Below are positions 1 through 64,000 of a stretch of DNA of 64,000 nucleotides, in pieces. A program made the position numbers and the translations under genes. Each line of letters begins with the position of its first letter. Position 1 is the stretch's first letter. Location of the stretch: positions 2,170,001 through 2,234,000 of the forward strand of contig CP021423.1 of the NCBI GenBank assembly GCA_002162075.1. Reading direction: 5' to 3'. The stretch comes from Armatimonadetes bacterium Uphvl-Ar1 (GTDB taxonomy: Bacteria > Armatimonadota > Fimbriimonadia > Fimbriimonadales > Fimbriimonadaceae). The notes beneath the pieces are model-generated. The model was not told the DNA's origin, ran no database searches, and was given only the letters and a program-made list of their open reading frames with translations.

Positions 1-1133
1 CCGCAACCGCAAACTCTGTCGGAGAAACACCACTCCGCAAGTGCCTTCGCCTTGCCACATCTGCCGGCGATATCAACGAGATCCTAAACGAAATCCTCCG
101 GGAAGCAACCCTTGCCGTCGGCGCCGATGGAGCCTATGCCCTCAGCATTGATCCTTACGATCCCGGGAGTCTTTCCGCCATATCCGCATATTCACCAAGT
201 GGCACTTTCAACTTTCCCCACCAAGTACCAATTCCAACCACAATTTCCGGGCAAGCCAAAACTAATCGCCAAACAATCGTCGTCCGTTCAACAGATTCAG
301 AAGCTTTTGGACAAATCGAATTTGGCCAAGAAATAGAAGCGGTTCTCGCCGTACCCCTGTTCGCCAGGTCTAGCACTGCCTCCCTCAATGGATCAGTTGA
401 AACCGCTCAAGGAACCCTGACATTCATCTCTCAAACAAAGTCACTGATTTTCGATGAGGCGGCCAGATCAACTGCCGAAGACTTCGCGCACATCTTCAGC
501 ATGGCCCTTGCCAATGCCCAAAACGAGCTGTTCCGCCGAACCACGCTGATCGACTCGCTCGAACAGATCTCAACTTACATCGAATCAAAAGATCAGAATC
601 GCCGCGAGCACGCCGCCCGAACCGCGCAGATCGCCGCCAAAATTGGAGAAAAACTCGGACTCGCCAGCGAGACCATTGAAGAAATCCGAATTGCCGCAAC
701 TTTGATGGATATCGGATACATTGCCATTCCCGAATCCATACTGCAAAAACCCGAGGCTCTCACCGCCGAAGAGTTTGCAATGGTGCAAATGCACCAGGTC
801 ATCAGCTACGAGATTTGCAAAAAGCTTGGACTTCCCGACCCCATTCTCGAATTGATCCGCACCCATCACGAAAAACTCGACGGCTCCGGATATCCCAGCC
901 AAATCACAAATAACGAAATCTCACTCGCTTCTCGAATTCTCATGGTCGCCGATGCATTCGACGCCATGCGATGCAAGCGAGCCCATCGCGACGGTCTCAC
1001 CCAAAAAGAAGCCCTCAAACAACTCCTGATCGAAGCCGGATCAAAATTCGACCCAGAAGTGGTTCAAGCCCTTCGATTGGTCGTCGATGAACGAGCCCTT
1101 GATTACATTTATGGAGACGCCGAAGCCGCATGA
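1..1133 (+). CDS. GAF-like plus degenerate HD-GYP domain protein (5' end outside window)
   Basis: The frame is open from base 3 to the TGA at 1131-1133, so the gene starts before the window. The first ~165 visible residues look like a GAF-type sensory fold; the last ~210 are an HD-GYP domain, the family that hydrolyses cyclic di-GMP or related dinucleotides. The HHEKLDGSGYP loop is intact, but the usual HDIGK signature reads MDIGYIAIP, so a metal-binding His and the Lys are lost. Catalysis is therefore doubtful and a binding or regulatory role is possible. Its stop overlaps the pilM start by ATGA, so it is the first visible gene of the pilus operon and probably regulates pilus assembly (inference). 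Confidence 0.85.
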   Translation, partial: ATANSVGETPLRKCLRLATSAGDINEILNEILREATLAVGADGAYALSIDPYDPGSLSAISAYSPSGTFNFPHQVPIPTTISGQAKTNRQTIVVRSTDSEAFGQIEFGQEIEAVLAVPLFARSSTASLNGSVETAQGTLTFISQTKSLIFDEAARSTAEDFAHIFSMALANAQNELFRRTTLIDSLEQISTYIESKDQNRREHAARTAQIAAKIGEKLGLASETIEEIRIAATLMDIGYIAIPESILQKPEALTAEEFAMVQMHQVISYEICKKLGLPDPILELIRTHHEKLDGSGYPSQITNNEISLASRILMVADAFDAMRCKRAHRDGLTQKEALKQLLIEAGSKFDPEVVQALRLVVDERALDYIYGDAEAA

Positions 1134-2263
1134 ACAGAAACCTTCAAATCGGGATCCAATTCAAAGCTTCAACGGCGCGACTCGCTTCAGTGCGCCAATC
1201 CCCAAATCCAATTCTTACTTTGACGGACACCCTTAATCTCCCCGGGGGCATCGACTCCACTGGGTTGTTCGTTGACCCTAAATCAGTCATTCAAATCCTG
1301 GCTGACTGGGTAACCAAAAACGAATTGCGAGGTCAACCCGCCGTCTTCTCCGTTCCCAACAACTCAGCTTTCATTTCGTGGACAAAACTCCCCGAAGACA
1401 CTGGACAAGAACTCCTCAGCGTTGCCCGCTACCGTCTCCGAAAACAGTTCCCAAAGATGGGTGACCATGCTGTTGTCGCCGTAGCCCAGCCCAGCGGCTC
1501 CAACGAAGAATCCCTTGCCATCGGCGTGAATCGAGAACTGATTGATCAACGCGCCGACATCATTGACCAAGCCGGACTCAACCCCCTTGCAGCCGAAGTC
1601 GAAGCCCAAGCAATGCTCCGAATCGTTGACCACGGTGTCCGTTCCAGCGGAAATTTCGATCCCAACGCCAACTACTGCATTGTTCAAATCGAATCCCTAT
1701 CAACCAATTTCATCGTCATCCGCAGCGGCAAACTTAGCTTTATGCGAACTGTCCGTGTCGGAAGTCGCGCCATCGAGGAAGTCGTGAACTCCGCCCTAAG
1801 TGAGTCAGAGAAATCCCTCGAAGAAATTCTTTATGCCCCCACAACCTGGTTCTTCAACCGACAATTTCTCTCATGCCTCAATTCAACCTTTGAGCCTATC
1901 GACATCGGCGAACCAACCAATGCCCTCGTCAAGGAGTTTCGGCTCCTCCTCAACTATTTCCGAAGCCTCTACCCAGAAAGAAGTTATGAAGGAGTCATCA
2001 ACCACCTCATCGTCCTCGGGAAAATCAGTCAACTCCGCGGCTTTAACCGAGCCATTGCCGACCTCCTCGCCATCGAAATGGATGATTTCAACCCCCTAGT
2101 CGGACTCGCCCTCGATCTTTCCCACCCAACCTATCTCCAAACCACAAAAACCAGCACTCAATTTACCGTCCCTCTTGGCCTCGCCCAAGCACCATATCAA
2201 GTCAATCCATCTCAACAGGTCAACCATGAATCAGAATTTCGCTTCATCCGCCAAGCCATTTAG
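1130..2263 (+). CDS. pilM: PilM-like actin-fold pilus assembly protein
   Basis: A 377-residue protein with the weak but recognisable PilM/GspL-cytoplasmic pattern: an early beta-rich segment, a VEAQAMLRI region, and a C-terminal FTVPLGLAQAP segment matching the closing glycine-leucine-alanine motif of PilM. PilM is cytoplasmic and links the inner-membrane PilN/PilO proteins to the motor ATPases. The assignment rests as much on position as on sequence: it is followed directly by a PilN-like, a PilO-like, a PilP-like and a secretin gene. It starts in an ATGA overlap with the HD-GYP gene; its last 38 nt overlap pilN. Confidence 0.8.
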   Translation: MNRNLQIGIQFKASTARLASVRQSPNPILTLTDTLNLPGGIDSTGLFVDPKSVIQILADWVTKNELRGQPAVFSVPNNSAFISWTKLPEDTGQELLSVARYRLRKQFPKMGDHAVVAVAQPSGSNEESLAIGVNRELIDQRADIIDQAGLNPLAAEVEAQAMLRIVDHGVRSSGNFDPNANYCIVQIESLSTNFIVIRSGKLSFMRTVRVGSRAIEEVVNSALSESEKSLEEILYAPTTWFFNRQFLSCLNSTFEPIDIGEPTNALVKEFRLLLNYFRSLYPERSYEGVINHLIVLGKISQLRGFNRAIADLLAIEMDDFNPLVGLALDLSHPTYLQTTKTSTQFTVPLGLAQAPYQVNPSQQVNHESEFRFIRQAI

Positions 2264-2852
2264 TCAGCTTGAACTCACCGCAAATCTACTGACCGGTTGG
2301 AAGGCAGATCGCGATAAAGCTCTTTCCAGCAAAAATCGGGCGAATGCGCTCTCCGCCACTCTTCTTGTACTTGCCTTTACAAGCATATCGCTCACTTACT
2401 ACGCTCAGTCAAATGCAATATCCAAGCTCGAGGATATCCAAGCTTCAATTATTGAAAATGGTGGTGAGGCCGATCCAGAAGATGCACCTCTGAACGGCAT
2501 CATCAGTTTGAATCCGGTTGAAGAGGAACTTCTGTCCCCCGAGGTTCAAGCCATACTCACCGACGCTAAGGCGTCAAACGAGAAGCTCCTTATCCAACTT
2601 GGAAATACCCTTGTTCAAACCAAATCCACCGTTGCCCTCGAATCGCTCGACGCCGAGTCCAACGATCAAATTGTTCGAATCAGTGGCAGCGCAACAACTC
2701 AAGAAATTGGTCAAGCTCATGCATTCATTGCTCGACTCGCCGCCAACAACCCCGGCATGAAGGCTTTTCTTACTAATGTCGAACGACAACCAGAAAATCA
2801 GTCCGCAAGTCTCAGAATCAACTTTGAACTATCGCCCGGAGGAATTCAATGA
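2226..2852 (+). CDS. pilN: PilN-like inner-membrane pilus assembly protein
   Basis: About 208 residues with one transmembrane helix around residues 40-60 (ANALSATLLVLAFTSISLTY) after a cytoplasmic N-terminus, then a helical segment and an alpha/beta periplasmic domain. This is the topology of PilN/GspL-C, which binds PilM in the cytoplasm and PilO in the periplasm. The ATG at 2226 is preferred over an upstream alternative because it gives the usual short N-terminus and a modest overlap with pilM. It ends in a 4-nt overlap with the PilO gene. Confidence 0.78.
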   Translation: MNQNFASSAKPFSQLELTANLLTGWKADRDKALSSKNRANALSATLLVLAFTSISLTYYAQSNAISKLEDIQASIIENGGEADPEDAPLNGIISLNPVEEELLSPEVQAILTDAKASNEKLLIQLGNTLVQTKSTVALESLDAESNDQIVRISGSATTQEIGQAHAFIARLAANNPGMKAFLTNVERQPENQSASLRINFELSPGGIQ

Positions 2853-3388
2853 ACTTCCAGCTCAGCAGAGAATCACAATTCCATCTGTTCGTGCGCATTG
2901 GCGCAACCGCAATGGTTGGATACGTCCTCCTCTCACTACCGGGCCTCATTGCTACTAACCAAAAAGTAAACTCGGAGCTATCTCGATTAGCGAGCCTCAC
3001 GCCCACTCAAGAACCCGCAAACGAAGACCCCACAGTCAAGCGAACTGCAGAAAGTGAAATGTCGCAGTCAATTCGAGACTTTTCCCAATTCGTCGCTAAG
3101 GTCGCCTCAAACAACAACCTCACGCTTGAAAAAATCACTGGATCATCATCAGAAAATCCCGTGACAATCGGCGAGAGCACAAGTGCCGAACTGAGTAACT
3201 CTGATATCGAATTCACCCTCACCGGCCAAACCAAGGATCTCTACGATGCCCTGGTTGCCCTCAACGAAGATGATCTGGCTTTTCGCATCCGCGCTATTCA
3301 AATGGGGCGCAACGCCAACATCAATGCCAAAAACGAACCAAGCAGCCTCACCGTCCGTGCCGAAATTTACGCACGAACAAGCATCTAG
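2849..3388 (+). CDS. pilO: PilO-like inner-membrane pilus assembly protein
   Basis: A 179-residue protein with a single membrane helix at about residues 17-37 (VRIGATAMVGYVLLSLPGLI), a helical linker and a ferredoxin-like periplasmic domain, as in PilO/GspM. It would pair with PilN to form the alignment subcomplex between the inner membrane and the secretin. Sequence similarity in this family is low, so the call depends on size, topology and its place between PilN-like and PilP-like genes. The start overlaps pilN by ATGA. Confidence 0.78.
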   Translation: MNFQLSRESQFHLFVRIGATAMVGYVLLSLPGLIATNQKVNSELSRLASLTPTQEPANEDPTVKRTAESEMSQSIRDFSQFVAKVASNNNLTLEKITGSSSENPVTIGESTSAELSNSDIEFTLTGQTKDLYDALVALNEDDLAFRIRAIQMGRNANINAKNEPSSLTVRAEIYARTSI

Positions 3389-3395
3389 GAAATCC

Positions 3396-4154
3396 ATGCA
3401 ACTTCCACAAAATCCCCGTCTCGTATTCGGACTCATCACTGGAGTCGTCGCCGTCACAATTCTCGGAGTCGGAGTTGGGCAATTCAACGCTCCAGCCATA
3501 GAAATCTCCACGCCACCATCAAAATCAGATTCACCCCTCGCATCCCAATCGACCGAACTCACAATCCCAAAACTCACTGTCGATCCGTTCGCAATGCGAT
3601 CCCAACTCGAGGAAATAGCAAATCCTGAAACTCCCTCACAAACCACGAACCCGAGCATGAGTCAAACAACTCCAACTCAACCTCAACCAAGTTTTACAAG
3701 CTCAAGTCCGCAACGCACCTCCGCAAACCCCCAAATCGCTCCGTTCAACCCCCGAGAAATATCAGGATCAATTCCTGAAGAACCAAACGTCAGTCCACTT
3801 CCAAACTCGTCAAACCCCCAATTCTCAGACTTCCCGCCCGTTAACCCAACCTCAAATGATCCAGGTTCGAATCCGGACAACCTTCTTCCACAATACGATA
3901 ACGCAGCGAGTCCAACACCTCAAATCCCAGAACCACCCAAGAATCCAAATTCTGTCCGATTGACCGCTATCATTATCTCAAAAACTCCTACCGCATACAT
4001 TGCTTTAGGTAACAACTCCGCCGTGGCCTACAAAGAAGGCGAAACCATCAAACCTGGTTTGAAAATAATCAAAATTACGAGCGAAACCGTGACTTTACAA
4101 AAAGCCGGTAAAAGTGCTACACTCTCCGTCGGCAAAGACGGAGTGTTGCCTTGA
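3396..4154 (+). CDS. PilP/GspC-like secretin-linking protein
   Basis: The ATG at 3396 follows an AGGA ribosome site at 3387-3390. The 252-residue product has an N-terminal membrane anchor (residues ~10-28), a long Pro/Ser/Thr/Asn-rich linker of about 130 residues, and a C-terminal beta domain of ~65 residues containing YKEGETIKPGLKI and ETVTLQKAG. That layout matches the GspC homology region and PilP, which connect the inner-membrane complex to the secretin. The linker is unusually long for PilP and closer to GspC. It sits directly before the secretin gene with a TTGA overlap. Confidence 0.72.
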   Translation: MQLPQNPRLVFGLITGVVAVTILGVGVGQFNAPAIEISTPPSKSDSPLASQSTELTIPKLTVDPFAMRSQLEEIANPETPSQTTNPSMSQTTPTQPQPSFTSSSPQRTSANPQIAPFNPREISGSIPEEPNVSPLPNSSNPQFSDFPPVNPTSNDPGSNPDNLLPQYDNAASPTPQIPEPPKNPNSVRLTAIIISKTPTAYIALGNNSAVAYKEGETIKPGLKIIKITSETVTLQKAGKSATLSVGKDGVLP

Positions 4155-5677
4155 CAGTAATCGGATACTTGCTCGCGCAAGTTCTGGTCCCTGAGCTGAG
4201 CGCCCCGCCAACAACGGATTTGTTGGCATTAACTCAAACTCAGGCAACCGGGACAAGGAAAGTCACCTCGGACGGATCTAATACCGTTCGCCTTACTTCA
4301 TCACGAGTTCAAAACATAGTTGCTGAACTCAAACCCACCCCCGAACCCGCGCCTGCTCAGCAGTCGCCTGTTCCGGCACCAATTCCAATCGGACAAAGAA
4401 GGGCTACCCTCAATGCGTCAAATTGGGAGCTATCCAACGCCCTCAGAGCGATCAGCCAAGAAACTGATGTCAACATCACCTTGGCTCATAAAGAAGACCC
4501 CAAAATCACTGTCCAACTGCGTGACATGCAGCTAGAAGAAATTTTGAGAGTCCTGGCTGCGCTCACAGACCTCAAATTTCTGCAAATTGACGAAAGTTAC
4601 GTCATGGCAACGGTTGAAGTATTGGAAGCGAGTTTCCCTAGGGAATTTGCTGAGCAATACCCTAACCTCGCCAAAGGCTTACCCGACGAAATCGTCGTCA
4701 AATCCTACACCGTCTCTCATGTCTCGGCTCGACAAGCGGTCGAAACTCTAAAAGGACTGCTCAAAGAAAGCGAAGCCATCGGCGTTGCTGTTGGCCCATC
4801 TCCCGATGTGCCCGATATCACTGTCGGATCAAGCACTTCTATCCGGAATGAAGGAAATTCAGGTGGGACAACCGGCGGGAACTCAGCGGGGGTCCAAACC
4901 GGTCAAGCGGAACTCGGTAACGGGCGCACCATAATGCTGCGCGGACCTCAAAAGCAAGTTAAAGAAGCCCTCAAGCTTTTGAGAGAAATTGACAGCCCTC
5001 GGCCCCAAGTGAACATCCAAGTCCAGATCATGGACGTCAGCAACGACGCCATGAGAGAACTTGGAATTAGCTGGAGCTTCGGCAACGTCAACCTCACGGA
5101 GCGAACACCCGCGGGAATCGCCTTTGAAACCCTTGATCGAGGCCCCCAAACTTTCCAAGGCATCATCAAAGCCCTGGAGAAGAACGGCAATACCAAGATA
5201 CTCGCTGAGCCCAATCTTGGCGTTCTCGATGGACAAAGCGCGTACATCCTCATCGGTGACCGTATCAACTACCCGGTCGTCATCGGACTCTCCGATAACA
5301 ACACCCCCATCTATGACATCAAAGAGGAAAAAGTGGGCGTCTACTTCCAAGTCGGCGCAAACATCACGGAAGAAGGCGAGATCATTCTCAATCTCTTCCC
5401 CCAAGTGAGCTCCATCACCGGATTCCTTAATGTCAATGGAGCCAGCTACCCCCAAGTCTCAACTCGAGAAGCCCGAACGATCATGAGGATCACTAGCGGC
5501 GAGACCATCGCCGTAGCGGGACTCATCCGCAACGAAGAAATCGAAAGTTGGGAAAAAGTGCCAATCCTGGGCGACATCCCCCTCCTCGGCGAGTTGTTCA
5601 AAAAACGCAAGACCACGCGCAACAACTCTCAAGTAATGATCTTCATTACGCCGACAATAATGGAGGATGAGTCTTGA
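4151..5677 (+). CDS. pilQ: Secretin, PilQ/GspD family
   Basis: Outer-membrane secretin of 508 residues starting at a TTG that overlaps the preceding stop. A short hydrophobic N-terminus could be a signal peptide. An N0/STN-like domain (TLNASNWELSNALRAISQET) is followed by N-domains, a Gly/Ser/Thr-rich loop near residues 225-255, and the secretin core with VAVAGLIRNEE and VPILGDIPLLGELF, the signature of the family. It forms the channel for the pilus or pseudopilus. Compared with classical PilQ it lacks AMIN domains, so a GspD-like arrangement is equally possible. Confidence 0.93.
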   Translation: MTVIGYLLAQVLVPELSAPPTTDLLALTQTQATGTRKVTSDGSNTVRLTSSRVQNIVAELKPTPEPAPAQQSPVPAPIPIGQRRATLNASNWELSNALRAISQETDVNITLAHKEDPKITVQLRDMQLEEILRVLAALTDLKFLQIDESYVMATVEVLEASFPREFAEQYPNLAKGLPDEIVVKSYTVSHVSARQAVETLKGLLKESEAIGVAVGPSPDVPDITVGSSTSIRNEGNSGGTTGGNSAGVQTGQAELGNGRTIMLRGPQKQVKEALKLLREIDSPRPQVNIQVQIMDVSNDAMRELGISWSFGNVNLTERTPAGIAFETLDRGPQTFQGIIKALEKNGNTKILAEPNLGVLDGQSAYILIGDRINYPVVIGLSDNNTPIYDIKEEKVGVYFQVGANITEEGEIILNLFPQVSSITGFLNVNGASYPQVSTREARTIMRITSGETIAVAGLIRNEEIESWEKVPILGDIPLLGELFKKRKTTRNNSQVMIFITPTIMEDES

Positions 5678-7373
5678 TCGCGCACTGAATGAAATACTGG
5701 TAGAAGAAGGGTACGTCACCCGGCAAGAACTCCAAGAAGCCCTCGTCCACCGAGTCGATTCGCACGACTCGGTGGTCGATGCACTTTTGCGGCAAGGAAA
5801 AATCAGTGTCGCACAGAAACTCAAATGTGTCGGACTTCAAACTGGAATCCCATTCATTGATCTGAAAAACATTAAGATCGATAGCCAAGCCGCCCGTCTC
5901 ATCTCTCAACGGCTAAGCGACAAACTCCGCGCGATCATCTTAGAAGCCCACACCGATTACGTTGTTGTCGCTCTCCAAAACGCCCTTGATCTCAAAGCCA
6001 TCGACGAGATCGCCGACGAGACGGGACGACGCGTCGAACCGGTCTGGGCCACTGAATCCGACATCACCGACAAAATTTCTGAGGTCTTTGGTGCCTTCAC
6101 CGATCTCGAACAAATCTTAAATTCCAACGTCCAGCTCGACGACTCAATCGAGATTGAACCGGATACCGATGAATCCGAAAACATTATCAACATCGAGGAG
6201 CAAACTGACTCCAGCCCCGTTATCCAATTCGTGAATGGACTTGTCGTCCGCGCGATCCGCCTCCGCGCCAGCGATATCCACATCCAACCCCTGTCCAAGA
6301 CCGTCAAAATCAAATTCCGGATTGATGGTGTCATTCGCGACATCATGGAAATCCCCAAAGAAATCCACCGCGCCGTCGTCAGCCGGATCAAAGTCATTTC
6401 CGGTCTCGACATCGCCGAACGCCGCGTACCCCAAGATGGACGGGCTTCCCTTATAACTTCCGAAGGCGAATACGACTTTCGCGTCGCAACTTACCCCAGC
6501 GTAAATGGCGAAAAGATAACAATCCGTGTCCTCGATAAACAAGGCGGAATCAAGCCAATCCGCCACATCGGCATGGATCAATCCGCCCTCCAAAGACTTC
6601 TTTGGGCCGTAGACCAGTCGCAGGGCTTGATCCTCATTACCGGTCCAACCGGCTCCGGAAAAACCACAACGCTCTACGGACTGCTGAACCATGTCAACCA
6701 AGGTGACCGGCAAATCATCACGGTTGAAGACCCCGCCGAATACCAAATTGACGGCATCGTCCAAGCCAACGTCAATCGCGCCGCCGGCATGACTTTCGCC
6801 GCCGGGCTCAAAGCAATTCTCCGAGCTGACCCCGACGTGATCCTCGTCGGAGAGTCGCGCGACCCAGAAACCGCCAAAACTTCAATCGAAGCCGCGCTCA
6901 CAGGTCACCTCGTCCTCACCAGCCTTCACGCCAACGACAGCGCGGCAGCCCTCACCCGCCTCATCGAAATGGGAATCGAAGAGTTCCTTGTCAGTGCTTC
7001 CGTCACTTGCAGCGTAGCCCAACGACTTCTTAGATGCAACTGCAAAGAATGCTCCGAGCCATATTCTCCCAATCCCGAACTTCTCGAAAAACTCAACCTT
7101 CCAACCAACGCCGAATACAAGCGCGGCATCGGATGCCCCAAATGTGCCGATACTGGCTACAAAGGTCGAATGGGGATCTACGAAGTCATGGAAATGACCA
7201 ACGGAATTCAAAAGCTCCTTCTCTCCGGTGCCCCGGCAGCAGAAATTCGCAAATTCGCACGCCAAAACGGAATGCTCACCATGATGGATGACGCCGCTCT
7301 GAAAGCTCAAGCTGGCCTCACCACAGTCGAAGAAGTTGCCCGGGTCATCGCCGCCGAGGATTTTGAATCGTGA
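5667..7373 (+). CDS. pilB: Pilus assembly ATPase, PilB/GspE family
   Basis: A 568-residue motor ATPase. The N-terminal ~160 residues form an MshEN (GspE_N) domain that in relatives can bind cyclic di-GMP. The ATPase core has Walker A GPTGSGKTTT, an Asp box, Walker B VILVGESRDPET (Ser replaces the usual Ile in GEIRD) and a His box SLHANDSAAALTRL. A tetracysteine zinc motif (CNCKEC and CPKC) follows, typical of PilB/GspE extension ATPases rather than PilT. It hydrolyses ATP to polymerise pilin at the inner membrane. The ATG at 5667 directly abuts a GGAGG and overlaps the secretin by 11 nt. Confidence 0.96.
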   Translation: MSLDRALNEILVEEGYVTRQELQEALVHRVDSHDSVVDALLRQGKISVAQKLKCVGLQTGIPFIDLKNIKIDSQAARLISQRLSDKLRAIILEAHTDYVVVALQNALDLKAIDEIADETGRRVEPVWATESDITDKISEVFGAFTDLEQILNSNVQLDDSIEIEPDTDESENIINIEEQTDSSPVIQFVNGLVVRAIRLRASDIHIQPLSKTVKIKFRIDGVIRDIMEIPKEIHRAVVSRIKVISGLDIAERRVPQDGRASLITSEGEYDFRVATYPSVNGEKITIRVLDKQGGIKPIRHIGMDQSALQRLLWAVDQSQGLILITGPTGSGKTTTLYGLLNHVNQGDRQIITVEDPAEYQIDGIVQANVNRAAGMTFAAGLKAILRADPDVILVGESRDPETAKTSIEAALTGHLVLTSLHANDSAAALTRLIEMGIEEFLVSASVTCSVAQRLLRCNCKECSEPYSPNPELLEKLNLPTNAEYKRGIGCPKCADTGYKGRMGIYEVMEMTNGIQKLLLSGAPAAEIRKFARQNGMLTMMDDAALKAQAGLTTVEEVARVIAAEDFES

Positions 7374-8599
7374 TCAGTTATCAATACGAAGCCGTAGATC
7401 GCTCCGGCAAACGGATGAAAGGGGCAATCCAAGCCCCAAACCTCTCCGCAGCTGAAGCCAAACTCGATGCCCAACGCCTTACCCCGCTCTATGTCGTCGA
7501 AGGTGGAAGCGAACTCACCGTTGAAAATCTGTCTCAACAGCAATTCAGCTTTTATAAGCGCACCAAAGCCTCCCCCGACGAAATTATTGATATTCTCCGA
7601 TCCCTCGCGGTCATGATCAAAAGCGGCGTTAATCTCATCGAATCTCTGGACACAATCAGCCAACACGCCACCAGCGAACCCGCCAAACAAATAGCCGCTC
7701 AGCTCCGCCAAAGTATTCTCGATGGTCAATCAATTGACCTCGCCATGCGCAATGTCCCGGACGCCTTTCCGGATGTTGTCTGCGAAATGCTCGCCGTCGC
7801 CGATGAAGGAGGAAACCTCGCTAAATCAATTTACGGTGCAATTCACTTCATGGAGCAGCAACAAAAGACCAAGACCTCTATCAAGTCTGCCCTCGTCTAT
7901 CCCGCAGTATTGATGGGTGTTTCAGTCGTCACCTTGCTCCTTTTCATGATTGTCATCCTGCCGACATTCGGCAAAACATTTGAAGGGCTCAACGTCAAGC
8001 TACCAGCAATCACCCAGATTCTCCTCACGACGGGAGAATTCCTCAAATCAAATATAACAAGCCTCATTTTTGGTCTCGTTATGCTCACAATCGGAGCAAA
8101 ATACGCCCTCCGGCTCCCCAAAGTCAAAGCCTTTGTTAATACAGCAACTTACCGAATTCCCATGTTCGGCAAGGTGCTCCAAGAACTCGCCCTTGCCCGA
8201 TCAGTCCAAACGTTCGGTTCGCTGCTCGAAACCAATATCCCCGTCATGATGGCAATCCAATTTGCCGGACGAGTGGCCGGTTACCACCCCTTAACCCAAG
8301 CCTACAGTGCCGTTGAGTCTCGGGTCGAAAACGGTGACACCATCGCGGACTCAATGGCCAAGACCAAAGCATTTCCCGCCATGACCGTTCAATTGGTCAG
8401 CGTCGGTGAAAAATCCGGACAACTCGCACCCCTGCTCATTACCGCCGGAGAGCAATCCCAAGAGTCTGCCGAACGCAAGATGAAAGCCGTCCTCTCCCTC
8501 CTCGAACCCATGTTTATCTTAGTGATGGGAGCCATCGTTGGTGCCCTTGTTCTCTCGATCCTCATGCCCCTGTTCAGCCTCAACCAGAGCATCAAGTAA
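7370..8599 (+). CDS. pilC: Pilus platform membrane protein, PilC/GspF family
   Basis: A 409-residue polytopic protein with two T2SSF repeats (about residues 70-195 and 275-400) and three membrane helices, near 170-195, 215-240 and 375-400. It forms the inner-membrane platform that PilB turns. The GTG start overlaps the pilB stop (GTGA). The first ~55 residues, beginning ISYQYEAVDRSGKRMKGAIQ, are the usual cytoplasmic lead-in of the family. It is followed 7 nt later by a pseudopilin gene. Confidence 0.95.
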   Translation: MISYQYEAVDRSGKRMKGAIQAPNLSAAEAKLDAQRLTPLYVVEGGSELTVENLSQQQFSFYKRTKASPDEIIDILRSLAVMIKSGVNLIESLDTISQHATSEPAKQIAAQLRQSILDGQSIDLAMRNVPDAFPDVVCEMLAVADEGGNLAKSIYGAIHFMEQQQKTKTSIKSALVYPAVLMGVSVVTLLLFMIVILPTFGKTFEGLNVKLPAITQILLTTGEFLKSNITSLIFGLVMLTIGAKYALRLPKVKAFVNTATYRIPMFGKVLQELALARSVQTFGSLLETNIPVMMAIQFAGRVAGYHPLTQAYSAVESRVENGDTIADSMAKTKAFPAMTVQLVSVGEKSGQLAPLLITAGEQSQESAERKMKAVLSLLEPMFILVMGAIVGALVLSILMPLFSLNQSIK

Positions 8600-8606
8600 A
8601 AAAATT

Positions 8607-9044
8607 ATGCGACGTAAAAACTCTGCCTTCACCCTTGCCGAAATGATGACCGTTGTCGGAATCATGGCCCTCTTGACTGCGGTTGCGACTCCGCAATTTA
8701 TGGGAAGCTACCAAAGAAGCAAAGAAAATAGTCTCAAAAGCGACCTCACCGTCGTCCGCGCCGCCGTTCAAATGTTCTACCAAGATACGGGTGCCTACCC
8801 GAACGCTCTGACCGACCTGACTGTCACGACTGCCCCGATCAACGGTAAATCGCGGACCGGTTCAACCGTTTCAATCACTGCCATCGACTGGCGCGGACCG
8901 TACATCGTCAACCTTCCCAAAGATCCCATCAGCAATCAAGACTTCACTTACTTCCTCTCATCGTCTGGCGCAAACCTCGTCGGCACCGTTCGCAGCAGCA
9001 TGACTGGTAACGACAGCACCGGAATCGCTTTCAGCACATATTGA
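8607..9044 (+). CDS. Type IV prepilin / GspG-like pseudopilin
   Basis: The ATG at 8607 gives MRRKNSAFTLAEMMTVVGIM, a short basic leader, an FT-type prepilin cleavage site and Glu at mature position 5, followed by a hydrophobic helix. The 145-residue product has a globular domain with DTGAYPNALTDL and WRGPYIVNLPKDP, close to GspG-type major pseudopilins. It is probably processed by a prepilin peptidase encoded elsewhere. A longer upstream reading frame exists but would bury the leader, so the start at 8607 is chosen. It is the last structural gene of the pilus operon and lies 1 nt before the HDOD gene. Confidence 0.88.
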   Translation: MRRKNSAFTLAEMMTVVGIMALLTAVATPQFMGSYQRSKENSLKSDLTVVRAAVQMFYQDTGAYPNALTDLTVTTAPINGKSRTGSTVSITAIDWRGPYIVNLPKDPISNQDFTYFLSSSGANLVGTVRSSMTGNDSTGIAFSTY

Positions 9045-9045
9045 C

Positions 9046-9873
9046 ATGACTTCATTCGACGAACTCCTTCACCTATTTGGCTCCGCCGAAAACCTCCCCC
9101 ATCTTCCCGAATCTCCACTTGAGCTCGCCAATCTTCTCGAAAAATCCGACCCCAATCCCGCCGATATCGAGCGTCACATTCTCGCCGATCCCGCTCTCAC
9201 CGCCGGCGTTTTTCGTGCCGCATCAAGCGCATTTTATGGACGTGGAAAAGCACCCTCAACAATTCGCGAAGCCACAAATCTCCTCGGTCACCGATCCCTG
9301 CGCGCACTCGCCATTGCCTTATGGACAAACGCTCTCACAAGAACCAACATCAAAACACCCCACTTCCGCATCGACCGATTCGTTGGCAACGCCAACTTCG
9401 TCAGCAACCTCAGCGTTACCATTGCCCAAAGCCAATCTGCCCGCGGGAATTGGACCAACGAAGAACTTCTCGCCGCCGGAACTCTCCACAACGTCCTTTT
9501 CGCTCTCCTCGCCGCCACCTCACCCGAAGAATTCTCGCGCACCTACGAATTCGCACAAACTGGTCAAATCACCCTCGACCAGTCATTCACCATGCTCTTC
9601 TCGCATCCAATCAGCGACCTGGCGCCGAGAACCGCCGAAACACTCCGCCTACCTCCTCTCTTCATCAACGCCGCTACTGCAATCAGCCAGGATTCCGAAG
9701 ACAAAACTATTCAATCTCTACAAACCGCAATCATCATCGCCGAGTCAATTGGCAACAATTTGACCACTTGGCTCAACCCCATAACCAGTACTCCAATCGA
9801 GCTTTCTGAAGACGAAATCACCCATTTGATTGCCCAAACGGCGGCTCGCCCGGATATCCTCGTCGCCGCATAA
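9046..9873 (+). CDS. HDOD domain protein
   Basis: A 275-residue protein with an HDOD fold over most of its length: an N-terminal helical region (LPHLPESPLELANLLEKSDP), ADPALTAGVFRAASSAFYG, TIREATNLLGHRSLRALAIA and a later ELLAAGTLHNVLFALL segment where true HD proteins carry the His-Asp pair. HDOD proteins are regulatory and often sit in cyclic-dinucleotide, chemotaxis or pilus circuits; they generally lack catalytic residues. It follows the pseudopilin gene by 1 nt and is probably co-transcribed with the pilus operon. Its stop codon lies inside the terminator of the convergent subtilase gene. Confidence 0.85.
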   Translation: MTSFDELLHLFGSAENLPHLPESPLELANLLEKSDPNPADIERHILADPALTAGVFRAASSAFYGRGKAPSTIREATNLLGHRSLRALAIALWTNALTRTNIKTPHFRIDRFVGNANFVSNLSVTIAQSQSARGNWTNEELLAAGTLHNVLFALLAATSPEEFSRTYEFAQTGQITLDQSFTMLFSHPISDLAPRTAETLRLPPLFINAATAISQDSEDKTIQSLQTAIIIAESIGNNLTTWLNPITSTPIELSEDEITHLIAQTAARPDILVAA

Positions 9874-9910
9874 AAAAGCTCCCCCGGGATCAAACCGAAC
9901 CGGAGGAGCT
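9871..9910 (-). terminator. Intrinsic terminator of the subtilase gene
   Basis: AGCTCCCCCGG (9877-9887) pairs with CCGGAGGAGCT (9900-9910) with one mismatch and a 12-nt loop. Read on the minus strand the hairpin is followed by TTTTTTA, overlapping the HDOD stop codon. On the plus strand no T-tract follows. Confidence 0.8.
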
Positions 9911-9922
9911 AACTTCTCTAAC

Positions 9923-12900
9923 TTATTGACCGACTAGACCAATATTCGGCAAGGTTGCCTGAATATCCCAGAAGTTGATCAGATTGTTGCCATCAATATC
10001 CGCTGATCTGACATAGCTCGGGTCACCCGGAACTGCTCCGATTCGAGCTTGGATGTAAGTGACATCATTTGCATCCACATCGTTGTCACCATCCGCATCA
10101 CCCGCAATCATCGTCAACAGGAAGTCACCCGGCTGAACCGTCGCCAAATTCACATTTTGCGCCCTTCGCTTCAAGTAGCCCGGAAGCGTAAATCGAACGT
10201 CGGCAATACCTTGGGCCGGTGCCACGAACCTCATTAAAACCTCAGATCGAATGAAGCCCGTCTGAGCCGGAACCGACATCTGCTCCAGCAAAGTGTTCGT
10301 GCCTGGTTGAAGAATCTCCACTCCCAGAACCTGATTGATCACCAATCCACGCCATCGCTCCAACCGCAATGTGAACGATGCCATCCGAAGATTTTCCCAT
10401 GGCTCACCACTGATCACCATGTCGTCAATATAAACCCCATCGCGTACAACCGATCCATCTGTTGTCAGGCGGAATCGGAATCGCACCGAATCTGCTCCCG
10501 GTAGTGCATAACTCTGAGCCGCAAAGGCCGCTTGCAAGCCATTCAATCGACCAAGCGAAGTCCAAGTAGTTCCACTATCCGTTGACACTTCGGTGTAAAG
10601 GTAGTCGTAATTGGTCTCAAGGTCATACCGAGTTTGGAACGTCAGGTTTGCTCCGGCAATGCCTGCCGTTGAGTAGTTCGTATTCCCGGTCAACGAAATG
10701 TTGAGGTTGTCAACATAATTGCCCGCTGGAGAATCCGTCCAACTTTGTGTCGGCGACACAAACGAAGCAGTCGTCCGCGCCCAAGGTGCAGTTGCATTGA
10801 AATTCACTGCCCCTTCAACCGTATCCCGCATCACTTCGGACAAACCAACAATCGCAATGTCGTCCAGATAAATGCCATTCCGGACAACCGAGGCGTTCGA
10901 AGTCATGCGGAACCGAATCCGAACCGAATCATTCGCAGCCGAAGGAATAACAGCCGAGTAGTTAGCCCAGCTGCTAAGGCCACTCCACCGGTTCGCCAAC
11001 GTCCAAGCTCCACCATTGATCGAATACTCCAGAACCAAGAAGTCAGCATTACTTTCCAGATCAAGATCCGCCCAGAAGCTCACGCCAACCAAACCACCAA
11101 CCGTTACCGCAGAATTCTGCGTCAGAATGCGGTTCGCATTGTTTCCGTAGCTTCCTCCCGGAGAGTCTGTCCAGCTTCTACTGCCCGAGAACGCCTTTTC
11201 AGTTGTCGTTGCCCAGCCATCACTCGAACTGAATTGAGCAACTCCTTCCACCCGATCAGACCAGGCGCTTGACTTCAAATTGAATGGGCCGAGAACTGAA
11301 ATCGGAGAATTGTTCCCCATATTATCCCGCGCTCGCACCGCCAGATAAATCGTACCGCCGGGCCACATCCCCCTGGGTTGAGCCCGAACTAGTTGACCCG
11401 CTGGCAAATTTGGAACCGAAACTGAAACCGGTTGCGCCGCCCCAAAATTCGCTTCAGTAATCATCGAGTTGCTGACCCGCACGTCATAGCCATCAGCCGC
11501 GCCAGTCATTCCATCGTCACCCGACGTTCGGAATTCAATCTCCGCAACCGTTTGCGCTCGCCGCAAAACTGCCAAACCAGCAACCGCCGAGGGCGGCACC
11601 AAATCAGTCTCAAGCGCGCTGTTCAAATTTGCACGCTTACCACCCGGGATAAAGCTCGCCAAAGATGCAACTGAATCCGCCGTCCCAATCAAGCGATCAA
11701 GAATTTGACGATCCGTCAGTGCGGGCAAGAGTGCCCGCATCACGCCAAGAACCGAAGCGACATTCGGCGTCGCCATTGAAGTTCCAGAATTGTTTCCGTA
11801 TGTATTCCCCGGCAAAGTCGAATAAACATCAACACCCGCCGCAAAAATTTCAATCTTGACTCCATAGTTGCTAAACGAAGCGCGGTTATCATTCCGATCC
11901 GAAGCCGCCACAAAAATCACATTGCTCGCCAAATCGCGGATCGCCGCACGCGCCGGGTTCAGCTGATTGTTGTTCCCTGCCGAGTTGCAATAGATCACAT
12001 CTGCCGCATCTGCCCGCTGAATCGCCTCAACCAAAGCATTGGTAAAGCCATCAATGTTGTAGCTAACACTAATTACCTCTGCCCCGTTTTGCCAAGCGTA
12101 ATCAATCGCATTCGCCAAGTGGGACATCCAAGCCGAACTTCCGGTTCCGTACATCCGAAGCGGCATGATTTTGTTGTTGCGCCCTGCACCTGTGATTCCG
12201 ATTCCATTGTTGTTGACCGCACCCACCGTACCGGCAACGTGAGTCCCGTGAGCATCCGATCCTCCCGGTGCCGGGTTATTATCACCCGCCGAAAAATCCC
12301 ATCCCCGCGTATCGTCAATGAATCCATTCCCGTCGTCATCAATCCCGTTCGCCGCAATCTCGTCGGTGTTCGACCAAATGTTTGCCGCCAAATCAGGGTG
12401 ACCCCAATCCACTCCATCATCACAAACCGCAATCACCACCGGGTTACCAACTCCCGTCACATCCCATGCTTCCGGCACATCCATGTCCGCATCAACTTTG
12501 CCGGAACTCTGACCGGTGTTATGCAAACCGTACAAATTCCCAAAGCTCGGATCGTTCGGCATAAAGTCCGGCTCAATTGCAACATCAAACTCCGCATATC
12601 GAACCGAAGGCATTTGGTTGAAGTACCGCACCGCACTCTCCACCGTCATCCCCGACCGCTTCGCCCTTTCCGGAATCTCAACTACGACAAAGTAGTTGCC
12701 CGAATCTTCCACTGAAATTTTCAACCCGATCTGTTGAGCAAGAGCGACCTTTGCCGAATCGCTCACCCCTGGCATAAACGAAACCACTAAATGATTCTTT
12801 GCATAATCAAACTTGCCCACCCGCTCAAACGGATCCACAAAAGGAAAATCCTTTTGCACCAAGGTACTCCGGGTTTGCGCAAACCCGATCACTCCCAGAG

Positions 12901-12967
12901 CTAGCAACCCTCCACAAATCGCCGCTCGGAAACCATCCGAGCGTAAGCATGAAACGCGTGAAATCAT
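9923..12967 (-). CDS. Secreted subtilisin-like serine protease with two jelly-roll modules and dockerin-like tail
   Basis: A 1014-residue S8 protease with an export signal over residues 1-30. The catalytic Asp is in VIAVCDDGVDWGHPDL, His in DAHGTHVAGTVGAV, oxyanion Asn in CNSAGNNN and Ser in SGTSMATPNVASV. After a fibronectin-like stretch come two paralogous ~145-residue modules, each with SWTDSP and a closing (Y)LDD(I/M)(A/V)I motif, resembling MAM/LamG-like domains. The C-terminus has two Asp-rich calcium loops (GDADGDNDVDANDV and ADIDGNNLINFWDI), like a type I dockerin. Start supported by a GAGGAGA site just upstream. It would act outside the cell, possibly anchored through the tail. Confidence 0.93.
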   Translation of the reverse strand: MISRVSCLRSDGFRAAICGGLLALGVIGFAQTRSTLVQKDFPFVDPFERVGKFDYAKNHLVVSFMPGVSDSAKVALAQQIGLKISVEDSGNYFVVVEIPERAKRSGMTVESAVRYFNQMPSVRYAEFDVAIEPDFMPNDPSFGNLYGLHNTGQSSGKVDADMDVPEAWDVTGVGNPVVIAVCDDGVDWGHPDLAANIWSNTDEIAANGIDDDGNGFIDDTRGWDFSAGDNNPAPGGSDAHGTHVAGTVGAVNNNGIGITGAGRNNKIMPLRMYGTGSSAWMSHLANAIDYAWQNGAEVISVSYNIDGFTNALVEAIQRADAADVIYCNSAGNNNQLNPARAAIRDLASNVIFVAASDRNDNRASFSNYGVKIEIFAAGVDVYSTLPGNTYGNNSGTSMATPNVASVLGVMRALLPALTDRQILDRLIGTADSVASLASFIPGGKRANLNSALETDLVPPSAVAGLAVLRRAQTVAEIEFRTSGDDGMTGAADGYDVRVSNSMITEANFGAAQPVSVSVPNLPAGQLVRAQPRGMWPGGTIYLAVRARDNMGNNSPISVLGPFNLKSSAWSDRVEGVAQFSSSDGWATTTEKAFSGSRSWTDSPGGSYGNNANRILTQNSAVTVGGLVGVSFWADLDLESNADFLVLEYSINGGAWTLANRWSGLSSWANYSAVIPSAANDSVRIRFRMTSNASVVRNGIYLDDIAIVGLSEVMRDTVEGAVNFNATAPWARTTASFVSPTQSWTDSPAGNYVDNLNISLTGNTNYSTAGIAGANLTFQTRYDLETNYDYLYTEVSTDSGTTWTSLGRLNGLQAAFAAQSYALPGADSVRFRFRLTTDGSVVRDGVYIDDMVISGEPWENLRMASFTLRLERWRGLVINQVLGVEILQPGTNTLLEQMSVPAQTGFIRSEVLMRFVAPAQGIADVRFTLPGYLKRRAQNVNLATVQPGDFLLTMIAGDADGDNDVDANDVTYIQARIGAVPGDPSYVRSADIDGNNLINFWDIQATLPNIGLVGQ

Positions 12968-13150
12968 TTGTTCTCCTCAGGCCGACTGACCAAAAATGTC
13001 CGTCTCAAACCTGTTTGTCCTACCCACCATCTTACCAACACCTCCGCCGAAAAACAAATAACACTTTTCCCCTCAAGTTCACTGTGAAGTTTCAGCATCA
13101 AAAAGCCAATACTTCTACCAGGCAAACCCAATTGTCAGGGGCAGATAAAC

Positions 13151-13765
13151 ATGAGTCAATACCAACGCGTCGGAGACTGGATGGTCGAAAACAAAGTCAT
13201 CAGCGAACAGCAACGAGACGAAGCCCTCCGCCTTCAAAAAGAATCCAAACAGCGATTCGGTGAAGTTCTCATCTCACTCGGATACATCACCGAACGCCAA
13301 GTTGTCGAATGCCTCTCCCGACAATACGACCTTCCAATCTGCGAACTGAGCGAAGTCAAACCATCCGAAACCGCTCTTCGCCTCGTCAGCCCAACGTTTG
13401 CCCTCAGCCGACTCATCCTTCCCCTCAAAGTCACCGCGACAGAATTCCATTGCGCCATCTGCGATCCCCTCGATATCGAAGGCACCGACTACCTGACCAA
13501 AGCCCTCGGCAAACGACTCCACATTTCAATCGCCGGACCAGGCGAAATCTTTGATGCCATCGCACAAAACTACGCGATGCCAACCGCAAAGAAATCTGCT
13601 CCGCTCACTGTCGAATCAGCCGCTCCCGAAAAGCCCAAAACCAAAGCCGCTCCCACCAAAAAATCCCGACCCACCAAAGTCCACGAACAAACCGACCGCC
13701 GTGAACTCCTCGCCGCAATCGCCGGAACCGGCTCCGAAAGTATCTGGGACACATTCCAAGACTAA
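13151..13765 (+). CDS. MshEN (GspE N-terminal) domain protein
   Basis: A 204-residue protein. Residues ~5-150 form a complete MshEN fold: VGDWMVENKVISEQQRDEAL, then RFGEVLISLGYITERQVVEC and LSRQYDLPICEL, the type of motif that binds cyclic di-GMP in MshE/GspE-type ATPases. The second half contains LILPLKV and CDPLDIEG, the usual C-terminal subdomain. It has no ATPase core, so it is a stand-alone sensor or adaptor. A Lys/Pro linker ends in an acidic segment RRELLAAIAGTG. It lies 23 nt before a MinD/FlhG-like ATPase, probably in one operon. CAGGGG at 13135-13140 supports the start. Confidence 0.82.
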   Translation: MSQYQRVGDWMVENKVISEQQRDEALRLQKESKQRFGEVLISLGYITERQVVECLSRQYDLPICELSEVKPSETALRLVSPTFALSRLILPLKVTATEFHCAICDPLDIEGTDYLTKALGKRLHISIAGPGEIFDAIAQNYAMPTAKKSAPLTVESAAPEKPKTKAAPTKKSRPTKVHEQTDRRELLAAIAGTGSESIWDTFQD

Positions 13766-13788
13766 ATTTTAAGGACAAACACAAAGAA

Positions 13789-14547
13789 ATGCTCACCATC
13801 GCAATCACCAGTGGAAAAGGCGGAGTCGGAAAAACCAGCTTCTCCGCAAACCTCGCCGCCGCCCTCGCCGAAACTGGGGCCAAAACCACCGTATTCGACG
13901 CCGATCTCCAACTCGCTAACCTGGACATCGCCCTCGGAATCACCCCCGAATTCAACCTCCAACATGTCGTCGCCGAGCAAAAAACTCTGTCCGAAATCCT
14001 CGCCGACGCCCCCGGAGGGATCAAAGCCATTACCGGAGCCAGTGCCGTCCCTTCCCTCATGCGCGCCGGCCCCAAAAAGCTCAACCTATTTTTCAGCCAA
14101 CTCGCTGACCTCAGCAAATCCACCGATTTTCTGATCTTTGACTGCGCCGCTGGACTCGAAAACCGCGTCCTCAGCTTCCTAAAACTCAGTGACGAAATCA
14201 TCCTGGTTGCAAGCCCTGATCCCACCAGCATCACCGACGCTTACGCCACCGCAAAAACCATCTTTCGACGACGACCCGATGCCCGCATCCACGTCGTTTT
14301 CAACCAAGCCACCGCCCACGAAGGCCAAAAGCTCTTCAAAATGTTCGAGAAAATCATTTGGAGCTACCTCCACAAAAAAGTGGAATATCTCGGCTCAGTT
14401 CGATTCGACCAAATGGCCGCCCTCGCCACCCGCAAACGCGAGCTTGTCGTCGTCCAAACCCCCGATGCCAAAGCATCCCAAGATATCCGCGCCCTCGCCC
14501 AACAAGTCCAACAATGGCGCACCCAAAACCTCAAAAAAGCTAGCTAA
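13789..14547 (+). CDS. MinD/FlhG-like P-loop ATPase
   Basis: A 252-residue SIMIBI ATPase with the deviant Walker A motif SGKGGVGKTS at residues ~7-16, the switch-like DADLQLANLDIALG and the Walker B-like FLIFDCAAGL. The DLQLANLD(I/V) segment is typical of FlhG/YlxH-type MinD relatives, which place flagella or pili at defined sites. The C-terminal ~30 residues are polar and show no obvious MinD-type membrane helix. With the MshEN protein upstream it forms a two-gene unit closed by a strong terminator. A second such ATPase occurs at 53968-54798. Confidence 0.9.
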   Translation: MLTIAITSGKGGVGKTSFSANLAAALAETGAKTTVFDADLQLANLDIALGITPEFNLQHVVAEQKTLSEILADAPGGIKAITGASAVPSLMRAGPKKLNLFFSQLADLSKSTDFLIFDCAAGLENRVLSFLKLSDEIILVASPDPTSITDAYATAKTIFRRRPDARIHVVFNQATAHEGQKLFKMFEKIIWSYLHKKVEYLGSVRFDQMAALATRKRELVVVQTPDAKASQDIRALAQQVQQWRTQNLKKAS

Positions 14548-14585
14548 AAAGGCTCAATCAGTCCCTACAGAAGGGATATGAGAAT

Positions 14586-14624
14586 ATTGGGCGAGTGCAT
14601 ACGCACTCGCCCAATAGTTTTTTT
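14586..14624 (+). terminator. Strong intrinsic terminator
   Basis: A perfect 13-bp stem, ATTGGGCGAGTGC (14586-14598) with GCACTCGCCCAAT (14603-14615), a 4-nt loop, then AG and seven T. It ends the MshEN/MinD-like unit. Confidence 0.93.
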
Positions 14625-14706
14625 CACCTAATTTCAACCGCTACAATTCGACCCACAAAAAATCCTACCGTCCCCTTCCCGCGTCCCTTCCCCCAAGCAA
14701 CTCCAA

Positions 14707-15672
14707 ATGGACGCCCTCGAACTCGTCAGACTCAACCTCATCAGCCCGATGGTCCTCTGCTTCGTCCTCGGAGCCATCGCCCAATTCTTTCATAGCGATC
14801 TCAAACTCCCCAACGGCGCCTACACCGCCCTCAGTATCTATCTCCTCCTCGCCGTCGGATTGAAAGGCGGCGTCGCTCTCAGCGATGTCACCCTTGCCCA
14901 AATCGCCCTCCCCCTCATCGGAACCGTCCTCCTCGGATCACTCATCCCCATCGTCATCTTCACCGTCTGTCGCTCGATCGGCAAACTCGACCACCCCAAC
15001 GCCGCCGCCCTTGCCGCCCACTACGGAAGCGTTTCCGCCGTCACATTCATCGCCTGTCTCACCTTTCTCGATACGCTCAAAGTCGAATATCCCCTCTTTA
15101 GCCCCGCCCTGGTCGCCGTCATGGAAATCCCCGGCATCGTCATCGCCCTCCTCCTCGTAAAGAAAGCCAGCCAAGCCGAAGGCAATCTCACCGAAGCTCT
15201 CAAAGAAATCGTCACTGGCAAATCAATTCTCCTTCTCGCCGGAGGGATGGCGATCGGCGCCCTCACCGGACACCGAGGCTACGAAACCGTCGAACCTTTC
15301 TTCAAGCAACCTTTCCAAGGTGCCCTCTGCATCTTTATGCTCGATATGGGACTCCTCGCGGTTGCCCGTCTGTCCGAAGTCAAAAAAGTCGGCTGGTTCA
15401 TCGTCGGCCTCGGCATCATCGCCCCCGTCGTCCTCGGAATCACCGGACTCTTCGTCGGAAAAATTTGTGGCCTTGGCCTCGGCGGATCAACTGTTCTCGC
15501 TGTCCTCAGCGCATCCGCGAGCTATATCGCTGCTCCCGCCGCCGTCCGAGTTGCGCTTCCCCAAGCCAATCCCAGCTTCTACCTCACCGCCGCTGTAGGC
15601 ATCACCTTCCCCTTCAATCTCAGCATCGGCATCCCTCTCTACTACAGCCTCGCTCAACGCATCTTCCAGTAA
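14707..15672 (+). CDS. sbtA: SbtA-like sodium-dependent bicarbonate transporter
   Basis: A 321-residue membrane protein of the SbtA/DUF897 family, with about ten hydrophobic segments and the family signatures LPNGAYTALSIYLLLAVGLK, HYGSVSAVTF and ALVAVMEIPGIVIALLL. Characterised cyanobacterial SbtA takes up bicarbonate with sodium; non-cyanobacterial members are largely untested, so the substrate is inferred. The usual partner, a small PII-like SbtB, is not next to it. TACAAT at 14641-14646 may be a -10 element. It stands alone between a terminator and the polysaccharide genes. Confidence 0.85.
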   Translation: MDALELVRLNLISPMVLCFVLGAIAQFFHSDLKLPNGAYTALSIYLLLAVGLKGGVALSDVTLAQIALPLIGTVLLGSLIPIVIFTVCRSIGKLDHPNAAALAAHYGSVSAVTFIACLTFLDTLKVEYPLFSPALVAVMEIPGIVIALLLVKKASQAEGNLTEALKEIVTGKSILLLAGGMAIGALTGHRGYETVEPFFKQPFQGALCIFMLDMGLLAVARLSEVKKVGWFIVGLGIIAPVVLGITGLFVGKICGLGLGGSTVLAVLSASASYIAAPAAVRVALPQANPSFYLTAAVGITFPFNLSIGIPLYYSLAQRIFQ

Positions 15673-15744
15673 TCCGTCCAGGTTCAGGGCATCCGTTCCC
15701 CAAGGTAAAATGCCAAATCGGAAATTCTCCGGCAAAGGTTCAAC

Positions 15745-17103
15745 TTGCATCCCCCCCTCGAAGAATCAAATCCCGAACTCACGCAAGCTGATCACCGCGC
15801 AAACCGTAAAGCGAGTGTCCTCAAGACCATAAAAACATCAGTCTGGACCAAATTCCCGTCTGTAATCATCCTTCTTGTCGTTCTCCCTCTCGCCACTCGT
15901 GAATTCGGACCCACATTTAATGCCTTCGCCGCAATCCTCGCCCTCCTCTCCACCTTCCAAACATTCAATCTCGGCGTCGGCCCCGCCGCAGCCATGGAAC
16001 TCAGCAGATTCACCGAATCCCCAAACGAGGATCAAGAATGCCTTACTATTGGACAAGCATTTCTGGCTTACATTTTTAGTTCAGTTCTGACTGCCCTCAT
16101 TTTCATCGGAGCGTACTTCTTGCTTGGCCAAAATTCAATTTACGGTCGTAGCTTGCAAGACCAACAGGCCATGCTGACCCTCGGTACTGTATTGATTGCC
16201 GTAGGAATCCTGTTGAATGGACCGTCTTCACTGGCTCAACAACTCAATACCGGATACCTACAAGAACACAAAAATGCTCAAGCAAATATCCTAATTCAAT
16301 CGGCTGTCCTCATTGTCTCAATCTTCGCCGTTACTGTTCTCAAGTCGCCCGCAATCTATCTTTTCACCGTGGCTCTCACCCATCCAACCATAACCGTACT
16401 TCACTCACTCAGGTTTTTCTTGATCGACAAACCTCATATCAGACCACGCCTAAACAAAGTCAGCCTTTCAAATTCGGTTAGACTTCTCCTGAACAATTGT
16501 CTTTTTTCCATTGGAACCATGGGCACTCTGACAACCAGAGCTCTTCCGGTTCTGCTCATTGGCTTCTATTCTGCAAGCTCAAACAACATTGGAACTGCAT
16601 CACTTTTTATCAGCTGGCTCAATCCCATCCTCAATATTCTGACCCTCGTGACGGTTAGTCTCACTCCTGCCATTGCCACTGCCATAACTAATCACGATCT
16701 CGCGTGGGCCAAGCGTATTCTCCAAAAATTAGCAAAGTATGTGCTCGTGGCACTTTCAATTGGAATTCCCGCCGCACTCCTGGTCGGTCCACTTCTTCAT
16801 AAGGCTCTCTTCCCCAGTCAATACTCACTCACATCGCTGCATTTTGCTTTGCTGCTCTTAGCTGCGACAACTTCCTCGATCCTTGGACTATCGTTTTCAA
16901 CATCAGCAGCTTGCAAAGAGTACCGACTCAATGCAAAAGCTGGCGTCGTCCAGGCAATCGTGGGAACCCTGACCGCAATTGTACTGTTGCCTCAACTGGG
17001 AATCACAGGGATGGCCCTTGCAATAATTTTTAGCGAATTGGTCGCAATCGCAATACTTGCTCGAGGAATTCAAGCCAACTTTCGATCAACCCCACAAAAT
17101 TGA
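15745..17103 (+). CDS. Wzx-like polysaccharide flippase (MOP superfamily)
   Basis: A 452-residue polytopic protein with about twelve hydrophobic helices and the general layout of O-antigen/teichoic flippases, such as the N-terminal VWTKFPSVIILLVVLPLATR and a C-terminal LPQLGITGMALAIIFSELVA. It starts at TTG 15745 after an AAAGG ribosome site. It lies 37 nt before rmlB, so it probably moves a lipid-linked glycan across the inner membrane. Codon use in its middle third is less GC-rich than in neighbours, as is common for surface-glycan genes. A substrate cannot be inferred. Confidence 0.78.
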   Translation: MHPPLEESNPELTQADHRANRKASVLKTIKTSVWTKFPSVIILLVVLPLATREFGPTFNAFAAILALLSTFQTFNLGVGPAAAMELSRFTESPNEDQECLTIGQAFLAYIFSSVLTALIFIGAYFLLGQNSIYGRSLQDQQAMLTLGTVLIAVGILLNGPSSLAQQLNTGYLQEHKNAQANILIQSAVLIVSIFAVTVLKSPAIYLFTVALTHPTITVLHSLRFFLIDKPHIRPRLNKVSLSNSVRLLLNNCLFSIGTMGTLTTRALPVLLIGFYSASSNNIGTASLFISWLNPILNILTLVTVSLTPAIATAITNHDLAWAKRILQKLAKYVLVALSIGIPAALLVGPLLHKALFPSQYSLTSLHFALLLLAATTSSILGLSFSTSAACKEYRLNAKAGVVQAIVGTLTAIVLLPQLGITGMALAIIFSELVAIAILARGIQANFRSTPQN

Positions 17104-17140
17104 GGGCACGCAACCCCCCAGGTAATCTGTTGAAATCCAT

Positions 17141-18196
17141 ATGCGAATCCTGGTCACCGGCGGATGCGGCTTCATCGGCGCGAATTTCCTCCTCAAATAT
17201 GTCCCCCAACTCCCCGATGTACAGTTCCTCAACCTCGATGCCCTCACCTACGCCGGAAATCCCCTTTCCCTCCAATCAATTGCAGACCGAGAAAACTACG
17301 ATTTCGCTCACATCAATCTCGCAAACGATCTCGAAGTAACCAACGCCGTAGAAGGATTTCAACCAACCCACATTGTCCACTTTGCTGCCGAAACCCACGT
17401 CGACCGCTCAATCAAATACCCTCGCGACTTTCTAAACTCAAACGTAATCGGAACCTTCAATCTCCTGGAAGCCGCCCGCCAAGTTTGGGGAGACAACCTC
17501 AGCGACAAAGTCTTCCACCACGTCAGCACCGACGAAGTTTATGGAGAACTCGGCGAAACCGGAATGTTCGAGGAAACAACCCCTTACTCCCCGAACTCGC
17601 CCTACAGTGCAAGCAAAGCATCTTCCGACCACATGGTCAGAGCATGGAACCACACCTACGGCCTCCCAACCAAAATCACCAACTGCAGCAATAACTACGG
17701 CCCATACCAATTCCCTGAAAAACTCATTCCCGTCATGTCCCTCAACGCCCTCGCCGGAAAGCCACTTCCCGTCTACGGCAAAGGCGAAAACATCCGCGAT
17801 TGGCTCTTCGTGGGCGACCATGCTGAAGCAATTTTCCGAGTAATGACCGATGGGCCAGTAGGGGAAACCTTCAACATCGGTGGCAATGCCGAACGCACAA
17901 ACCTCCAAGTCGTTCATGGAATTTGCCAAGCGGTAGCCGAAATCTCCAACCAGCCGGTTGAAAAAATCCAAGATCAAATCACATTTGTAACCGACCGCCC
18001 CGGTCACGATTTCCGCTACGCAATCGACACCACCAAAATAAAGAATGAGCTCGGCTGGCAACCCTCCCAATCATTTGAAGAAGGACTCCACCAAACCGTC
18101 AAGTGGTACTCCGAAAATCCAAATTGGATCGAAGCGGTCAAATCGGGTGAGTATCTCAAGTGGATCAACGAGCACTACCAAGGAGAATCAAACTAA
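17141..18196 (+). CDS. rmlB: dTDP-glucose 4,6-dehydratase
   Basis: A 351-residue short-chain dehydrogenase with the NAD-binding GGCGFIGANF motif at residues 7-16, FAAETHVDRSI, the catalytic VSTDEVYGEL and the YSASKASSDH Tyr-Lys pair, all specific to RmlB. It converts dTDP-glucose to dTDP-4-keto-6-deoxyglucose in the cytoplasm. It is followed immediately by rmlA (the GTG of rmlA directly follows the TAA) and then rmlC, so the three enzymes form an operon. Confidence 0.96.
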   Translation: MRILVTGGCGFIGANFLLKYVPQLPDVQFLNLDALTYAGNPLSLQSIADRENYDFAHINLANDLEVTNAVEGFQPTHIVHFAAETHVDRSIKYPRDFLNSNVIGTFNLLEAARQVWGDNLSDKVFHHVSTDEVYGELGETGMFEETTPYSPNSPYSASKASSDHMVRAWNHTYGLPTKITNCSNNYGPYQFPEKLIPVMSLNALAGKPLPVYGKGENIRDWLFVGDHAEAIFRVMTDGPVGETFNIGGNAERTNLQVVHGICQAVAEISNQPVEKIQDQITFVTDRPGHDFRYAIDTTKIKNELGWQPSQSFEEGLHQTVKWYSENPNWIEAVKSGEYLKWINEHYQGESN

Positions 18197-19066
18197 GTGA
18201 ATCGCAAAGGCATCATTCTCGCCGGCGGCTCCGGGTCACGCCTTCACCCCATCACTCGAGGCATCAGCAAACAGCTCATTCCGGTTTATAGCAAACCGAT
18301 GATCTACTACCCGCTCAGCGTGTTGCTCCTTGCCGGGATCAAAGACGTCCTCATCATCACTACCCCTCATGAGCAAGAAGCCTTCCAGAGACTTCTCGGC
18401 GACGGCTCGCAGTGGGGAATCAACCTTCAATACGCGGTGCAACCGTCACCCGATGGACTCGCTCAAGCGTTCATTATTGGAGATCAGTTCATCGGAGATA
18501 ATCCCTCCGCCCTCGTCCTCGGCGACAATATTTTCTACGGTCAAAACCTCACTGGCCTAGTCCGCGAAGCCACATCGAGAGACCAAGGCGCAACCGTTTT
18601 TGCCTACCAAGTTGATGACCCAACCGCCTACGGTGTCGTCAGTTTCAACGCCGAGGGCCAAGCCGAAACCCTCGAAGAGAAACCCGCGCACCCCAAGTCA
18701 AACTTCGCAGTGACTGGGCTCTATTTTTACGACAACCAAGTTGTTGAATTCGCAAAAAATCTCAAGCCCTCCGCCCGAGGAGAACTCGAAATCACTGACC
18801 TCAATCGGGTCTACCTCGAGCAAGGCACCCTCAACGTCACAACATTTGGGCGCGGATTCGCATGGCTCGATACCGGAACCGCCGAATCAATGCTTCAAGC
18901 CGCCAACTTCGTCCACGCCGTTGAAACACGACAGGGCCTCATGGTCGCCAATATCGAAGAAATTTGCTTCCGCATGGGTCATATCAATGCCGGACAACTC
19001 CAAAGCCTGGGCGAATCAATGGCAAAAAATCCCTACGGCCAATACCTCCTCAAACTCCTCAAATGA
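18197..19066 (+). CDS. rmlA: Glucose-1-phosphate thymidylyltransferase
   Basis: A 289-residue nucleotidyltransferase with the [14 protein letters not shown] signature at the N-terminus, [28 protein letters not shown] and a [15 protein letters not shown] segment, as in RmlA. It makes dTDP-glucose from dTTP and glucose-1-phosphate, the first step of the dTDP-rhamnose route. GTG start directly after the rmlB stop; its stop overlaps the rmlC start by ATGA. Confidence 0.96.
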
Positions 19067-19614
19067 AAGTCACCGAAACCCCAATCCCTGGCGTCGTTCT
19101 CATCCAGCCTCAAATTTTTGGCGATGACCGTGGCTTTTTCCTAGAAACCTACAACACCGAAAAACTCGCTGCTCAGAACTTCCCTCACGTATTTGTTCAA
19201 GACAACATGAGCTTTAGCCGCAAAGGAGTCCTCCGTGGTCTCCACTACCAGTGGCCCCTCCCCCAAGGCAAGCTCGTACACTGCATCCAAGGCGAAATCT
19301 GGGATGTAGCTCTCGACATCCGCGAAGGATCACCAACATTCGGACATTGGCACGCCGAAACCCTGAACGATCAAAATCGCAACGCTCTCTATATCCCGGA
19401 AGGATTCGCCCACGGGTTTGCTGTCCTTTCAGAGACCGCCCTCGTCGCCTATAAATGCACTGCGCCGTACCGGGCTGAACAAGACGCCGGAATCATCTAC
19501 AACGATCCCCTTTTCAACATTCCTTGGCCAATCAATGACCCTCAACTCAGTCCAAAAGACCAAGGATTGCCGACCTTCAAAGAAGTCGCTCCCGAACGGC
19601 GACCCCACTTGTGA
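19063..19614 (+). CDS. rmlC: dTDP-4-dehydrorhamnose 3,5-epimerase
   Basis: A 183-residue cupin of the RmlC family starting at the ATG that overlaps the rmlA stop. Signatures are [19 protein letters not shown] (catalytic His), [18 protein letters not shown] and [13 protein letters not shown]. It epimerises dTDP-4-keto-6-deoxyglucose at C3 and C5. The final reductase gene, rmlD, is not adjacent: the next gene is on the opposite strand. The pathway must be completed elsewhere or end in another deoxysugar. Confidence 0.95.
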
Positions 19615-19617
19615 GCT

Positions 19618-21730
<2,113 letters not shown>

Positions 21731-21778
21731 ACCGAATGTAAAGAATCTGTAAACATTGGTTGCAGATCGAAACTAGAT

Positions 21779-21811
21779 ACGGCTCAATTTCTCCAATTGA
21801 GCCGTTTTTTT
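21779..21811 (+). terminator. Enolase terminator
   Basis: ACGGCTCAATT (21779-21789) pairs with AATTGAGCCGT (21795-21805) around a 5-nt loop and is followed by a T-tract to 21811. Confidence 0.92.
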
Positions 21812-21958
21812 GTTCCCAAATGAACTCAAAACCCGGTATTCCTACTTGATCTTTGAGCCAGAGGGCTTGGGACCTTCCATTTGGGAGCCGAACCATCTAT
21901 ACTTTGCTTGATCTGCCGCAATTGTGCGGTAGCTGCTTTCTAGCAGAGGAAAAACTAA

Positions 21959-22621
21959 ATAAAAACATTTGCAATCGTGGCCTTTTTGGTCGTTGGATCC
22001 ACCGCTCATGCACTGATCCTGGATGACTTCGTTGATGGCAACATTAATAACGCAATCACGTCAGGAATGGGTGCTACCTACACCGCCGCAACCGTACCTG
22101 GTGGCTTCCGATACACGGATCACTTTATTGATTCGAACCCGCTCGGATTGACTCACTCGAACATTATCGTGAACGGCATTTTTGCCAGCGACAGCAAGAC
22201 GCTCGTTGACGCAGGATCAGAAATTGCTTGGGGCGTAGACTCCAATGGAAACGCCGGAGTCGGTACCGACCTCAGTGCAAATCTTTCCGGATTCAGTGCT
22301 TTCAAAATCAACATTTTGAGCAACGACCTCCCCGCTACGATCCAACTCGGAGTTCGATCAAATTCTGGCTCGTTCGTCAATTCTTCCGTCTACAACGTAG
22401 CCCCGGGAATGATCATGATGAACCAGTCCATCACAATCAACTTCAGCGATTTCGGTGGAGTTGACTTCTCCGACGTTGATGCAATTTCCATGGTGATCAA
22501 TACATCGGCAAGTGGAGATATCGTCATTGATTCCTTCGAGGCCGTTCCTGAACCCGCATCCATGATCGCTTTGGGTCTTGGTGCAGCCGCTCTGGTAGCG
22601 CGGCGAAAGCGAAATTCGTAA
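21959..22621 (+). CDS. PEP-CTERM protein, first of three tandem paralogues, with possible ATA start
   Basis: A ~220-residue exported protein. The tail AVPEPASMIALGLG followed by a hydrophobic stretch and RRKRNS is a PEP-CTERM sorting signal, recognised by an exosortase. The body begins LILDDFVDGNINNAITSG and contains INFSDFGGVDFSDVDAISMV, shared with the next two genes. A proper signal peptide (KTFAIVAFLVVGSTAHA) is obtained only if translation begins at ATA 21959, 8 nt after AGAGGA; the first normal codon is GTG 21977, which leaves a very short signal. An in-frame TAA precedes the ATA. Function unknown; probably surface or matrix protein. Confidence 0.82.
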   Translation: MKTFAIVAFLVVGSTAHALILDDFVDGNINNAITSGMGATYTAATVPGGFRYTDHFIDSNPLGLTHSNIIVNGIFASDSKTLVDAGSEIAWGVDSNGNAGVGTDLSANLSGFSAFKINILSNDLPATIQLGVRSNSGSFVNSSVYNVAPGMIMMNQSITINFSDFGGVDFSDVDAISMVINTSASGDIVIDSFEAVPEPASMIALGLGAAALVARRKRNS

Positions 22622-22650
22622 CATTACGAACTCAGCTTGAGAACAAAAAA

Positions 22651-23325
22651 ATGAACAAAATCCTCACCCTTGGTTTATCCGCCAGTGCCATTCTTGCCGC
22701 AGGTGTCGCAAACGCTTACGTGATGATTGATGACTTCTCAACCGGAGCAGTCAACAATACAATCACATCCGGGACAAGCTACACCAGCCAAAACGGAACT
22801 ATGCTCGGCGGCGATCGGATCGTCTACATGGAAGTATTGTCAAACGCATTCGGTCTCGGACTCAGCGTCGACACCGCTATGGGTGCTCTCACCATCAACA
22901 GCCAATCCGGCGTTCTCGGCGTAAGCTCCGTCAACTACGGGCTCAACCTCACCGGGCCGAGCAACACAGCATGGGATGACTTGAACTTCGATTTCTCAGG
23001 AGAAACCGCATTCCGAGTCAACACCCTCAGCCGAGACGGGGACCTCACAATCGTCTTCCAAGTCCGAAGTTCGCCCAACAACTTCGTTGCTGTGAGCAAA
23101 ACACTGACCGGCAGTTCAATCAACATTCCAGAATCAACCGTGTTCAACTTCAGCGAATTTGCTGGCGTGAACTTCAGCAACATTGATCAAATCTACGTTG
23201 ACTTCTATACGTCCAACACGGGTGATGTCGCCGTCGATTCAATCGAAGCCGTCCCCGAACCGGCGACTATGGTCGTACTCGCTAGTGCTGCCCTTGCTGC
23301 TGCCGCTCGACGACGACGCAAGTAA
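22651..23325 (+). CDS. PEP-CTERM protein, second tandem paralogue
   Basis: A 224-residue exported protein with signal peptide MNKILTLGLSASAILAAGVA, a beta-rich body beginning MIDDFSTGAVNNTITSG and the PEP-CTERM tail AVPEPATMVVLASAALAAAA plus RRRRK. It shares the order of conserved segments (DDFS.G..N.TITSG, MLGGDR, FNFSEFAGVNFSNIDQI) with both neighbours, so the three arose by duplication. It lies 29 nt after the first copy and is followed by its own terminator. Expected to be exported and anchored through an exosortase-type system not seen in this window. Confidence 0.88.
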   Translation: MNKILTLGLSASAILAAGVANAYVMIDDFSTGAVNNTITSGTSYTSQNGTMLGGDRIVYMEVLSNAFGLGLSVDTAMGALTINSQSGVLGVSSVNYGLNLTGPSNTAWDDLNFDFSGETAFRVNTLSRDGDLTIVFQVRSSPNNFVAVSKTLTGSSINIPESTVFNFSEFAGVNFSNIDQIYVDFYTSNTGDVAVDSIEAVPEPATMVVLASAALAAAARRRRK

Positions 23326-23346
23326 GTCAGCCGATCCTCTGTTTGC

Positions 23347-23380
23347 AATTGGGCTCAAGAGTTTCTTGAGCCCAATTTTT
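23347..23380 (+). terminator. Terminator after second PEP-CTERM gene
   Basis: AATTGGGCTCAAG (23347-23359) pairs perfectly with CTTGAGCCCAATT (23365-23377), with a 5-nt loop and a T-tract to 23380. Confidence 0.92.
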
Positions 23381-23487
23381 CTTGTAAACCTACTAGAATT
23401 TTTTTGTCTCAACCGCTTGGCACGACACCTGCCCGAACCTAATCCACCAGAGAGGGCTACACCGCCCATTTCAAAGGAACAGAAATC

Positions 23488-24156
23488 ATGCGAATCCAAT
23501 TCATCATCGGCGCGATTTTCGTTGCTGGGGCGGCTCAGGCAACCGTACTCATCGACAATTACTCAACCGGAATCTACAACAAAACCATCACCGGAGGAAG
23601 CGACCTCGCCTTCCAAACTGGCTCAATGCTCGGCGGAGATCGATACTCATCTATGATGGTTGAAACCAATCCCTTCGGCCTCGAACTCCAAACCAACATC
23701 CAAAACGGCGCCTATGCTTTGAGTTCCCAATCGGGTGTCAATGCCATGGGTGAACTGGGCTACGGTTTCCAAGCCAGCGGAGCCGGAACTTCGTTCCAAG
23801 ACCTCAACTTCAACTTCAGCGGAGAAAACGCGTTCAAATTGAACTTCCTGAGCAGCGACACCCCGGGCACCGTAATGATGTCCGTTCGGTCAAGCTCCAG
23901 CAACGGCGGTGTGTTCAGTTCCGTGACCAAACCCATTCCTGGCAACAGCGTCAACACCCCGTTCATGACATCATTCAGCTTTTCTGAATTTGCAGGCATC
24001 AACTTCAGCGACGTCGACCAACTCGTCATCAAGTTCGATACCGGAATCAGCGGAGACATTGCTCTCGATAGTGTCGAAGCCGTCCCCGAACCAGCAACGA
24101 TGATCGTTCTCGGTGCCGCCGCCGCAGCTGCCGCTCGACGACGAAAGCGCAACTAA
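23488..24156 (+). CDS. PEP-CTERM protein, third tandem paralogue
   Basis: A 222-residue exported protein with signal peptide MRIQFIIGAIFVAGAAQA, a body starting VLIDNYSTGIYNKTITGGSD and the tail AVPEPATMIVLGAAAAAAAR plus RRKRN. The segments MLGGDRYSSMMVETNPFGLE and FSFSEFAGINFSDVDQLVIK align with the second copy (MLGGDR, FNFSEFAGVNFSNIDQI). An AAGGAACAG ribosome site precedes the ATG. It has its own 160-nt upstream region after a terminator, so it can be expressed separately. Role unknown. Confidence 0.88.
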   Translation: MRIQFIIGAIFVAGAAQATVLIDNYSTGIYNKTITGGSDLAFQTGSMLGGDRYSSMMVETNPFGLELQTNIQNGAYALSSQSGVNAMGELGYGFQASGAGTSFQDLNFNFSGENAFKLNFLSSDTPGTVMMSVRSSSSNGGVFSSVTKPIPGNSVNTPFMTSFSFSEFAGINFSDVDQLVIKFDTGISGDIALDSVEAVPEPATMIVLGAAAAAAARRRKRN

Positions 24157-24172
24157 ACCCCAAAGAAAACCA

Positions 24173-24206
24173 AAAAAGCCCCTTCACTTACAGTGAAAGG
24201 GCTTTT
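24173..24206. terminator. Bidirectional terminator between PEP-CTERM and DinB genes
   Basis: AAAAAGCCCCTTCACT and AGTGAAAGGGCTTTTT form a hairpin with a 3-nt loop and one mismatch. A-tract and T-tract flank it, so it can stop the plus-strand PEP-CTERM gene and the minus-strand DinB gene. Confidence 0.88.
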
Positions 24207-24227
24207 TCAATTTTAATCTTCAGCAAC

Positions 24228-24698
24228 TCAAGTCAAAGTCGCCGCTTCGGTTGCCAGGTAACTCGAAATCTGCTCAAGATGATTCAAATCATGCTTGAGA
24301 ACATGGCAGAGATAATCGGCAATCGAAATCTCCTTACCATTCCACACAAATGTCTTGCTGTAGTCGCTGGACTCCAATTCGTTCAAATAGTCAATCGTCA
24401 TCCCACGCCGACTCTCATAAACCTCGGCTTCATGGAAAACTTCTTTCTCTCCAAAGTGATGCGCATTCGCATGTTCGTCCGCATCATAATCCGGAACCGC
24501 CCGACCAGGATTGGTATTCGCAACCCGAATTCGATCCAACACCGTCTGCTCATAATCCGCCAAATGAGAAACGACTTCGCGAGCCGTAAAGCGATCACTG
24601 TCAATCCGATCATCTAACCGGTCATGTGGAAAAACCCGAAGGATTCGCTCAACGATCTTCGGACCAGACTGCAAAGCGTGGAGTGAGTATTCATCCAT
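24228..24698 (-). CDS. DinB-family four-helix protein
   Basis: A 156-residue protein with the DinB_2 pattern: an N-terminal LHALQSGPKIVERIL helix, FTAREVVSHLADYEQTVLDR with a candidate metal-binding His, and a C-terminal YLCHVLKHDLNHLEQIS segment providing two more His. These are the three His positions that bind a divalent metal in DinB/YfiT-like proteins, which are often thiol-dependent transferases. No substrate can be assigned. It is convergent with the PEP-CTERM cluster and diverges from the superoxide dismutase gene. Confidence 0.82.
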   Translation of the reverse strand: MDEYSLHALQSGPKIVERILRVFPHDRLDDRIDSDRFTAREVVSHLADYEQTVLDRIRVANTNPGRAVPDYDADEHANAHHFGEKEVFHEAEVYESRRGMTIDYLNELESSDYSKTFVWNGKEISIADYLCHVLKHDLNHLEQISSYLATEAATLT

Positions 24699-24891
24699 AG
24701 TTCTAGGTTACACAGTCGGAGCTTCATATCCAACCCAAAATTGCAAAATTGCTTGCTTTTTTTCACAAGTCAAATACATGACAAAACTCTCCAGATTCGA
24801 CCTACCCCCGGCACAACCAATTCCCAGCCCTCGTACTACCTAAATGTAACTCGCCGCACAGCCATGTGCAGGTAAAAACAAAGGCAGAACT

Positions 24892-25497
24892 ATGGAACCA
24901 AAACTCGTTGTCGTCCCCGAATCCCTCCCCTCAAAAGTCTATAACACCGAATCCGTCGGAATCAGCAAAGCCACCCACGACGCCCACCTCGGACTCTGGA
25001 AAGGCTACGCCAACAAAACCAACGAGATCCGCAAAGCCCTTCACGAAATCGATACCGACCCCGCCAAGGCCAACCAAATCTACAGCCCGATGCGCGCGCT
25101 CAAGGTCAACTACGCATTTGCCTATGGCGGATTTATCAACCACAACGTCTACTTCGACACCATCGGCGGAAACGGTGGCCCCGCAAGCGGCGATGTCGCC
25201 ACCCTTATCAAAGAAGCCTATGGCAGCTTTGAGCATTGGGAAGCTGACTGGAAATCCACCGGAATGGCGGGCCGTGGCTGGGTATTCCTGGGCTATGATC
25301 ACGACGAGCAGCGAGTCCACACCTACATTGGCGATGCCCAAGACACCTTCCCCACTTGGAACCACACCCTTCTCCTCGCCATGGACGTGTACGAGCACGC
25401 CTACTTCCTGGACTTCCAAACTGCCCGTCTCAAGTACATCGATGCCTACATGCAAGTCATCGACTGGGACGCAGTCAACGCCCGACTCTCGCGATAA
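24892..25497 (+). CDS. Fe/Mn superoxide dismutase
   Basis: A 201-residue cytoplasmic-type superoxide dismutase. The four metal ligands are visible: His32 (DAHLGLWKGYAN), His84 (FINHNVYFD), Asp165 and His169 (MDVYEHAYFLDF). It converts superoxide to oxygen and hydrogen peroxide. The N-terminal ligand region is one residue shorter than in E. coli SodB and the NNA(A/G) segment reads AYGG, so this is a divergent subfamily and the preferred metal cannot be told. It is followed by a hairpin and then msrB, another oxidative-stress gene, though the 220-nt gap argues against one operon. Confidence 0.9.
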   Translation: MEPKLVVVPESLPSKVYNTESVGISKATHDAHLGLWKGYANKTNEIRKALHEIDTDPAKANQIYSPMRALKVNYAFAYGGFINHNVYFDTIGGNGGPASGDVATLIKEAYGSFEHWEADWKSTGMAGRGWVFLGYDHDEQRVHTYIGDAQDTFPTWNHTLLLAMDVYEHAYFLDFQTARLKYIDAYMQVIDWDAVNARLSR

Positions 25498-25538
25498 TCA
25501 TCCCGGTCCCCTCTCCGTATTAACGGACGGAATCAAAT

Positions 25539-25566
25539 CCCCCTCTCCGTTTTTATGGAGAGGGGG
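25539..25566. repeat. Short C/G-rich hairpin downstream of superoxide dismutase
   Basis: CCCCCTCTCC (25539-25548) and GGAGAGGGGG (25557-25566) form a perfect 10-bp stem with an 8-nt loop. There is no T-tract after it, but the loop carries five T. It resembles intergenic CCCTCTCC-type repeats seen in many bacterial genomes and may help end transcription. Confidence 0.55.
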
Positions 25567-25604
25567 TTAGGGGGTGAGGTAAGTCATTGAGACTTTTCAA
25601 ACCA

Positions 25605-25673
25605 TTTTTTGTTCGGCCCGAGGCCAAGCCCTCGCCGATCCGCCGGCGGATCGGCTCCGCCCCGAACAAAAAA
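25605..25673. repeat. Nested inverted repeat
   Basis: Outer arms TTTTTTGTTCGG (25605-25616) and CCGAACAAAAAA (25662-25673) are perfect inverted repeats. Inside lies a perfect 22-bp palindrome, GCCGATCCGCC/GGCGGATCGGC, at 25634-25655. The A and T ends would let it work as a two-way terminator, but the nested structure also suits a small repeated element. There is no coding sequence here. Confidence 0.7.
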
Positions 25674-25717
25674 CTCCCCGCTAACAATCCCTCCAACCAA
25701 GACGTCAAACAAACCAG

Positions 25718-26131
25718 ATGACCGACAAAAAGTACCCCGTCGAAAAATCCCCCGAAGAGTGGCGCGAACAACTCACCCCCGACGAGTACCAAGTCCTCCG
25801 CAACCACGGAACTGAACGCCCCTTCACCGGTGAATACTGGGACTTCAAAGGCGAAGGCGAATACCACTGCCGAGCCTGTGGCATCCTCCTTTTTGAATCC
25901 GGAACCAAATTCGACTCCGGATGCGGCTGGCCCAGCTTCTTCGCCGCCCACCAACAAGCGGTCGAATACAAAGAAGACTTCTCCCACGGAATGCACCGCG
26001 TCGAAGTCCTCTGCAAATCATGCGGCTCCCACCTCGGCCACGTCTTCCAAGACGCCCCCCAGACCCCTTCCGGCCAGCGCTACTGCATCAACAGCGTCTG
26101 CCTCAATTTCACACCAAAAACCAGCGAATAA
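25718..26131 (+). CDS. msrB: Peptide methionine-R-sulfoxide reductase
   Basis: A 137-residue MsrB. Zinc-binding pairs CRAC and [15 protein letters not shown] and the catalytic [11 protein letters not shown] with the nucleophilic Cys are all present; a second Cys three residues later could resolve the disulfide. It repairs methionine-R-sulfoxide in proteins using thioredoxin. No signal peptide, so cytoplasmic. It follows superoxide dismutase and precedes tRNA-Ser on the opposite strand. Confidence 0.95.
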
Positions 26132-26134
26132 CAA

Positions 26135-26223
<89 letters not shown>

Positions 26224-26267
26224 GAGCAACGATCATTCTAACCTAAAATCCCACCCAAAAACAGGCC

Positions 26268-28246
26268 CTAACGCGTCAACTCCTCAACCCGATTCATCCC
26301 CACCGGCCCCTCCCACTCCCCGCGAACATAAACCCAGAATCCCGGCTCACCCTTATCTTCCAATCGAACCAAAGGCACCCCCGGAAAACTCTTTTCCCAA
26401 AACGCCCAATCCACATCCCCGCTCACCCCAATCGCAACCCCCCGGTTGACTTGCCGAACCCCACGCCCCAACGTCCCAACTCCAAAAATCCCCTCATCCA
26501 TCACCCAACTCGTTTGGTTGTAAGCCTTATCCCGCGCCCGGATCAACGATCCTCGAAAACTCTTCGACCCATTCCAAGCCGCATAAACATCACACAGGCG
26601 AATAAATTGACCCATCCCCGACCGAACACTCCCGTCCAAAATCGGCGGTGACATCACCTCGCGCCAAACAAGTGGCAAACTCGAAATCCGACCCGGCCAC
26701 ATCGACTGAGACTCATCTCGAAACAGAAATACTGCCCGATTCAAAACCCGAGCGCCATCCCATCCAATCTCCTCATCGCCCGTCAGGAGCATCGCTTCCC
26801 AAGCCGCCGCCGAATAAGCGAGATACGTCGATAACCCAGCTTCAATTTCCACATCAGCATCCGATGTAGCCGCGACATCATCAACCCCCGCTCTCATCCG
26901 ACCCCTGAGTTCAGCAAATGCCGCCAAACTCTCTTCCTCAAGCTCCTCATCCCCAATAAATCGAGCCGCCAACAGCATGGATTCCACCGCCTCCGCCTGA
27001 GCTTCAAACGAAACCATCACTCCTTGCACTTCCCGTCGATCCGGAAGCTTCTCTCGCAAGGCATCCCTCAGTTCCTCAAACTCCTGGTCATTCGCACCAA
27101 GCCAATCCGCAAGCGTCAAAAATCGGGGCAATGCCTGTAATCGGCCCTGATCCCCCAATCCAAGTTCCTTCCGCGCCAAATACTGAATGGACTCAGGATA
27201 ATCATCTCGGAGCTTATCCCGAGGAATCGAATAGAACTTGGATCGCCGGGCTAATTCCCATTCCGCTGCATCACTCGCCGACGCCCCCGAAACCGCAAAT
27301 CGATCCGCCACAAACCGAAACTGCCATCGCGCCGCCGCAAGGATCGCATCACTCCGGGAAACCGATGCCAACCTCGCCAAAACCCGCAACATCCCTGCAT
27401 TCGTAAACCCCGACTGATAAAACTCTATCTCCTGGTAACCGGGCTTCCACCGTTCAAAAAATCCTCCCCCCAAAACGTTCGCCTCCGGTGATACCAAAAC
27501 TTCCCCAACACTCTCCTCGACTTGCTGCTGCCGACCCAAATCAAGCATAAACTCGTACTCATATGGCAAGAGCCGTGTCGGAGACTGTATCTGCAGTCCG
27601 ACAAGCTGACCATATCCGTCCATCTCACTTCCCGCTGAAGAAATTCCCCCCCTCATCGCATCCGCTTCTCTTTTCGCCTCCGATCGCATCAGGTTTGTTT
27701 CGAGCTTTTGCTCATTCAGAACAGTTCTTAAAAAACCCAAAAACTTTGAGTCACCTAGCGAAACCAAACCTTGCATGTCCGGCAAAGCCACCATCTGACC
27801 ATCCGGACTAAAAACCGCAACATAGAGATCAATTCCATCACCGCGACTCCGCCGCGCCAGCGGCGCCGGCCCCCCCGCCATATCGGTTTCGCCAAAGAAT
27901 CAACCCGCACACAAACAAACTCTTGGTTCATAAACTCCGCAACTTCCGGCACTTCAAACAAACGATCAAACTGCTGGCGCTTGTCTCCCCAAATATGCCC
28001 AACAAAGAGAAAGAGCGGCTTGTCCGTTCGCCGAGCCTCCAAAACGACATCATCCCCCCAAACCCGCCACTTCACCCGCTGGAACTGACCCGCCCGCATA
28101 AAATCAGATCGAGAAGTCGCCAAATCGTCATTTGCCTTCTGATCAATAAATGGGCGCCCAAAGTGGGCCAAAGCCGACAAAAGGATCCAAACCGTCACCA
28201 CCGTGACCGTCGCGCCATAAGTTCCCCTGCGACCCCATACGGACAT
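26268..28246 (-). CDS. DUF255/YyaL-like protein with degenerate thioredoxin domain, one apparent frameshift
   Basis: Two overlapping frames join into 659 residues, the normal length of the family, if one G is added to the run complementary to C7 at 27870-27876. The N-terminal part has a membrane helix (TVVTVWILLSALAHF) and a thioredoxin-like stretch, KPLFLFVGHIWGDKRQQFDR, ending FVCVRVD. The usual CHWC redox motif is missing, replaced by GDKR. The C-terminal ~500 residues should form the (alpha/alpha)6 toroid of YyaL/SPATA20 relatives. The membrane anchor and absent cysteines suggest a non-redox role. It diverges from gatC. Confidence 0.78.
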
Positions 28247-28269
28247 ACTTCCTCCATTATGTCAGAGGC

Positions 28270-28275
28270 TATACT
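28270..28275 (+). promoter_or_regulatory. Candidate -10 element of gatCA
   Basis: TATACT at 28270-28275 lies only 6 nt before the gatC ATG, so transcription would begin at or beside the start codon. No clear -35 hexamer is visible. Confidence 0.45.
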
Positions 28276-28281
28276 GAACCC

Positions 28282-28572
28282 ATGTCAATTTCGCTCGACG
28301 AGGTGCGCCATGTCGCCAATCTCGCCCGACTTCAACTCTCCGAAACCGAACTCCTCAGCTTCCAGGGCCAGCTCAACTCCCTCCTCGGTCACTTCGAAGA
28401 TATCCAAAACCTCGACGTGAGCGGCGTCGCTCCAAAACCCCACGCCGTCGCAATGCAAAACGTCTTCGCTCGCGATATCGCCCATCAGCCCCTTCCCCGC
28501 GAAGAAGCCCTCCGTAACTCCGCCGATACGAAAGCCGGCCTCTTCATTGTCCCAACCATCATCGAAGAATAA
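28282..28572 (+). CDS. gatC: Asp-tRNA(Asn)/Glu-tRNA(Gln) amidotransferase subunit C
   Basis: A 96-residue GatC with the family pattern ISLDEVRHVANLARLQLSET, LLGHFEDIQNLDVSGVAP and the C-terminal KAGLFIVPTIIEE. It stabilises the GatA/GatB pair that converts misacylated Glu-tRNA(Gln) and Asp-tRNA(Asn). It is 24 nt before gatA. A TATACT just ahead of its ATG suggests a leaderless message. Confidence 0.95.
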   Translation: MSISLDEVRHVANLARLQLSETELLSFQGQLNSLLGHFEDIQNLDVSGVAPKPHAVAMQNVFARDIAHQPLPREEALRNSADTKAGLFIVPTIIEE

Positions 28573-28596
28573 CCCGCAAAACCCAAGGATTCTCCA

Positions 28597-30045
28597 TTGA
28601 TCAACCAACTCACCGCCGCTGAAATCGCCGCCAAACTCCGCGCCAAAGAGGTTTCCGCTCGCGAAGTCACCCAATCCTTCCTCGACAGAATCGCCAAGGA
28701 AGACTCACACTACAACGCGTTCCTCACCGTCAACTCAGATCAAGCCATTGTCCAAGCCGATCAAGCCCAATCCAAAATCGACTCCGGCGACCACCATCCT
28801 CTCTGCGGTATTCCCATCGCGCTTAAAGATAACCTCAGCACGCGAAACATCAAGACCACTTGCGCAAGCCGCATCCTGGAAAATTACATCCCTCCGTTCA
28901 CCGCTACATCTGTCCAAAAGCTCGATGACATCGGCGCAATTTCCATCGGAAAAACGAACTTGGACGAATTCGCGATGGGCACAACCAACGAGAACAGTGC
29001 CTTCGGCCCTGTTCACAACCCTTGGGACACCGAGCGAGCACCCGGTGGCTCTTCAGGAGGCTCTGCCGTTGCCGTCTCTGCCGAACTCGCCCCCCTCAGC
29101 CTCGGGAGCGATACTGGTGGGTCAATCCGATTCCCCGCTGCTCTTTGCGGAGTTGTCGGATTCAAACCAACATACGGCCGAGTCTCACGCTACGGCCTCG
29201 TCGCCTTCGCTTCTTCACTCGATCAAATCGGTCCGTTTGCCAAAAACGTTGAAGACGCAGCCCTCCTCGCCAACGCAATCTCGGGACACGACCCGCTCGA
29301 TTCCACCAGCCTCAAAGATTCCCAAATCAACATTTCGGATCTCAAAGCTGGCTCATTACGAGGACTCCGACTCGGAATCCCCGAAGAGCTTTTTGGCCCC
29401 GAAATCGATCCTCAGGTCCGCGAAGTCTTTGAACTCGCTTGCGACAACCTTGCCCGGGAAGGTGCCGAAATCAAGCGTCTATCTCTCCCCAGCATCAACT
29501 ACGGAGTTACAACTTACTACATCATTGCCCCCGCCGAAGCCAGTTCAAACCTCGCGCGTTTCGACGGAGTCCGGTTTGGCCCCCGAATCGAAAAAGAGGG
29601 CCACATCGAATCATTCTCCGCCACCCGCGGCGAGCTCTTCGGCCCCGAGGTCAAACTCCGAATCATGGTCGGCACGTACGCCCTCAGTAGCGGCTACTAT
29701 GACGCCTATTACCATCGCGCTCAACAGGTACGCGGACTCATGACCGCCGAATTCGAGCGCGCCTACCAAGACCTCGATTTCATCATCTCCCCGACCAGCC
29801 CCATCGTTGCTCCCAAACTCGGAGGCATCACCGATCAAATGGCCCTCAAAGCCCTCGACCTCTGCACAATTCCCGCCAACATGGGTGGATTCCCCAGCAT
29901 CAGCATCCCATGCGGCCTCGCCTATGACCTCCCCGTCGGATTCCAACTCACCGGGCCCGTCATGTCCGACGAAAAAATCCTTCAAGCCAGCTACGCCATA
30001 GAACAAGCTTTCGGACGGGACTACCGCCGCCCCCCCATCCTCTAA
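28597..30045 (+). CDS. gatA: Asp-tRNA(Asn)/Glu-tRNA(Gln) amidotransferase subunit A
   Basis: A 482-residue amidase-signature enzyme starting at TTG 28597 after AAGGA. The Ser-cisSer-Lys triad is visible: Lys in IPIALKDNLS, the Ser-rich GGSSGGSAVAV, and nucleophile region GSDTGGSIRFPAALCGVVGF. It releases ammonia from glutamine for transfer to the misacylated tRNA by GatB. gatB is not in this window, so the trimer is encoded at two loci. Confidence 0.97.
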   Translation: MINQLTAAEIAAKLRAKEVSAREVTQSFLDRIAKEDSHYNAFLTVNSDQAIVQADQAQSKIDSGDHHPLCGIPIALKDNLSTRNIKTTCASRILENYIPPFTATSVQKLDDIGAISIGKTNLDEFAMGTTNENSAFGPVHNPWDTERAPGGSSGGSAVAVSAELAPLSLGSDTGGSIRFPAALCGVVGFKPTYGRVSRYGLVAFASSLDQIGPFAKNVEDAALLANAISGHDPLDSTSLKDSQINISDLKAGSLRGLRLGIPEELFGPEIDPQVREVFELACDNLAREGAEIKRLSLPSINYGVTTYYIIAPAEASSNLARFDGVRFGPRIEKEGHIESFSATRGELFGPEVKLRIMVGTYALSSGYYDAYYHRAQQVRGLMTAEFERAYQDLDFIISPTSPIVAPKLGGITDQMALKALDLCTIPANMGGFPSISIPCGLAYDLPVGFQLTGPVMSDEKILQASYAIEQAFGRDYRRPPIL

Positions 30046-30060
30046 ACCGTAAGGACTCCC

Positions 30061-30914
30061 ATGGACGACATCCGACGACGCGACCTCAAAGTGCTATTCG
30101 TCGAAATCCTTGGGTTTCGTTGCGTCGCGTCCATCCTCTTTATCGGATTCCTGGCCTGGCTCATTTCAAGCAACCCTTTCGGTAGTCCGATATGGACTTT
30201 CCCCGTTGCCGGAGGATTGATTGGATACGCCCTGTTCACCGCATTTCAACGATCAATCCCCAAACGATTCCACCACGAACGGTTTCGCTATCTCTGGAAA
30301 GAATGCAACCAACGCCACGAAAAACTCCGCGCCGCCCTACAAAAATCCCGCAAAAACAAATTCGCTGAGCTTTCCGAACTCGAAAGAACTGTTGATCGCA
30401 CAATGCCCGATATCTACCGAGCAATCCGCCGTGCCGATCTCGTCCTACGGGAAATCCAACAATCCGAAGCCCTTGTCTCGCCAAGATCAATCGCTCACGA
30501 ACGAACCGTTGACGACAGCCAAGCCCAAGAACTGTACAAAGTTGCCGACCGCAATATCGCCGAATACACCCAGCACTTCAAGCAAGCGATCGGTGGGGTC
30601 GAACGAGCTGAAGCCCAAGCCGTGGTTTTCAGCACAACCCTCGACACCCTCAGAATCCGTCTGCTGAATTACAGTCTCTCCGGCCGCTCGCCCGAAGCTG
30701 AAACAAAAGAATTTCTCAACATTGTCGCAGAAGCAAAAATGCAATTCGCCAGCATAGACAAAGCCCTCGATGAAATCGAACTCATGCCGTTCACCGAGAC
30801 AATCCACACCCTCCGAAGCGAATCAGACTCCCCCGCCCTCAGCTTGAGCAACCCCAAAACCCTCCCCCAATTCCTGATCGAGCCCGCCAAAAAATCGACA
30901 ACTCGGAACAATGA
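30061..30914 (+). CDS. Two-helix membrane protein with coiled coil, probable frameshift near 3' end
   Basis: I do not recognise the family. Two membrane helices lie at about residues 20-38 and 47-62, followed by a long charged alpha-helical domain (KECNQRHEKLRAALQKSRK, FAELSELERTVDRTMPDIYR), topology resembling small membrane-bound scaffolds. As read, the frame runs to 30963 and overlaps ispE by 53 nt. Adding one A to A6 at 30889-30894 ends the protein with KKIDNSEQ at 30912-30914, an exact ATGA overlap with ispE and 284 residues. That junction is the standard one in this genome, so I prefer it. Confidence 0.65.
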
Positions 30915-31744
30915 TCTGCGCAACCATAAGCCCGGCAAAAATCAATACTTTTCTCGCTGTTGACCCCCCCGATCACAGCAATTTCCATCCAATCCGGTCT
31001 TACTTCCAATCTATTTCCCTCGCTGATCACCTCCAAATTCAGGATTCTCCCTCCGGAAAAGATGAGCTTATCTGCAATTGGACCAACCTTCCCGAAAACA
31101 ACACCCTCACGAAAACCCTTCGACTTGCCCGGGAGCTTGTGCCCATCGCTCCACTCCGCATCACGCTCACCAAAATCATCCCAAACGAAGCCGGACTCGG
31201 TGGCGGCTCATCCAACGCCGCGGCCCTTCTTCGCTGCCTCAACCACATCAATCCCGAATTCGTTACCACTCAATTTGCCCGAGAAATCGCCTTCGCTGTC
31301 GGAGCCGATGTTCCCTACTTTCTAACCGGAGGTTTTGCCCAAGTTGAAGGCTATGGCGAAATAATCACGCCACTGCTCGACCGACCAAAACAACACCTCG
31401 TCGTGGTCAAACCCTCTGAAGGGATGCCCACCCCCCTCGCATACAAGAAACTTGACCAAGCCACACGGCCCGCCAAGCCCTTTCCAGAACACTTCGACAC
31501 CTACTACAATGATTTCGAGCGAGTTGCACCCTGCATTTGCAGTGACATCGCCGATCGCCTCCAAGTTCACGGAGCGTCCAACGCGCTGATGACTGGATCG
31601 GGCTCAGCCGTTTTTGGCGTGTTCCCCACCGAATCAGCAGCTGAAAAAGCCCTCCCTTACCTCGAATCAGAAAATCTCGGCGAACTCTTCCTCTGCCATA
31701 CTTTAACCCGCGAAGAATCGCTATGCACGACATTGTCATCCTAG
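30911..31744 (+). CDS. ispE: 4-diphosphocytidyl-2-C-methyl-D-erythritol kinase
   Basis: A 277-residue GHMP kinase. It has the N-terminal SPAKINTFLAV, the ATP-binding NEAGLGGGSSNAAALLRCLN, AFAVGADVPYFLTGG and the C-terminal MTGSGSAVFGVFP glycine loop, all diagnostic for IspE. It phosphorylates an intermediate of the methylerythritol phosphate isoprenoid pathway. The first 40 residues are slightly divergent (AVDPPDHSNFHPIRS). It overlaps the next gene by 22 nt. Confidence 0.93.
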   Translation: MICATISPAKINTFLAVDPPDHSNFHPIRSYFQSISLADHLQIQDSPSGKDELICNWTNLPENNTLTKTLRLARELVPIAPLRITLTKIIPNEAGLGGGSSNAAALLRCLNHINPEFVTTQFAREIAFAVGADVPYFLTGGFAQVEGYGEIITPLLDRPKQHLVVVKPSEGMPTPLAYKKLDQATRPAKPFPEHFDTYYNDFERVAPCICSDIADRLQVHGASNALMTGSGSAVFGVFPTESAAEKALPYLESENLGELFLCHTLTREESLCTTLSS

Positions 31745-32453
31745 CTGGCGGCAAAGCCGACCAAGAAACCCAAGAAAAGCTGGGTGTCACGTCAACGTCC
31801 GAATTACCCTGGCGCGGCTCAACCTTCCTGGATCATGTCCACTCAGTCGCATCCGAATTCACCGATCCCATCGTCATCGGCGGCCCGGAGCGACCCAACT
31901 TTCGACAAGCTCCCGGCGGAAAGTCTTTCGTCGCATCCCTCCAAACCGGGGCGAGTCTCGTCAAGTCGTCGCACTTTCTGCTCATCACCGCCGACCTCCC
32001 TTCCTGAAAGCAGAATCGATCCGCCAGTTCCTCTCAAACACCGATCCCGATGCCGGATGGAACTATCCCATCATTCCCCTCGAACTCTGCCAAAAAGAAT
32101 TCCCCGAACTCCCCCGCACAAGCCTAAAACTCCGCGAGGGCCTCTTCACCGGAGGAAACCTCTGTCTCATCGAAATTTCTGCCTTCCAAGCCGCCCTTCC
32201 CATTATTCAAAAATCGTACGATGCCCGTAAATCCCCAATCAAACTCGGCCAGATTGCCGGAATAAAAACCCTGGCCCTCATCCTTGCTACCAAACTCATT
32301 CCCCGCGCAACACCAATTCCAGCCCTCGAAAAAACCGTCGGAAAGTTTCTCAAATCACCCGCCAAAGCCGTGATTACCAATGCCGCCGATATCGGAACCG
32401 ATATCGATTCATATTCTCAATATCAAGCAATCATAAGGGGTTCAGAATCCTAA
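31723..32453 (+). CDS. MobA/IspD-like nucleotidyltransferase, one apparent frameshift
   Basis: The first frame begins HDIVILAGGKADQETQEKLG, a nucleotidyltransferase signature, and stops after LLITADLPS. The second frame continues FLKAESIRQFL and runs to 32453 with KSPAKAVITNAADIGTDID. They join into 243 residues if one C is added to C3 at 31998-32000, giving ITADLPFLKAESI, the expected metal-binding TADxP region. It should transfer a nucleotide to a phosphorylated sugar, cofactor or similar, but the substrate is unknown. The position after ispE suggests co-transcription and perhaps an isoprenoid or cofactor role. Confidence 0.75.
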
Positions 32454-32474
32454 AATCACTCCGATAACCAAAGA

Positions 32475-32735
32475 GTGCAACTCCAGGTCGTCGAACACCA
32501 AGAGCCCGAAATCAGCCGAACTCGGGACTATCTCCAAACAATCCACGGCGTTCTTAACGCAGATGTTTGGACAAGTGGCGACAAAATCCTTGCCCGTGTT
32601 GAGGTCAACGACTGGTCAATTCTCAGTGATACCGATCTGAGAATGGCATGCAAAAAGAAACTCGGAGCCAAGTTGACTCCGAGTCTCATCATGATTGAAC
32701 GTATCATCGGCGAACGCCAACGATCCGCCGCCTAG
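32475..32735 (+). CDS. Small conserved-looking hypothetical protein
   Basis: An 86-residue protein from a GTG start at 32475, 22 nt after the nucleotidyltransferase. I do not recognise it. The predicted pattern is helix-strand-strand-helix-strand, with VLNADVWTSGDKILARVEVN and LRMACKKKLGAKLTPSLIM, consistent with a small alpha/beta fold and good codon use. No membrane segment or signal. It is the last gene of the ispE-side cluster and converges on the zinc-ribbon gene with one nucleotide between stops. Confidence 0.6.
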   Translation: MQLQVVEHQEPEISRTRDYLQTIHGVLNADVWTSGDKILARVEVNDWSILSDTDLRMACKKKLGAKLTPSLIMIERIIGERQRSAA

Positions 32736-32736
32736 T

Positions 32737-32904
32737 CTATCGCCGGGGTTCCGGCTTAATCTCGACGCCATTTTCGTCGAGCTTGATTTCACTAATGTTC
32801 CGAAGCTCTCGGTTCGGACAGTTGTTACAAACCTTCTGAACATTGATTGTCGCAAACCAATTCGGCATGTGTTCAATCTCTTTTCCGCAATCGCACTTAA
32901 CCAT
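32737..32904 (-). CDS. Small zinc-ribbon protein (55 residues)
   Basis: A short minus-strand frame starting MVKCDCGKEIEHMPNWFATI, with the pairs CDC and CNNC spaced like a four-cysteine zinc ribbon, and an acidic tail ending PEPRR. Cysteine pattern, a plausible start and tight convergent packing with its neighbour support it as real. It is probably transcribed with the membrane protein gene 14 nt upstream. Function unknown; such proteins often bind nucleic acid or other proteins. Confidence 0.62.
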   Translation of the reverse strand: MVKCDCGKEIEHMPNWFATINVQKVCNNCPNRELRNISEIKLDENGVEIKPEPRR

Positions 32905-32918
32905 TTGTTGTTCCTAAC

Positions 32919-33206
32919 TTATTCCGACGCTCCCGTCGGCTTCTCGGTCCCCCTCGGGCGGGACTCCACATACTCACTGTAAGTCTGTAATGCCTGTTGA
33001 TGAGTCAACCAGCCGTTGACCAGCATCGCAATTCCACCAACCAAATAAAACAAAACAAGGCCCGTCTCAAATTTCTGACCCGGATCACGAATCACTGCTT
33101 CGCCCCGAATCAGACCTAAAACTGCAAGACCCAACAAAGCAAAACCAAACACAAAAAATGTGTTCTTCCACCAAACCGGACTTGACGGAGATTTATCTTT
33201 CACCAA
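32919..33206 (-). CDS. Small two-helix membrane protein
   Basis: A 95-residue protein with two hydrophobic helices, residues ~15-34 (NTFFVFGFALLGLAVLGLI) and ~47-65 (GLVLFYLVGGIAMLVNGWL), and short charged ends. I do not recognise the family. It lies between a 57-residue frame and the zinc-ribbon gene, all on the minus strand, and may share their transcript. Confidence 0.65.
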   Translation of the reverse strand: MVKDKSPSSPVWWKNTFFVFGFALLGLAVLGLIRGEAVIRDPGQKFETGLVLFYLVGGIAMLVNGWLTHQQALQTYSEYVESRPRGTEKPTGASE

Positions 33207-33224
33207 GGGAGCAAGATACCCGCC

Positions 33225-33398
33225 CTAAGCCTGGATATCGACAATCTTGCCCTTTGGCTCTAGCATTTTGAGGAGTTCAGTCGCCGATTCCTTCTGACCA
33301 TCTAGAGCTTTCTTCAAAACCTTAGCCTGGTGTTGCAGTCGGGCCACATCTTCCGTCGGTCGGATAACCGGAACACTTCCATTGGAACCTACACGCAT
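33225..33398 (-). CDS. Small YjfB-like putative motility protein (57 residues)
   Basis: A 57-residue minus-strand frame with VLKKALDGQKESATELLKML and a GKIVDIQA end. The arrangement of a KKALD.Q...A..LL helix followed by a short G..VD..A tail resembles the YjfB putative-motility family, known from firmicute flagellar contexts. The match is by eye only. No strong ribosome site is visible. It lies just downstream of the terminator of the sigma factor gene. Confidence 0.48.
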   Translation of the reverse strand: MRVGSNGSVPVIRPTEDVARLQHQAKVLKKALDGQKESATELLKMLEPKGKIVDIQA

Positions 33399-33442
33399 CG
33401 CAGTTCAATTGTCGGCACTGAGACTCCAGTTGCTCACCCCAA

Positions 33443-33479
33443 AACCTAAAAAATTTGCCGGGTTGGCGAAACCCGGCAA
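33443..33479 (-). terminator. Sigma-factor gene terminator
   Basis: TTGCCGGGTT (33455-33464) pairs with AACCCGGCAA (33470-33479). On the minus strand the hairpin is followed by ATTTTTTAGG. Confidence 0.88.
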
Positions 33480-33514
33480 GCAATCTATTTGTTCGGAAAC
33501 GAATGAAAATCTCG

Positions 33515-34120
33515 TTAGCCGAGGCGGCGAACCGATGGGCGGACAATCCCTTTCCGAATCACCACATCACGGAGCAATTTGCGGCCCCGGTGAATGCGCG
33601 AACGAACAGTTCCAACCGTCGTTCCCTGCAAATCCGCAATATCCTGGTAACTCATCTCCTTGATATCGCAATAGTAAATCGCTTCGCGGTAGACCGTCGG
33701 CAATTCGCTCAAGGCAGATTTCAACTCCGCCGAGAACTCCTCCATCATTAGTTCCTCATCCGCCTGCAAAGCATCATCGGGAATCGGTATCTCTTGGATC
33801 TCTCCATCACTCGGGCTCACCATACTATTCAGCGAATCAGCCTTGCGAATCGGATTGTCTCGACGACGATCATCCAAATAGGCGCGCTGCATAATCCTGA
33901 GCAACCAGTTCAAGAACGGACGACCCGGCATGTAGCTGTTAAAGCCCTTCCACGCCTTAACATAAGTCTCTTGCAACAGATCTTGCGCATCCGATGCATT
34001 ACGCGTCAATTGCAACGCCATCGAATAAGCTCGGCGCTCAGTCCGCTCGCGCATCCGCTCAAATTCCGCATAAATCTGCGGGGATAGTTCGCCTCGATCG
34101 TCAGTGACCATGTTCTCCAT
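33515..34120 (-). CDS. ECF-family RNA polymerase sigma factor
   Basis: A 201-residue sigma-70-like factor with region 2 (LQLTRNASDAQDLLQETYVK and FLNWLLRIMQRAYLDDRRR) and region 4 (LPTVYREAIYYCDIKEMSYQ, GTTVGTVRSRIHRGRKLL). The ATG at 34120 is chosen because GAGG lies 6 nt before it; a longer frame upstream reads through an AT-rich promoter-like region. No anti-sigma gene is adjacent, so control may be transcriptional. It has its own terminator. Confidence 0.93.
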   Translation of the reverse strand: MENMVTDDRGELSPQIYAEFERMRERTERRAYSMALQLTRNASDAQDLLQETYVKAWKGFNSYMPGRPFLNWLLRIMQRAYLDDRRRDNPIRKADSLNSMVSPSDGEIQEIPIPDDALQADEELMMEEFSAELKSALSELPTVYREAIYYCDIKEMSYQDIADLQGTTVGTVRSRIHRGRKLLRDVVIRKGIVRPSVRRLG

Positions 34121-34255
34121 AATGCGCCTCATATCACGGATGGTTCCGTATATAACAAAAATAATATCACTAATAAATGATGGCTTGCAAGTCCTCCCGC
34201 GGTTTCTCGCGCACTTTTCCCCAAAATTCTTCCCCCAAACCCAATTCCTGAACCG

Positions 34256-34285
34256 TTGCAACTAGACCTCCACGTCTTCTATAGT
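34256..34285 (+). promoter_or_regulatory. Candidate sigma-70-type promoter giving a leaderless message
   Basis: TTGCAA (34256-34261) and TATAGT (34280-34285) are 18 nt apart. The ATG of the pseudo-receiver gene starts 6 nt after the -10 box, about where transcription should begin. Confidence 0.6.
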
Positions 34286-34291
34286 CAAGAT

Positions 34292-34657
34292 ATGAAGTTC
34301 GTCCTTGTCTCAAAAGACCCCGAAGTTGTCAAGGCAACCGAAGGCGCATTCCAACCCGACGACGAACTCCTGATCTTTGACACCTGGCCCCCGGCCCTCG
34401 AAGCGTGCACCGACGCCGACCTCCTCTTTGTCGATCTCATCGCAACTCTCGACAAACCCCACAAAATCGCCGGCTATGAGAAATTTGCCGAAGCGAAAAT
34501 GGATCACCCCACAGCAAACACCACTCCCCTTGTCCTCATTGCCCAACCAGATGACTACGAGCTCGACTTCATGGCGGGCTACCCAAACTTTGTTTTTGCC
34601 CACCTCCGCCGTCCAATCACTTACAAAATTTTCCGCCGCGCCAGTACTTGGGTCTAA
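34292..34657 (+). CDS. Degenerate receiver-like (CheY-fold) protein
   Basis: A 121-residue single-domain protein whose strand/helix order fits a response-regulator receiver: KFVLVSKDP, DELLIFDTW, DADLLFVDLIATL, TPLVLIAQPDD and FVFAHLRRPITYK. The Asp of LFVDL could be the phosphorylation position, but the acidic pair after strand 1 is reduced to one Asp and the conserved Lys before Pro is Arg. It may be a pseudo-receiver. The promoter places the transcript start at the ATG. Function unknown. Confidence 0.6.
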   Translation: MKFVLVSKDPEVVKATEGAFQPDDELLIFDTWPPALEACTDADLLFVDLIATLDKPHKIAGYEKFAEAKMDHPTANTTPLVLIAQPDDYELDFMAGYPNFVFAHLRRPITYKIFRRASTWV

Positions 34658-34764
34658 CTCACCAACTCCCAAAGACACAATCCTCTTTCGCATAGAATGA
34701 ACCTGAGTTCTTTCCGATCAATTCGATCTCAATCCAACAGAACCGAATCTTGAACCGTTCAAGT

Positions 34765-34801
34765 TCATAAAAAAAGCGGAGAGGCACACTCAGTGCCTCT
34801 C
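34765..34801 (-). terminator. Terminator of DUF4394 PEP-CTERM gene
   Basis: GGAGAGGCAC (34777-34786) pairs with GTGCCTCTCC (34792-34801) around ACTCA-type loop bases; on the minus strand it is followed by GC and seven T. Confidence 0.88.
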
Positions 34802-34828
34802 CCAAATGAGAGTCAGACAAAAATATCT

Positions 34829-35719
34829 TTAGGCGCGCCGCTTTCGAGCAAAAGCCGCCAGTGCCGCAATCCCAAGAACGGTCATCGTCGCTGGCTCCGG
34901 AACCGCCTCGACCGCCAAGCCTCGCAGCGCAATCGAACTATTCGACTGCGCACTCCCAACTGATCCCAGCAAGCTCAGCGAACCTGTCGAAAGATTCACC
35001 ATTCCAAACTGCGAGCCCGCCGCATTCGGAAGCTGAAACACTCCATACATGGTGTTCAATGCTCCATCGGTCAAGATGTCAATATCTCCCAAAGCCGTAA
35101 CGTCAAAACCAAGCGAACCAACCAAAACCTGAGTTCCAGAATTAGGCGGATTTTGAATGTTGAGCACGTCCGACATCGAATCAACCGTGTATTGAGTTGT
35201 CCCCGTCGCCGGATTGGTATCGTTGTTTGTATAGGCTGTTCCCACAATGTGGGGAGTTCCGGAACCTTGATTTAGCATTCCGTCAACAAAAGTCAGTCCA
35301 GAATCCACATTGATCCTCAGGTTCTGACCCTGGTTACTCACCACACGCAACCGATCTGCAGCCGGATTGAAGTCAATCCCAAACTCACTCCCAGAAAGAG
35401 ATAGAGCCTGACCATTTGCCTGATTGAACAAAGAGTTTTGAAAAGTAGCCGCACCCGTCTGCGTGTTCAGCGTGTAAACATTTCCAAATGATCCCAGTCC
35501 ATAGAGCCGTCCATTTGAGGGTCGAAAATCAATCCCCACCAAGGACTCGTTACTCATCAACCCGCTGATGAATACCGATTGGTTCAACTGCATAGGGGAT
35601 AACGAGTCAAAACTGACCAACTGGTCTCGATCCGTCAAGCCAAAAACGTTCACGGCCAGAGCAGATTGCGCTATCGCAATCGCTCCGACTCCAATTCCAA
35701 AACTGAGCAACCTGTTCAT
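34829..35719 (-). CDS. PEP-CTERM protein with DUF4394 domain
   Basis: A 296-residue exported protein with signal peptide MNRLLSFGIGVGAIAIAQSA, a DUF4394-type beta-propeller-like body (LVGIDFRPSNGRLYGLGSFG, GSEFGIDFNPAADRLRVVSN, GQNLRINVDSG) and the sorting tail AVEAVPEPATMTVLGIAALA then RKRRA. DUF4394 proteins are exported and of unknown role. The tail predicts processing by an exosortase. It diverges from a TolB-like lipoprotein. Confidence 0.9.
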   Translation of the reverse strand: MNRLLSFGIGVGAIAIAQSALAVNVFGLTDRDQLVSFDSLSPMQLNQSVFISGLMSNESLVGIDFRPSNGRLYGLGSFGNVYTLNTQTGAATFQNSLFNQANGQALSLSGSEFGIDFNPAADRLRVVSNQGQNLRINVDSGLTFVDGMLNQGSGTPHIVGTAYTNNDTNPATGTTQYTVDSMSDVLNIQNPPNSGTQVLVGSLGFDVTALGDIDILTDGALNTMYGVFQLPNAAGSQFGMVNLSTGSLSLLGSVGSAQSNSSIALRGLAVEAVPEPATMTVLGIAALAAFARKRRA

Positions 35720-35902
35720 TTCTTCTCCAAAAAAGTCAGACTAAGCTGACGTAACCACGATATCCGCCACCAAGAAAGGTTCAAGACGCGTTCAGATTCT
35801 GTTCAGGTTCGGAGCTCAAACCCAGCAATTTTGCTTGGCAAAGTGCTATGTCCGGTCACATGCCGATCCAGGCAAAAATTTCGGTTACACTAGCGCAAAG
35901 CC

Positions 35903-36913
35903 ATGAAAGCAAAATCTATCAATTACACCATCGGGGCAATCGCAATCGCCATCATCCTCGGCTGCGGAGGGGGAGCAGGTGGCGTTCAAACGGCAACCCT
36001 AAACAAAATTTATTACGCATCTAATGAAACAAGCAATTTTGAGATTTTCACAATTAATCCTGACGGCACGAACAAGACTCAAATCACGACGAGTCAAGCC
36101 GGCAATCAATTCGTCGCCGGGATACCTTCCGGAGACGGATCCCAAGTTGTCGTCGGCACCGGTTCAGGAACCACTGCTGAAATCGGCATCATTACCATTT
36201 CAGACTCTTCATACACGACCCTCACCAACAATTCAACCGAAGACACTCTCCTCGATGTTGATCGCCAAAACCGACGAATTCTTTTCCTGAGCCGCCGGGA
36301 CGGAAACCCCAATCTCTACACCATGAACTTTGCCGGAGGGTCAATCGTCAAGCTCACAAATTCTGGCGCCGACAAATTCGATGCCAGATTCAATTCAAAC
36401 GGCTCCCGTATTATCTTCTGTAATTCAGATACTGATGCGGACATTTTCTCCGTCTCCAGCAACGCACTTAACACTGTTAACTTGACGCCGAGCACGACCA
36501 TGGATACATCTCCTCGACTGAGTCCGGATGGATCAAAGATTCTTTACCAATGCGGGGTTAATATCTGCACAATGAACCTCAACGGAACCAGTCAAGTAGT
36601 TCTCACATCAGGAACCAACACGCAAGGAAATCCCGAGTGGAGCCCCAATGGATCAAAAATCGTCTTCAGCGAAGTTTCGATGACAACGGCTGGTGATATC
36701 TGGATCATGGACGCAAATGGAGCCAACAAAACCGCTCTCAGCTCAGACAATGCTAATGAGATTCGCCCAATTTTCTCACGGGACGGTTCGCTGGTCATCT
36801 TCACAACTGAACTCGCACTCGACCAGGACATTTACACTGTCCTTCCGGATGGCACAGGGCGCCAGGCAATTGCAGATACCGCCAACTCAATCCAAAACGT
36901 CAGAGCCTTTTAA
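35903..36913 (+). CDS. TolB-like beta-propeller lipoprotein
   Basis: A 336-residue protein with a lipoprotein signal (IAIAIILGCGGG, lipidated Cys near residue 22) followed by about six WD40-like PD40 repeats such as YYASNETSNFEIFTINPDGT, SPDGSKILYQCG and SPNGSKIVFSEV. These repeats form a TolB-type propeller that usually mediates protein contacts at the cell envelope. It is not in a tol-pal operon, so the TolB function should not be assumed. Its stop overlaps the convergent HD-GYP gene by 4 nt. Confidence 0.85.
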   Translation: MKAKSINYTIGAIAIAIILGCGGGAGGVQTATLNKIYYASNETSNFEIFTINPDGTNKTQITTSQAGNQFVAGIPSGDGSQVVVGTGSGTTAEIGIITISDSSYTTLTNNSTEDTLLDVDRQNRRILFLSRRDGNPNLYTMNFAGGSIVKLTNSGADKFDARFNSNGSRIIFCNSDTDADIFSVSSNALNTVNLTPSTTMDTSPRLSPDGSKILYQCGVNICTMNLNGTSQVVLTSGTNTQGNPEWSPNGSKIVFSEVSMTTAGDIWIMDANGANKTALSSDNANEIRPIFSRDGSLVIFTTELALDQDIYTVLPDGTGRQAIADTANSIQNVRAF

Positions 36914-38241
36914 GCGGCAACCGAAACTCGATTCTGGGCCGACCACAACGCCGCCAAACACTCCGGATCAAATGCCGATCCGGAGTCCTTTTCCATAATC
37001 TCCACGCACGCCTCAAACGGCAAAGCATCCCGATAAGGCCGCTTTGCCGACAGCGCATCAAACACATCTGCAACCGTCATAATCCTCATGTCTAAGCTCA
37101 ACTGTTCCGCACCCAATCCCTGCCAATAACCCCGACCATCCAACCGCTCATGGTGCGCTGAAGCAATCGCCGCAATTTCGTCAAATCCATTGACCCGCCG
37201 CAAAACCTCAAAGCTGAGTTTCGGGTGACTCCGAATCACCGCAAACTCAGCATCATCCAACTTGCCCGGCTTCTCCAAAATACCGCTCGAAACTCCAAGC
37301 TTTCCAATATCATGCAACAAACCCGCCCGGCGCAAGAGCCGCAATCGCTCAGAGTTAAATCCAAGTTCACGCCCAATCAGCACGGCGAATTCCGCCACCC
37401 TCGTCGAATGTTCAGCCGTGAACGATGACTTCGCATCAATTATCATCGCGAACGCTTCACAAACCGCATCAATATCCGCATCCACTGCCGCCGACCGCAT
37501 ACCTTCGGGGACAACGCTTTCAAAAGTCATTCCCGCAAGTCCGTTCCAAAATCTATCATCAGACTCGATCGACCTCGAAACTCGGACTAACTCCGGATCA
37601 AACCACCGCCCACTCCGACTCTCGGCCATCTCATAAGCCGCTCCTTTCCCATAAGTTGCCCAAAACACTTCCATCGACTGAGCAAAGCAGATAATCCGAG
37701 CAATAACCGGAATTGAATCCCCCTTGACCCCAAATGGCGAACCCTTACCATCCCAGTGCTCATCCAAACCATGAATCCCTAAGGCGACCGATTCATCAAA
37801 CCCGAGCTTCCGTGCGATGAACGCCCCCCGTGTACACCGAGCTTCCGTCACTTCGTGCATGATCTTTTGGGGTGGCCCTAAATTTGACAAAATACGCTTC
37901 AATCTCACCGACCAAGGCTGCCCAGGCTCCGTGACACTCAGACCATACTTGACATTCTCAAGCGGCGAAGCCCAGTCCACCACCTTGACCCCACGTTTCG
38001 ACAGAATCTCATCCCCGCCAAAAATCTTGTGAATCCTAACCGAGTTGTTGGAGCAGCCACTGTCTTTCAAAATTGCCGCATAGAACAGCGACTCCAACTC
38101 AGCACCTGACAGCCCCATTTCTACGCCAATCCGTAAAGCGAGGGCACAACTCCGAACGGCATGCCCCTCGGGCTGCCCTTCCACCAAATCCAAAGCCATA
38201 CTCAAAGCCGAAAGCAATGTCGCCTTCGATATCTCTAATTG
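36910..38241 (-). CDS. Tandem HD-domain protein with C-terminal HD-GYP
   Basis: A 443-residue protein. Residues ~1-200 look like a diverged HD-GYP domain (ILKDSG where HDIGK is usual, later IHGLDEHWDGKGSPFG). Residues ~260-440 carry a good HD-GYP domain: EHSTRVAEFAV, LLHDIGKLGVSSGILEKPG and AHHERLDGRGYWQGL, with GYW in place of GYP. The second domain keeps the catalytic metal ligands and probably hydrolyses a cyclic dinucleotide. The ATG at 38241 is preferred over an upstream TTG. No membrane segment, so cytoplasmic. Confidence 0.88.
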   Translation of the reverse strand, partial: QLEISKATLLSALSMALDLVEGQPEGHAVRSCALALRIGVEMGLSGAELESLFYAAILKDSGCSNNSVRIHKIFGGDEILSKRGVKVVDWASPLENVKYGLSVTEPGQPWSVRLKRILSNLGPPQKIMHEVTEARCTRGAFIARKLGFDESVALGIHGLDEHWDGKGSPFGVKGDSIPVIARIICFAQSMEVFWATYGKGAAYEMAESRSGRWFDPELVRVSRSIESDDRFWNGLAGMTFESVVPEGMRSAAVDADIDAVCEAFAMIIDAKSSFTAEHSTRVAEFAVLIGRELGFNSERLRLLRRAGLLHDIGKLGVSSGILEKPGKLDDAEFAVIRSHPKLSFEVLRRVNGFDEIAAIASAHHERLDGRGYWQGLGAEQLSLDMRIMTVADVFDALSAKRPYRDALPFEACVEIMEKDSGSAFDPECLAALWSAQNRVSVAA

Positions 38242-38299
38242 CATAGCTGAAATATTCGGCAACCACCTGATCAAGCTTCACCTTGACTAAAATAAAAAC

Positions 38300-39130
38300 G
38301 TGCTCGTCGCCGCCTTCCTTGTCCAGACAATTGTCCCGCCCGTAATGTCAGTCCGCGAGATCGGCCCCCCAACCCAAATAACCGGTGGGCAAACACATGA
38401 AATTATCCAAGGAGAAATCAAGGCAACCCTGTTCATCCCTGATTCGTCGTCAGCCACGAATTTAGAGCAACTCTGGATCCACTTCCACACCGCAGAATGG
38501 TTCGTCGTTCAGGAATATCAAAGAGCAAATTTTTCCCATCCTGTACTCATTTTCAACCTAGGACAAGGATCTACGACATACGCTAGACCATTCAGTCAAA
38601 AATGTGCGCTCAAGCCATTTTTAGACTACACAATCAAAATTACCGAACGCCCAATCTCCTCTCTGAACTTCACCAGCTTCTCCGCTGGCTACGGAGCTGT
38701 CCGCATTCTAATTCAAGACCAATCAATCCTAGCTCAAATCAGGACGATCATCCTTTGCGACTCGAGCTACGCCGGATTCTCAGACCCCGCTACTCGAACA
38801 ATCCTTCCCGAGCATTTGAATGTTTGGCAACCTGTCATAGATCGAGCAGTCAAAAAAGAGCTAACATTTGTAATGACTACATCCGAAATCACCCCGGATT
38901 CCTATGCCGGAACGTGGGAAGTTGCCAGCGCCCTCGTCCAAAAAAACCAGGGCGAAATGCAACCCGCCAACCCAGAACTTTCCGCTTCTCAAGACCCCAG
39001 TTACCCTCTCCTACGCACCTTTGCCAAAGGCAATTGGCACGTTTGGAGCTACGCGGGCACCGATGCCGGAGCCCACACAACTCATCCCCGACACCTCGCC
39101 GATATTCTCCACCAACTCAAGACTAAATAA
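38300..39130 (+). CDS. Secreted alpha/beta-hydrolase-like protein
   Basis: A 276-residue protein from GTG 38300, with a short hydrophobic N-terminus (VAAFLVQTIVPPV) that may be a signal. The body has LWIHFHTAEW, the nucleophile-elbow-like TSFSAGYGAVRIL (SxSxG rather than GxSxG), a strand ILCDSSYAGF and a late GTDAGAHTTH that could supply the catalytic His. That order fits an alpha/beta hydrolase of unknown substrate. An in-frame stop lies just before the GTG. It diverges from the HD-GYP gene. Confidence 0.65.
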   Translation: MLVAAFLVQTIVPPVMSVREIGPPTQITGGQTHEIIQGEIKATLFIPDSSSATNLEQLWIHFHTAEWFVVQEYQRANFSHPVLIFNLGQGSTTYARPFSQKCALKPFLDYTIKITERPISSLNFTSFSAGYGAVRILIQDQSILAQIRTIILCDSSYAGFSDPATRTILPEHLNVWQPVIDRAVKKELTFVMTTSEITPDSYAGTWEVASALVQKNQGEMQPANPELSASQDPSYPLLRTFAKGNWHVWSYAGTDAGAHTTHPRHLADILHQLKTK

Positions 39131-39244
39131 AACAACGTTGAACAATTTTCAAGAAAGGGTGAACTTTGAGCCCAAAATATGCCATCTTAAATCTAACTGT
39201 TCCCGAAAATTCGGGACAAAATCCACTTGCAAGTGACAAAAATC

Positions 39245-41062
39245 ATGAAAACGTCGCATTTGCGCACTCAGTTGCGCTTCCGCCCCCTGATCATTGCCGC
39301 AGGAATTGTCCTCGCGAGCATCGCATCAGCCCAAACATTTGGTGGGAATGGCTTCAATCGTGTCAACCCGACGAACGAAATCATTACATCGAAAACTCAC
39401 CTCATCGTTTCGTTCAAAAATTCAGCGTCGCAAACCTTCCGCAAGAGCTTGGTTCAACGCTACGGCCTCCAAATCAATGAGAGCCGATCAAACGCCTACT
39501 TCACTCGGCTGGAGCTCAATGGTCAGCACATCAATGCTGGATTAACCGCTGATGCGTTCGTTCGCGAACTCTCAAACAATCCTGCCGTCAACTTCGCTGA
39601 ACTCGACGTGCAAATCACCCCCGATTTCACTCCCAACGATCCGCGATACGCTCAACAATGGCATCTGAACAACACCGGACAAACTGGGGGTGTTCCTGAT
39701 GCCGATATCGACGCTCCTGAAGCGTGGGACAAATTCACCGGAGTTCAAGAAACAGTCGTTGCTGTCTGTGACGATGGCGTAGACATCGACCATGAAGATC
39801 TTGCCCCTGCAATGTGGCAAAACCCGAATGAAATCCCAAATAACGGAATCGATGACGACATGAACGGATTTGTCGATGACATTTTCGGCTGGGACACCGC
39901 ATCAAACGACAATAATCCCCGACCCGTTGGCGGAGCATCACACGGAACCCACGTCGCTGGGATTACCGCTGGTGCTCATAACAACGGCAAAGGCATCTCC
40001 GGAGTCGGCCCGACCGTCAAGATCATGGCCATGCGCCACTATGCAGGTCAAGGCAGCTGGATGTCAGACCTCGCCAAAGCGATTGACTATGCATGGCAAA
40101 ATGGAGCCAACGTCATCACCGTCAGCTACAACATTGATGGCTGGAACCAAAATCTGCTCCAAGCTGTTCAACGCGCTGGTGCCGCCGATGTTGTTTATCT
40201 CAACTCGGCTGGAAACAACAATCAACAAAACCCGCCGCGAATGGCAATGCGCGATCTCACTGACAATTTGATCTTCGTCGCCTCAACTGATCAAAACGAT
40301 AATCGAAGTGGCTTCTCCAACTGGGGATCCAAAATCGAAGTCGGTGCTCCTGGAAGCAACATCATGTCAACCCTGCTTGGGAATGCATACGGCAATCAGT
40401 CAGGAACCTCCATGGCAACCCCGCTCGCTGCTGGCGTCGTCGCCGTCATTCGAGGCAAATTCCCCTCGATGACTGCACGTGAAGCTTTGGATCACTTGAT
40501 TGCAACGAGCGATGAAGTTCCATCACTCACGTCAACGATCCCCGGTGGAAAGCGAGTCAATCTCAGCAATGCTCTTGGTGCCCCTGTTGGCCCGACCGCA
40601 TTTAAATCAATGACCGTCATCATGGGAACTTGGACTGGCGGAGATCTAACCTCTGTCGGTGATTCCGACGACAATCGAGTCACCATCAACTCAGCTGGTG
40701 TTTCTGGACGGGGCGAATATGCTGTCGTCGAGTTCGTCCTCGACTCTCCTCGAACCAATCTCGATATCAACTCAATGAAGCTCGATATCGAATCCGCAAG
40801 CAATCTTGCGGGAGCCACCCAATTCGTCACCGCGTACAACACGGTTACCGGAAAGTGGGATACTCTCAGCAGTACTCGACTCGGAACAATCGATGGCAAA
40901 CTCACCGTCAACGTATCCAAGCTCACTTTGGCTCAATACGTAGACGCCACGACACAAGAAGTAAAAGTTCGCCTTCAAGCGTACATGCCCGTCCGACGAC
41001 GAGGTGCCGCTCCAGTGAGCTTTACTTACTCAATCGACGAAATCACCCCCCAAATCAACTAA
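39245..41062 (+). CDS. Secreted subtilisin-like serine protease
   Basis: A 605-residue S8 protease with signal peptide ending ASIASAQ, an inhibitor-I9-like propeptide and the catalytic motifs VVAVCDDGVDIDHEDL (Asp), SHGTHVAGITAG (His), LNSAGNNNQ (Asn) and SGTSMATPLAAGVVAV (Ser). It is closely related to the protease at 9923-12967: both share AYAWQNGA-type, YNIDG and PGGKR.NL segments. Here a ~130-residue beta-rich C-terminal domain replaces the two jelly-roll modules and dockerin tail. Extracellular or periplasmic. Confidence 0.95.
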   Translation: MKTSHLRTQLRFRPLIIAAGIVLASIASAQTFGGNGFNRVNPTNEIITSKTHLIVSFKNSASQTFRKSLVQRYGLQINESRSNAYFTRLELNGQHINAGLTADAFVRELSNNPAVNFAELDVQITPDFTPNDPRYAQQWHLNNTGQTGGVPDADIDAPEAWDKFTGVQETVVAVCDDGVDIDHEDLAPAMWQNPNEIPNNGIDDDMNGFVDDIFGWDTASNDNNPRPVGGASHGTHVAGITAGAHNNGKGISGVGPTVKIMAMRHYAGQGSWMSDLAKAIDYAWQNGANVITVSYNIDGWNQNLLQAVQRAGAADVVYLNSAGNNNQQNPPRMAMRDLTDNLIFVASTDQNDNRSGFSNWGSKIEVGAPGSNIMSTLLGNAYGNQSGTSMATPLAAGVVAVIRGKFPSMTAREALDHLIATSDEVPSLTSTIPGGKRVNLSNALGAPVGPTAFKSMTVIMGTWTGGDLTSVGDSDDNRVTINSAGVSGRGEYAVVEFVLDSPRTNLDINSMKLDIESASNLAGATQFVTAYNTVTGKWDTLSSTRLGTIDGKLTVNVSKLTLAQYVDATTQEVKVRLQAYMPVRRRGAAPVSFTYSIDEITPQIN

Positions 41063-41076
41063 GGGGAGTCCGACAC

Positions 41077-41114
41077 GCCCTGCGGTGAATGATCCACCGC
41101 AGGGCTTTTTTTTT
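41077..41114 (+). terminator. Terminator of second subtilase
   Basis: GCCCTGCGGTG (41077-41087) pairs with CACCGCAGGGC (41095-41105), followed by nine T. Confidence 0.94.
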
Positions 41115-41139
41115 ACTGCATCGAGTAAATTATCCTCAG

Positions 41140-41913
41140 ATGATTCTTACCACTACGCTCGCCGCTATCGCCTTCCAGCAACAAGCAAAACCCCTTACAA
41201 CTCCTACTCTCTTTGTCGAAAACCTCGCTTTTGCAACCTACGCAAACAAAAAGTGGGCCGCCCTCCAAGGCAAACAAAACTTCCCCAATCCCTTCACCGC
41301 CTTCTCCCTCGACATTGGTCGCGTTACCGAAAACCGCCTGATCTACGAAGTCCCATTTGTCGAAGGCGTCGAAGCCAATTTCATTGAATCATCATCCGGC
41401 GCACCAGTCCTCTGGTCGGGACCAAGACCCAAGTACCCCCGAGCAATCCAAATCGTCAATCCCGCCCAAGCTGACTACCTTCTCGTCGTCAAAGAATTTG
41501 CAAAAGCCCAGCTCAAAGCAACTCCAAAATTCGAAGTTGAAATCAACTCAATCATCCGAGTCGACCTTGACGGTGATGGAAAAGAAGAAGTCCTCATCGA
41601 AGCTCAGTCCAAGGGATTCAACGGCGTGTACGACTTTGAGTCCAAAAAGTATGAAATGAGCTGCACCTTGATCCGCCACATCAAAAACGGCAAAGCTGTC
41701 ACAGAACCCATTTTCTTCTTTACAAACAACCCCGAAGGTGAGTTCAACGATCCCATCCAAATCACTCACCTCAAGTCAATCGCCGACCTCAACGGCGATG
41801 GCAAATACGAAGTCATCGTAACCGCCAACTACTATGAAGGCCAATCCGCCGCCGTCTACAACCTCGAAAAAGGGACATTCAAAGCTCTTGTCGAAAACGG
41901 AGCTGGCGTTTAG
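41140..41913 (+). CDS. Exported protein with calcium-loop (FG-GAP/VCBS-like) motifs
   Basis: A 257-residue protein starting at ATG 41140; an upstream in-frame start would lie inside the terminator. The first ~12 residues are hydrophobic and may be an export signal. Two Asp-rich loops, RVDLDGDGKEEVLIEA and ADLNGDGKYEVIVTA, are typical of FG-GAP/VCBS repeats that bind calcium in extracellular proteins. The rest is not recognised. TAAATT at 41126-41131 lies 8 nt before the ATG and may be a -10 box. Confidence 0.72.
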   Translation: MILTTTLAAIAFQQQAKPLTTPTLFVENLAFATYANKKWAALQGKQNFPNPFTAFSLDIGRVTENRLIYEVPFVEGVEANFIESSSGAPVLWSGPRPKYPRAIQIVNPAQADYLLVVKEFAKAQLKATPKFEVEINSIIRVDLDGDGKEEVLIEAQSKGFNGVYDFESKKYEMSCTLIRHIKNGKAVTEPIFFFTNNPEGEFNDPIQITHLKSIADLNGDGKYEVIVTANYYEGQSAAVYNLEKGTFKALVENGAGV

Positions 41914-41978
41914 CTCAACCGTAACTTCGCAATAAAAAGCCAAAGTGAAAAAGTTCTTAACAATTCCACAACAAAGCC

Positions 41979-42008
41979 TTAACATTTCTGTATCGGGCCT
42001 TCTATACT
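41979..42008 (+). promoter_or_regulatory. Sigma-70-type promoter of the beta-barrel gene, leaderless
   Basis: TTAACA (41979-41984) and TATACT (42003-42008) are separated by 18 nt; the ATG is 7 nt after the -10 box. Transcription would begin at the start codon. Confidence 0.65.
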
Positions 42009-42015
42009 GAGCGCT

Positions 42016-42644
42016 ATGAAACTACGAACTGCGCTTGTCGCCTTAATTGCAACTGCCGCCGTGATTGCCGGAGCCCAAGCATCAACCCTCGTAGTTTCGC
42101 CGAGCATGAAAGCCCAACGCCATGGTCAGTTTACGTTTCAATATCGCCAAACATCGCGCGATACCGCTCTCGACAGCCGATACCGCATCAACTACCAGGC
42201 CGTTTACGGTGTTCACCCGGGTTTTGAAGTCGCCTTTACGGCAAATGCCGGTGAAGAAGTACGACTTGGACTTAAATACTCTCATCTCATCCTTCCCGAA
42301 GAAAAAATCCGGTTTGCCGTCGGAGCAACAAGGATCGGTAACGATACACAAGCCTATTTCGGTGCCGTCAAAGACTTCTCTGATTTCGAAATCCAATCTG
42401 GATTCATCGATGCAAACGAAGGACAAGGATTTATAGCATTCCGAAGGTTTTTTGGGCCAAATCGTGAACTCAGGTTCACACTTGAACATCTCACCGGAAG
42501 CCTCGGTATGACCGGCGCCCGATTCGACTACAACTTTACAAAAAATTGGTCGTTTGATGGAAGAATCTACTTCCCGAATGACTCAAGCTCCCCCGAACCC
42601 ACCGCTTCGGAATTGCCTATACAACCAACCTGCTAGGTAAGTGA
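42016..42644 (+). CDS. Small outer-membrane beta-barrel-like protein, possible frameshift near 3' end
   Basis: Signal peptide MKLRTALVALIATAAVIAGA, then amphipathic strands with aromatic ends (GQFTFQYRQTS, GFEVAFTANAG, EVRLGLKYSHL, RELRFTLEHLTG) typical of an 8-strand barrel. In the deposited frame the gene ends at 42636 with PEPTASELPIQPTC, which does not look like a barrel strand. Adding one C to C5 at 42590-42594 instead gives THRFGIAYTTNLLGK and a stop at 42644, a good final strand and 209 residues. I annotate the longer version. Ligand or pore function unknown. Confidence 0.62.
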
Positions 42645-42725
42645 GCTCAACCCTCTACTGAACTCAAAAAGAGGTGGCATGAGAAAAAATCAACCACCAT
42701 CTCTTTTCCTTCGCTAAAATGAGGA

Positions 42726-43469
42726 ATGTTCTGCGTAGCCACCGTTGCTCTCCTCCCCGCCCTACTCGCTCCAAAAGAAATATGGTCAGGTGAGTTTGTA
42801 TTCAGTATCACCGGCAAAGGTAAAGCAACCGGACCAAAACCCAATTGGGGAGAGTGGGACATCAATCGAGAAGCTAAAGGCAAAATCATCCTCTCCAGAA
42901 CTTTTCGCGGAGCGGGGCTCGCCCGGAGTGAGGAAAGTCGCAATGAACAGCGATACGAAACTTGGGTCGGAGAAACAAAAGAAGAAATCGACATCCGCAT
43001 GAACGATCGGATCTACGTATACGGCCCCATGTTCGCAGAAAACCAAATCCGGGGCGACACTTACCTTTACCAAGTACCAAAAAAGGGATCAGAAAGTCGA
43101 TTCGCAAAAGGAAAAGTCGCCGCCGCGATCCTCCAACTCGATTTCAAGAAGAACACGTTCACATTTGAAAGCCCGCGGTACTACGGCACCGTTTTCACCT
43201 CGTTCAAGCGAGAATTCCTCAAAGGCCCAAAGTCTTGGACGGATAAAAAACCAATCCTGGAAGAGGAAGACGCACTGGAATTTGAGATGATCCACGGCCT
43301 CAATCAGCCCGATCAGTTTTTCCGCATCACCGGCTCATTCAAAGAAGGACAAGTCCAAATCGACATGACGAAGGACTACCCCTTCACCGTTCCTCTGGGA
43401 GCATCGGTCAAAGCCCAAAACCTGAAAGCAAAATTCTCATTAATCCTCAAAAGAACAACTCAGCAATAA
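42726..43469 (+). CDS. Hypothetical exported protein
   Basis: A 247-residue protein with a short hydrophobic N-terminus (FCVATVALLPALLA). The remainder is beta-rich and charged (GEFVFSITGKGKATGPKPNW, GEWDINREAKGKIILSRTFR, FRITGSFKEGQVQIDM), perhaps a beta-sandwich or calycin-type fold. I recognise no family. TAAAAT at 42715-42720 could be a -10 box, and GAGGA lies between it and the ATG. Confidence 0.68.
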   Translation: MFCVATVALLPALLAPKEIWSGEFVFSITGKGKATGPKPNWGEWDINREAKGKIILSRTFRGAGLARSEESRNEQRYETWVGETKEEIDIRMNDRIYVYGPMFAENQIRGDTYLYQVPKKGSESRFAKGKVAAAILQLDFKKNTFTFESPRYYGTVFTSFKREFLKGPKSWTDKKPILEEEDALEFEMIHGLNQPDQFFRITGSFKEGQVQIDMTKDYPFTVPLGASVKAQNLKAKFSLILKRTTQQ

Positions 43470-43485
43470 TAATTACACTAAGAAT

Positions 43486-43560
43486 TGGTGCTCGGTACAG
43501 GATTTGAACCAGTGACCCCTTCGGTGTGAACGAAGTGCTCTACCACTGAGCTAACCGAGC
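43486..43560 (-). tRNA. tRNA-Val (anticodon CAC)
   Basis: Minus strand: acceptor GCTCGGT/ACCGAGC, D-arm TAGCTCAGTGGTAGAGCA, anticodon loop TTCACAC with CAC at 43526-43528, T-loop TTCAAAT, discriminator A and an encoded CCA at 43486-43488. It decodes GUG. Confidence 0.96.
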
Positions 43561-43619
43561 AACTCACCCCATAATACCAGCATCAAATCCCGCCGCAACG
43601 ACCTTAGAAGTGTCAACAA

Positions 43620-43844
43620 CTAATCCAAGCCGTCCATCAGCCGACCAATCAATCCCTCCGGGGCCTTTTCTTGCGCACACTGCTTCATAAGCGAAATCAC
43701 CGAACCTTCCCACCGGAACGCGTTCCGGCAACCGCCGCATTCAGCCAAATGACGCTCCACCATAGCGATCTCCTCGGCCGACAATTCCCGATCCAAAAAG
43801 TCACACATCTTGGCAACCGCATCCGAGCAATCCATTTCATGCAT
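43620..43844 (-). CDS. Zinc-finger anti-sigma factor
   Basis: About 74 residues of the zf-HC2/ZAS type: MDCSDAVAKMCDFLDREL, then AMVERHLAECGGCRNAFR, with the HxxxCxxC zinc motif. Such proteins hold an ECF sigma factor inactive and can release it on thiol oxidation. It lacks a membrane helix, so it is soluble. The ATG at 43844 lies 9 nt after GGAGG and inside the end of the sigma gene; another ATG 9 nt upstream abuts the same site. It is clearly coupled to the sigma gene. Confidence 0.88.
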   Translation of the reverse strand: MHEMDCSDAVAKMCDFLDRELSAEEIAMVERHLAECGGCRNAFRWEGSVISLMKQCAQEKAPEGLIGRLMDGLD

Positions 43845-44406
43845 GACTGACATCCTCCACTAACCCTCGCCGAACTGCAACATCCCAAAGCGCAACTTGC
43901 AAAAGCTTGCGGGCCCGATGCAACCGGCTGCGCACCGTCCCGACCGGAATGTCCAATGTCTCTGCTATTTCGTCGTAGCTCATTTCACCCGTGAAGTAAA
44001 GCGAACTCACCTCGCGAAAATCAGCTGGCAATCCATCAAGGGCTGCCAAGACTTCCGCACCATCTATTTTGTCAAAAAGCAACTCCGCCGGATCCTCATT
44101 TCCACTCAATCCCGCATCGCGAGCTTGCATGTAAAGATAAGGCTCTGGATCAGCATCAATCGACACCGTATCCAACTGCTTCTTGCCAACCTTCCGATAA
44201 AGGCTGTTCGTCAAAATCCTAAAGAACCACGCCTTAAAATTGGTTCCCGGAGTAAAGGTCTCTCGGCCCTTGTATGCCGCCAAGACCCCTTCCTGCAATA
44301 GATCCCCCGCGTCAACACGATTCCCCCCACTCAACCGCACCGCATACCCAAACGCCGGGTCAATCACCGACCCCAACTCTCGCTCAAATTGCTCTTTCGT
44401 CACCAT
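43837..44406 (-). CDS. ECF-family RNA polymerase sigma factor
   Basis: A 189-residue sigma factor with region 2 (FGYAVRLSGGNRVDAGDLLQ, FKAWFFRILTNSLYRK) and region 4 (LPADFREVSSLYFTGEMSYD, LDIPVGTVRSRLHRARKLL). The ATG at 44406 directly follows AGGAGAG; an upstream TTG is less likely. With the ZAS-type anti-sigma downstream it resembles SigR/RsrA-like thiol-stress pairs, and the divergent AhpD-like gene supports an oxidative-stress role (inference). Confidence 0.93.
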   Translation of the reverse strand: MVTKEQFERELGSVIDPAFGYAVRLSGGNRVDAGDLLQEGVLAAYKGRETFTPGTNFKAWFFRILTNSLYRKVGKKQLDTVSIDADPEPYLYMQARDAGLSGNEDPAELLFDKIDGAEVLAALDGLPADFREVSSLYFTGEMSYDEIAETLDIPVGTVRSRLHRARKLLQVALWDVAVRRGLVEDVSHA

Positions 44407-44471
44407 CTCTCCTAATGCACAACCCAACCCCCGCGTTTCAACTTCGTTACAAAAAAAGTCCCGCCGCTCAG

Positions 44472-44497
44472 GGAACCATTCCGAAACGCTTTGTCTT
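44472..44497 (+). promoter_or_regulatory. Candidate ECF-sigma promoter of the AhpD-like gene
   Basis: GGAAC at 44472-44476 is followed after 17 nt by TCTT at 44494-44497, the spacing of many ECF promoters (GGAAC-N17-TCT). It faces the AhpD-like gene, whose ATG is at 44543, and may be a target of the neighbouring sigma factor. Confidence 0.45.
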
Positions 44498-44542
44498 CAA
44501 TCTCAAACGGCTCCGACCAGCGAGCCTCAACGAGAATACACA

Positions 44543-45091
44543 ATGCAACGCATCCAAAACACAACGATCGAAACCGCCCCTGCTCCCAGCTCCGCGATGC
44601 TCATCCAAGTCCAGCAAAAACTCGGCTTGGTTCCCAACCTTTATGCTGCTCTCGGCAACTCCCCCGCCGCCCTTCAAGTCACTCTTCAAAACGGTGCTGC
44701 TCAAGAGCACAGTGCCGTTTCTCCAGCCTTCCGTGAAAAAATCGCCCTCGCCGTAGCAGAATCAAATAGCTGCGACTACTGCCTCAGTGCGCACACGACA
44801 ATCGGAAAGATGAATGGACTCTCCGAGTCGGAAACGCTCGAAGCCCGTCGAGGACTTTCTTCAGATCCGCGAGAACAAGCCGGACTCCAGTTCGCCATCC
44901 AAATCAACGAATCGCGAGGCAACATCTCGGAAGCTCATCTCCAAACTCTCCGCGATCACAACTACTCAGATCAAGAAATTCTCGACGTCGCCACCAACGT
45001 GATCATCAACATTAACACAAACTACATGAATCACATCATCGGTACGGTGGTCGACTTCCCCGCGGCTCCCAGCCTCCAAACCACCGCCTAA
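44543..45091 (+). CDS. AhpD-like carboxymuconolactone decarboxylase family protein
   Basis: A 182-residue protein with the AhpD active-site pattern ALAVAESNSCDYCLSAHTTI, in which the CxxC pair and following His act in peroxidase or disulfide chemistry. The remaining helices (LGLVPNLYAALGNSPAALQV, NVIININTNYMNHI) fit the family. It probably supports peroxide or alkyl hydroperoxide reduction. It diverges from an ECF sigma/anti-sigma pair and has a possible ECF promoter. Confidence 0.88.
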   Translation: MQRIQNTTIETAPAPSSAMLIQVQQKLGLVPNLYAALGNSPAALQVTLQNGAAQEHSAVSPAFREKIALAVAESNSCDYCLSAHTTIGKMNGLSESETLEARRGLSSDPREQAGLQFAIQINESRGNISEAHLQTLRDHNYSDQEILDVATNVIININTNYMNHIIGTVVDFPAAPSLQTTA

Positions 45092-45096
45092 CCTCG

Positions 45097-45139
45097 CAAA
45101 AAGGGCGGCTCCTTCTTTCCAGTGGAAGTGAGCCGCCCT
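45097..45139 (-). terminator. Terminator of the small anchored protein gene
   Basis: AGGGCGGCTC (45102-45111) pairs with GAGCCGCCCT (45130-45139). On the minus strand TTTTTGCG follows; the plus-strand side has only CTAAAA, so it mainly serves the minus gene but lies between convergent genes. Confidence 0.82.
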
Positions 45140-45154
45140 AAAATCGTTTGCGTT

Positions 45155-45424
45155 TTATTTGCCGCCGTATGGGTTCTGCTGAGGCTGCTCCGCCCGTTGC
45201 TTCTCATCCATCTTGTCCAGCCCAGCCGCTTTTTCCTGCGCCTCGACCTTCGCCCGCTGTTCTGGGGTCATCGACTGCAGAACGTAGTCCGGGGTTTTGC
45301 CCGTTGGCGGGGCCGCTTCAAATTCTGGGCCGGGATTGCCCGCTTGCATCACAAAAAAAATGCCAATCGCCAAAACCAAGGCAACAGCACCCACAACAAC
45401 CGGAATCGGAATCTGTTTCTTCAT
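45155..45424 (-). CDS. Small membrane-anchored hypothetical protein
   Basis: An 89-residue protein with one N-terminal membrane helix (IPVVVGAVALVLAIGIFFVM) and a polar, Gln/Glu/Lys-rich extracytoplasmic part (TPEQRAKVEAQEKAAGLDKM) ending QNPYGGK. Such short proteins commonly accompany DUF1559-type prepilins in this group. No function can be assigned. It lies downstream of the prepilin gene, separated by a terminator. Confidence 0.7.
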   Translation of the reverse strand: MKKQIPIPVVVGAVALVLAIGIFFVMQAGNPGPEFEAAPPTGKTPDYVLQSMTPEQRAKVEAQEKAAGLDKMDEKQRAEQPQQNPYGGK

Positions 45425-45443
45425 TTCTTCTCAAAAAGTGGTA

Positions 45444-45479
45444 AAGGGAGCCAAGACCCTTATCAAACCTGGCTCCCTT
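45444..45479 (-). terminator. Hairpin terminator of the prepilin gene
   Basis: AAGGGAGCCA (45444-45453) pairs with TGGCTCCCTT (45470-45479); on the minus strand TACCACTTTTT follows within 10 nt. Confidence 0.75.
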
Positions 45480-45487
45480 CAGGGTTC

Positions 45488-46348
45488 TTATTGCTCGGGC
45501 AACTTACAGTCGGTTGCCGTGATTCGGAATGGATCCGCATCAAGACACACACCCTTCAATGTGGTGTCTACCGGAGAGCCGGTATTCAGTCGTTGCTCAT
45601 AACCAGGGAAGATGTATCCCTTGTTGAAGTTCTTGACATGAGTGTCCGCGAACACGTAGTTCGACTTATTCGCTCGTGAGAAGTCGATCCCACTCGCATA
45701 CTTGAACAATCCGGTGCTCGAACCATAAGCAACCGGATCATCGTTCGACAGGGTGTTAGCCGATCGCGAATACCAAACTCCGCACTCGTAGAAGGCTGCG
45801 CCAACCCACCAAGTACAGTCAGCTGAAGCAGGATTTCTCTGCTCGGTTACAACAATTGTGGATGCCGGAGCAGGGAGAGCAGTCGAACTAATGGTTTGGA
45901 ATCCAATGTCCTGACCGTTCCAAGTGTTCGTTCCCGCCCATCCCCGAATCACGTTGGCCGCAACTCGGAAACTACGTTTCGTGTTCCCAAACGGGCTAAA
46001 GGTCTTCGGAGCCTGATCAAAATCGCTTTGGAACAGCTCCCAATTCTTCATGTACGGCATGAGCAAGGTATCCCAGCTCGGGCAACCAACCGAAGGCTGG
46101 CAAGCTCCAGTCGCCCATGAAACACCGTTCCCATTCATCGTCCCAGCTTGCTGGTACATGTCGTCGTAGTCACCAAGATAGAGCTGTTGTGCAGTTCCAA
46201 CTTGCTTGATGTTGCTAACGGTCTTGATATTCTTCGCCGCCGACTTTGCCTGAGCAAAAACCGGGAAGAGAATCGCAGCCAAGATGGCGATGATCGCAAT
46301 GACGACCAGCAGTTCGATGAGCGTGAATGCTCGATTTTTATGATTCAT
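45488..46348 (-). CDS. Prepilin-like protein with H-X9-DG-type C-terminus
   Basis: A 286-residue protein starting at ATG 46348 (GGAG 7 nt upstream). The leader MNHKNR precedes [20 protein letters not shown] and [13 protein letters not shown], the prepilin signature most often seen in Armatimonadota and relatives. A cysteine-containing globular domain follows, ending [17 protein letters not shown], the H-X9-DG-type motif with Thr in place of Gly. Such proteins are abundant in these phyla and may form pseudopilus-like fibres. It overlaps the LacI gene by 11 nt and could be translationally coupled to it. Confidence 0.88.
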
Positions 46349-47365
46349 TTTTGTTCTCCATTGGACAAGTGGAGCCGCGAACGATGAGCTCCGTTTCAAA
46401 AACTTTGTTTTCCCCTGCATCCCGCCCCTCGATCAAATCAAACAACGCCAACATGGCTGCCTGACCCATCTCCCCGATCGGCTGTCGTACCGTCGTCAGC
46501 GTCGGATAAACGTGAATCGCCGAAGGTGATCCATCAAACCCAACAACGCTCAATTCCTCAGGCATTTTCAGTTCTGCTTCATGACCTGCCCGCAAAGCCC
46601 CTACCGCCATTTCGTCATTTGCGCAGAGCAACGCCGTTGGTCGGTCTTCAAGCTCCAAAATCCGTTTTGTGGCTTCGTAGCCCCCTTCAATAACAAATTG
46701 CCCCATCCCCACCCAATCTTCGCGATAAGCCAAGCCCTTCTCCTTCAAAAAATCTTGATAGGCTTGCAAACGTACAATCGCGTCCTGCATATCCAGTCGG
46801 CCCGCCAAGTGACCAATTTTCCGGTGACCCAACTCCCACAAATGATCCATCGCCTGCCGGATCCCGCACTATTTGCCGAGCTATAGCTCAGAACTCCCTT
46901 AACTGGGACTCCCGAAACCGAAACGCACGGCAAATGCAAACTCGTCGCCAGCTCAATCGTGGCCTGATCCATCTGAGGAGCAATGAACAAAATCCCATCA
47001 ACCCGACCATCAACCAACGCCGACAAGAAATCCTCATGGTCGGACAAGTTGTAACGAGTGTAAAGAAGAATGTCCTGGTGTAACTCCGCTGCCTTGTTGA
47101 CGATCCCGTTCAGTGCGAGCTGGAGGTAAGGACTCAAAAATGCATTTTCCGAAACAACCGGCGGAACAATCCCGATCGTGTTGCTTCGACCCGTCACCAT
47201 CGACTTCGCCAGTCGATTCGGACGGTAATTCAACTCTTTAGCGGTTTCAAGGACTTGCTGTTTCACAAGCGCAGGCACGGGCCGCGGCCCGTCGTTCAGC
47301 GCGTAACTGACTGTACTGACCGATATATTGAGCTTTTTCGCTATATCCTTGATCGTTGCCGCCAT
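46338..47365 (-). CDS. LacI-family transcriptional regulator, one apparent frameshift
   Basis: The N-terminal frame contains the helix-turn-helix [20 protein letters not shown] and hinge helix NRLAKSM; the C-terminal frame resumes the periplasmic-binding-like domain ([54 protein letters not shown]). They join if one G is added to the run opposite C3 at 46863-46865, giving [12 protein letters not shown] and 342 residues, normal for LacI proteins. It should bind the CGAAACGTTTCG operators beside its own promoter and the divergent glycosidase, so a sugar or oligosaccharide inducer is likely. Confidence 0.9.
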
Positions 47366-47376
47366 GTGAATTCGTT

Positions 47377-47392
47377 CGCGAAACGTTTCGCG
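47377..47392. promoter_or_regulatory. LacI-family operator O1
   Basis: CGCGAAACGTTTCGCG is a perfect 16-bp palindrome with the central CG of LacI-family sites. It lies just downstream of the lacI -10 box, over the expected transcription start. Confidence 0.85.
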
Positions 47393-47399
47393 TTCTCGT

Positions 47400-47428
47400 A
47401 CTATACGCAACTTTTTCTCCAAATGCAA
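47400..47428 (-). promoter_or_regulatory. Promoter of the LacI-family gene
   Basis: On the minus strand TTGCAT (47428-47423) and TATAGT (47405-47400) are 17 nt apart. Operator O1 begins 7 nt downstream of the -10 box. Confidence 0.75.
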
Positions 47429-47491
47429 GTTTTTTCAAAAAATTTTTGAGTTCCCTAGTAAACTCACTCGTCCACCTCATTCAAAAACTTC

Positions 47492-47520
47492 TTGCAAATC
47501 ACGCAACTCTCTTGTATCAT
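47492..47520 (+). promoter_or_regulatory. Promoter of the glycosidase gene
   Basis: TTGCAA (47492-47497) and TATCAT (47515-47520) are 17 nt apart; operator O2 begins 3-4 nt downstream of the -10 box. Confidence 0.75.
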
Positions 47521-47522
47521 AT

Positions 47523-47538
47523 CGCGAAACGTTTCGGA
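47523..47538. promoter_or_regulatory. LacI-family operator O2
   Basis: CGCGAAACGTTTCGGA contains the same 12-bp palindrome, CGAAACGTTTCG (47525-47536), as O1. Its place over the predicted start of transcription implies repression of the glycosidase gene. Confidence 0.85.
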
Positions 47539-47546
47539 AACTTCCC

Positions 47547-48797
47547 ATGATCATCCCTCTCACTCTCATGACTGCCACCACCGCATTCCTCAAACCCGAC
47601 GTCACCCGGCTCATCAAGTCCGAAACCGGATACTCCCTCACCGTCCAAGGAAAACCGTTCTTCGTGAAAGGTGCTGGAGGCGGTGCCGGTCTCGATCTCC
47701 TCGTTCAAGCGGGCGGCAACTCCATCCGAACATGGGGTGCCGAAAATCTCCAGCGCGATCTCGACGAAGCCCAGAAGCGAGGAATCAAAGTCACCGCCGG
47801 AATTTGGCTGCAACATGCTGATGTCTTCGACTACTCAGACCAAGCCAAAGTCCGAGAACAATTTGAAATGGCCCGCAAAGTCGTCGAACAGTTCAAAGAT
47901 CACCCCGCCCTCCTCATGTGGGCCTTCGGAAACGAGATGGAAGGCTACGCCGAAGCCAACGATCCAAACGTCTGGCGAGCGGTCAACGACATCGCCAAAA
48001 TGGCAAAAACAATCGATCCAAACCACCCCACAATGACCGTCATCGCCGAAATCGGGGCAGCTCGAATCCCAAGCATCAACAAATTCTGCCCGGATATCGA
48101 CATCATCGGCATCAACAGCTACGGCGGAGCCGCCTCCGTGGCCAAGCGATATGCCGAAATCGGCGGAACAAAACCGTACATCCTCACCGAATTCGGCCCG
48201 CTTGGCCCCTGGGAACGACCGAAAACTCCCTGGAATGCCCCCGTCGAACCAACCTCAACCGAGAAAGTTGAGATGTATCGAACCGCTTACCAAAACGCTG
48301 TCCTAGGCAATCCTCAAAAATGCCTCGGGGCTTATGTCTTCCTCTGGGGCAACAAGCAAGAAGGCACCTCAACCTGGTTTGGAATGTTCCTTAAAGACGG
48401 CAACAAAACGCCCGCCGTGGATGTCATGACCGAATTCTGGACAGGCAAAAAGCCCGCAAACCTCAGCCCGACAATCACACCAATTACTCTCGCCCCTGCA
48501 CCAGAAAACTACATCTACAAAACCGGGCAAACGATTACGGCAAGCATCAAGACCACCGATCCCAATAATGACAATCTCAAAACAACTTGGGTTCTCACAA
48601 GCGAAACTGAGGTCTATCTCACTGCCGGGCGCGACGAGAAAGTTCCGTTGGATTACCCCGATGCGCTCGTCTCCTCCACTACCAATCAAGCAACTTTCAA
48701 ACTCCCCGCAAAAGCAGGCAATTTCCGGGTTTTTGCCTATGTGTACGATGGAAAAGGTGCCGCCGCCACCGCCAACATTCCTCTCCAAACCAAATGA
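47547..48797 (+). CDS. Exported glycoside hydrolase, clan GH-A-like
   Basis: A 416-residue protein with a short signal-like N-terminus and a (beta/alpha)8 barrel resembling GH2/GH5-type enzymes: VKGAGGGAGLDLLVQAGGNS, RTWGAENLQRDLDEAQKRGI, the acid/base Glu in LLMWAFGNEMEGY and the nucleophile Glu in PYILTEFGPLGPWER. A ~100-residue beta-sandwich follows. It probably cleaves a beta-linked oligosaccharide; the substrate cannot be told. The operator O2 places it under the divergent LacI-type repressor. A strong terminator follows. Confidence 0.85.
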   Translation: MIIPLTLMTATTAFLKPDVTRLIKSETGYSLTVQGKPFFVKGAGGGAGLDLLVQAGGNSIRTWGAENLQRDLDEAQKRGIKVTAGIWLQHADVFDYSDQAKVREQFEMARKVVEQFKDHPALLMWAFGNEMEGYAEANDPNVWRAVNDIAKMAKTIDPNHPTMTVIAEIGAARIPSINKFCPDIDIIGINSYGGAASVAKRYAEIGGTKPYILTEFGPLGPWERPKTPWNAPVEPTSTEKVEMYRTAYQNAVLGNPQKCLGAYVFLWGNKQEGTSTWFGMFLKDGNKTPAVDVMTEFWTGKKPANLSPTITPITLAPAPENYIYKTGQTITASIKTTDPNNDNLKTTWVLTSETEVYLTAGRDEKVPLDYPDALVSSTTNQATFKLPAKAGNFRVFAYVYDGKGAAATANIPLQTK

Positions 48798-48799
48798 TG

Positions 48800-48836
48800 T
48801 GATTTGGCCCGATCATTCAATGATCGGGCCAAATCA
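48800..48836. terminator. Bidirectional terminator
   Basis: TGATTTGGCCCGATCA (48800-48815) pairs perfectly with TGATCGGGCCAAATCA (48821-48836), 5-nt loop, between the convergent glycosidase and protease genes. T-tracts are weak on both sides. Confidence 0.78.
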
Positions 48837-48847
48837 TTTCTCAATAT

Positions 48848-49681
48848 TCAGCTTCGCTTCATCCGGCGACGGGCCAACGCCGCTACTCCCAATCCAGCCA
48901 GCACCATCGTTCCTGGCTCCGGCACCGCTTCAATCCCCGTCAGCGAATAAATCTGGTTCGCAATTCCAGGGGTAATGGCTGCATACCAATTCAAATTCCC
49001 ATATTGCTCAAATTGTCCACCCGAAAGCACACCCCAGATTTGACCAGAGTTATCAAGCAACATCGAACCACTATCGCCCGGAGCACCGAACCCCTCAACT
49101 GCTCTTGCTTGACCACTTGCCGGAGAATCAAATCGATCAATCAGCATTTTTTGTGCTTCACCCGCAAACACAAAATTGTCTTGAACATTCTGGAGTCGAG
49201 TTTGCATCCCGCGCCGCTTGTTGTCAAACCCCCATCCGCCGCCACCGCCACCCTCGGGCCCGTGACCGCCATAACCTGCAGAATCAAATTCTGTCCCGAG
49301 GGTAAAAATCCCATCCATTTTCAAGGTCGGAGTGAATACGTTCCGGTTCCAACCCGCAATCTTGAAGATTGAAATATCCACCCCAGCAAAACCAATAGTT
49401 TGCGTAATTGCATAGCTCCCCCCGTCCTCAAAGTTGAATGTACTGGTTTGACCAGTTGTGATCACGTGCTTTGCGGAAATTCCCCAAGCCTGACCACCAG
49501 ATCCAATCCCCAAGAACGTCCCCGTTCCTCCCGTTGCAATCCGACCGACACCTTGCAATCGAGTCGAATTCCCATAACTCAGAACCGTACTTTCCGGAAT
49601 GTCATTCCGCCAAACGATCCCGTGAGCCATCATCGGCACAACGACCAAGCACACCGAAACCAAAACACCTGTTGTTTTCAT
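48848..49681 (-). CDS. Trypsin-like serine protease with PEP-CTERM tail
   Basis: A 277-residue exported protein from ATG 49681, with signal peptide MKTTGVLVSVCLVVVPMMAH. The chymotrypsin-fold triad is readable: His in WGISAKHVITTG, Asp in FAGVDISIFKI and Ser in GFGAPGDSGSMLLD. A Gly-rich loop (EGGGGGGWGF) sits between them. The C-terminus, AVPEPGTMVLAGLGVAALAR then RRMKRS, is a PEP-CTERM sorting signal. It is therefore a probable surface-sorted protease. Length is typical of the trypsin family. Confidence 0.88.
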   Translation of the reverse strand: MKTTGVLVSVCLVVVPMMAHGIVWRNDIPESTVLSYGNSTRLQGVGRIATGGTGTFLGIGSGGQAWGISAKHVITTGQTSTFNFEDGGSYAITQTIGFAGVDISIFKIAGWNRNVFTPTLKMDGIFTLGTEFDSAGYGGHGPEGGGGGGWGFDNKRRGMQTRLQNVQDNFVFAGEAQKMLIDRFDSPASGQARAVEGFGAPGDSGSMLLDNSGQIWGVLSGGQFEQYGNLNWYAAITPGIANQIYSLTGIEAVPEPGTMVLAGLGVAALARRRMKRS

Positions 49682-49741
49682 CAATCTCTCCTGGATAGTG
49701 CAAAGCAAAACCCAAGACTAGATTATACAGCAGGTTTCTCA

Positions 49742-50728
49742 CTAATGCCGTCTTCGACGATCGCCAAATCCAGAGCCAATCCGATGCGAAGTCTCAATTC
49801 GCCGAATCGTGTAGTTCGAGCTACGCATCACAATCGACTCCGTATACGCCATCCCGTGCCGGTACCGAACCCCCTTGAGCAAATCGCCTGGAGTAATTCC
49901 GGTTGCCGCAAAAGTAACATTCCCGCTCGCCAAATCCTTTGTATGGAAAACCCGGTCAATATCCCCCTCAATCATCTTCTCGGCTCGCTCCCGCTGACCA
50001 TCAATCGTAAACTTCAACCGAGCCTGCATCTCTCCACCCGTACACAGAACCGCCGCCGCTGTGATCACTCCTTCCGGAGCACCACCCATTCCCATGAGGC
50101 CGTCAACCCCTGAATCTGGGTCAAGTGCGGCAATGGCAACGGAAAGGTCACCATCCGGCACCAAATGCACTCGGCAACCCGCATCCCGCAATTCGGCAAT
50201 CAACTCCTCATGCCGGGGCCGATCCAAAACCCCAATAATGCACTCGTCCACGTCTTTCCCCAGAGCTTTTGCCATCAAACGCACATTGATCCGTGGCGGA
50301 ACCGTAATATCCACAACTCCCGCGCACTCTGGCCCAACGACCAACTTCTCCATATAACAGTCCGGAGCGTGCATTAACCACCCTTCACCTTCAACTGCTG
50401 CTGCCAAAACAGCAATCGCATTCGGTGTACCGTTGGCACAGAGATTGGTTCCTTCAAGCGGGTCAACCGCAATCTGAATCGCTGGTCCCCCCGGCTGGCC
50501 CAACTTCTCACCGATATACAGCATCGGCGCTTCATCCCGCTCCCCTTCCCCGATGACGATGGTCGCGTCCATCTCCATCGCATTGAGCTCACCGCGCATC
50601 GCTTCGCAAGCTGCGAGATCCGCCTCATCGCGTTTCCCTTTCCCGACCCACTTGGAAGCAGACAAAGCCGCTGCTTCAGTTACTCTCAAAAAATCCAGGT
50701 GCTTGTACTGATCCACGTTGATCTCCAC
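49742..50728 (-). CDS. glpX: Class II fructose-1,6-bisphosphatase
   Basis: A 328-residue GlpX from a GTG start. Signatures are DATIVIGEGERDEAPMLYIG (metal-binding Asp/Glu), QIAVDPLEGTNLCANGTPNA, DIDRVFHTKDLASGNVTFAA and GVRYRHGMAYTESIVMRSS. It hydrolyses fructose-1,6-bisphosphate in gluconeogenesis. It stands alone on the minus strand between the protease and chemoreceptor genes; the preceding hairpin suggests its own transcript. Confidence 0.95.
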   Translation of the reverse strand: MEINVDQYKHLDFLRVTEAAALSASKWVGKGKRDEADLAACEAMRGELNAMEMDATIVIGEGERDEAPMLYIGEKLGQPGGPAIQIAVDPLEGTNLCANGTPNAIAVLAAAVEGEGWLMHAPDCYMEKLVVGPECAGVVDITVPPRINVRLMAKALGKDVDECIIGVLDRPRHEELIAELRDAGCRVHLVPDGDLSVAIAALDPDSGVDGLMGMGGAPEGVITAAAVLCTGGEMQARLKFTIDGQRERAEKMIEGDIDRVFHTKDLASGNVTFAATGITPGDLLKGVRYRHGMAYTESIVMRSSNYTIRRIETSHRIGSGFGDRRRRH

Positions 50729-50742
50729 TATCCAAGAGTTTA

Positions 50743-50775
50743 CAGGGTGGTCAGCTCAAATTGCTGACCACCCTG
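50743..50775. terminator. Stem-loop after the chemoreceptor gene
   Basis: CAGGGTGGTCAGC (50743-50755) pairs perfectly with GCTGACCACCCTG (50763-50775). No T-tract follows on the minus strand, so termination would rely on the stem alone. Confidence 0.65.
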
Positions 50776-50786
50776 CCAATCGGATA

Positions 50787-53177
50787 TCAAGCAGCTCGCC
50801 GCAAGTCTTGTGCCGCACTCGACTTCTTCGATTTTTCCGTCTCAAACCGATCCGTCAGCAATGCTAGCTCAGAAGAGAGATCCGCCAAGTCACTCGCATT
50901 TGCCGTCAACTCTTCCGTCGAAGCCATCTGTTCCTGCGAGGCCGCCGAAACATCGGCAATGTTGTCGGAGACTTCCATAACCGAATCGGCCATAGTCCGA
51001 GACGCTTCCGTATTCGCCTCGGTCGTTTCTGCAACCGAAGTCACCGCGACCTGCATAGCCGAAGCCAGGGACTGAACTTCCTTCGCACTCATGTCAACTT
51101 CATCAACCGGGTTCCGGAGAGCTTCAACCTGCTCTACAATGTGCTCAAGCACTTCGCGAGTCTTGGTCGAAAGCTCTGCTCCCGAGTCAACGGCCGAATC
51201 TGCTTCCTTCATGGCTGATGTGGAATCACCGACTAACTTTCGGATTTCGCCGACTAGGCCAGCAATATCTTGCGTCGCCAGACTACAGCGCTCCGCCAAT
51301 TTGCGAACTTCTTCCGCAACCACCGCAAAGCCCTTGCCGTGCTCACCCGCTCTTGCTGCCTCAATCGCCGCGTTGAGCGCCAACAAATTGGTTTGTTCGG
51401 CAATCTCACTGATCGTATCAATGATCGAGTCAATTTGCTCCGACTTCGCGTTCAAATCTGTCAACTTTGTTCCAACCACCGAAGTCGTAGATCGAATCAG
51501 ATCCATTCCTTCCAAGGTTTTCTGAACGGTCAAGCCACCTTCTCGCGCCGACTCATGAGTATGCAAGGTCGCTTCTGCAACTTCGGCAATCTTTTCGCTT
51601 ACCTGCGCGACTGCTTCCGCAACGGTCTGAACTTGGTCAACAATTTGCTGCAATGTCTGAGCTTGCTCATCGTTAGCATTAACAACATCCTGCAAACCGC
51701 TCGTTGTGTTGTGAATTGTCGATAGGATTTCCGTACTCCGCTCCGCAACGCTCTGTGCCGCATCGGAGATACTCTGAGAAGCTCCGTTCAGGCCCGCTGA
51801 CATCTCCTGAATCGTCGCGCTCATCGACTGAATGTCGGAAATCGTCGCACTGAAATTCTCAACGATCAGCTCAAGCGAAGAACCAATTTCATCATCTGTT
51901 TGCTCAGAAGCCGGGTCACGGGTCAAATCACCGCTAGCAATGCGTTTCGTCCAAACAGAGTGGCTCTGCAACTTACCAATTAGGAACCGGCAGTTCTCCG
52001 CAAGCACTCCCAGCTCATCTTCGCTCTTGTGTGCAATCTGAACATCCAAGCTTCCGGTCGAAACCGATTTGAGCCCTTGAGCCATTTCTGTGATCGGTCG
52101 AGCCAAAGATCGAGCCAGGAACGTCGCAAAAGCTGCAACCAAACCTGCAACGATCAGCGAGAGAAGTAACATCTTCCCGCGAACCCCAGCCGCCGTGCTC
52201 ATAAACTCCGATTCATCTACTCGAACAATCGCCGACCAACCAAGACCCGCGTAGCCCAAAGCTCCAATTGAAGTGAACGTCCCATTCACGACCTGCTTTC
52301 CTTCATAAACTCCAAATCCATTTGCTGGTTTTGCGGCAAGCGCGCTTTTCGCCGCCATATCAGTGGAACCGTCCAACTGCTTCGCCAAAATAACCGCTGA
52401 ATCGTGCTTGAATTCAGCCCCATCTTTCGAGGGATTATAGTAACTCAATATCTTGCCCTCATTATTGACAAGCTCGATGCGAGCCGAGGTATTCCCGCCC
52501 TTCTTCAACTCAGCATAAGCATCACTTAAAATCGACTCGACAAGCGAAACTCGGGCGTAATTCCGCCAAATCCCAATCATCTCACCCGATGTGTTATAAA
52601 CCGGAGCCGTGTAACCAATATATGCTCCCGTACCACCAAAAATCCCTTTCAAATCCTCGTCGATATAGGCGTCATCAACCCAGGTCCCAGTGAGCGCATC
52701 AGTTGACAAGAACTCTTTATTCTTTGCTTTTTGGAACCAATCTGAATCCGAGAAATTCTGACCGTAAAATGAAGATGTATCGGCTGCATTTCCTTCAAAA
52801 TCGTTGGTACTCACCGCCGCAACATTCCCCTTCAAATCAACAAGCATCATCAATTCGTAGATGGGAGTGTAAGTGGACATGTACTGATTCATAATCTGGG
52901 AAACTTTATTCTTGTCCCCCTTGACATACCACTGGCTCTGATCGTAAACGCCTTGGTTCAATCCAAAAGCTTGGACGTCACCATACCGTTCAAATAGGTT
53001 CCGTTCAATTCGACCAACAACCGTCTCCGCCGCGGACTCCAATGAGCCGGCACGTTTGGTTGCTGCATTGTTGATTTCCGACATTGCAACAAAACTGGCA
53101 ATCAAAAGCGGCACAATTCCGACCGCCAAAAAGGCCGCCAAAAGGCGAACTCCAACTCGTTCCTTAAACACTCTCAT
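50787..53177 (-). CDS. Methyl-accepting chemotaxis protein with dCache-type sensor
   Basis: A 796-residue receptor from ATG 53177. A membrane helix ([20 protein letters not shown]) precedes a ~300-residue periplasmic dCache-like region ([37 protein letters not shown]). A second helix ([20 protein letters not shown]) leads to a HAMP domain and a long signalling coiled coil with the conserved tip [20 protein letters not shown] and [17 protein letters not shown]. It senses an unknown ligand and controls a CheA kinase. No che genes are in the window, and no pentapeptide tether is seen. A link to the pili is possible. Confidence 0.95.
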
Positions 53178-53340
53178 CGTTGTTCCTGGTTCAATGACCC
53201 GCAAAATTGCAGAGCCCCAAATGCTTATCGGTAAATCCAACCTAATTTCTTCACATTAGAAATTTGTCGTCAACACCACAATAAATTAATTATGATTTTC
53301 CAAACCCGCGTACCGATAATTCTCACAGGGAAACAAGGAA

Positions 53341-53949
53341 ATGGATTCGGGCACTCTCCAAACCGCAATCACGGGCCAAGTTCAAATGATCGGGCTATCC
53401 CTAGCCCTCACACTGCCATTCCTCTTCAAAAAGTCAAAGCCAGACAAAAAATCACTTGCCTCCCCCATCAAGCAAGTTGATCCAATCGCCGAACTCCGCG
53501 CTGAAGTCGCCACACTGCAAGCCGAAAATGCTGCTCTTCGAATCGATCTTCATCAAAACCAATCAATTCAAGGGGCTACCCTCGAACGGTTTCGCACGAC
53601 TTTTTACGAAATACCGCTACCATGCTTCACCGTAAACGATCATGGCCATGTGATCGAATGGAATCGAGCGTGCGAAGCATTTTTCAATCTTCCCGAGCAC
53701 CAAGCCATTGATCGCCCCATGGCGGATATCCTCGGACAAGGAATCTTCCGTAATGACGCCGAGGGCATGATCTACATGGTGTTTCTGGGAATGAACCCCC
53801 AACCCATCGAAATAGATTTACAACAGGGGCAACAAACTAGAATCGTCAAGTGGTTCGCCAGTCCAATCATGAATCGGTCCGGACAAGTCGTTGGCGCACT
53901 CAACACCCTAGCGATCATTCCCAAAAACGAGATCAGCAACCAAAACTAA
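53341..53949 (+). CDS. Membrane-anchored PAS domain protein
   Basis: A 202-residue protein with an N-terminal membrane helix (QMIGLSLALTLPFLF), a coiled-coil (AELRAEVATLQAENAALRID) and a PAS domain (FYEIPLPCFTVNDHGHVIEW, NRACEAFFNLPEHQAIDRPM). There is no output domain, so it must signal through a partner. It starts 164 nt from the divergent chemoreceptor gene and converges on the MinD-like ATPase. Ligand unknown. Confidence 0.82.
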   Translation: MDSGTLQTAITGQVQMIGLSLALTLPFLFKKSKPDKKSLASPIKQVDPIAELRAEVATLQAENAALRIDLHQNQSIQGATLERFRTTFYEIPLPCFTVNDHGHVIEWNRACEAFFNLPEHQAIDRPMADILGQGIFRNDAEGMIYMVFLGMNPQPIEIDLQQGQQTRIVKWFASPIMNRSGQVVGALNTLAIIPKNEISNQN

Positions 53950-53967
53950 TTCTCAAAAGAATCAAAC

Positions 53968-54798
53968 TTAAGCCGCTTTGTTTTCTGTCTCTTCCGTCTT
54001 CTTTCCAAAAACGCTCTTGATCCGTCCCAACATCGAAATCTCTTCTGTAGCCTCAGCCTCAACCCCAAGTCCCATAATCGCATTTGCCGCATCCACCAAA
54101 TCCTGACTCGGACCCGCCGTAGGAAAAGCACTCGCAAAGATACGTCGTTCCGCACATGCGCGCGCAACAAGAGAATCATGTCGAACTGACCCCCAGTACT
54201 CCAATTCTTGGCTTAAAAATTGACCCACAATTCCTTGCACCTCGCTCGCAACTCCACGACCCTGGGCCGAAGAACCAACATGGTTTACAACCAATCCCGC
54301 CGATAGACTCGGATTCACATCCCAAGCATTTTTGAGCAAAGCATAACCGTCCATCAAACTCGCCGCCTCACTCGTCGTCACCACCATCAAACCCTGACTT
54401 GCCCGCAAGAACGGAAATACTCGGTTCCCCACCCCCGGAGCACAGTCGATCAAAACATGATCGTATGTATCCGCTAACACCATCAAATCCCCAACCAAAG
54501 CATCGATCTCCGCCCCTTCAAGCTGAGCCAACTCCTTCCACCCACTTCCCCCAGAAATCAGATCAAACCCGGCTTTCGTCGGCACAACAGCATCGCGCAA
54601 TTCGCGACCGTCTCGAACAATGTGCCCAAGCGTACAACCCACCTCGATCCCCGAATAAACATCACAGTTCGGCAAGCCTAAGTTGCCATCAAACAGGAGA
54701 ACACGTTTTTGATCTCCCGCAATGATTGCCGCAATACTACAAGCAAGCGCCGTCTTACCGACTCCGCCTTTACCACTACAAATTGCGACCGTTTTCAT
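53968..54798 (-). CDS. MinD/FlhG-like P-loop ATPase (second copy)
   Basis: A 276-residue ATPase with SGKGGVGKTALACSIA as deviant Walker A, the LFDGNLGLPNCDVYSGIEVG switch region and VLIDCAPGVGNRV. The key Asp of DADLGxAN is Gly-Asn here (DGNLGLPNCD), so ATP handling may differ from classical MinD. The start at 54798 has GGAG 7 nt upstream. The C-terminal ~40 residues are polar with Lys. It lies 16 nt downstream of the EIxALL/MshEN-like protein, matching the gene pair at 13151-14547. Confidence 0.9.
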   Translation of the reverse strand: MKTVAICSGKGGVGKTALACSIAAIIAGDQKRVLLFDGNLGLPNCDVYSGIEVGCTLGHIVRDGRELRDAVVPTKAGFDLISGGSGWKELAQLEGAEIDALVGDLMVLADTYDHVLIDCAPGVGNRVFPFLRASQGLMVVTTSEAASLMDGYALLKNAWDVNPSLSAGLVVNHVGSSAQGRGVASEVQGIVGQFLSQELEYWGSVRHDSLVARACAERRIFASAFPTAGPSQDLVDAANAIMGLGVEAEATEEISMLGRIKSVFGKKTEETENKAA

Positions 54799-54814
54799 CA
54801 AAGCTCTCCAGCAC

Positions 54815-56589
54815 CTAAGCTATCTTCTTCCACAAATCGCCCATTTTTTCTCTCAAACTAGGTCGTCTCTGAGCCCCTGACATCACCGCAAACCGAGCGT
54901 GATAGTCCTGAACTTCGGCGTACGCTTCCCGCAATCCTGCGATGACTTGGTCAATCGGTGCTGGCTCAACCAAAATCCCAAACCCGATCGCCTGGCTCAT
55001 GCGATCCAAAGCCACACGATCAATCGGTTCAGCAACTTGACACAAAATCTTGCCTTCTTGGAATCGGATCGGCAGGGCCATCGCTCGCACCGCAAAATGG
55101 GCCGGCACCGCTTTGATTGCCCCAATCTCACTGCCGCCGTCCGTATCTTGAGCTTTTGGCTTGGTGAAACTAGCGGGCTCTGATCCAACAAACCCAACCG
55201 TATTCTCCTCCTTGTCTTGAGCTACTGGTTTCTCAACCGGGGCCCCCAGCAACGCCCGCAACTCTTCATCACTCATCGCCGACGACGAGCTCGGAACGAC
55301 TTCACCTGGCTCATCCGGAGTATCAAGAAGAGCCGCAATCTCTGCGGCTGACATGACGCTATCAGCGCGGTTTGCCGCCTCTGCTTCCTCAGCTGCTTTA
55401 GCCTCCGCTGCCGCATCGAGTGCTTCAGCTTGAGCATCAATATTTCCGCGCACAAGCGCAACCAGATCTTCTTCCGTCAATGAATCAAGGTCAAAATCAT
55501 CTTCAATCTCAGGTTCTTCCGGTTTTTCTTCGACTGCCCCCATCTCGATGGCCGCCGCAATCTCATCATCAGAAAGTTCAATTGCCTCTGCTTCGGCCAC
55601 TATAGATTCTGGAGCAACAGTCCCAACCCCATCCGCCCCGCGAACATCGCCGCAATCTGATCAGCCGATAACTCGCCATCATCTGGAATCGCGGCTAAAT
55701 CCTGAACCGAAACCTCAGTAACCTCCCCAGCAAACATCGCCGCAATCTGATCCGCCGATAGTTCGCCATCATCTGGAATCGCTGCTAAATCGACTGCTGA
55801 AACAGGTGCGCTCACGTCAATGTTCGCACTCACTTCGGTTTGCTCTTCCTCGACCACTTCCGACATGACTTCGTCAAATCCACTCAACAACGCCCCGGAT
55901 TCTTCCGGCGTTAGCGACGCATCTTCTTCGTCGTCTTCCAAATTAAAGGCTTCGATCGCTCCAATCAAGCCCGGGAACTGCGCTTCAATCTCATCAGAAT
56001 CAACCGCCTGCTCAACGTACTCGTCATCAGAGTCGTTCGCATAAAAATCAGCCGGCATCTCATCCGGATGTTCCGACGCAAGATCAATCTCTTCTTGCGT
56101 CACCTCAAGACTCATCCCTGTAGCCTCCGTCGCGTTAAATTGGGCAACTTCTGCCAGCAGCCCCGGATGCTTCTCTTCAAATCGAGGAACGTTCAGGGAA
56201 GGTATTTCCACCACCTCTTCATCCAACTCTGGTTGCCAAAAATCATCAGGCATCAAATCCGGATGATCGTTTGCCAGGTCAATCTCTTCCTGAGTCAGCT
56301 CACCCAAACCATAACTTAAATCCGAATCATTTACACATTCCGATTCAGGCTGAGCAATAACCTCTTGAACTACGGGAGCTACAACTTGCGTCCGCAATTC
56401 GCCCACTTCCGCGGTCAGCGTCTGAATCTGCGCCATCAATTGGGTCAAAACATCTGCCGGAACCGCCACGGTTGTCACTTCAGCTACGACAGGCTCAGCC
56501 GGAACAACAACTTTTGCCTTAGGAGAACGCGTTCGTTTCTCCACTTGCTGTACCTCCTCAACCGATTCTTTCTTCTTCCGCGCCGGCAT
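54815..56589 (-). CDS. Long acidic protein with repeated EIxALL motifs and half-MshEN domain, one apparent frameshift
   Basis: Two frames join into 591 residues if one G is added to the run opposite C4 at 55636-55639; the motif pattern continues smoothly across the join. A basic N-terminus and short coiled coil precede two ~65-residue repeats (TQEEIDLANDHPDLMPDDFW; TQEEIDLASEHPDEMPADFY). Then come LTPEESGALL, two copies of IPDDGELSADQIAAMFAG, LSDDEIAAAI, LTEEDLVALV, MSAAEIAALL and MSDEELRALL. Residues ~490-565 (VPAHFAVRAMALPIRFQEGK, CQVAEPIDRVALDRMSQAIG) match only the C-terminal half of MshEN. LSxxEIxALL resembles the EIDALL peptide of FliM/FliN, which binds CheY-P in FliM. Probably a scaffold; function unknown. 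Confidence 0.72.
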
Positions 56590-56664
56590 AATCGTTATTG
56601 TCAGGTTCAAAACCTAAAGAACCTGGTGAGATTATCGGCACTAAATCCTCGACCTTCAGGTCAA

Positions 56665-59427
56665 TCAATCGTTTTCTTCCGAAGAGTGATCTTGACGTTT
56701 TTTCTTCGCCGCCAACAAACTCCCAGCCGTGGAAATCGGCTCAGCCTTCTCGACTGTTTTTTCCCTTTTTGCTCTCCGTGTGCGCATGACCGGAGCTCGA
56801 TTAGCCAAACCATCAATCCGAGAAACCGAAGCTTTGACAGGCTCCTCGTCTTCGGCCCGCTTCCGTCCAAAAGCAGGCAGCGGAACCACAACCCGCCGCA
56901 CCAAAACATCCAAAGGTAACAAGAACAAAGCCGCCAAAAGGAACAAGCGCCACAAGTCCGCCACGCTTTCGCCCCGGTTCGCGATCTCCCGCATAGCCTC
57001 CTGACCTCCTTCTAATATCTTCCCTCCTGTGACACTCGCCAATCCTTCCAATAACGGCAAATTCGTCATCGAACTCCGATACTCTGGAGGATAAGGTATC
57101 GAAAAACCGTTGCTCGCAACCCGCGCCTCACCTTGTCCCCCCGGCTCAACCACTGAAACAATATAACTTCCTACCTCGCTCGCGTCAAAATCTCCCAAAA
57201 ACACCCCCGGTGCCTCCTGGGTCAGAACTGCTTTCTGTGAATTCCCCGCCGGATCGCTCACCCGAACTTCCAAAGAATCTTGTGTCAGCGGATTCCCACT
57301 GCGATCACGTGCCTGGAGTCGGATCACCCCTTTCCCCCCTTCTGGTGAAACTTGCAAATCGTAATTATTCACCGCCGCTTTCCGCGTCAAAGTCCGCACC
57401 GCTTGTGCCCAAAACTGTCCAAATCCTCCCCATCGAACCCACTCACTCGCCCACCGGTTCTGAGCATCACTCGTAAACGCCATCGAGCGACCAAGGCCAT
57501 ACTGCCAACTCGCCAGAAGCGGATCATCTTTCTGAGTTCGCATCGTCACCCGCGCCAAAGGACGAGCCTCCGTCAAACAGTAAGCCATCAATGCCGGAAA
57601 ACCGTCGAGTCCCCTAGTCACTTCATCGCCCCCAATCACCTTGGGAGTGAACGCACCCTCCTCAATCGCTGACCTCGACATCAAGCTCACATCCTGAGTG
57701 AAAATCTGCGGCAACTTCTTGGCGTCATCCACAAAGTAATGTCGTCCGCCCCCGACTGCAGCCAGATTCTTCAAAAACGGAACATCCTTCCCGTCCCCAA
57801 TCGCTACTGTTGACACCGTAATCTTGTCCGCTTTCATTGCTGCCGCAATCGCAAGACTCGTACCGTGTTGGTCACAGTCCGCACCATCCGCCACCAAAAT
57901 GAAGTGCCGAACCCGCGTATCTTCCTGCCCCAATTTCTCCTGGGCAAACTTCACCGACGGCTCCGCAAAAATCCCCCCTCCACCATCCTTCAACAGCCGA
58001 ACTTTACTCTTGACCGCCCCCTTGTCTTTCAGCTCCGCAATCGGAGCAACATAGTCCACTCGACTGCCACTCCCTGCCACCCCGAGCCGATCAGTTGGCC
58101 CCAGGAGATCGGTCGTCAAAACCGCCGCATTTGCCGCCATCTGGAGCTTGGTCACCCCTCCGATATTCATCGACATACTCCCGCTGGTATCCACCACAAT
58201 CAACACCGAAGTATTCGGAAATACTTTTCTCTGCCGGATATTCAAATCAACTGGGAGAGCTTCAGCCACCGGAGTTCCGTACCATCCTCCGGGCAGAAAA
58301 CTATCCTCACCCCCAATCATCATCAAGCCGATCCCACTATCCCGAACCGCATTTCGAAGCATCCGCATTTGTAGATCAGTAGTCAAAGAAGCGTTAAAAT
58401 CATTCAAGATCACCGCGTCATAAACCTGCAAATCCTCCGGTCGGGCTGGCATCATACTTGCCCCACCCAGCTGAACCGTTATCCCTTGCTCGCTCAATGC
58501 CGTGGCCAATTCTCGTTTCGAAGTGTCTCCTTGAATCAGCAAAATCTTGGGCCGACCCTTTACCGCCACAAACGCAGCCCCCAAGTTATTCCGATTGTCT
58601 GAATCCTCCGGCACCTCCAAAAATGCTCGATAACGATAAAACCCAGGATCTTTCAACTCCTGGTTGACCACAACCGTCGAAGTCCCTGCTGGAATACTGA
58701 CCGGAACTTCAGAAACCGCTTCGCCATTCCGTTCGATCACGAGCCGCCCAGACTGTGCCACCGATGATTCAACCACCGCTCGAATCTCAAAAGGCTGATC
58801 AGCCGACTGTTCACTCGGCGCACTCAACTCCAATATCGCCGCTTCCGCACGCCCCTTGTCCAATCCGAGCGGAACAATATCAACCGCAACTCCTTCGGCC
58901 GCGATACTCTCAATTGCCCCCAAAGCATCACCTTTCGTCTCGTTCCCATCACTCAAAACCACGATGCGCCGACTCTTTCCGCTCGGAAAACTCGCCATCG
59001 CCAACCGCAACGCTGCCCCCAAATCACTCGCCGAACCATCAACGACCGATTCAACTTCGTTAAATGGGCGACGACCACCCGGTGCTGCTTCCATCGCCGG
59101 AACACCGCCGAATGCGACAATTCCCACACGATCATCCTCCCCCATTCCCCGCATTGCTTCATTCACAAAGTCAATCTGCTTCTTTCGGTCTTTCTCGCCA
59201 ATACTGTCCGACCGATCCACCACGAATAGCGTCGTCATTCCCCGATTCGGACGCACCGACTGCGGCCCCATGAGCGCACCAATAAGCGCACCCAAAAGCA
59301 AAAATCGTAGCCCAATCGCAATTGCTTTCCGCACCGGAACCATTCCATGAACTCGGCTCCAGCTCATGACCAATCCCACAATGAGCGGAATGAACAACAA
59401 ACCCCAAATCGGCTCTATAAATCTCAT
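56665..59427 (-). CDS. Membrane protein with two von Willebrand A-like domains and an amidotransferase-like fold
   Basis: A 920-residue protein. Helices near residues 7-24 and 34-53 anchor it. A first vWA domain with MIDAS-type DRSDSIG (residues ~69-75) is followed by a beta domain, a class I amidotransferase-like segment (RPKILLIQGDTSKRELATAL, IGGEDSFLPGGWYG) and a second vWA domain with DTSGSMSMNIGG. A helix lies near residue 810 before a Lys/Arg-rich tail. It is the last gene of the MoxR-DUF58-BatA operon and probably part of an envelope-associated AAA+/vWA complex. Exact substrate unknown. Confidence 0.85.
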   Translation of the reverse strand: MRFIEPIWGLLFIPLIVGLVMSWSRVHGMVPVRKAIAIGLRFLLLGALIGALMGPQSVRPNRGMTTLFVVDRSDSIGEKDRKKQIDFVNEAMRGMGEDDRVGIVAFGGVPAMEAAPGGRRPFNEVESVVDGSASDLGAALRLAMASFPSGKSRRIVVLSDGNETKGDALGAIESIAAEGVAVDIVPLGLDKGRAEAAILELSAPSEQSADQPFEIRAVVESSVAQSGRLVIERNGEAVSEVPVSIPAGTSTVVVNQELKDPGFYRYRAFLEVPEDSDNRNNLGAAFVAVKGRPKILLIQGDTSKRELATALSEQGITVQLGGASMMPARPEDLQVYDAVILNDFNASLTTDLQMRMLRNAVRDSGIGLMMIGGEDSFLPGGWYGTPVAEALPVDLNIRQRKVFPNTSVLIVVDTSGSMSMNIGGVTKLQMAANAAVLTTDLLGPTDRLGVAGSGSRVDYVAPIAELKDKGAVKSKVRLLKDGGGGIFAEPSVKFAQEKLGQEDTRVRHFILVADGADCDQHGTSLAIAAAMKADKITVSTVAIGDGKDVPFLKNLAAVGGGRHYFVDDAKKLPQIFTQDVSLMSRSAIEEGAFTPKVIGGDEVTRGLDGFPALMAYCLTEARPLARVTMRTQKDDPLLASWQYGLGRSMAFTSDAQNRWASEWVRWGGFGQFWAQAVRTLTRKAAVNNYDLQVSPEGGKGVIRLQARDRSGNPLTQDSLEVRVSDPAGNSQKAVLTQEAPGVFLGDFDASEVGSYIVSVVEPGGQGEARVASNGFSIPYPPEYRSSMTNLPLLEGLASVTGGKILEGGQEAMREIANRGESVADLWRLFLLAALFLLPLDVLVRRVVVPLPAFGRKRAEDEEPVKASVSRIDGLANRAPVMRTRRAKREKTVEKAEPISTAGSLLAAKKKRQDHSSEEND

Positions 59428-59428
59428 A

Positions 59429-61252
59429 TCATGACCGCCTCATAAAAACTAGCCACTCCAAAACCAAAACTCCCATCATCAAAGCAATCAACGGCTTCCA
59501 CAAGTCCGCAAATCGCTCCATCGGCTTCGTTTGGACAGCCTCACCCCCCGCAATCGCAAACTCCGAAACCGGCGCAATCTCTGATTCCCGCTCCGAGGTC
59601 ATATTCACCAAATATTCCCGGACATCTTCTCCCTCTCCAACCGAATAGCGACCAACTCGGTCAAATCCTCTCAAGGTGAACCGACCGTTCAACGCCCTGA
59701 CCGACTCCGTCTCCGCCGGACCTTTCACCACAAGCACTTCTCCATCACGCCCCGGAATACCGATCGTTTGCCCTGTCACCAACGTCGAAAACCCGCGCTG
59801 CCGCTCGCCTACCGCCAAGTCAACAAGATTCCCCAACAATATAGGAAAACTCACGCTCAGCGGAAAATCGCCATCCAGCAAGTCAAATGCGAAGTAAAGC
59901 TGTCGTTTCGGCGCATCTCGCTGCACAACGAGCGCCCCCTGAGAATTCTGAGCCAACACCCGCGACCCCGCCTTCGGCTTTGCCGCGTAAACGTTGGCTA
60001 AATAGACCCCTTCAAAACTCACTCCCTCCAATACCCCCGTCTCCTCAACAGAAATCACGTCCGGAGTTCCCAACTTTGCCCCCACCTCCGCCGCCGTGTT
60101 CTTCCCACCGACTCCAAAAGTCACCGTCATAGGAGCTTTAACCGCAACCTCCGGCACCGAGTCAAAAATTACCAAATCATAATTGCCCGCACCTCCATTA
60201 CCAACCAATTCAGAATTCGGCACCGTCGCTGCTTTGTCCAAAACAACTCGTGCATCCAAATTCAGCCCCGTCTCCAAAAATAGATTCCCCCGTGTCACAA
60301 GCAACACGCGCAACGAACCCGATGGATCACCCGGAACCATCCGCTCATCATCTGCTGACAGAAACCCACCTTCACTCACCCGCGCCCGAACAACCGAAAC
60401 ATCACCTGGAACAGCAACGGTTCGTCCTACCGTTCCCCCCGCCGGAACTTCAACCTCAGCCGAAAAAATTGCCCGGTCATCCGCATAAACCGTCAAAGGT
60501 GTTTGGGCGGCTTCAGACCCAAAATTCTTGACCCCCACATAAGCCTGTAAACCCTTCGGCGTCTCCGATGTTCCTAGGGCAGTGACCGCCAAGTTCGCAC
60601 CCGATTTCCCAATCGGCTCAAAAACAATCTCCGATTTTCCCCGGCTCACCTCACCTACAGGCTCAAAAACCCCATCGCTCAAAACAACTATCCGAGAGGT
60701 GGCATCACGCCCCACCAAAGCCATTGCAAGCCGCAAACTTTCACCCAAATCACCCGGAGCATCACCGCGCCTCAAGCTCTCAGCCCCTTGCTTCAACCTA
60801 GCCGGATCATTCGCCAAACCCGTCACGACCCTCGGCGATGCCCCCGCCTCAATTAGTGCCATCTGATCCCCCGGCTTCATCGCCGCAATCAACTCCTCCG
60901 CCCGCTTCACCGCTACCCCAAACCGATCCGGGGCGACGTCCGTCGCTCCCATACTCGCACTTCCATCGACAATCAAAACCGTCGTTAAACCCTGGACATT
61001 TTCCTGACGCATTTGCCACCTAGCCAACCCCATGACCAAAAACGCCAATGCCACCAACTGCAAAACCCACAGCCAATTAAATTTCAACTTCTGAAAAAGC
61101 GAATTGGCTCGCACCTCATCCTCTCGCTCAGGCCACAAGAAGCTCGCCGGAATCACGAAATCACGTCGGCGCAAACGTAACAAATACAACGCCAAAATGA
61201 ACCCCCCAACCGGCAAAAACCACAACAAACTCTGAGGTGACTGAAAGCTCAT
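59429..61252 (-). CDS. BatA/vWA-domain membrane protein
   Basis: A 607-residue protein with an N-terminal BatA-type membrane region (SLLWFLPVGGFILALYLLRL, then WLWVLQLVALAFLVMGLARW), a vWA domain carrying DGSASMG and a large beta-rich extracytoplasmic part, ending in a helix (LIALMMGVLVLEWLVFM). The start overlaps the DUF58 stop by 4 nt. It belongs to the widespread MoxR/DUF58/BatA clusters, proposed to assist folding or assembly of other proteins. Confidence 0.86.
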   Translation of the reverse strand: MSFQSPQSLLWFLPVGGFILALYLLRLRRRDFVIPASFLWPEREDEVRANSLFQKLKFNWLWVLQLVALAFLVMGLARWQMRQENVQGLTTVLIVDGSASMGATDVAPDRFGVAVKRAEELIAAMKPGDQMALIEAGASPRVVTGLANDPARLKQGAESLRRGDAPGDLGESLRLAMALVGRDATSRIVVLSDGVFEPVGEVSRGKSEIVFEPIGKSGANLAVTALGTSETPKGLQAYVGVKNFGSEAAQTPLTVYADDRAIFSAEVEVPAGGTVGRTVAVPGDVSVVRARVSEGGFLSADDERMVPGDPSGSLRVLLVTRGNLFLETGLNLDARVVLDKAATVPNSELVGNGGAGNYDLVIFDSVPEVAVKAPMTVTFGVGGKNTAAEVGAKLGTPDVISVEETGVLEGVSFEGVYLANVYAAKPKAGSRVLAQNSQGALVVQRDAPKRQLYFAFDLLDGDFPLSVSFPILLGNLVDLAVGERQRGFSTLVTGQTIGIPGRDGEVLVVKGPAETESVRALNGRFTLRGFDRVGRYSVGEGEDVREYLVNMTSERESEIAPVSEFAIAGGEAVQTKPMERFADLWKPLIALMMGVLVLEWLVFMRRS

Positions 61253-62136
61253 TCCACCCAGCCACCTTTCTTGAATATCTCCCCAAAAATCTGACTGACC
61301 CCCGCGTCGCTCCCCACTAAAGCGTATCGCCCCCCGTACCGCTTGACCGTTTCTTCAATCAAGGAATTGTGCAACGCCAAGTTCTTTCGATACTCCGCCA
61401 AAGTCGGACCATTTGCCGTGATCTCAACCGCCGCACCACTCTCCGCATCAATCAAGCGCAAATCCCCTTCAATCCCCGGATCTAGCTCAAACGGCGACAA
61501 CACTTGGACAACCCAAATCTCATGCCCCGCCGCCGTCAATTGGGCAAGCGAACCCCCAAGGCTCTGATCCATACCGTCTGTCAAAACCACCGCCAAACCC
61601 GTGCGAGACATCAATTTCGCCGCTTGTTTAAGGTGATACGAAACCGGACGAACTCCGTCCATTCGTAAGCTCTCCAACCACCCCATCAACTGCACCGTTC
61701 CCCGCCGACCTCTCAAGAATCGGGTCCGGTTCACCCCGTCATTCAAAGACATCCCCATGACAGAATCACCCGCCCGACTCGCTACCACCCCAAAAGCCGC
61801 CCCAAGTCGCTTAACTGCTCCCCCCTTTCCTGGTTCACCGTAATCCATGCTCTTAGAACAATCAACCAAAAGGTAAACAGGCAAGTCCTCTTCGTCCTGG
61901 TATGTCTTGACAATTGGAACCCCCAATCGAGCCAGAACATTCCAGTCCAAATGCCGCAAATCATCCCCATCCGCATACTCCCGATAATCTTTGAATTCGA
62001 GCGAAACCCCTTTCTCTTTCGCCAAACGCTCACCTCGTACCCGACCCGTAAAAGACTTTCGTGGCTTCAGACGCAACCGCTCCAGTACCCGTACATCACG
62101 GATGTCAAGAAGCGGAGTCAGGGTCTGTTCACTCAC
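61249..62136 (-). CDS. DUF58 domain protein
   Basis: A 295-residue protein with the DUF58 signature FKDYREYADGDDLRHLDWNV and LPVYLLVDCSKSMDYGEPGK, a vWA-like fold with Asp-x-Ser-x-Ser. No membrane segment. DUF58 proteins are partners of MoxR-type AAA+ ATPases. It overlaps both neighbours by ATGA-type junctions, indicating tight co-expression. Confidence 0.9.
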   Translation of the reverse strand: MSEQTLTPLLDIRDVRVLERLRLKPRKSFTGRVRGERLAKEKGVSLEFKDYREYADGDDLRHLDWNVLARLGVPIVKTYQDEEDLPVYLLVDCSKSMDYGEPGKGGAVKRLGAAFGVVASRAGDSVMGMSLNDGVNRTRFLRGRRGTVQLMGWLESLRMDGVRPVSYHLKQAAKLMSRTGLAVVLTDGMDQSLGGSLAQLTAAGHEIWVVQVLSPFELDPGIEGDLRLIDAESGAAVEITANGPTLAEYRKNLALHNSLIEETVKRYGGRYALVGSDAGVSQIFGEIFKKGGWVE

Positions 62137-63125
62137 ACTTTGATCGGGTCTTTGTCGCCCGCATTAACCATCTCAACAATGCCATCAACCACTTGGTCAG
62201 CCGTGACGCCATCCGCTTCAGATTCATAATTCATGATCAGTCTATGCCGCAGAACGGGCTTGGCCGCTTTCACTACATTTTCCTTACTCACGTTGAACCG
62301 ACCCTCCAACATCGCAAAGACTTTGCCCGCCGTAATGATCGCTTGTGCACCTCGTGGAGAGGAGCCATAACGCACATACTTCTTCGCCATGGTCGCCGCT
62401 GATTCACTATCCGGATGACTCGCAACAATAATCGAGAGAGCGTAATCCAAAACCTCAGGACTCACACTGACCTCGCGAGTGATCTGTCGCGCTCGGATCA
62501 AGTCTTCCGCGCTGGCCACGCGCTGAACCTGCGCCATCTCCCCTTGAGTTGTGCGGTTCACAACCTCTGCAAGCACTGCTTTACTAGGATAAGGCACCAA
62601 GAGCTTAAAGAAAAACCGGTCAAGCTGAGCTTCCGGAAGAGGGTAGGTTCCCTCCTGCTCCACCGGGTTTTGAGTTGCCATCACCATGAACGGCTCATCC
62701 AAATGGTGGACTTTTCCTCCGACCGTCACCTGACGCTCTTGCATCGCTTCCAGCAACGAACTTTGCGTTTTCGGTGTCGCCCGGTTGATCTCATCCGCTA
62801 AAACAAAATGCGCAAATACTGGACCGCGTCGGAATTCAAATCCCCCAGCTTGGGTAAAAACGTTCGTCCCGGTCACATCCGCTGGCATCATGTCTGGCGT
62901 GAATTGAATTCTCGAAAAGTCCAAATCCACCGCCTGCGCCATCGTGCGGATCAAAAGCGTCTTCCCCAGTCCCGGCATCCCCTCAAGCAAAACGTGACCG
63001 TTCGCCGCCAATGCGACCAGAACTCCCTCCACAACATCATCCTGTCCAACGACAACCTTGCCAATCTCACTCCGCAAAGATGTCCATGTATTTCTGAACC
63101 ACTCCGCTGCCTCTAGTCCTTTCAT
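62133..63125 (-). CDS. MoxR-family AAA+ ATPase
   Basis: A 330-residue ATPase with Walker A EGMPGLGKTLLIR, Walker B HFVLADEINRATPKTQSSLL and the MoxR-typical LEAMQERQVTVGGKVHHLDE and MATQNPVEQEGTYPLPEAQL. It acts as a chaperone-like motor on vWA-containing partners, which are encoded in the next three genes. It follows the Gln/Met-rich protein by 3 nt. Confidence 0.95.
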   Translation of the reverse strand: MKGLEAAEWFRNTWTSLRSEIGKVVVGQDDVVEGVLVALAANGHVLLEGMPGLGKTLLIRTMAQAVDLDFSRIQFTPDMMPADVTGTNVFTQAGGFEFRRGPVFAHFVLADEINRATPKTQSSLLEAMQERQVTVGGKVHHLDEPFMVMATQNPVEQEGTYPLPEAQLDRFFFKLLVPYPSKAVLAEVVNRTTQGEMAQVQRVASAEDLIRARQITREVSVSPEVLDYALSIIVASHPDSESAATMAKKYVRYGSSPRGAQAIITAGKVFAMLEGRFNVSKENVVKAAKPVLRHRLIMNYESEADGVTADQVVDGIVEMVNAGDKDPIKV

Positions 63126-63128
63126 TGC

Positions 63129-64000
63129 TTAATTTCCTCCTCCCGACAACTGCTCAAAATATTCCTTCACTCTCTCCCGGTGCTTCCCTTTCACTTTGTT
63201 GTTGCTCACCGCCGATTCAGCTGACTTCTTGTAACCAGGCAAAGCCTCTTTGTACGGCACACTGGTCCGGCTTCCCAACATCGTTGGCGCTTTGATTTCA
63301 CTAAAGGAATCGTTCCCTCGTTTCTCATCTCGATCCCCGCGAACCGCTGTGACCTTTCCTTTCCCCTCCAGTTCCATCGGATCATCACGTTTCTCGTTCT
63401 CACCTTCGCCCATGTATTGACCACCTTGGGTTCCACCCTGACCGTCGGTACCACCCATTCCCAACATTTGCATCATCTGTTGCATTTGCTCCAGGTTCAT
63501 ATTGCCTTGGCGCATCTGCTCCATCATCTCTTTCATCGCCTGGCGCATCGCCTCCCGCGCTGCCGGATCTTTCATCATCTCCGCCAACTGCTCCATCTGC
63601 TCTTGCATCTGCTTCATCTGCTCTTCCGTCATCGGTTCCCCTTGTTGCATCTGCTGTTGAGCCTGCTGCATTTGCTTCATCAGCTCCTGCATCTCCTTAA
63701 ACTCCGCCATGTTCTGCAGTTCTTCAAGCGCCTTCTTAACATCCTCGCTCATCTCCAATTTCTGAGCAAGGTTCTCCATCGCTTCCATCTGCTGTTCCAA
63801 AGCCTTTCGCTCACTATCCGAAAGCCCACCTTCGCTTAACTGCTGCTCCGCTTCTTGCTTGGCCCGAGCCATCACTTCCGCCAATCGCTCCTTCTGCGCC
63901 TCACTCATGCGCATCAGTTCGCTCGTCGTCTGGTCTGCCCCAAGAGCCGTCATCATCTGATCGTCAATCTGATCTCCCCGCATCTGGTCAGCCCCCGATT
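63129..64000 (-). CDS. Gln/Met/Glu-rich helical protein (5' end outside window)
   Basis: The frame stays open to the window end, so an in-frame Met at 63983 is probably internal. The visible ~290 residues are almost all helix, with QMEAMENLAQKLEMSEDVKK, QQAQQQMQQGEPMTEEQMKQ and QMQEQMEQLAEMMKDPAARE. Low complexity makes homology unsafe. The C-terminus (RTSVPYKEALPGYKKSAESA and KGKHRERVKEYFEQL) is more ordered. It heads the MoxR operon and may be an extended scaffold, perhaps part of a larger membrane protein. Confidence 0.65.
   Translation of the reverse strand, partial: SGADQMRGDQIDDQMMTALGADQTTSELMRMSEAQKERLAEVMARAKQEAEQQLSEGGLSDSERKALEQQMEAMENLAQKLEMSEDVKKALEELQNMAEFKEMQELMKQMQQAQQQMQQGEPMTEEQMKQMQEQMEQLAEMMKDPAAREAMRQAMKEMMEQMRQGNMNLEQMQQMMQMLGMGGTDGQGGTQGGQYMGEGENEKRDDPMELEGKGKVTAVRGDRDEKRGNDSFSEIKAPTMLGSRTSVPYKEALPGYKKSAESAVSNNKVKGKHRERVKEYFEQLSGGGN

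Follow-up and report, generated by a model that had tools for sequence, protein, structure and literature searches.

Does a protein that carries many short peptides like the N terminus of FliM, and whose gene lies beside that of an FlhG-like ATPase, act as a multivalent docking platform, and if so, for which partner? This question arises from a locus in a 64,000-nucleotide stretch (the window) of the 2.99-Mb genome of a member of the Fimbriimonadaceae (Armatimonadota). A first-pass annotation of the window had proposed such a platform. We find that idea well founded and describe here what the motifs, the neighboring ATPase, and their relatives say about its likely role.

The scaffold gene and its motif array

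The scaffold gene occupies positions 54815-56589 of the minus strand and encodes a single acidic protein (about 590 residues if joined) that is spread over two frames in the assembly. The first-pass annotation had joined these frames, and the join proved sound. Compared with its counterpart in the nearest genome, G006, the window gene has one base fewer in a GGGG run near 55633-55642 (minus strand; run CGGGGCGG), at the end of the second 30-residue repeat unit. The G006 gene is an intact open frame of 629 residues with three copies of that unit, and the window has two. Because of the frameshift, the window gene may be dispensable or misassembled. A single-base frameshift can be a sign of gene decay, but it is very unlikely that this is a pseudogene. 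The frame is open in every other genus member with a complete scaffold gene; the downstream half has no nonsynonymous changes relative to G006 in its motifs, MshEN_C half-domain, or tail; and loss of a base from a GGGG run is a frequent assembly error. Each of the eight genomes in the genus encodes a scaffold homologue, and other genera of the family have homologues as well.

Read from its N terminus, the joined protein has three weak motifs, LTQEEIDLAN (56269-56298), VTQEEIDLAS (56074-56103), and LTPEESGALL (55885-55914). There follow two copies of LSADQIAAMF, one in each 30-residue unit (55732-55761 and 55642-55671, with the frameshift directly after the second), and then LSDDEIAAAI (55547-55576; score, 22.6), LTEEDLVALV (55451-55480), MSAAEIAALL (55325-55354; score, 24.4), and MSDEELRALL (55247-55276; score, 25.8), all on the minus strand. 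The first-pass annotation had counted about nine motifs. All nine peptides are present, but the count is generous: with a score built from FliM N-terminal peptides of the same order (LSQDEIEALL and variants; threshold, 20), only LSDDEIAAAI, MSAAEIAALL, and MSDEELRALL are strong, and the others are weaker. Motif number is not kept in relatives, with 0 to 7 strong copies per scaffold across the family (consensus, [LM]SxDEIxALL), but the spacing of the last two motifs is, at 26 residues in most genus members.

The resemblance to FliM held up when it was scored. In 12 scaffolds, 44 motif matches exceeded the threshold, whereas about 1 was expected (shuffled scaffolds gave 0.17 per 1,000 residues at a score of 20). 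Most scaffolds have such copies, which are internal and serial, and none is an N-terminal peptide as in FliM. When a strict degenerate DNA pattern for the motif was run against the whole genome of G004, it matched only FliM (once) and the scaffold (three times), and a reversed-control pattern had no matches in that genome. A looser pattern gave a few scattered extra matches. DNA pattern searches across the genus suffer from codon-choice bias and miss some of the motifs.

The strong motifs are under purifying selection, and the linkers are drifting. Between the window and G006, the motif codons of the downstream half have 0 nonsynonymous and 17 synonymous changes, compared with 22 and 43 in the linkers (Fisher P = 0.004). 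Between ACE_ARM7 and ACE_ARM8, the synonymous and nonsynonymous counts are 37 and 12 in motifs and 119 and 111 in linkers (P = 0.002). The most conserved parts of the scaffold are the MshEN_C half-domain, with no nonsynonymous changes between the window and G006, and the tail. Therefore, the strong motifs, MshEN_C, and the tail are selected. For the weaker motifs in the upstream half of the window gene, no clear excess of constraint over the linkers is seen.

Scaffold architecture and the FlhG-like ATPase

A typical scaffold homologue has an N-terminal helix, disordered acidic linkers with motif helices, an MshEN_C half-domain, and an amphipathic C-terminal helix. In the window, the N-terminal helix (PADVLTQLMAQIQTLTAEVGELRTQV; 56383-56460, minus strand) is a predicted coiled coil that is conserved in the genus, and its pLDDT is about 70 to 84 in models of the homologue at locus L090. 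The same models show the motifs as isolated short helices on linkers with a pLDDT mostly below 50 rather than as parts of one folded domain, the alternative raised in the first-pass annotation. The MshEN_C region is modeled as a compact beta-alpha half-domain. In the window it lies at 54911-55123 (minus strand) and matches Pfam PF05157 (E = 1.8e-6; 28.3 bits, cutoff of 23.1) over the C-terminal half of the domain only, so the half MshEN domain named earlier is real. The tandem 24-residue RLG...Q motifs by which MshEN binds c-di-GMP (Wang et al. 2016; PMC5013675) were absent from the 11 array scaffolds checked. At the C terminus is an amphipathic basic helix and putative membrane anchor (SLREKMGDLWKKIA; 54818-54859, minus strand), with a hydrophobic moment of 0.76 against a C-terminus background with a median of 0.39 and a 90th percentile of 0.62. 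No long hydrophobic stretch was seen by eye. The scaffold had no match to the FliM core (PF02154) or a SpoA domain in Pfam (maximum E, 10) and none to LysM or the FimV C-terminal domain in Pfam and NCBIfam. Membership of the FimV/HubP or SpoA families was therefore rejected.

The adjacent ATPase (53968-54798, minus strand) has a deviant Walker motif and was correctly described as FlhG-like. Its nearest PDB sequences are FleN (8e-32) and FlhG (5e-27), with MinD at 1e-13, and a model of an orthologue matched FleN (Z = 35.5; 1.8 Å over 247 residues), FlhG (34.3), and MinD (30.1). The ATPase is closer to FlhG/FleN than to MinD. It has no DQAxxLR activator helix at its N terminus, beginning directly with MKTVAICSGKGGVGK. 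Near its C terminus is an amphipathic helix (SMLGRIKSVFGKK; 53998-54036, minus strand), a putative membrane-targeting sequence, which is basic and has a moment of 0.61, near the 90th percentile of C termini. Most ATPases of loci L021-L031 and L171-L183 end in AA, an ending reminiscent of the Ala-Ala at the C terminus of ClpXP substrates; it occurs in about 9% of all sampled proteins, a set that contains these ATPases.

The pairing was also sought in other Armatimonadota, as the first-pass annotation had suggested. An ATPase homologue directly follows the scaffold in 23 of 23 loci (11 of 11 loci examined at first and 12 further ones), even in genomes where all other neighbors differ. At two of these loci (L030 and L178), no Walker A motif was recognized in the ATPase frame found, and at L172 it reads KGGVGR.

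A paralogous pair is also present in the window. A small protein with a complete MshEN domain and c-di-GMP motif (13151-13765, plus strand; PF05157; 61.1 bits against NF053729, cutoff of 38) is followed by an FlhG-like ATPase (13789-14547, plus strand). The same order of genes, spanning 13151-14547 here, recurs at 12 other loci of the order, and many of these sister-pair partners keep the tandem c-di-GMP motif. In G008, a single 423-residue protein fuses MshEN_C to an FlhG-like ATPase (L098:4902-6173, minus strand). The array protein, we infer, arose as a derived partner within this order-wide pair, losing MshEN_N and gaining FliM-like peptides. Across the order, the pairing of MshEN with FlhG-like ATPases suggests that c-di-GMP is linked directly to a positioning ATPase of the MinD type. 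The literature searched, which covered few subscription journals, yielded no relevant paper linking MshEN with MinD, FlhG, or FleN.

Several variants of these proteins were seen. The sister-pair partners (L016, L095-L110, and 13151-13765 of the window) have a conserved D-R-x-x-L-L-x-A-L peptide (DRDxLLxAL) near the C terminus, which is possibly an ATPase contact. At L095, L096, L102, L103, L106, and L107, the MshEN partner is fused to a degenerate kinase-like domain, lies 5' of the ATPase gene, and has an amphipathic tail of the FWSWLFGRRAA type. Proteins of about 1,000 residues (L179:3979-6993, L180:3177-6023, and L185:3477-6560) contain multiple MshEN_C-like segments set in acidic linkers and carry an amphipathic helix at the C terminus, with no clear motif array and no adjacent ATPase detected. 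G009 encodes a permuted protein (L097:5969-7438) in which MshEN comes first and is followed by an acidic region containing a single LSPDEIASLL and then by a basic tail; no neighboring ATPase was detected in the 12-kb stretch.

What the array might bind

Binding of FlhG to the first 36 residues of FliY does not depend on nucleotide (PMC12327844), and FlhG also binds the FliM N terminus (PMC12826062); the first-pass annotation had omitted both interactions. The EIDALL sequence of FliM is bound by CheY-P (PMC9126983). Two classes of protein are thus known to read the peptide, and the neighboring ATPase is related to one of them.

What we observe is a protein with serial conserved FliM-like motifs and an MshEN_C half-domain, whose gene is strictly linked to that of the ATPase. 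Because FlhG and CheY-P both read the FliM peptide, the best explanation, to which we assign a probability of roughly one-half, is that the scaffold is a membrane-attached, mostly disordered, multivalent mimic of that peptide that works with its own FlhG/FleN-like ATPase. As predicted from sequence, the motifs would be isolated helices on disordered linkers, the amphipathic C-terminal helices of the scaffold and the ATPase would place both at the inner membrane, and the N-terminal coiled coil would oligomerize the adaptor. The MshEN_C half may be the constitutive ATPase contact, because an MshEN protein and the ATPase form an order-wide unit that is fused in one genome. The array peptides would bind readers of the FliM N terminus, most likely FlhG-like ATPases, CheY-P, or both, and many weak sites might concentrate or buffer the partner where the ATPase puts the adaptor. 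Such buffering could limit flagellar C-ring assembly or motor switching in a flagellated lineage that lacks FlhF. More tentatively, then, the two proteins may form a positioning or counting module in which an FlhG-like ATPase, in the absence of FlhF, has its own multivalent FliM-N decoy, with a copy number that varies between species, to titrate C-ring assembly or CheY signaling.

Flagellar genes are present in the genome. FliM was found in 57 of the 61 genomes searched, including that of the window, whose own FliM N-terminal peptide is LSQDEIEALL. FlhF (TIGR03499) was not found above the cutoff in the genus and exceeded it in two other families of the order only. Within the order, the distributions of FlhF and of close FlhG-like ATPases hardly overlap, though FliM is nearly universal. 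Directly upstream of the scaffold are genes for MoxR, DUF58, and two VWA proteins (56665-63983, minus strand), a gene order shared by the genus and G017; these operon neighbors are not flagellar. The first-pass annotation had placed the array in a pilus context. Pilus genes are present, but that picture was incomplete because the genome has flagella too, and the closest functional parallels of the array, FliM and FlhG, are flagellar. A pilus role was rejected: the type IV pilus operon (501-8599) is about 46 kb away, and the pair adjoins the MoxR/DUF58/VWA genes in the genus.

If the adjacent ATPase were the only target, its FliY-type surface might be expected to track the motifs, and it does so inconsistently. 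FlhG residues K177 and F215, which FlhG requires to bind FliY, are present in the window ATPase, in the other seven ATPases of the genus, and in G008 and G011, and the equivalent of R207 is E in the window and E or Q in most of the genus. However, the ATPases of G010 and G017 have lost K177 and F215 even though the scaffolds of these genomes carry some of the most FliM-like motifs, whereas G041 (L174) keeps both residues beside a scaffold with no motif above the threshold. These counterexamples weigh against a model in which the adjacent ATPase, through a FliY-type surface, is the sole target. CheY-P and the second FlhG-like ATPase are further candidate targets. Structure prediction did not help the case for docking. 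At L090, the scaffold and ATPase share a frame, and we translated through the TAG stop, folded the joined chain with AlphaFold, and folded the scaffold alone with identical scaffold alignment rows for comparison. With this shallow alignment, the pLDDT of residues 301-310 was 65 with the ATPase in cis and 79 without it. Because the motif pLDDT was not raised by the ATPase, the prediction gives no support for docking. A fold search with the joined chain listed the ATPase fold alone.

Other readings of the array must be weighed against the mimic. The peptides might dock phosphorylated CheY or other receivers, with the ATPase merely positioning a CheY-P sink or relay in flagellar or pilus signaling. 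EIDALL is the classical CheY-P site of FliM, the motifs are still canonical where the ATPase has lost its FliY-type surface, and the window, G006, and G002 each encode a methyl-accepting chemotaxis protein close to the pair. We nevertheless consider this reading rather unlikely, since only 2 of the 11 relatives' neighborhoods compared have that chemotaxis gene and no receiver gene was identified in the region. At 34292-34657, where the first-pass annotation had placed a CheY-like receiver, Pfam gave no receiver match (E ≤ 0.01), and position 7 of the FliM peptide (D or E) is mostly A in the array. It is likewise unlikely that the motifs are coactivator or recruitment peptides for a site on the adjacent ATPase other than the FlhG-FliY surface, their likeness to FliM being convergence of an acidic amphipathic helix. 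Peptides of ParB and MinE act in this way on ParA and MinD, adjacency is universal and is kept in distant genera where the ATPase surface diverges, and the sister-pair partners carry a different conserved short LL peptide. However, the scores of the most FliM-like array motifs, which include LSEDEIKALL and LSEDEIEALF, exceed what generic convergence would predict, and the missing AlphaFold docking signal counts against this reading as well.

A plainer possibility is that the array is a disordered acidic spacer, in which the motifs simply maintain short helices and recognize no particular partner, and the MshEN_C half and tail are the functional parts. Those are indeed the best-conserved parts, and the number of strong motifs varies widely. 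We consider a spacer quite unlikely, because the motifs are constrained relative to the linkers and the same consensus recurs in many genera.

If the peptides act as the mimic reading predicts, the scaffold would be a multivalent version of an interaction that, to our knowledge, otherwise involves one peptide per protein. It would then offer a natural variable-repeat system for testing how FliM is counted or sensed by FlhG-type ATPases or CheY-P, and it suggests a way in which flagellar number might be managed in flagellated bacteria that lack FlhF.

Comparison with known systems

The layout is built from known parts. The first-pass annotation knew of no described system like it, and neither did we find one in the literature searched (few subscription journals covered). 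With MshEN receptors of c-di-GMP (PilB/MshE type), the scaffold shares the MshEN_C half, and the sister pair has the complete domain. However, MshEN_N and both RLG...Q motifs are missing from the array protein, which is therefore not expected to bind c-di-GMP. With the polar hubs HubP and FimV, the scaffold shares a long acidic cytoplasmic region, and a hub for a MinD/ParA-type ATPase is a functional analogy; unlike them, it has no match to LysM or FimV domains and is made of FliM-like peptides. The ATPase is closest in sequence and fold to FlhG/FleN, the MinD-like protein that acts with FlhF, and it shares a putative C-terminal amphipathic helix and two of three FliY-binding residues. It differs in lacking the DQAxxLR helix, in the lack of FlhF in the genus, and in having an MshEN protein as its partner. 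Finally, the array shares its motif sequence, short-helix character, and disordered placement with the N-terminal peptide of FliM and FliY (EIDALL), which is read by CheY-P and FlhG. In FliM and FliY, that peptide is a single copy at the N terminus of a C-ring protein, whereas in the scaffold, which has no FliM or SpoA domain, it forms an internal, serial array.
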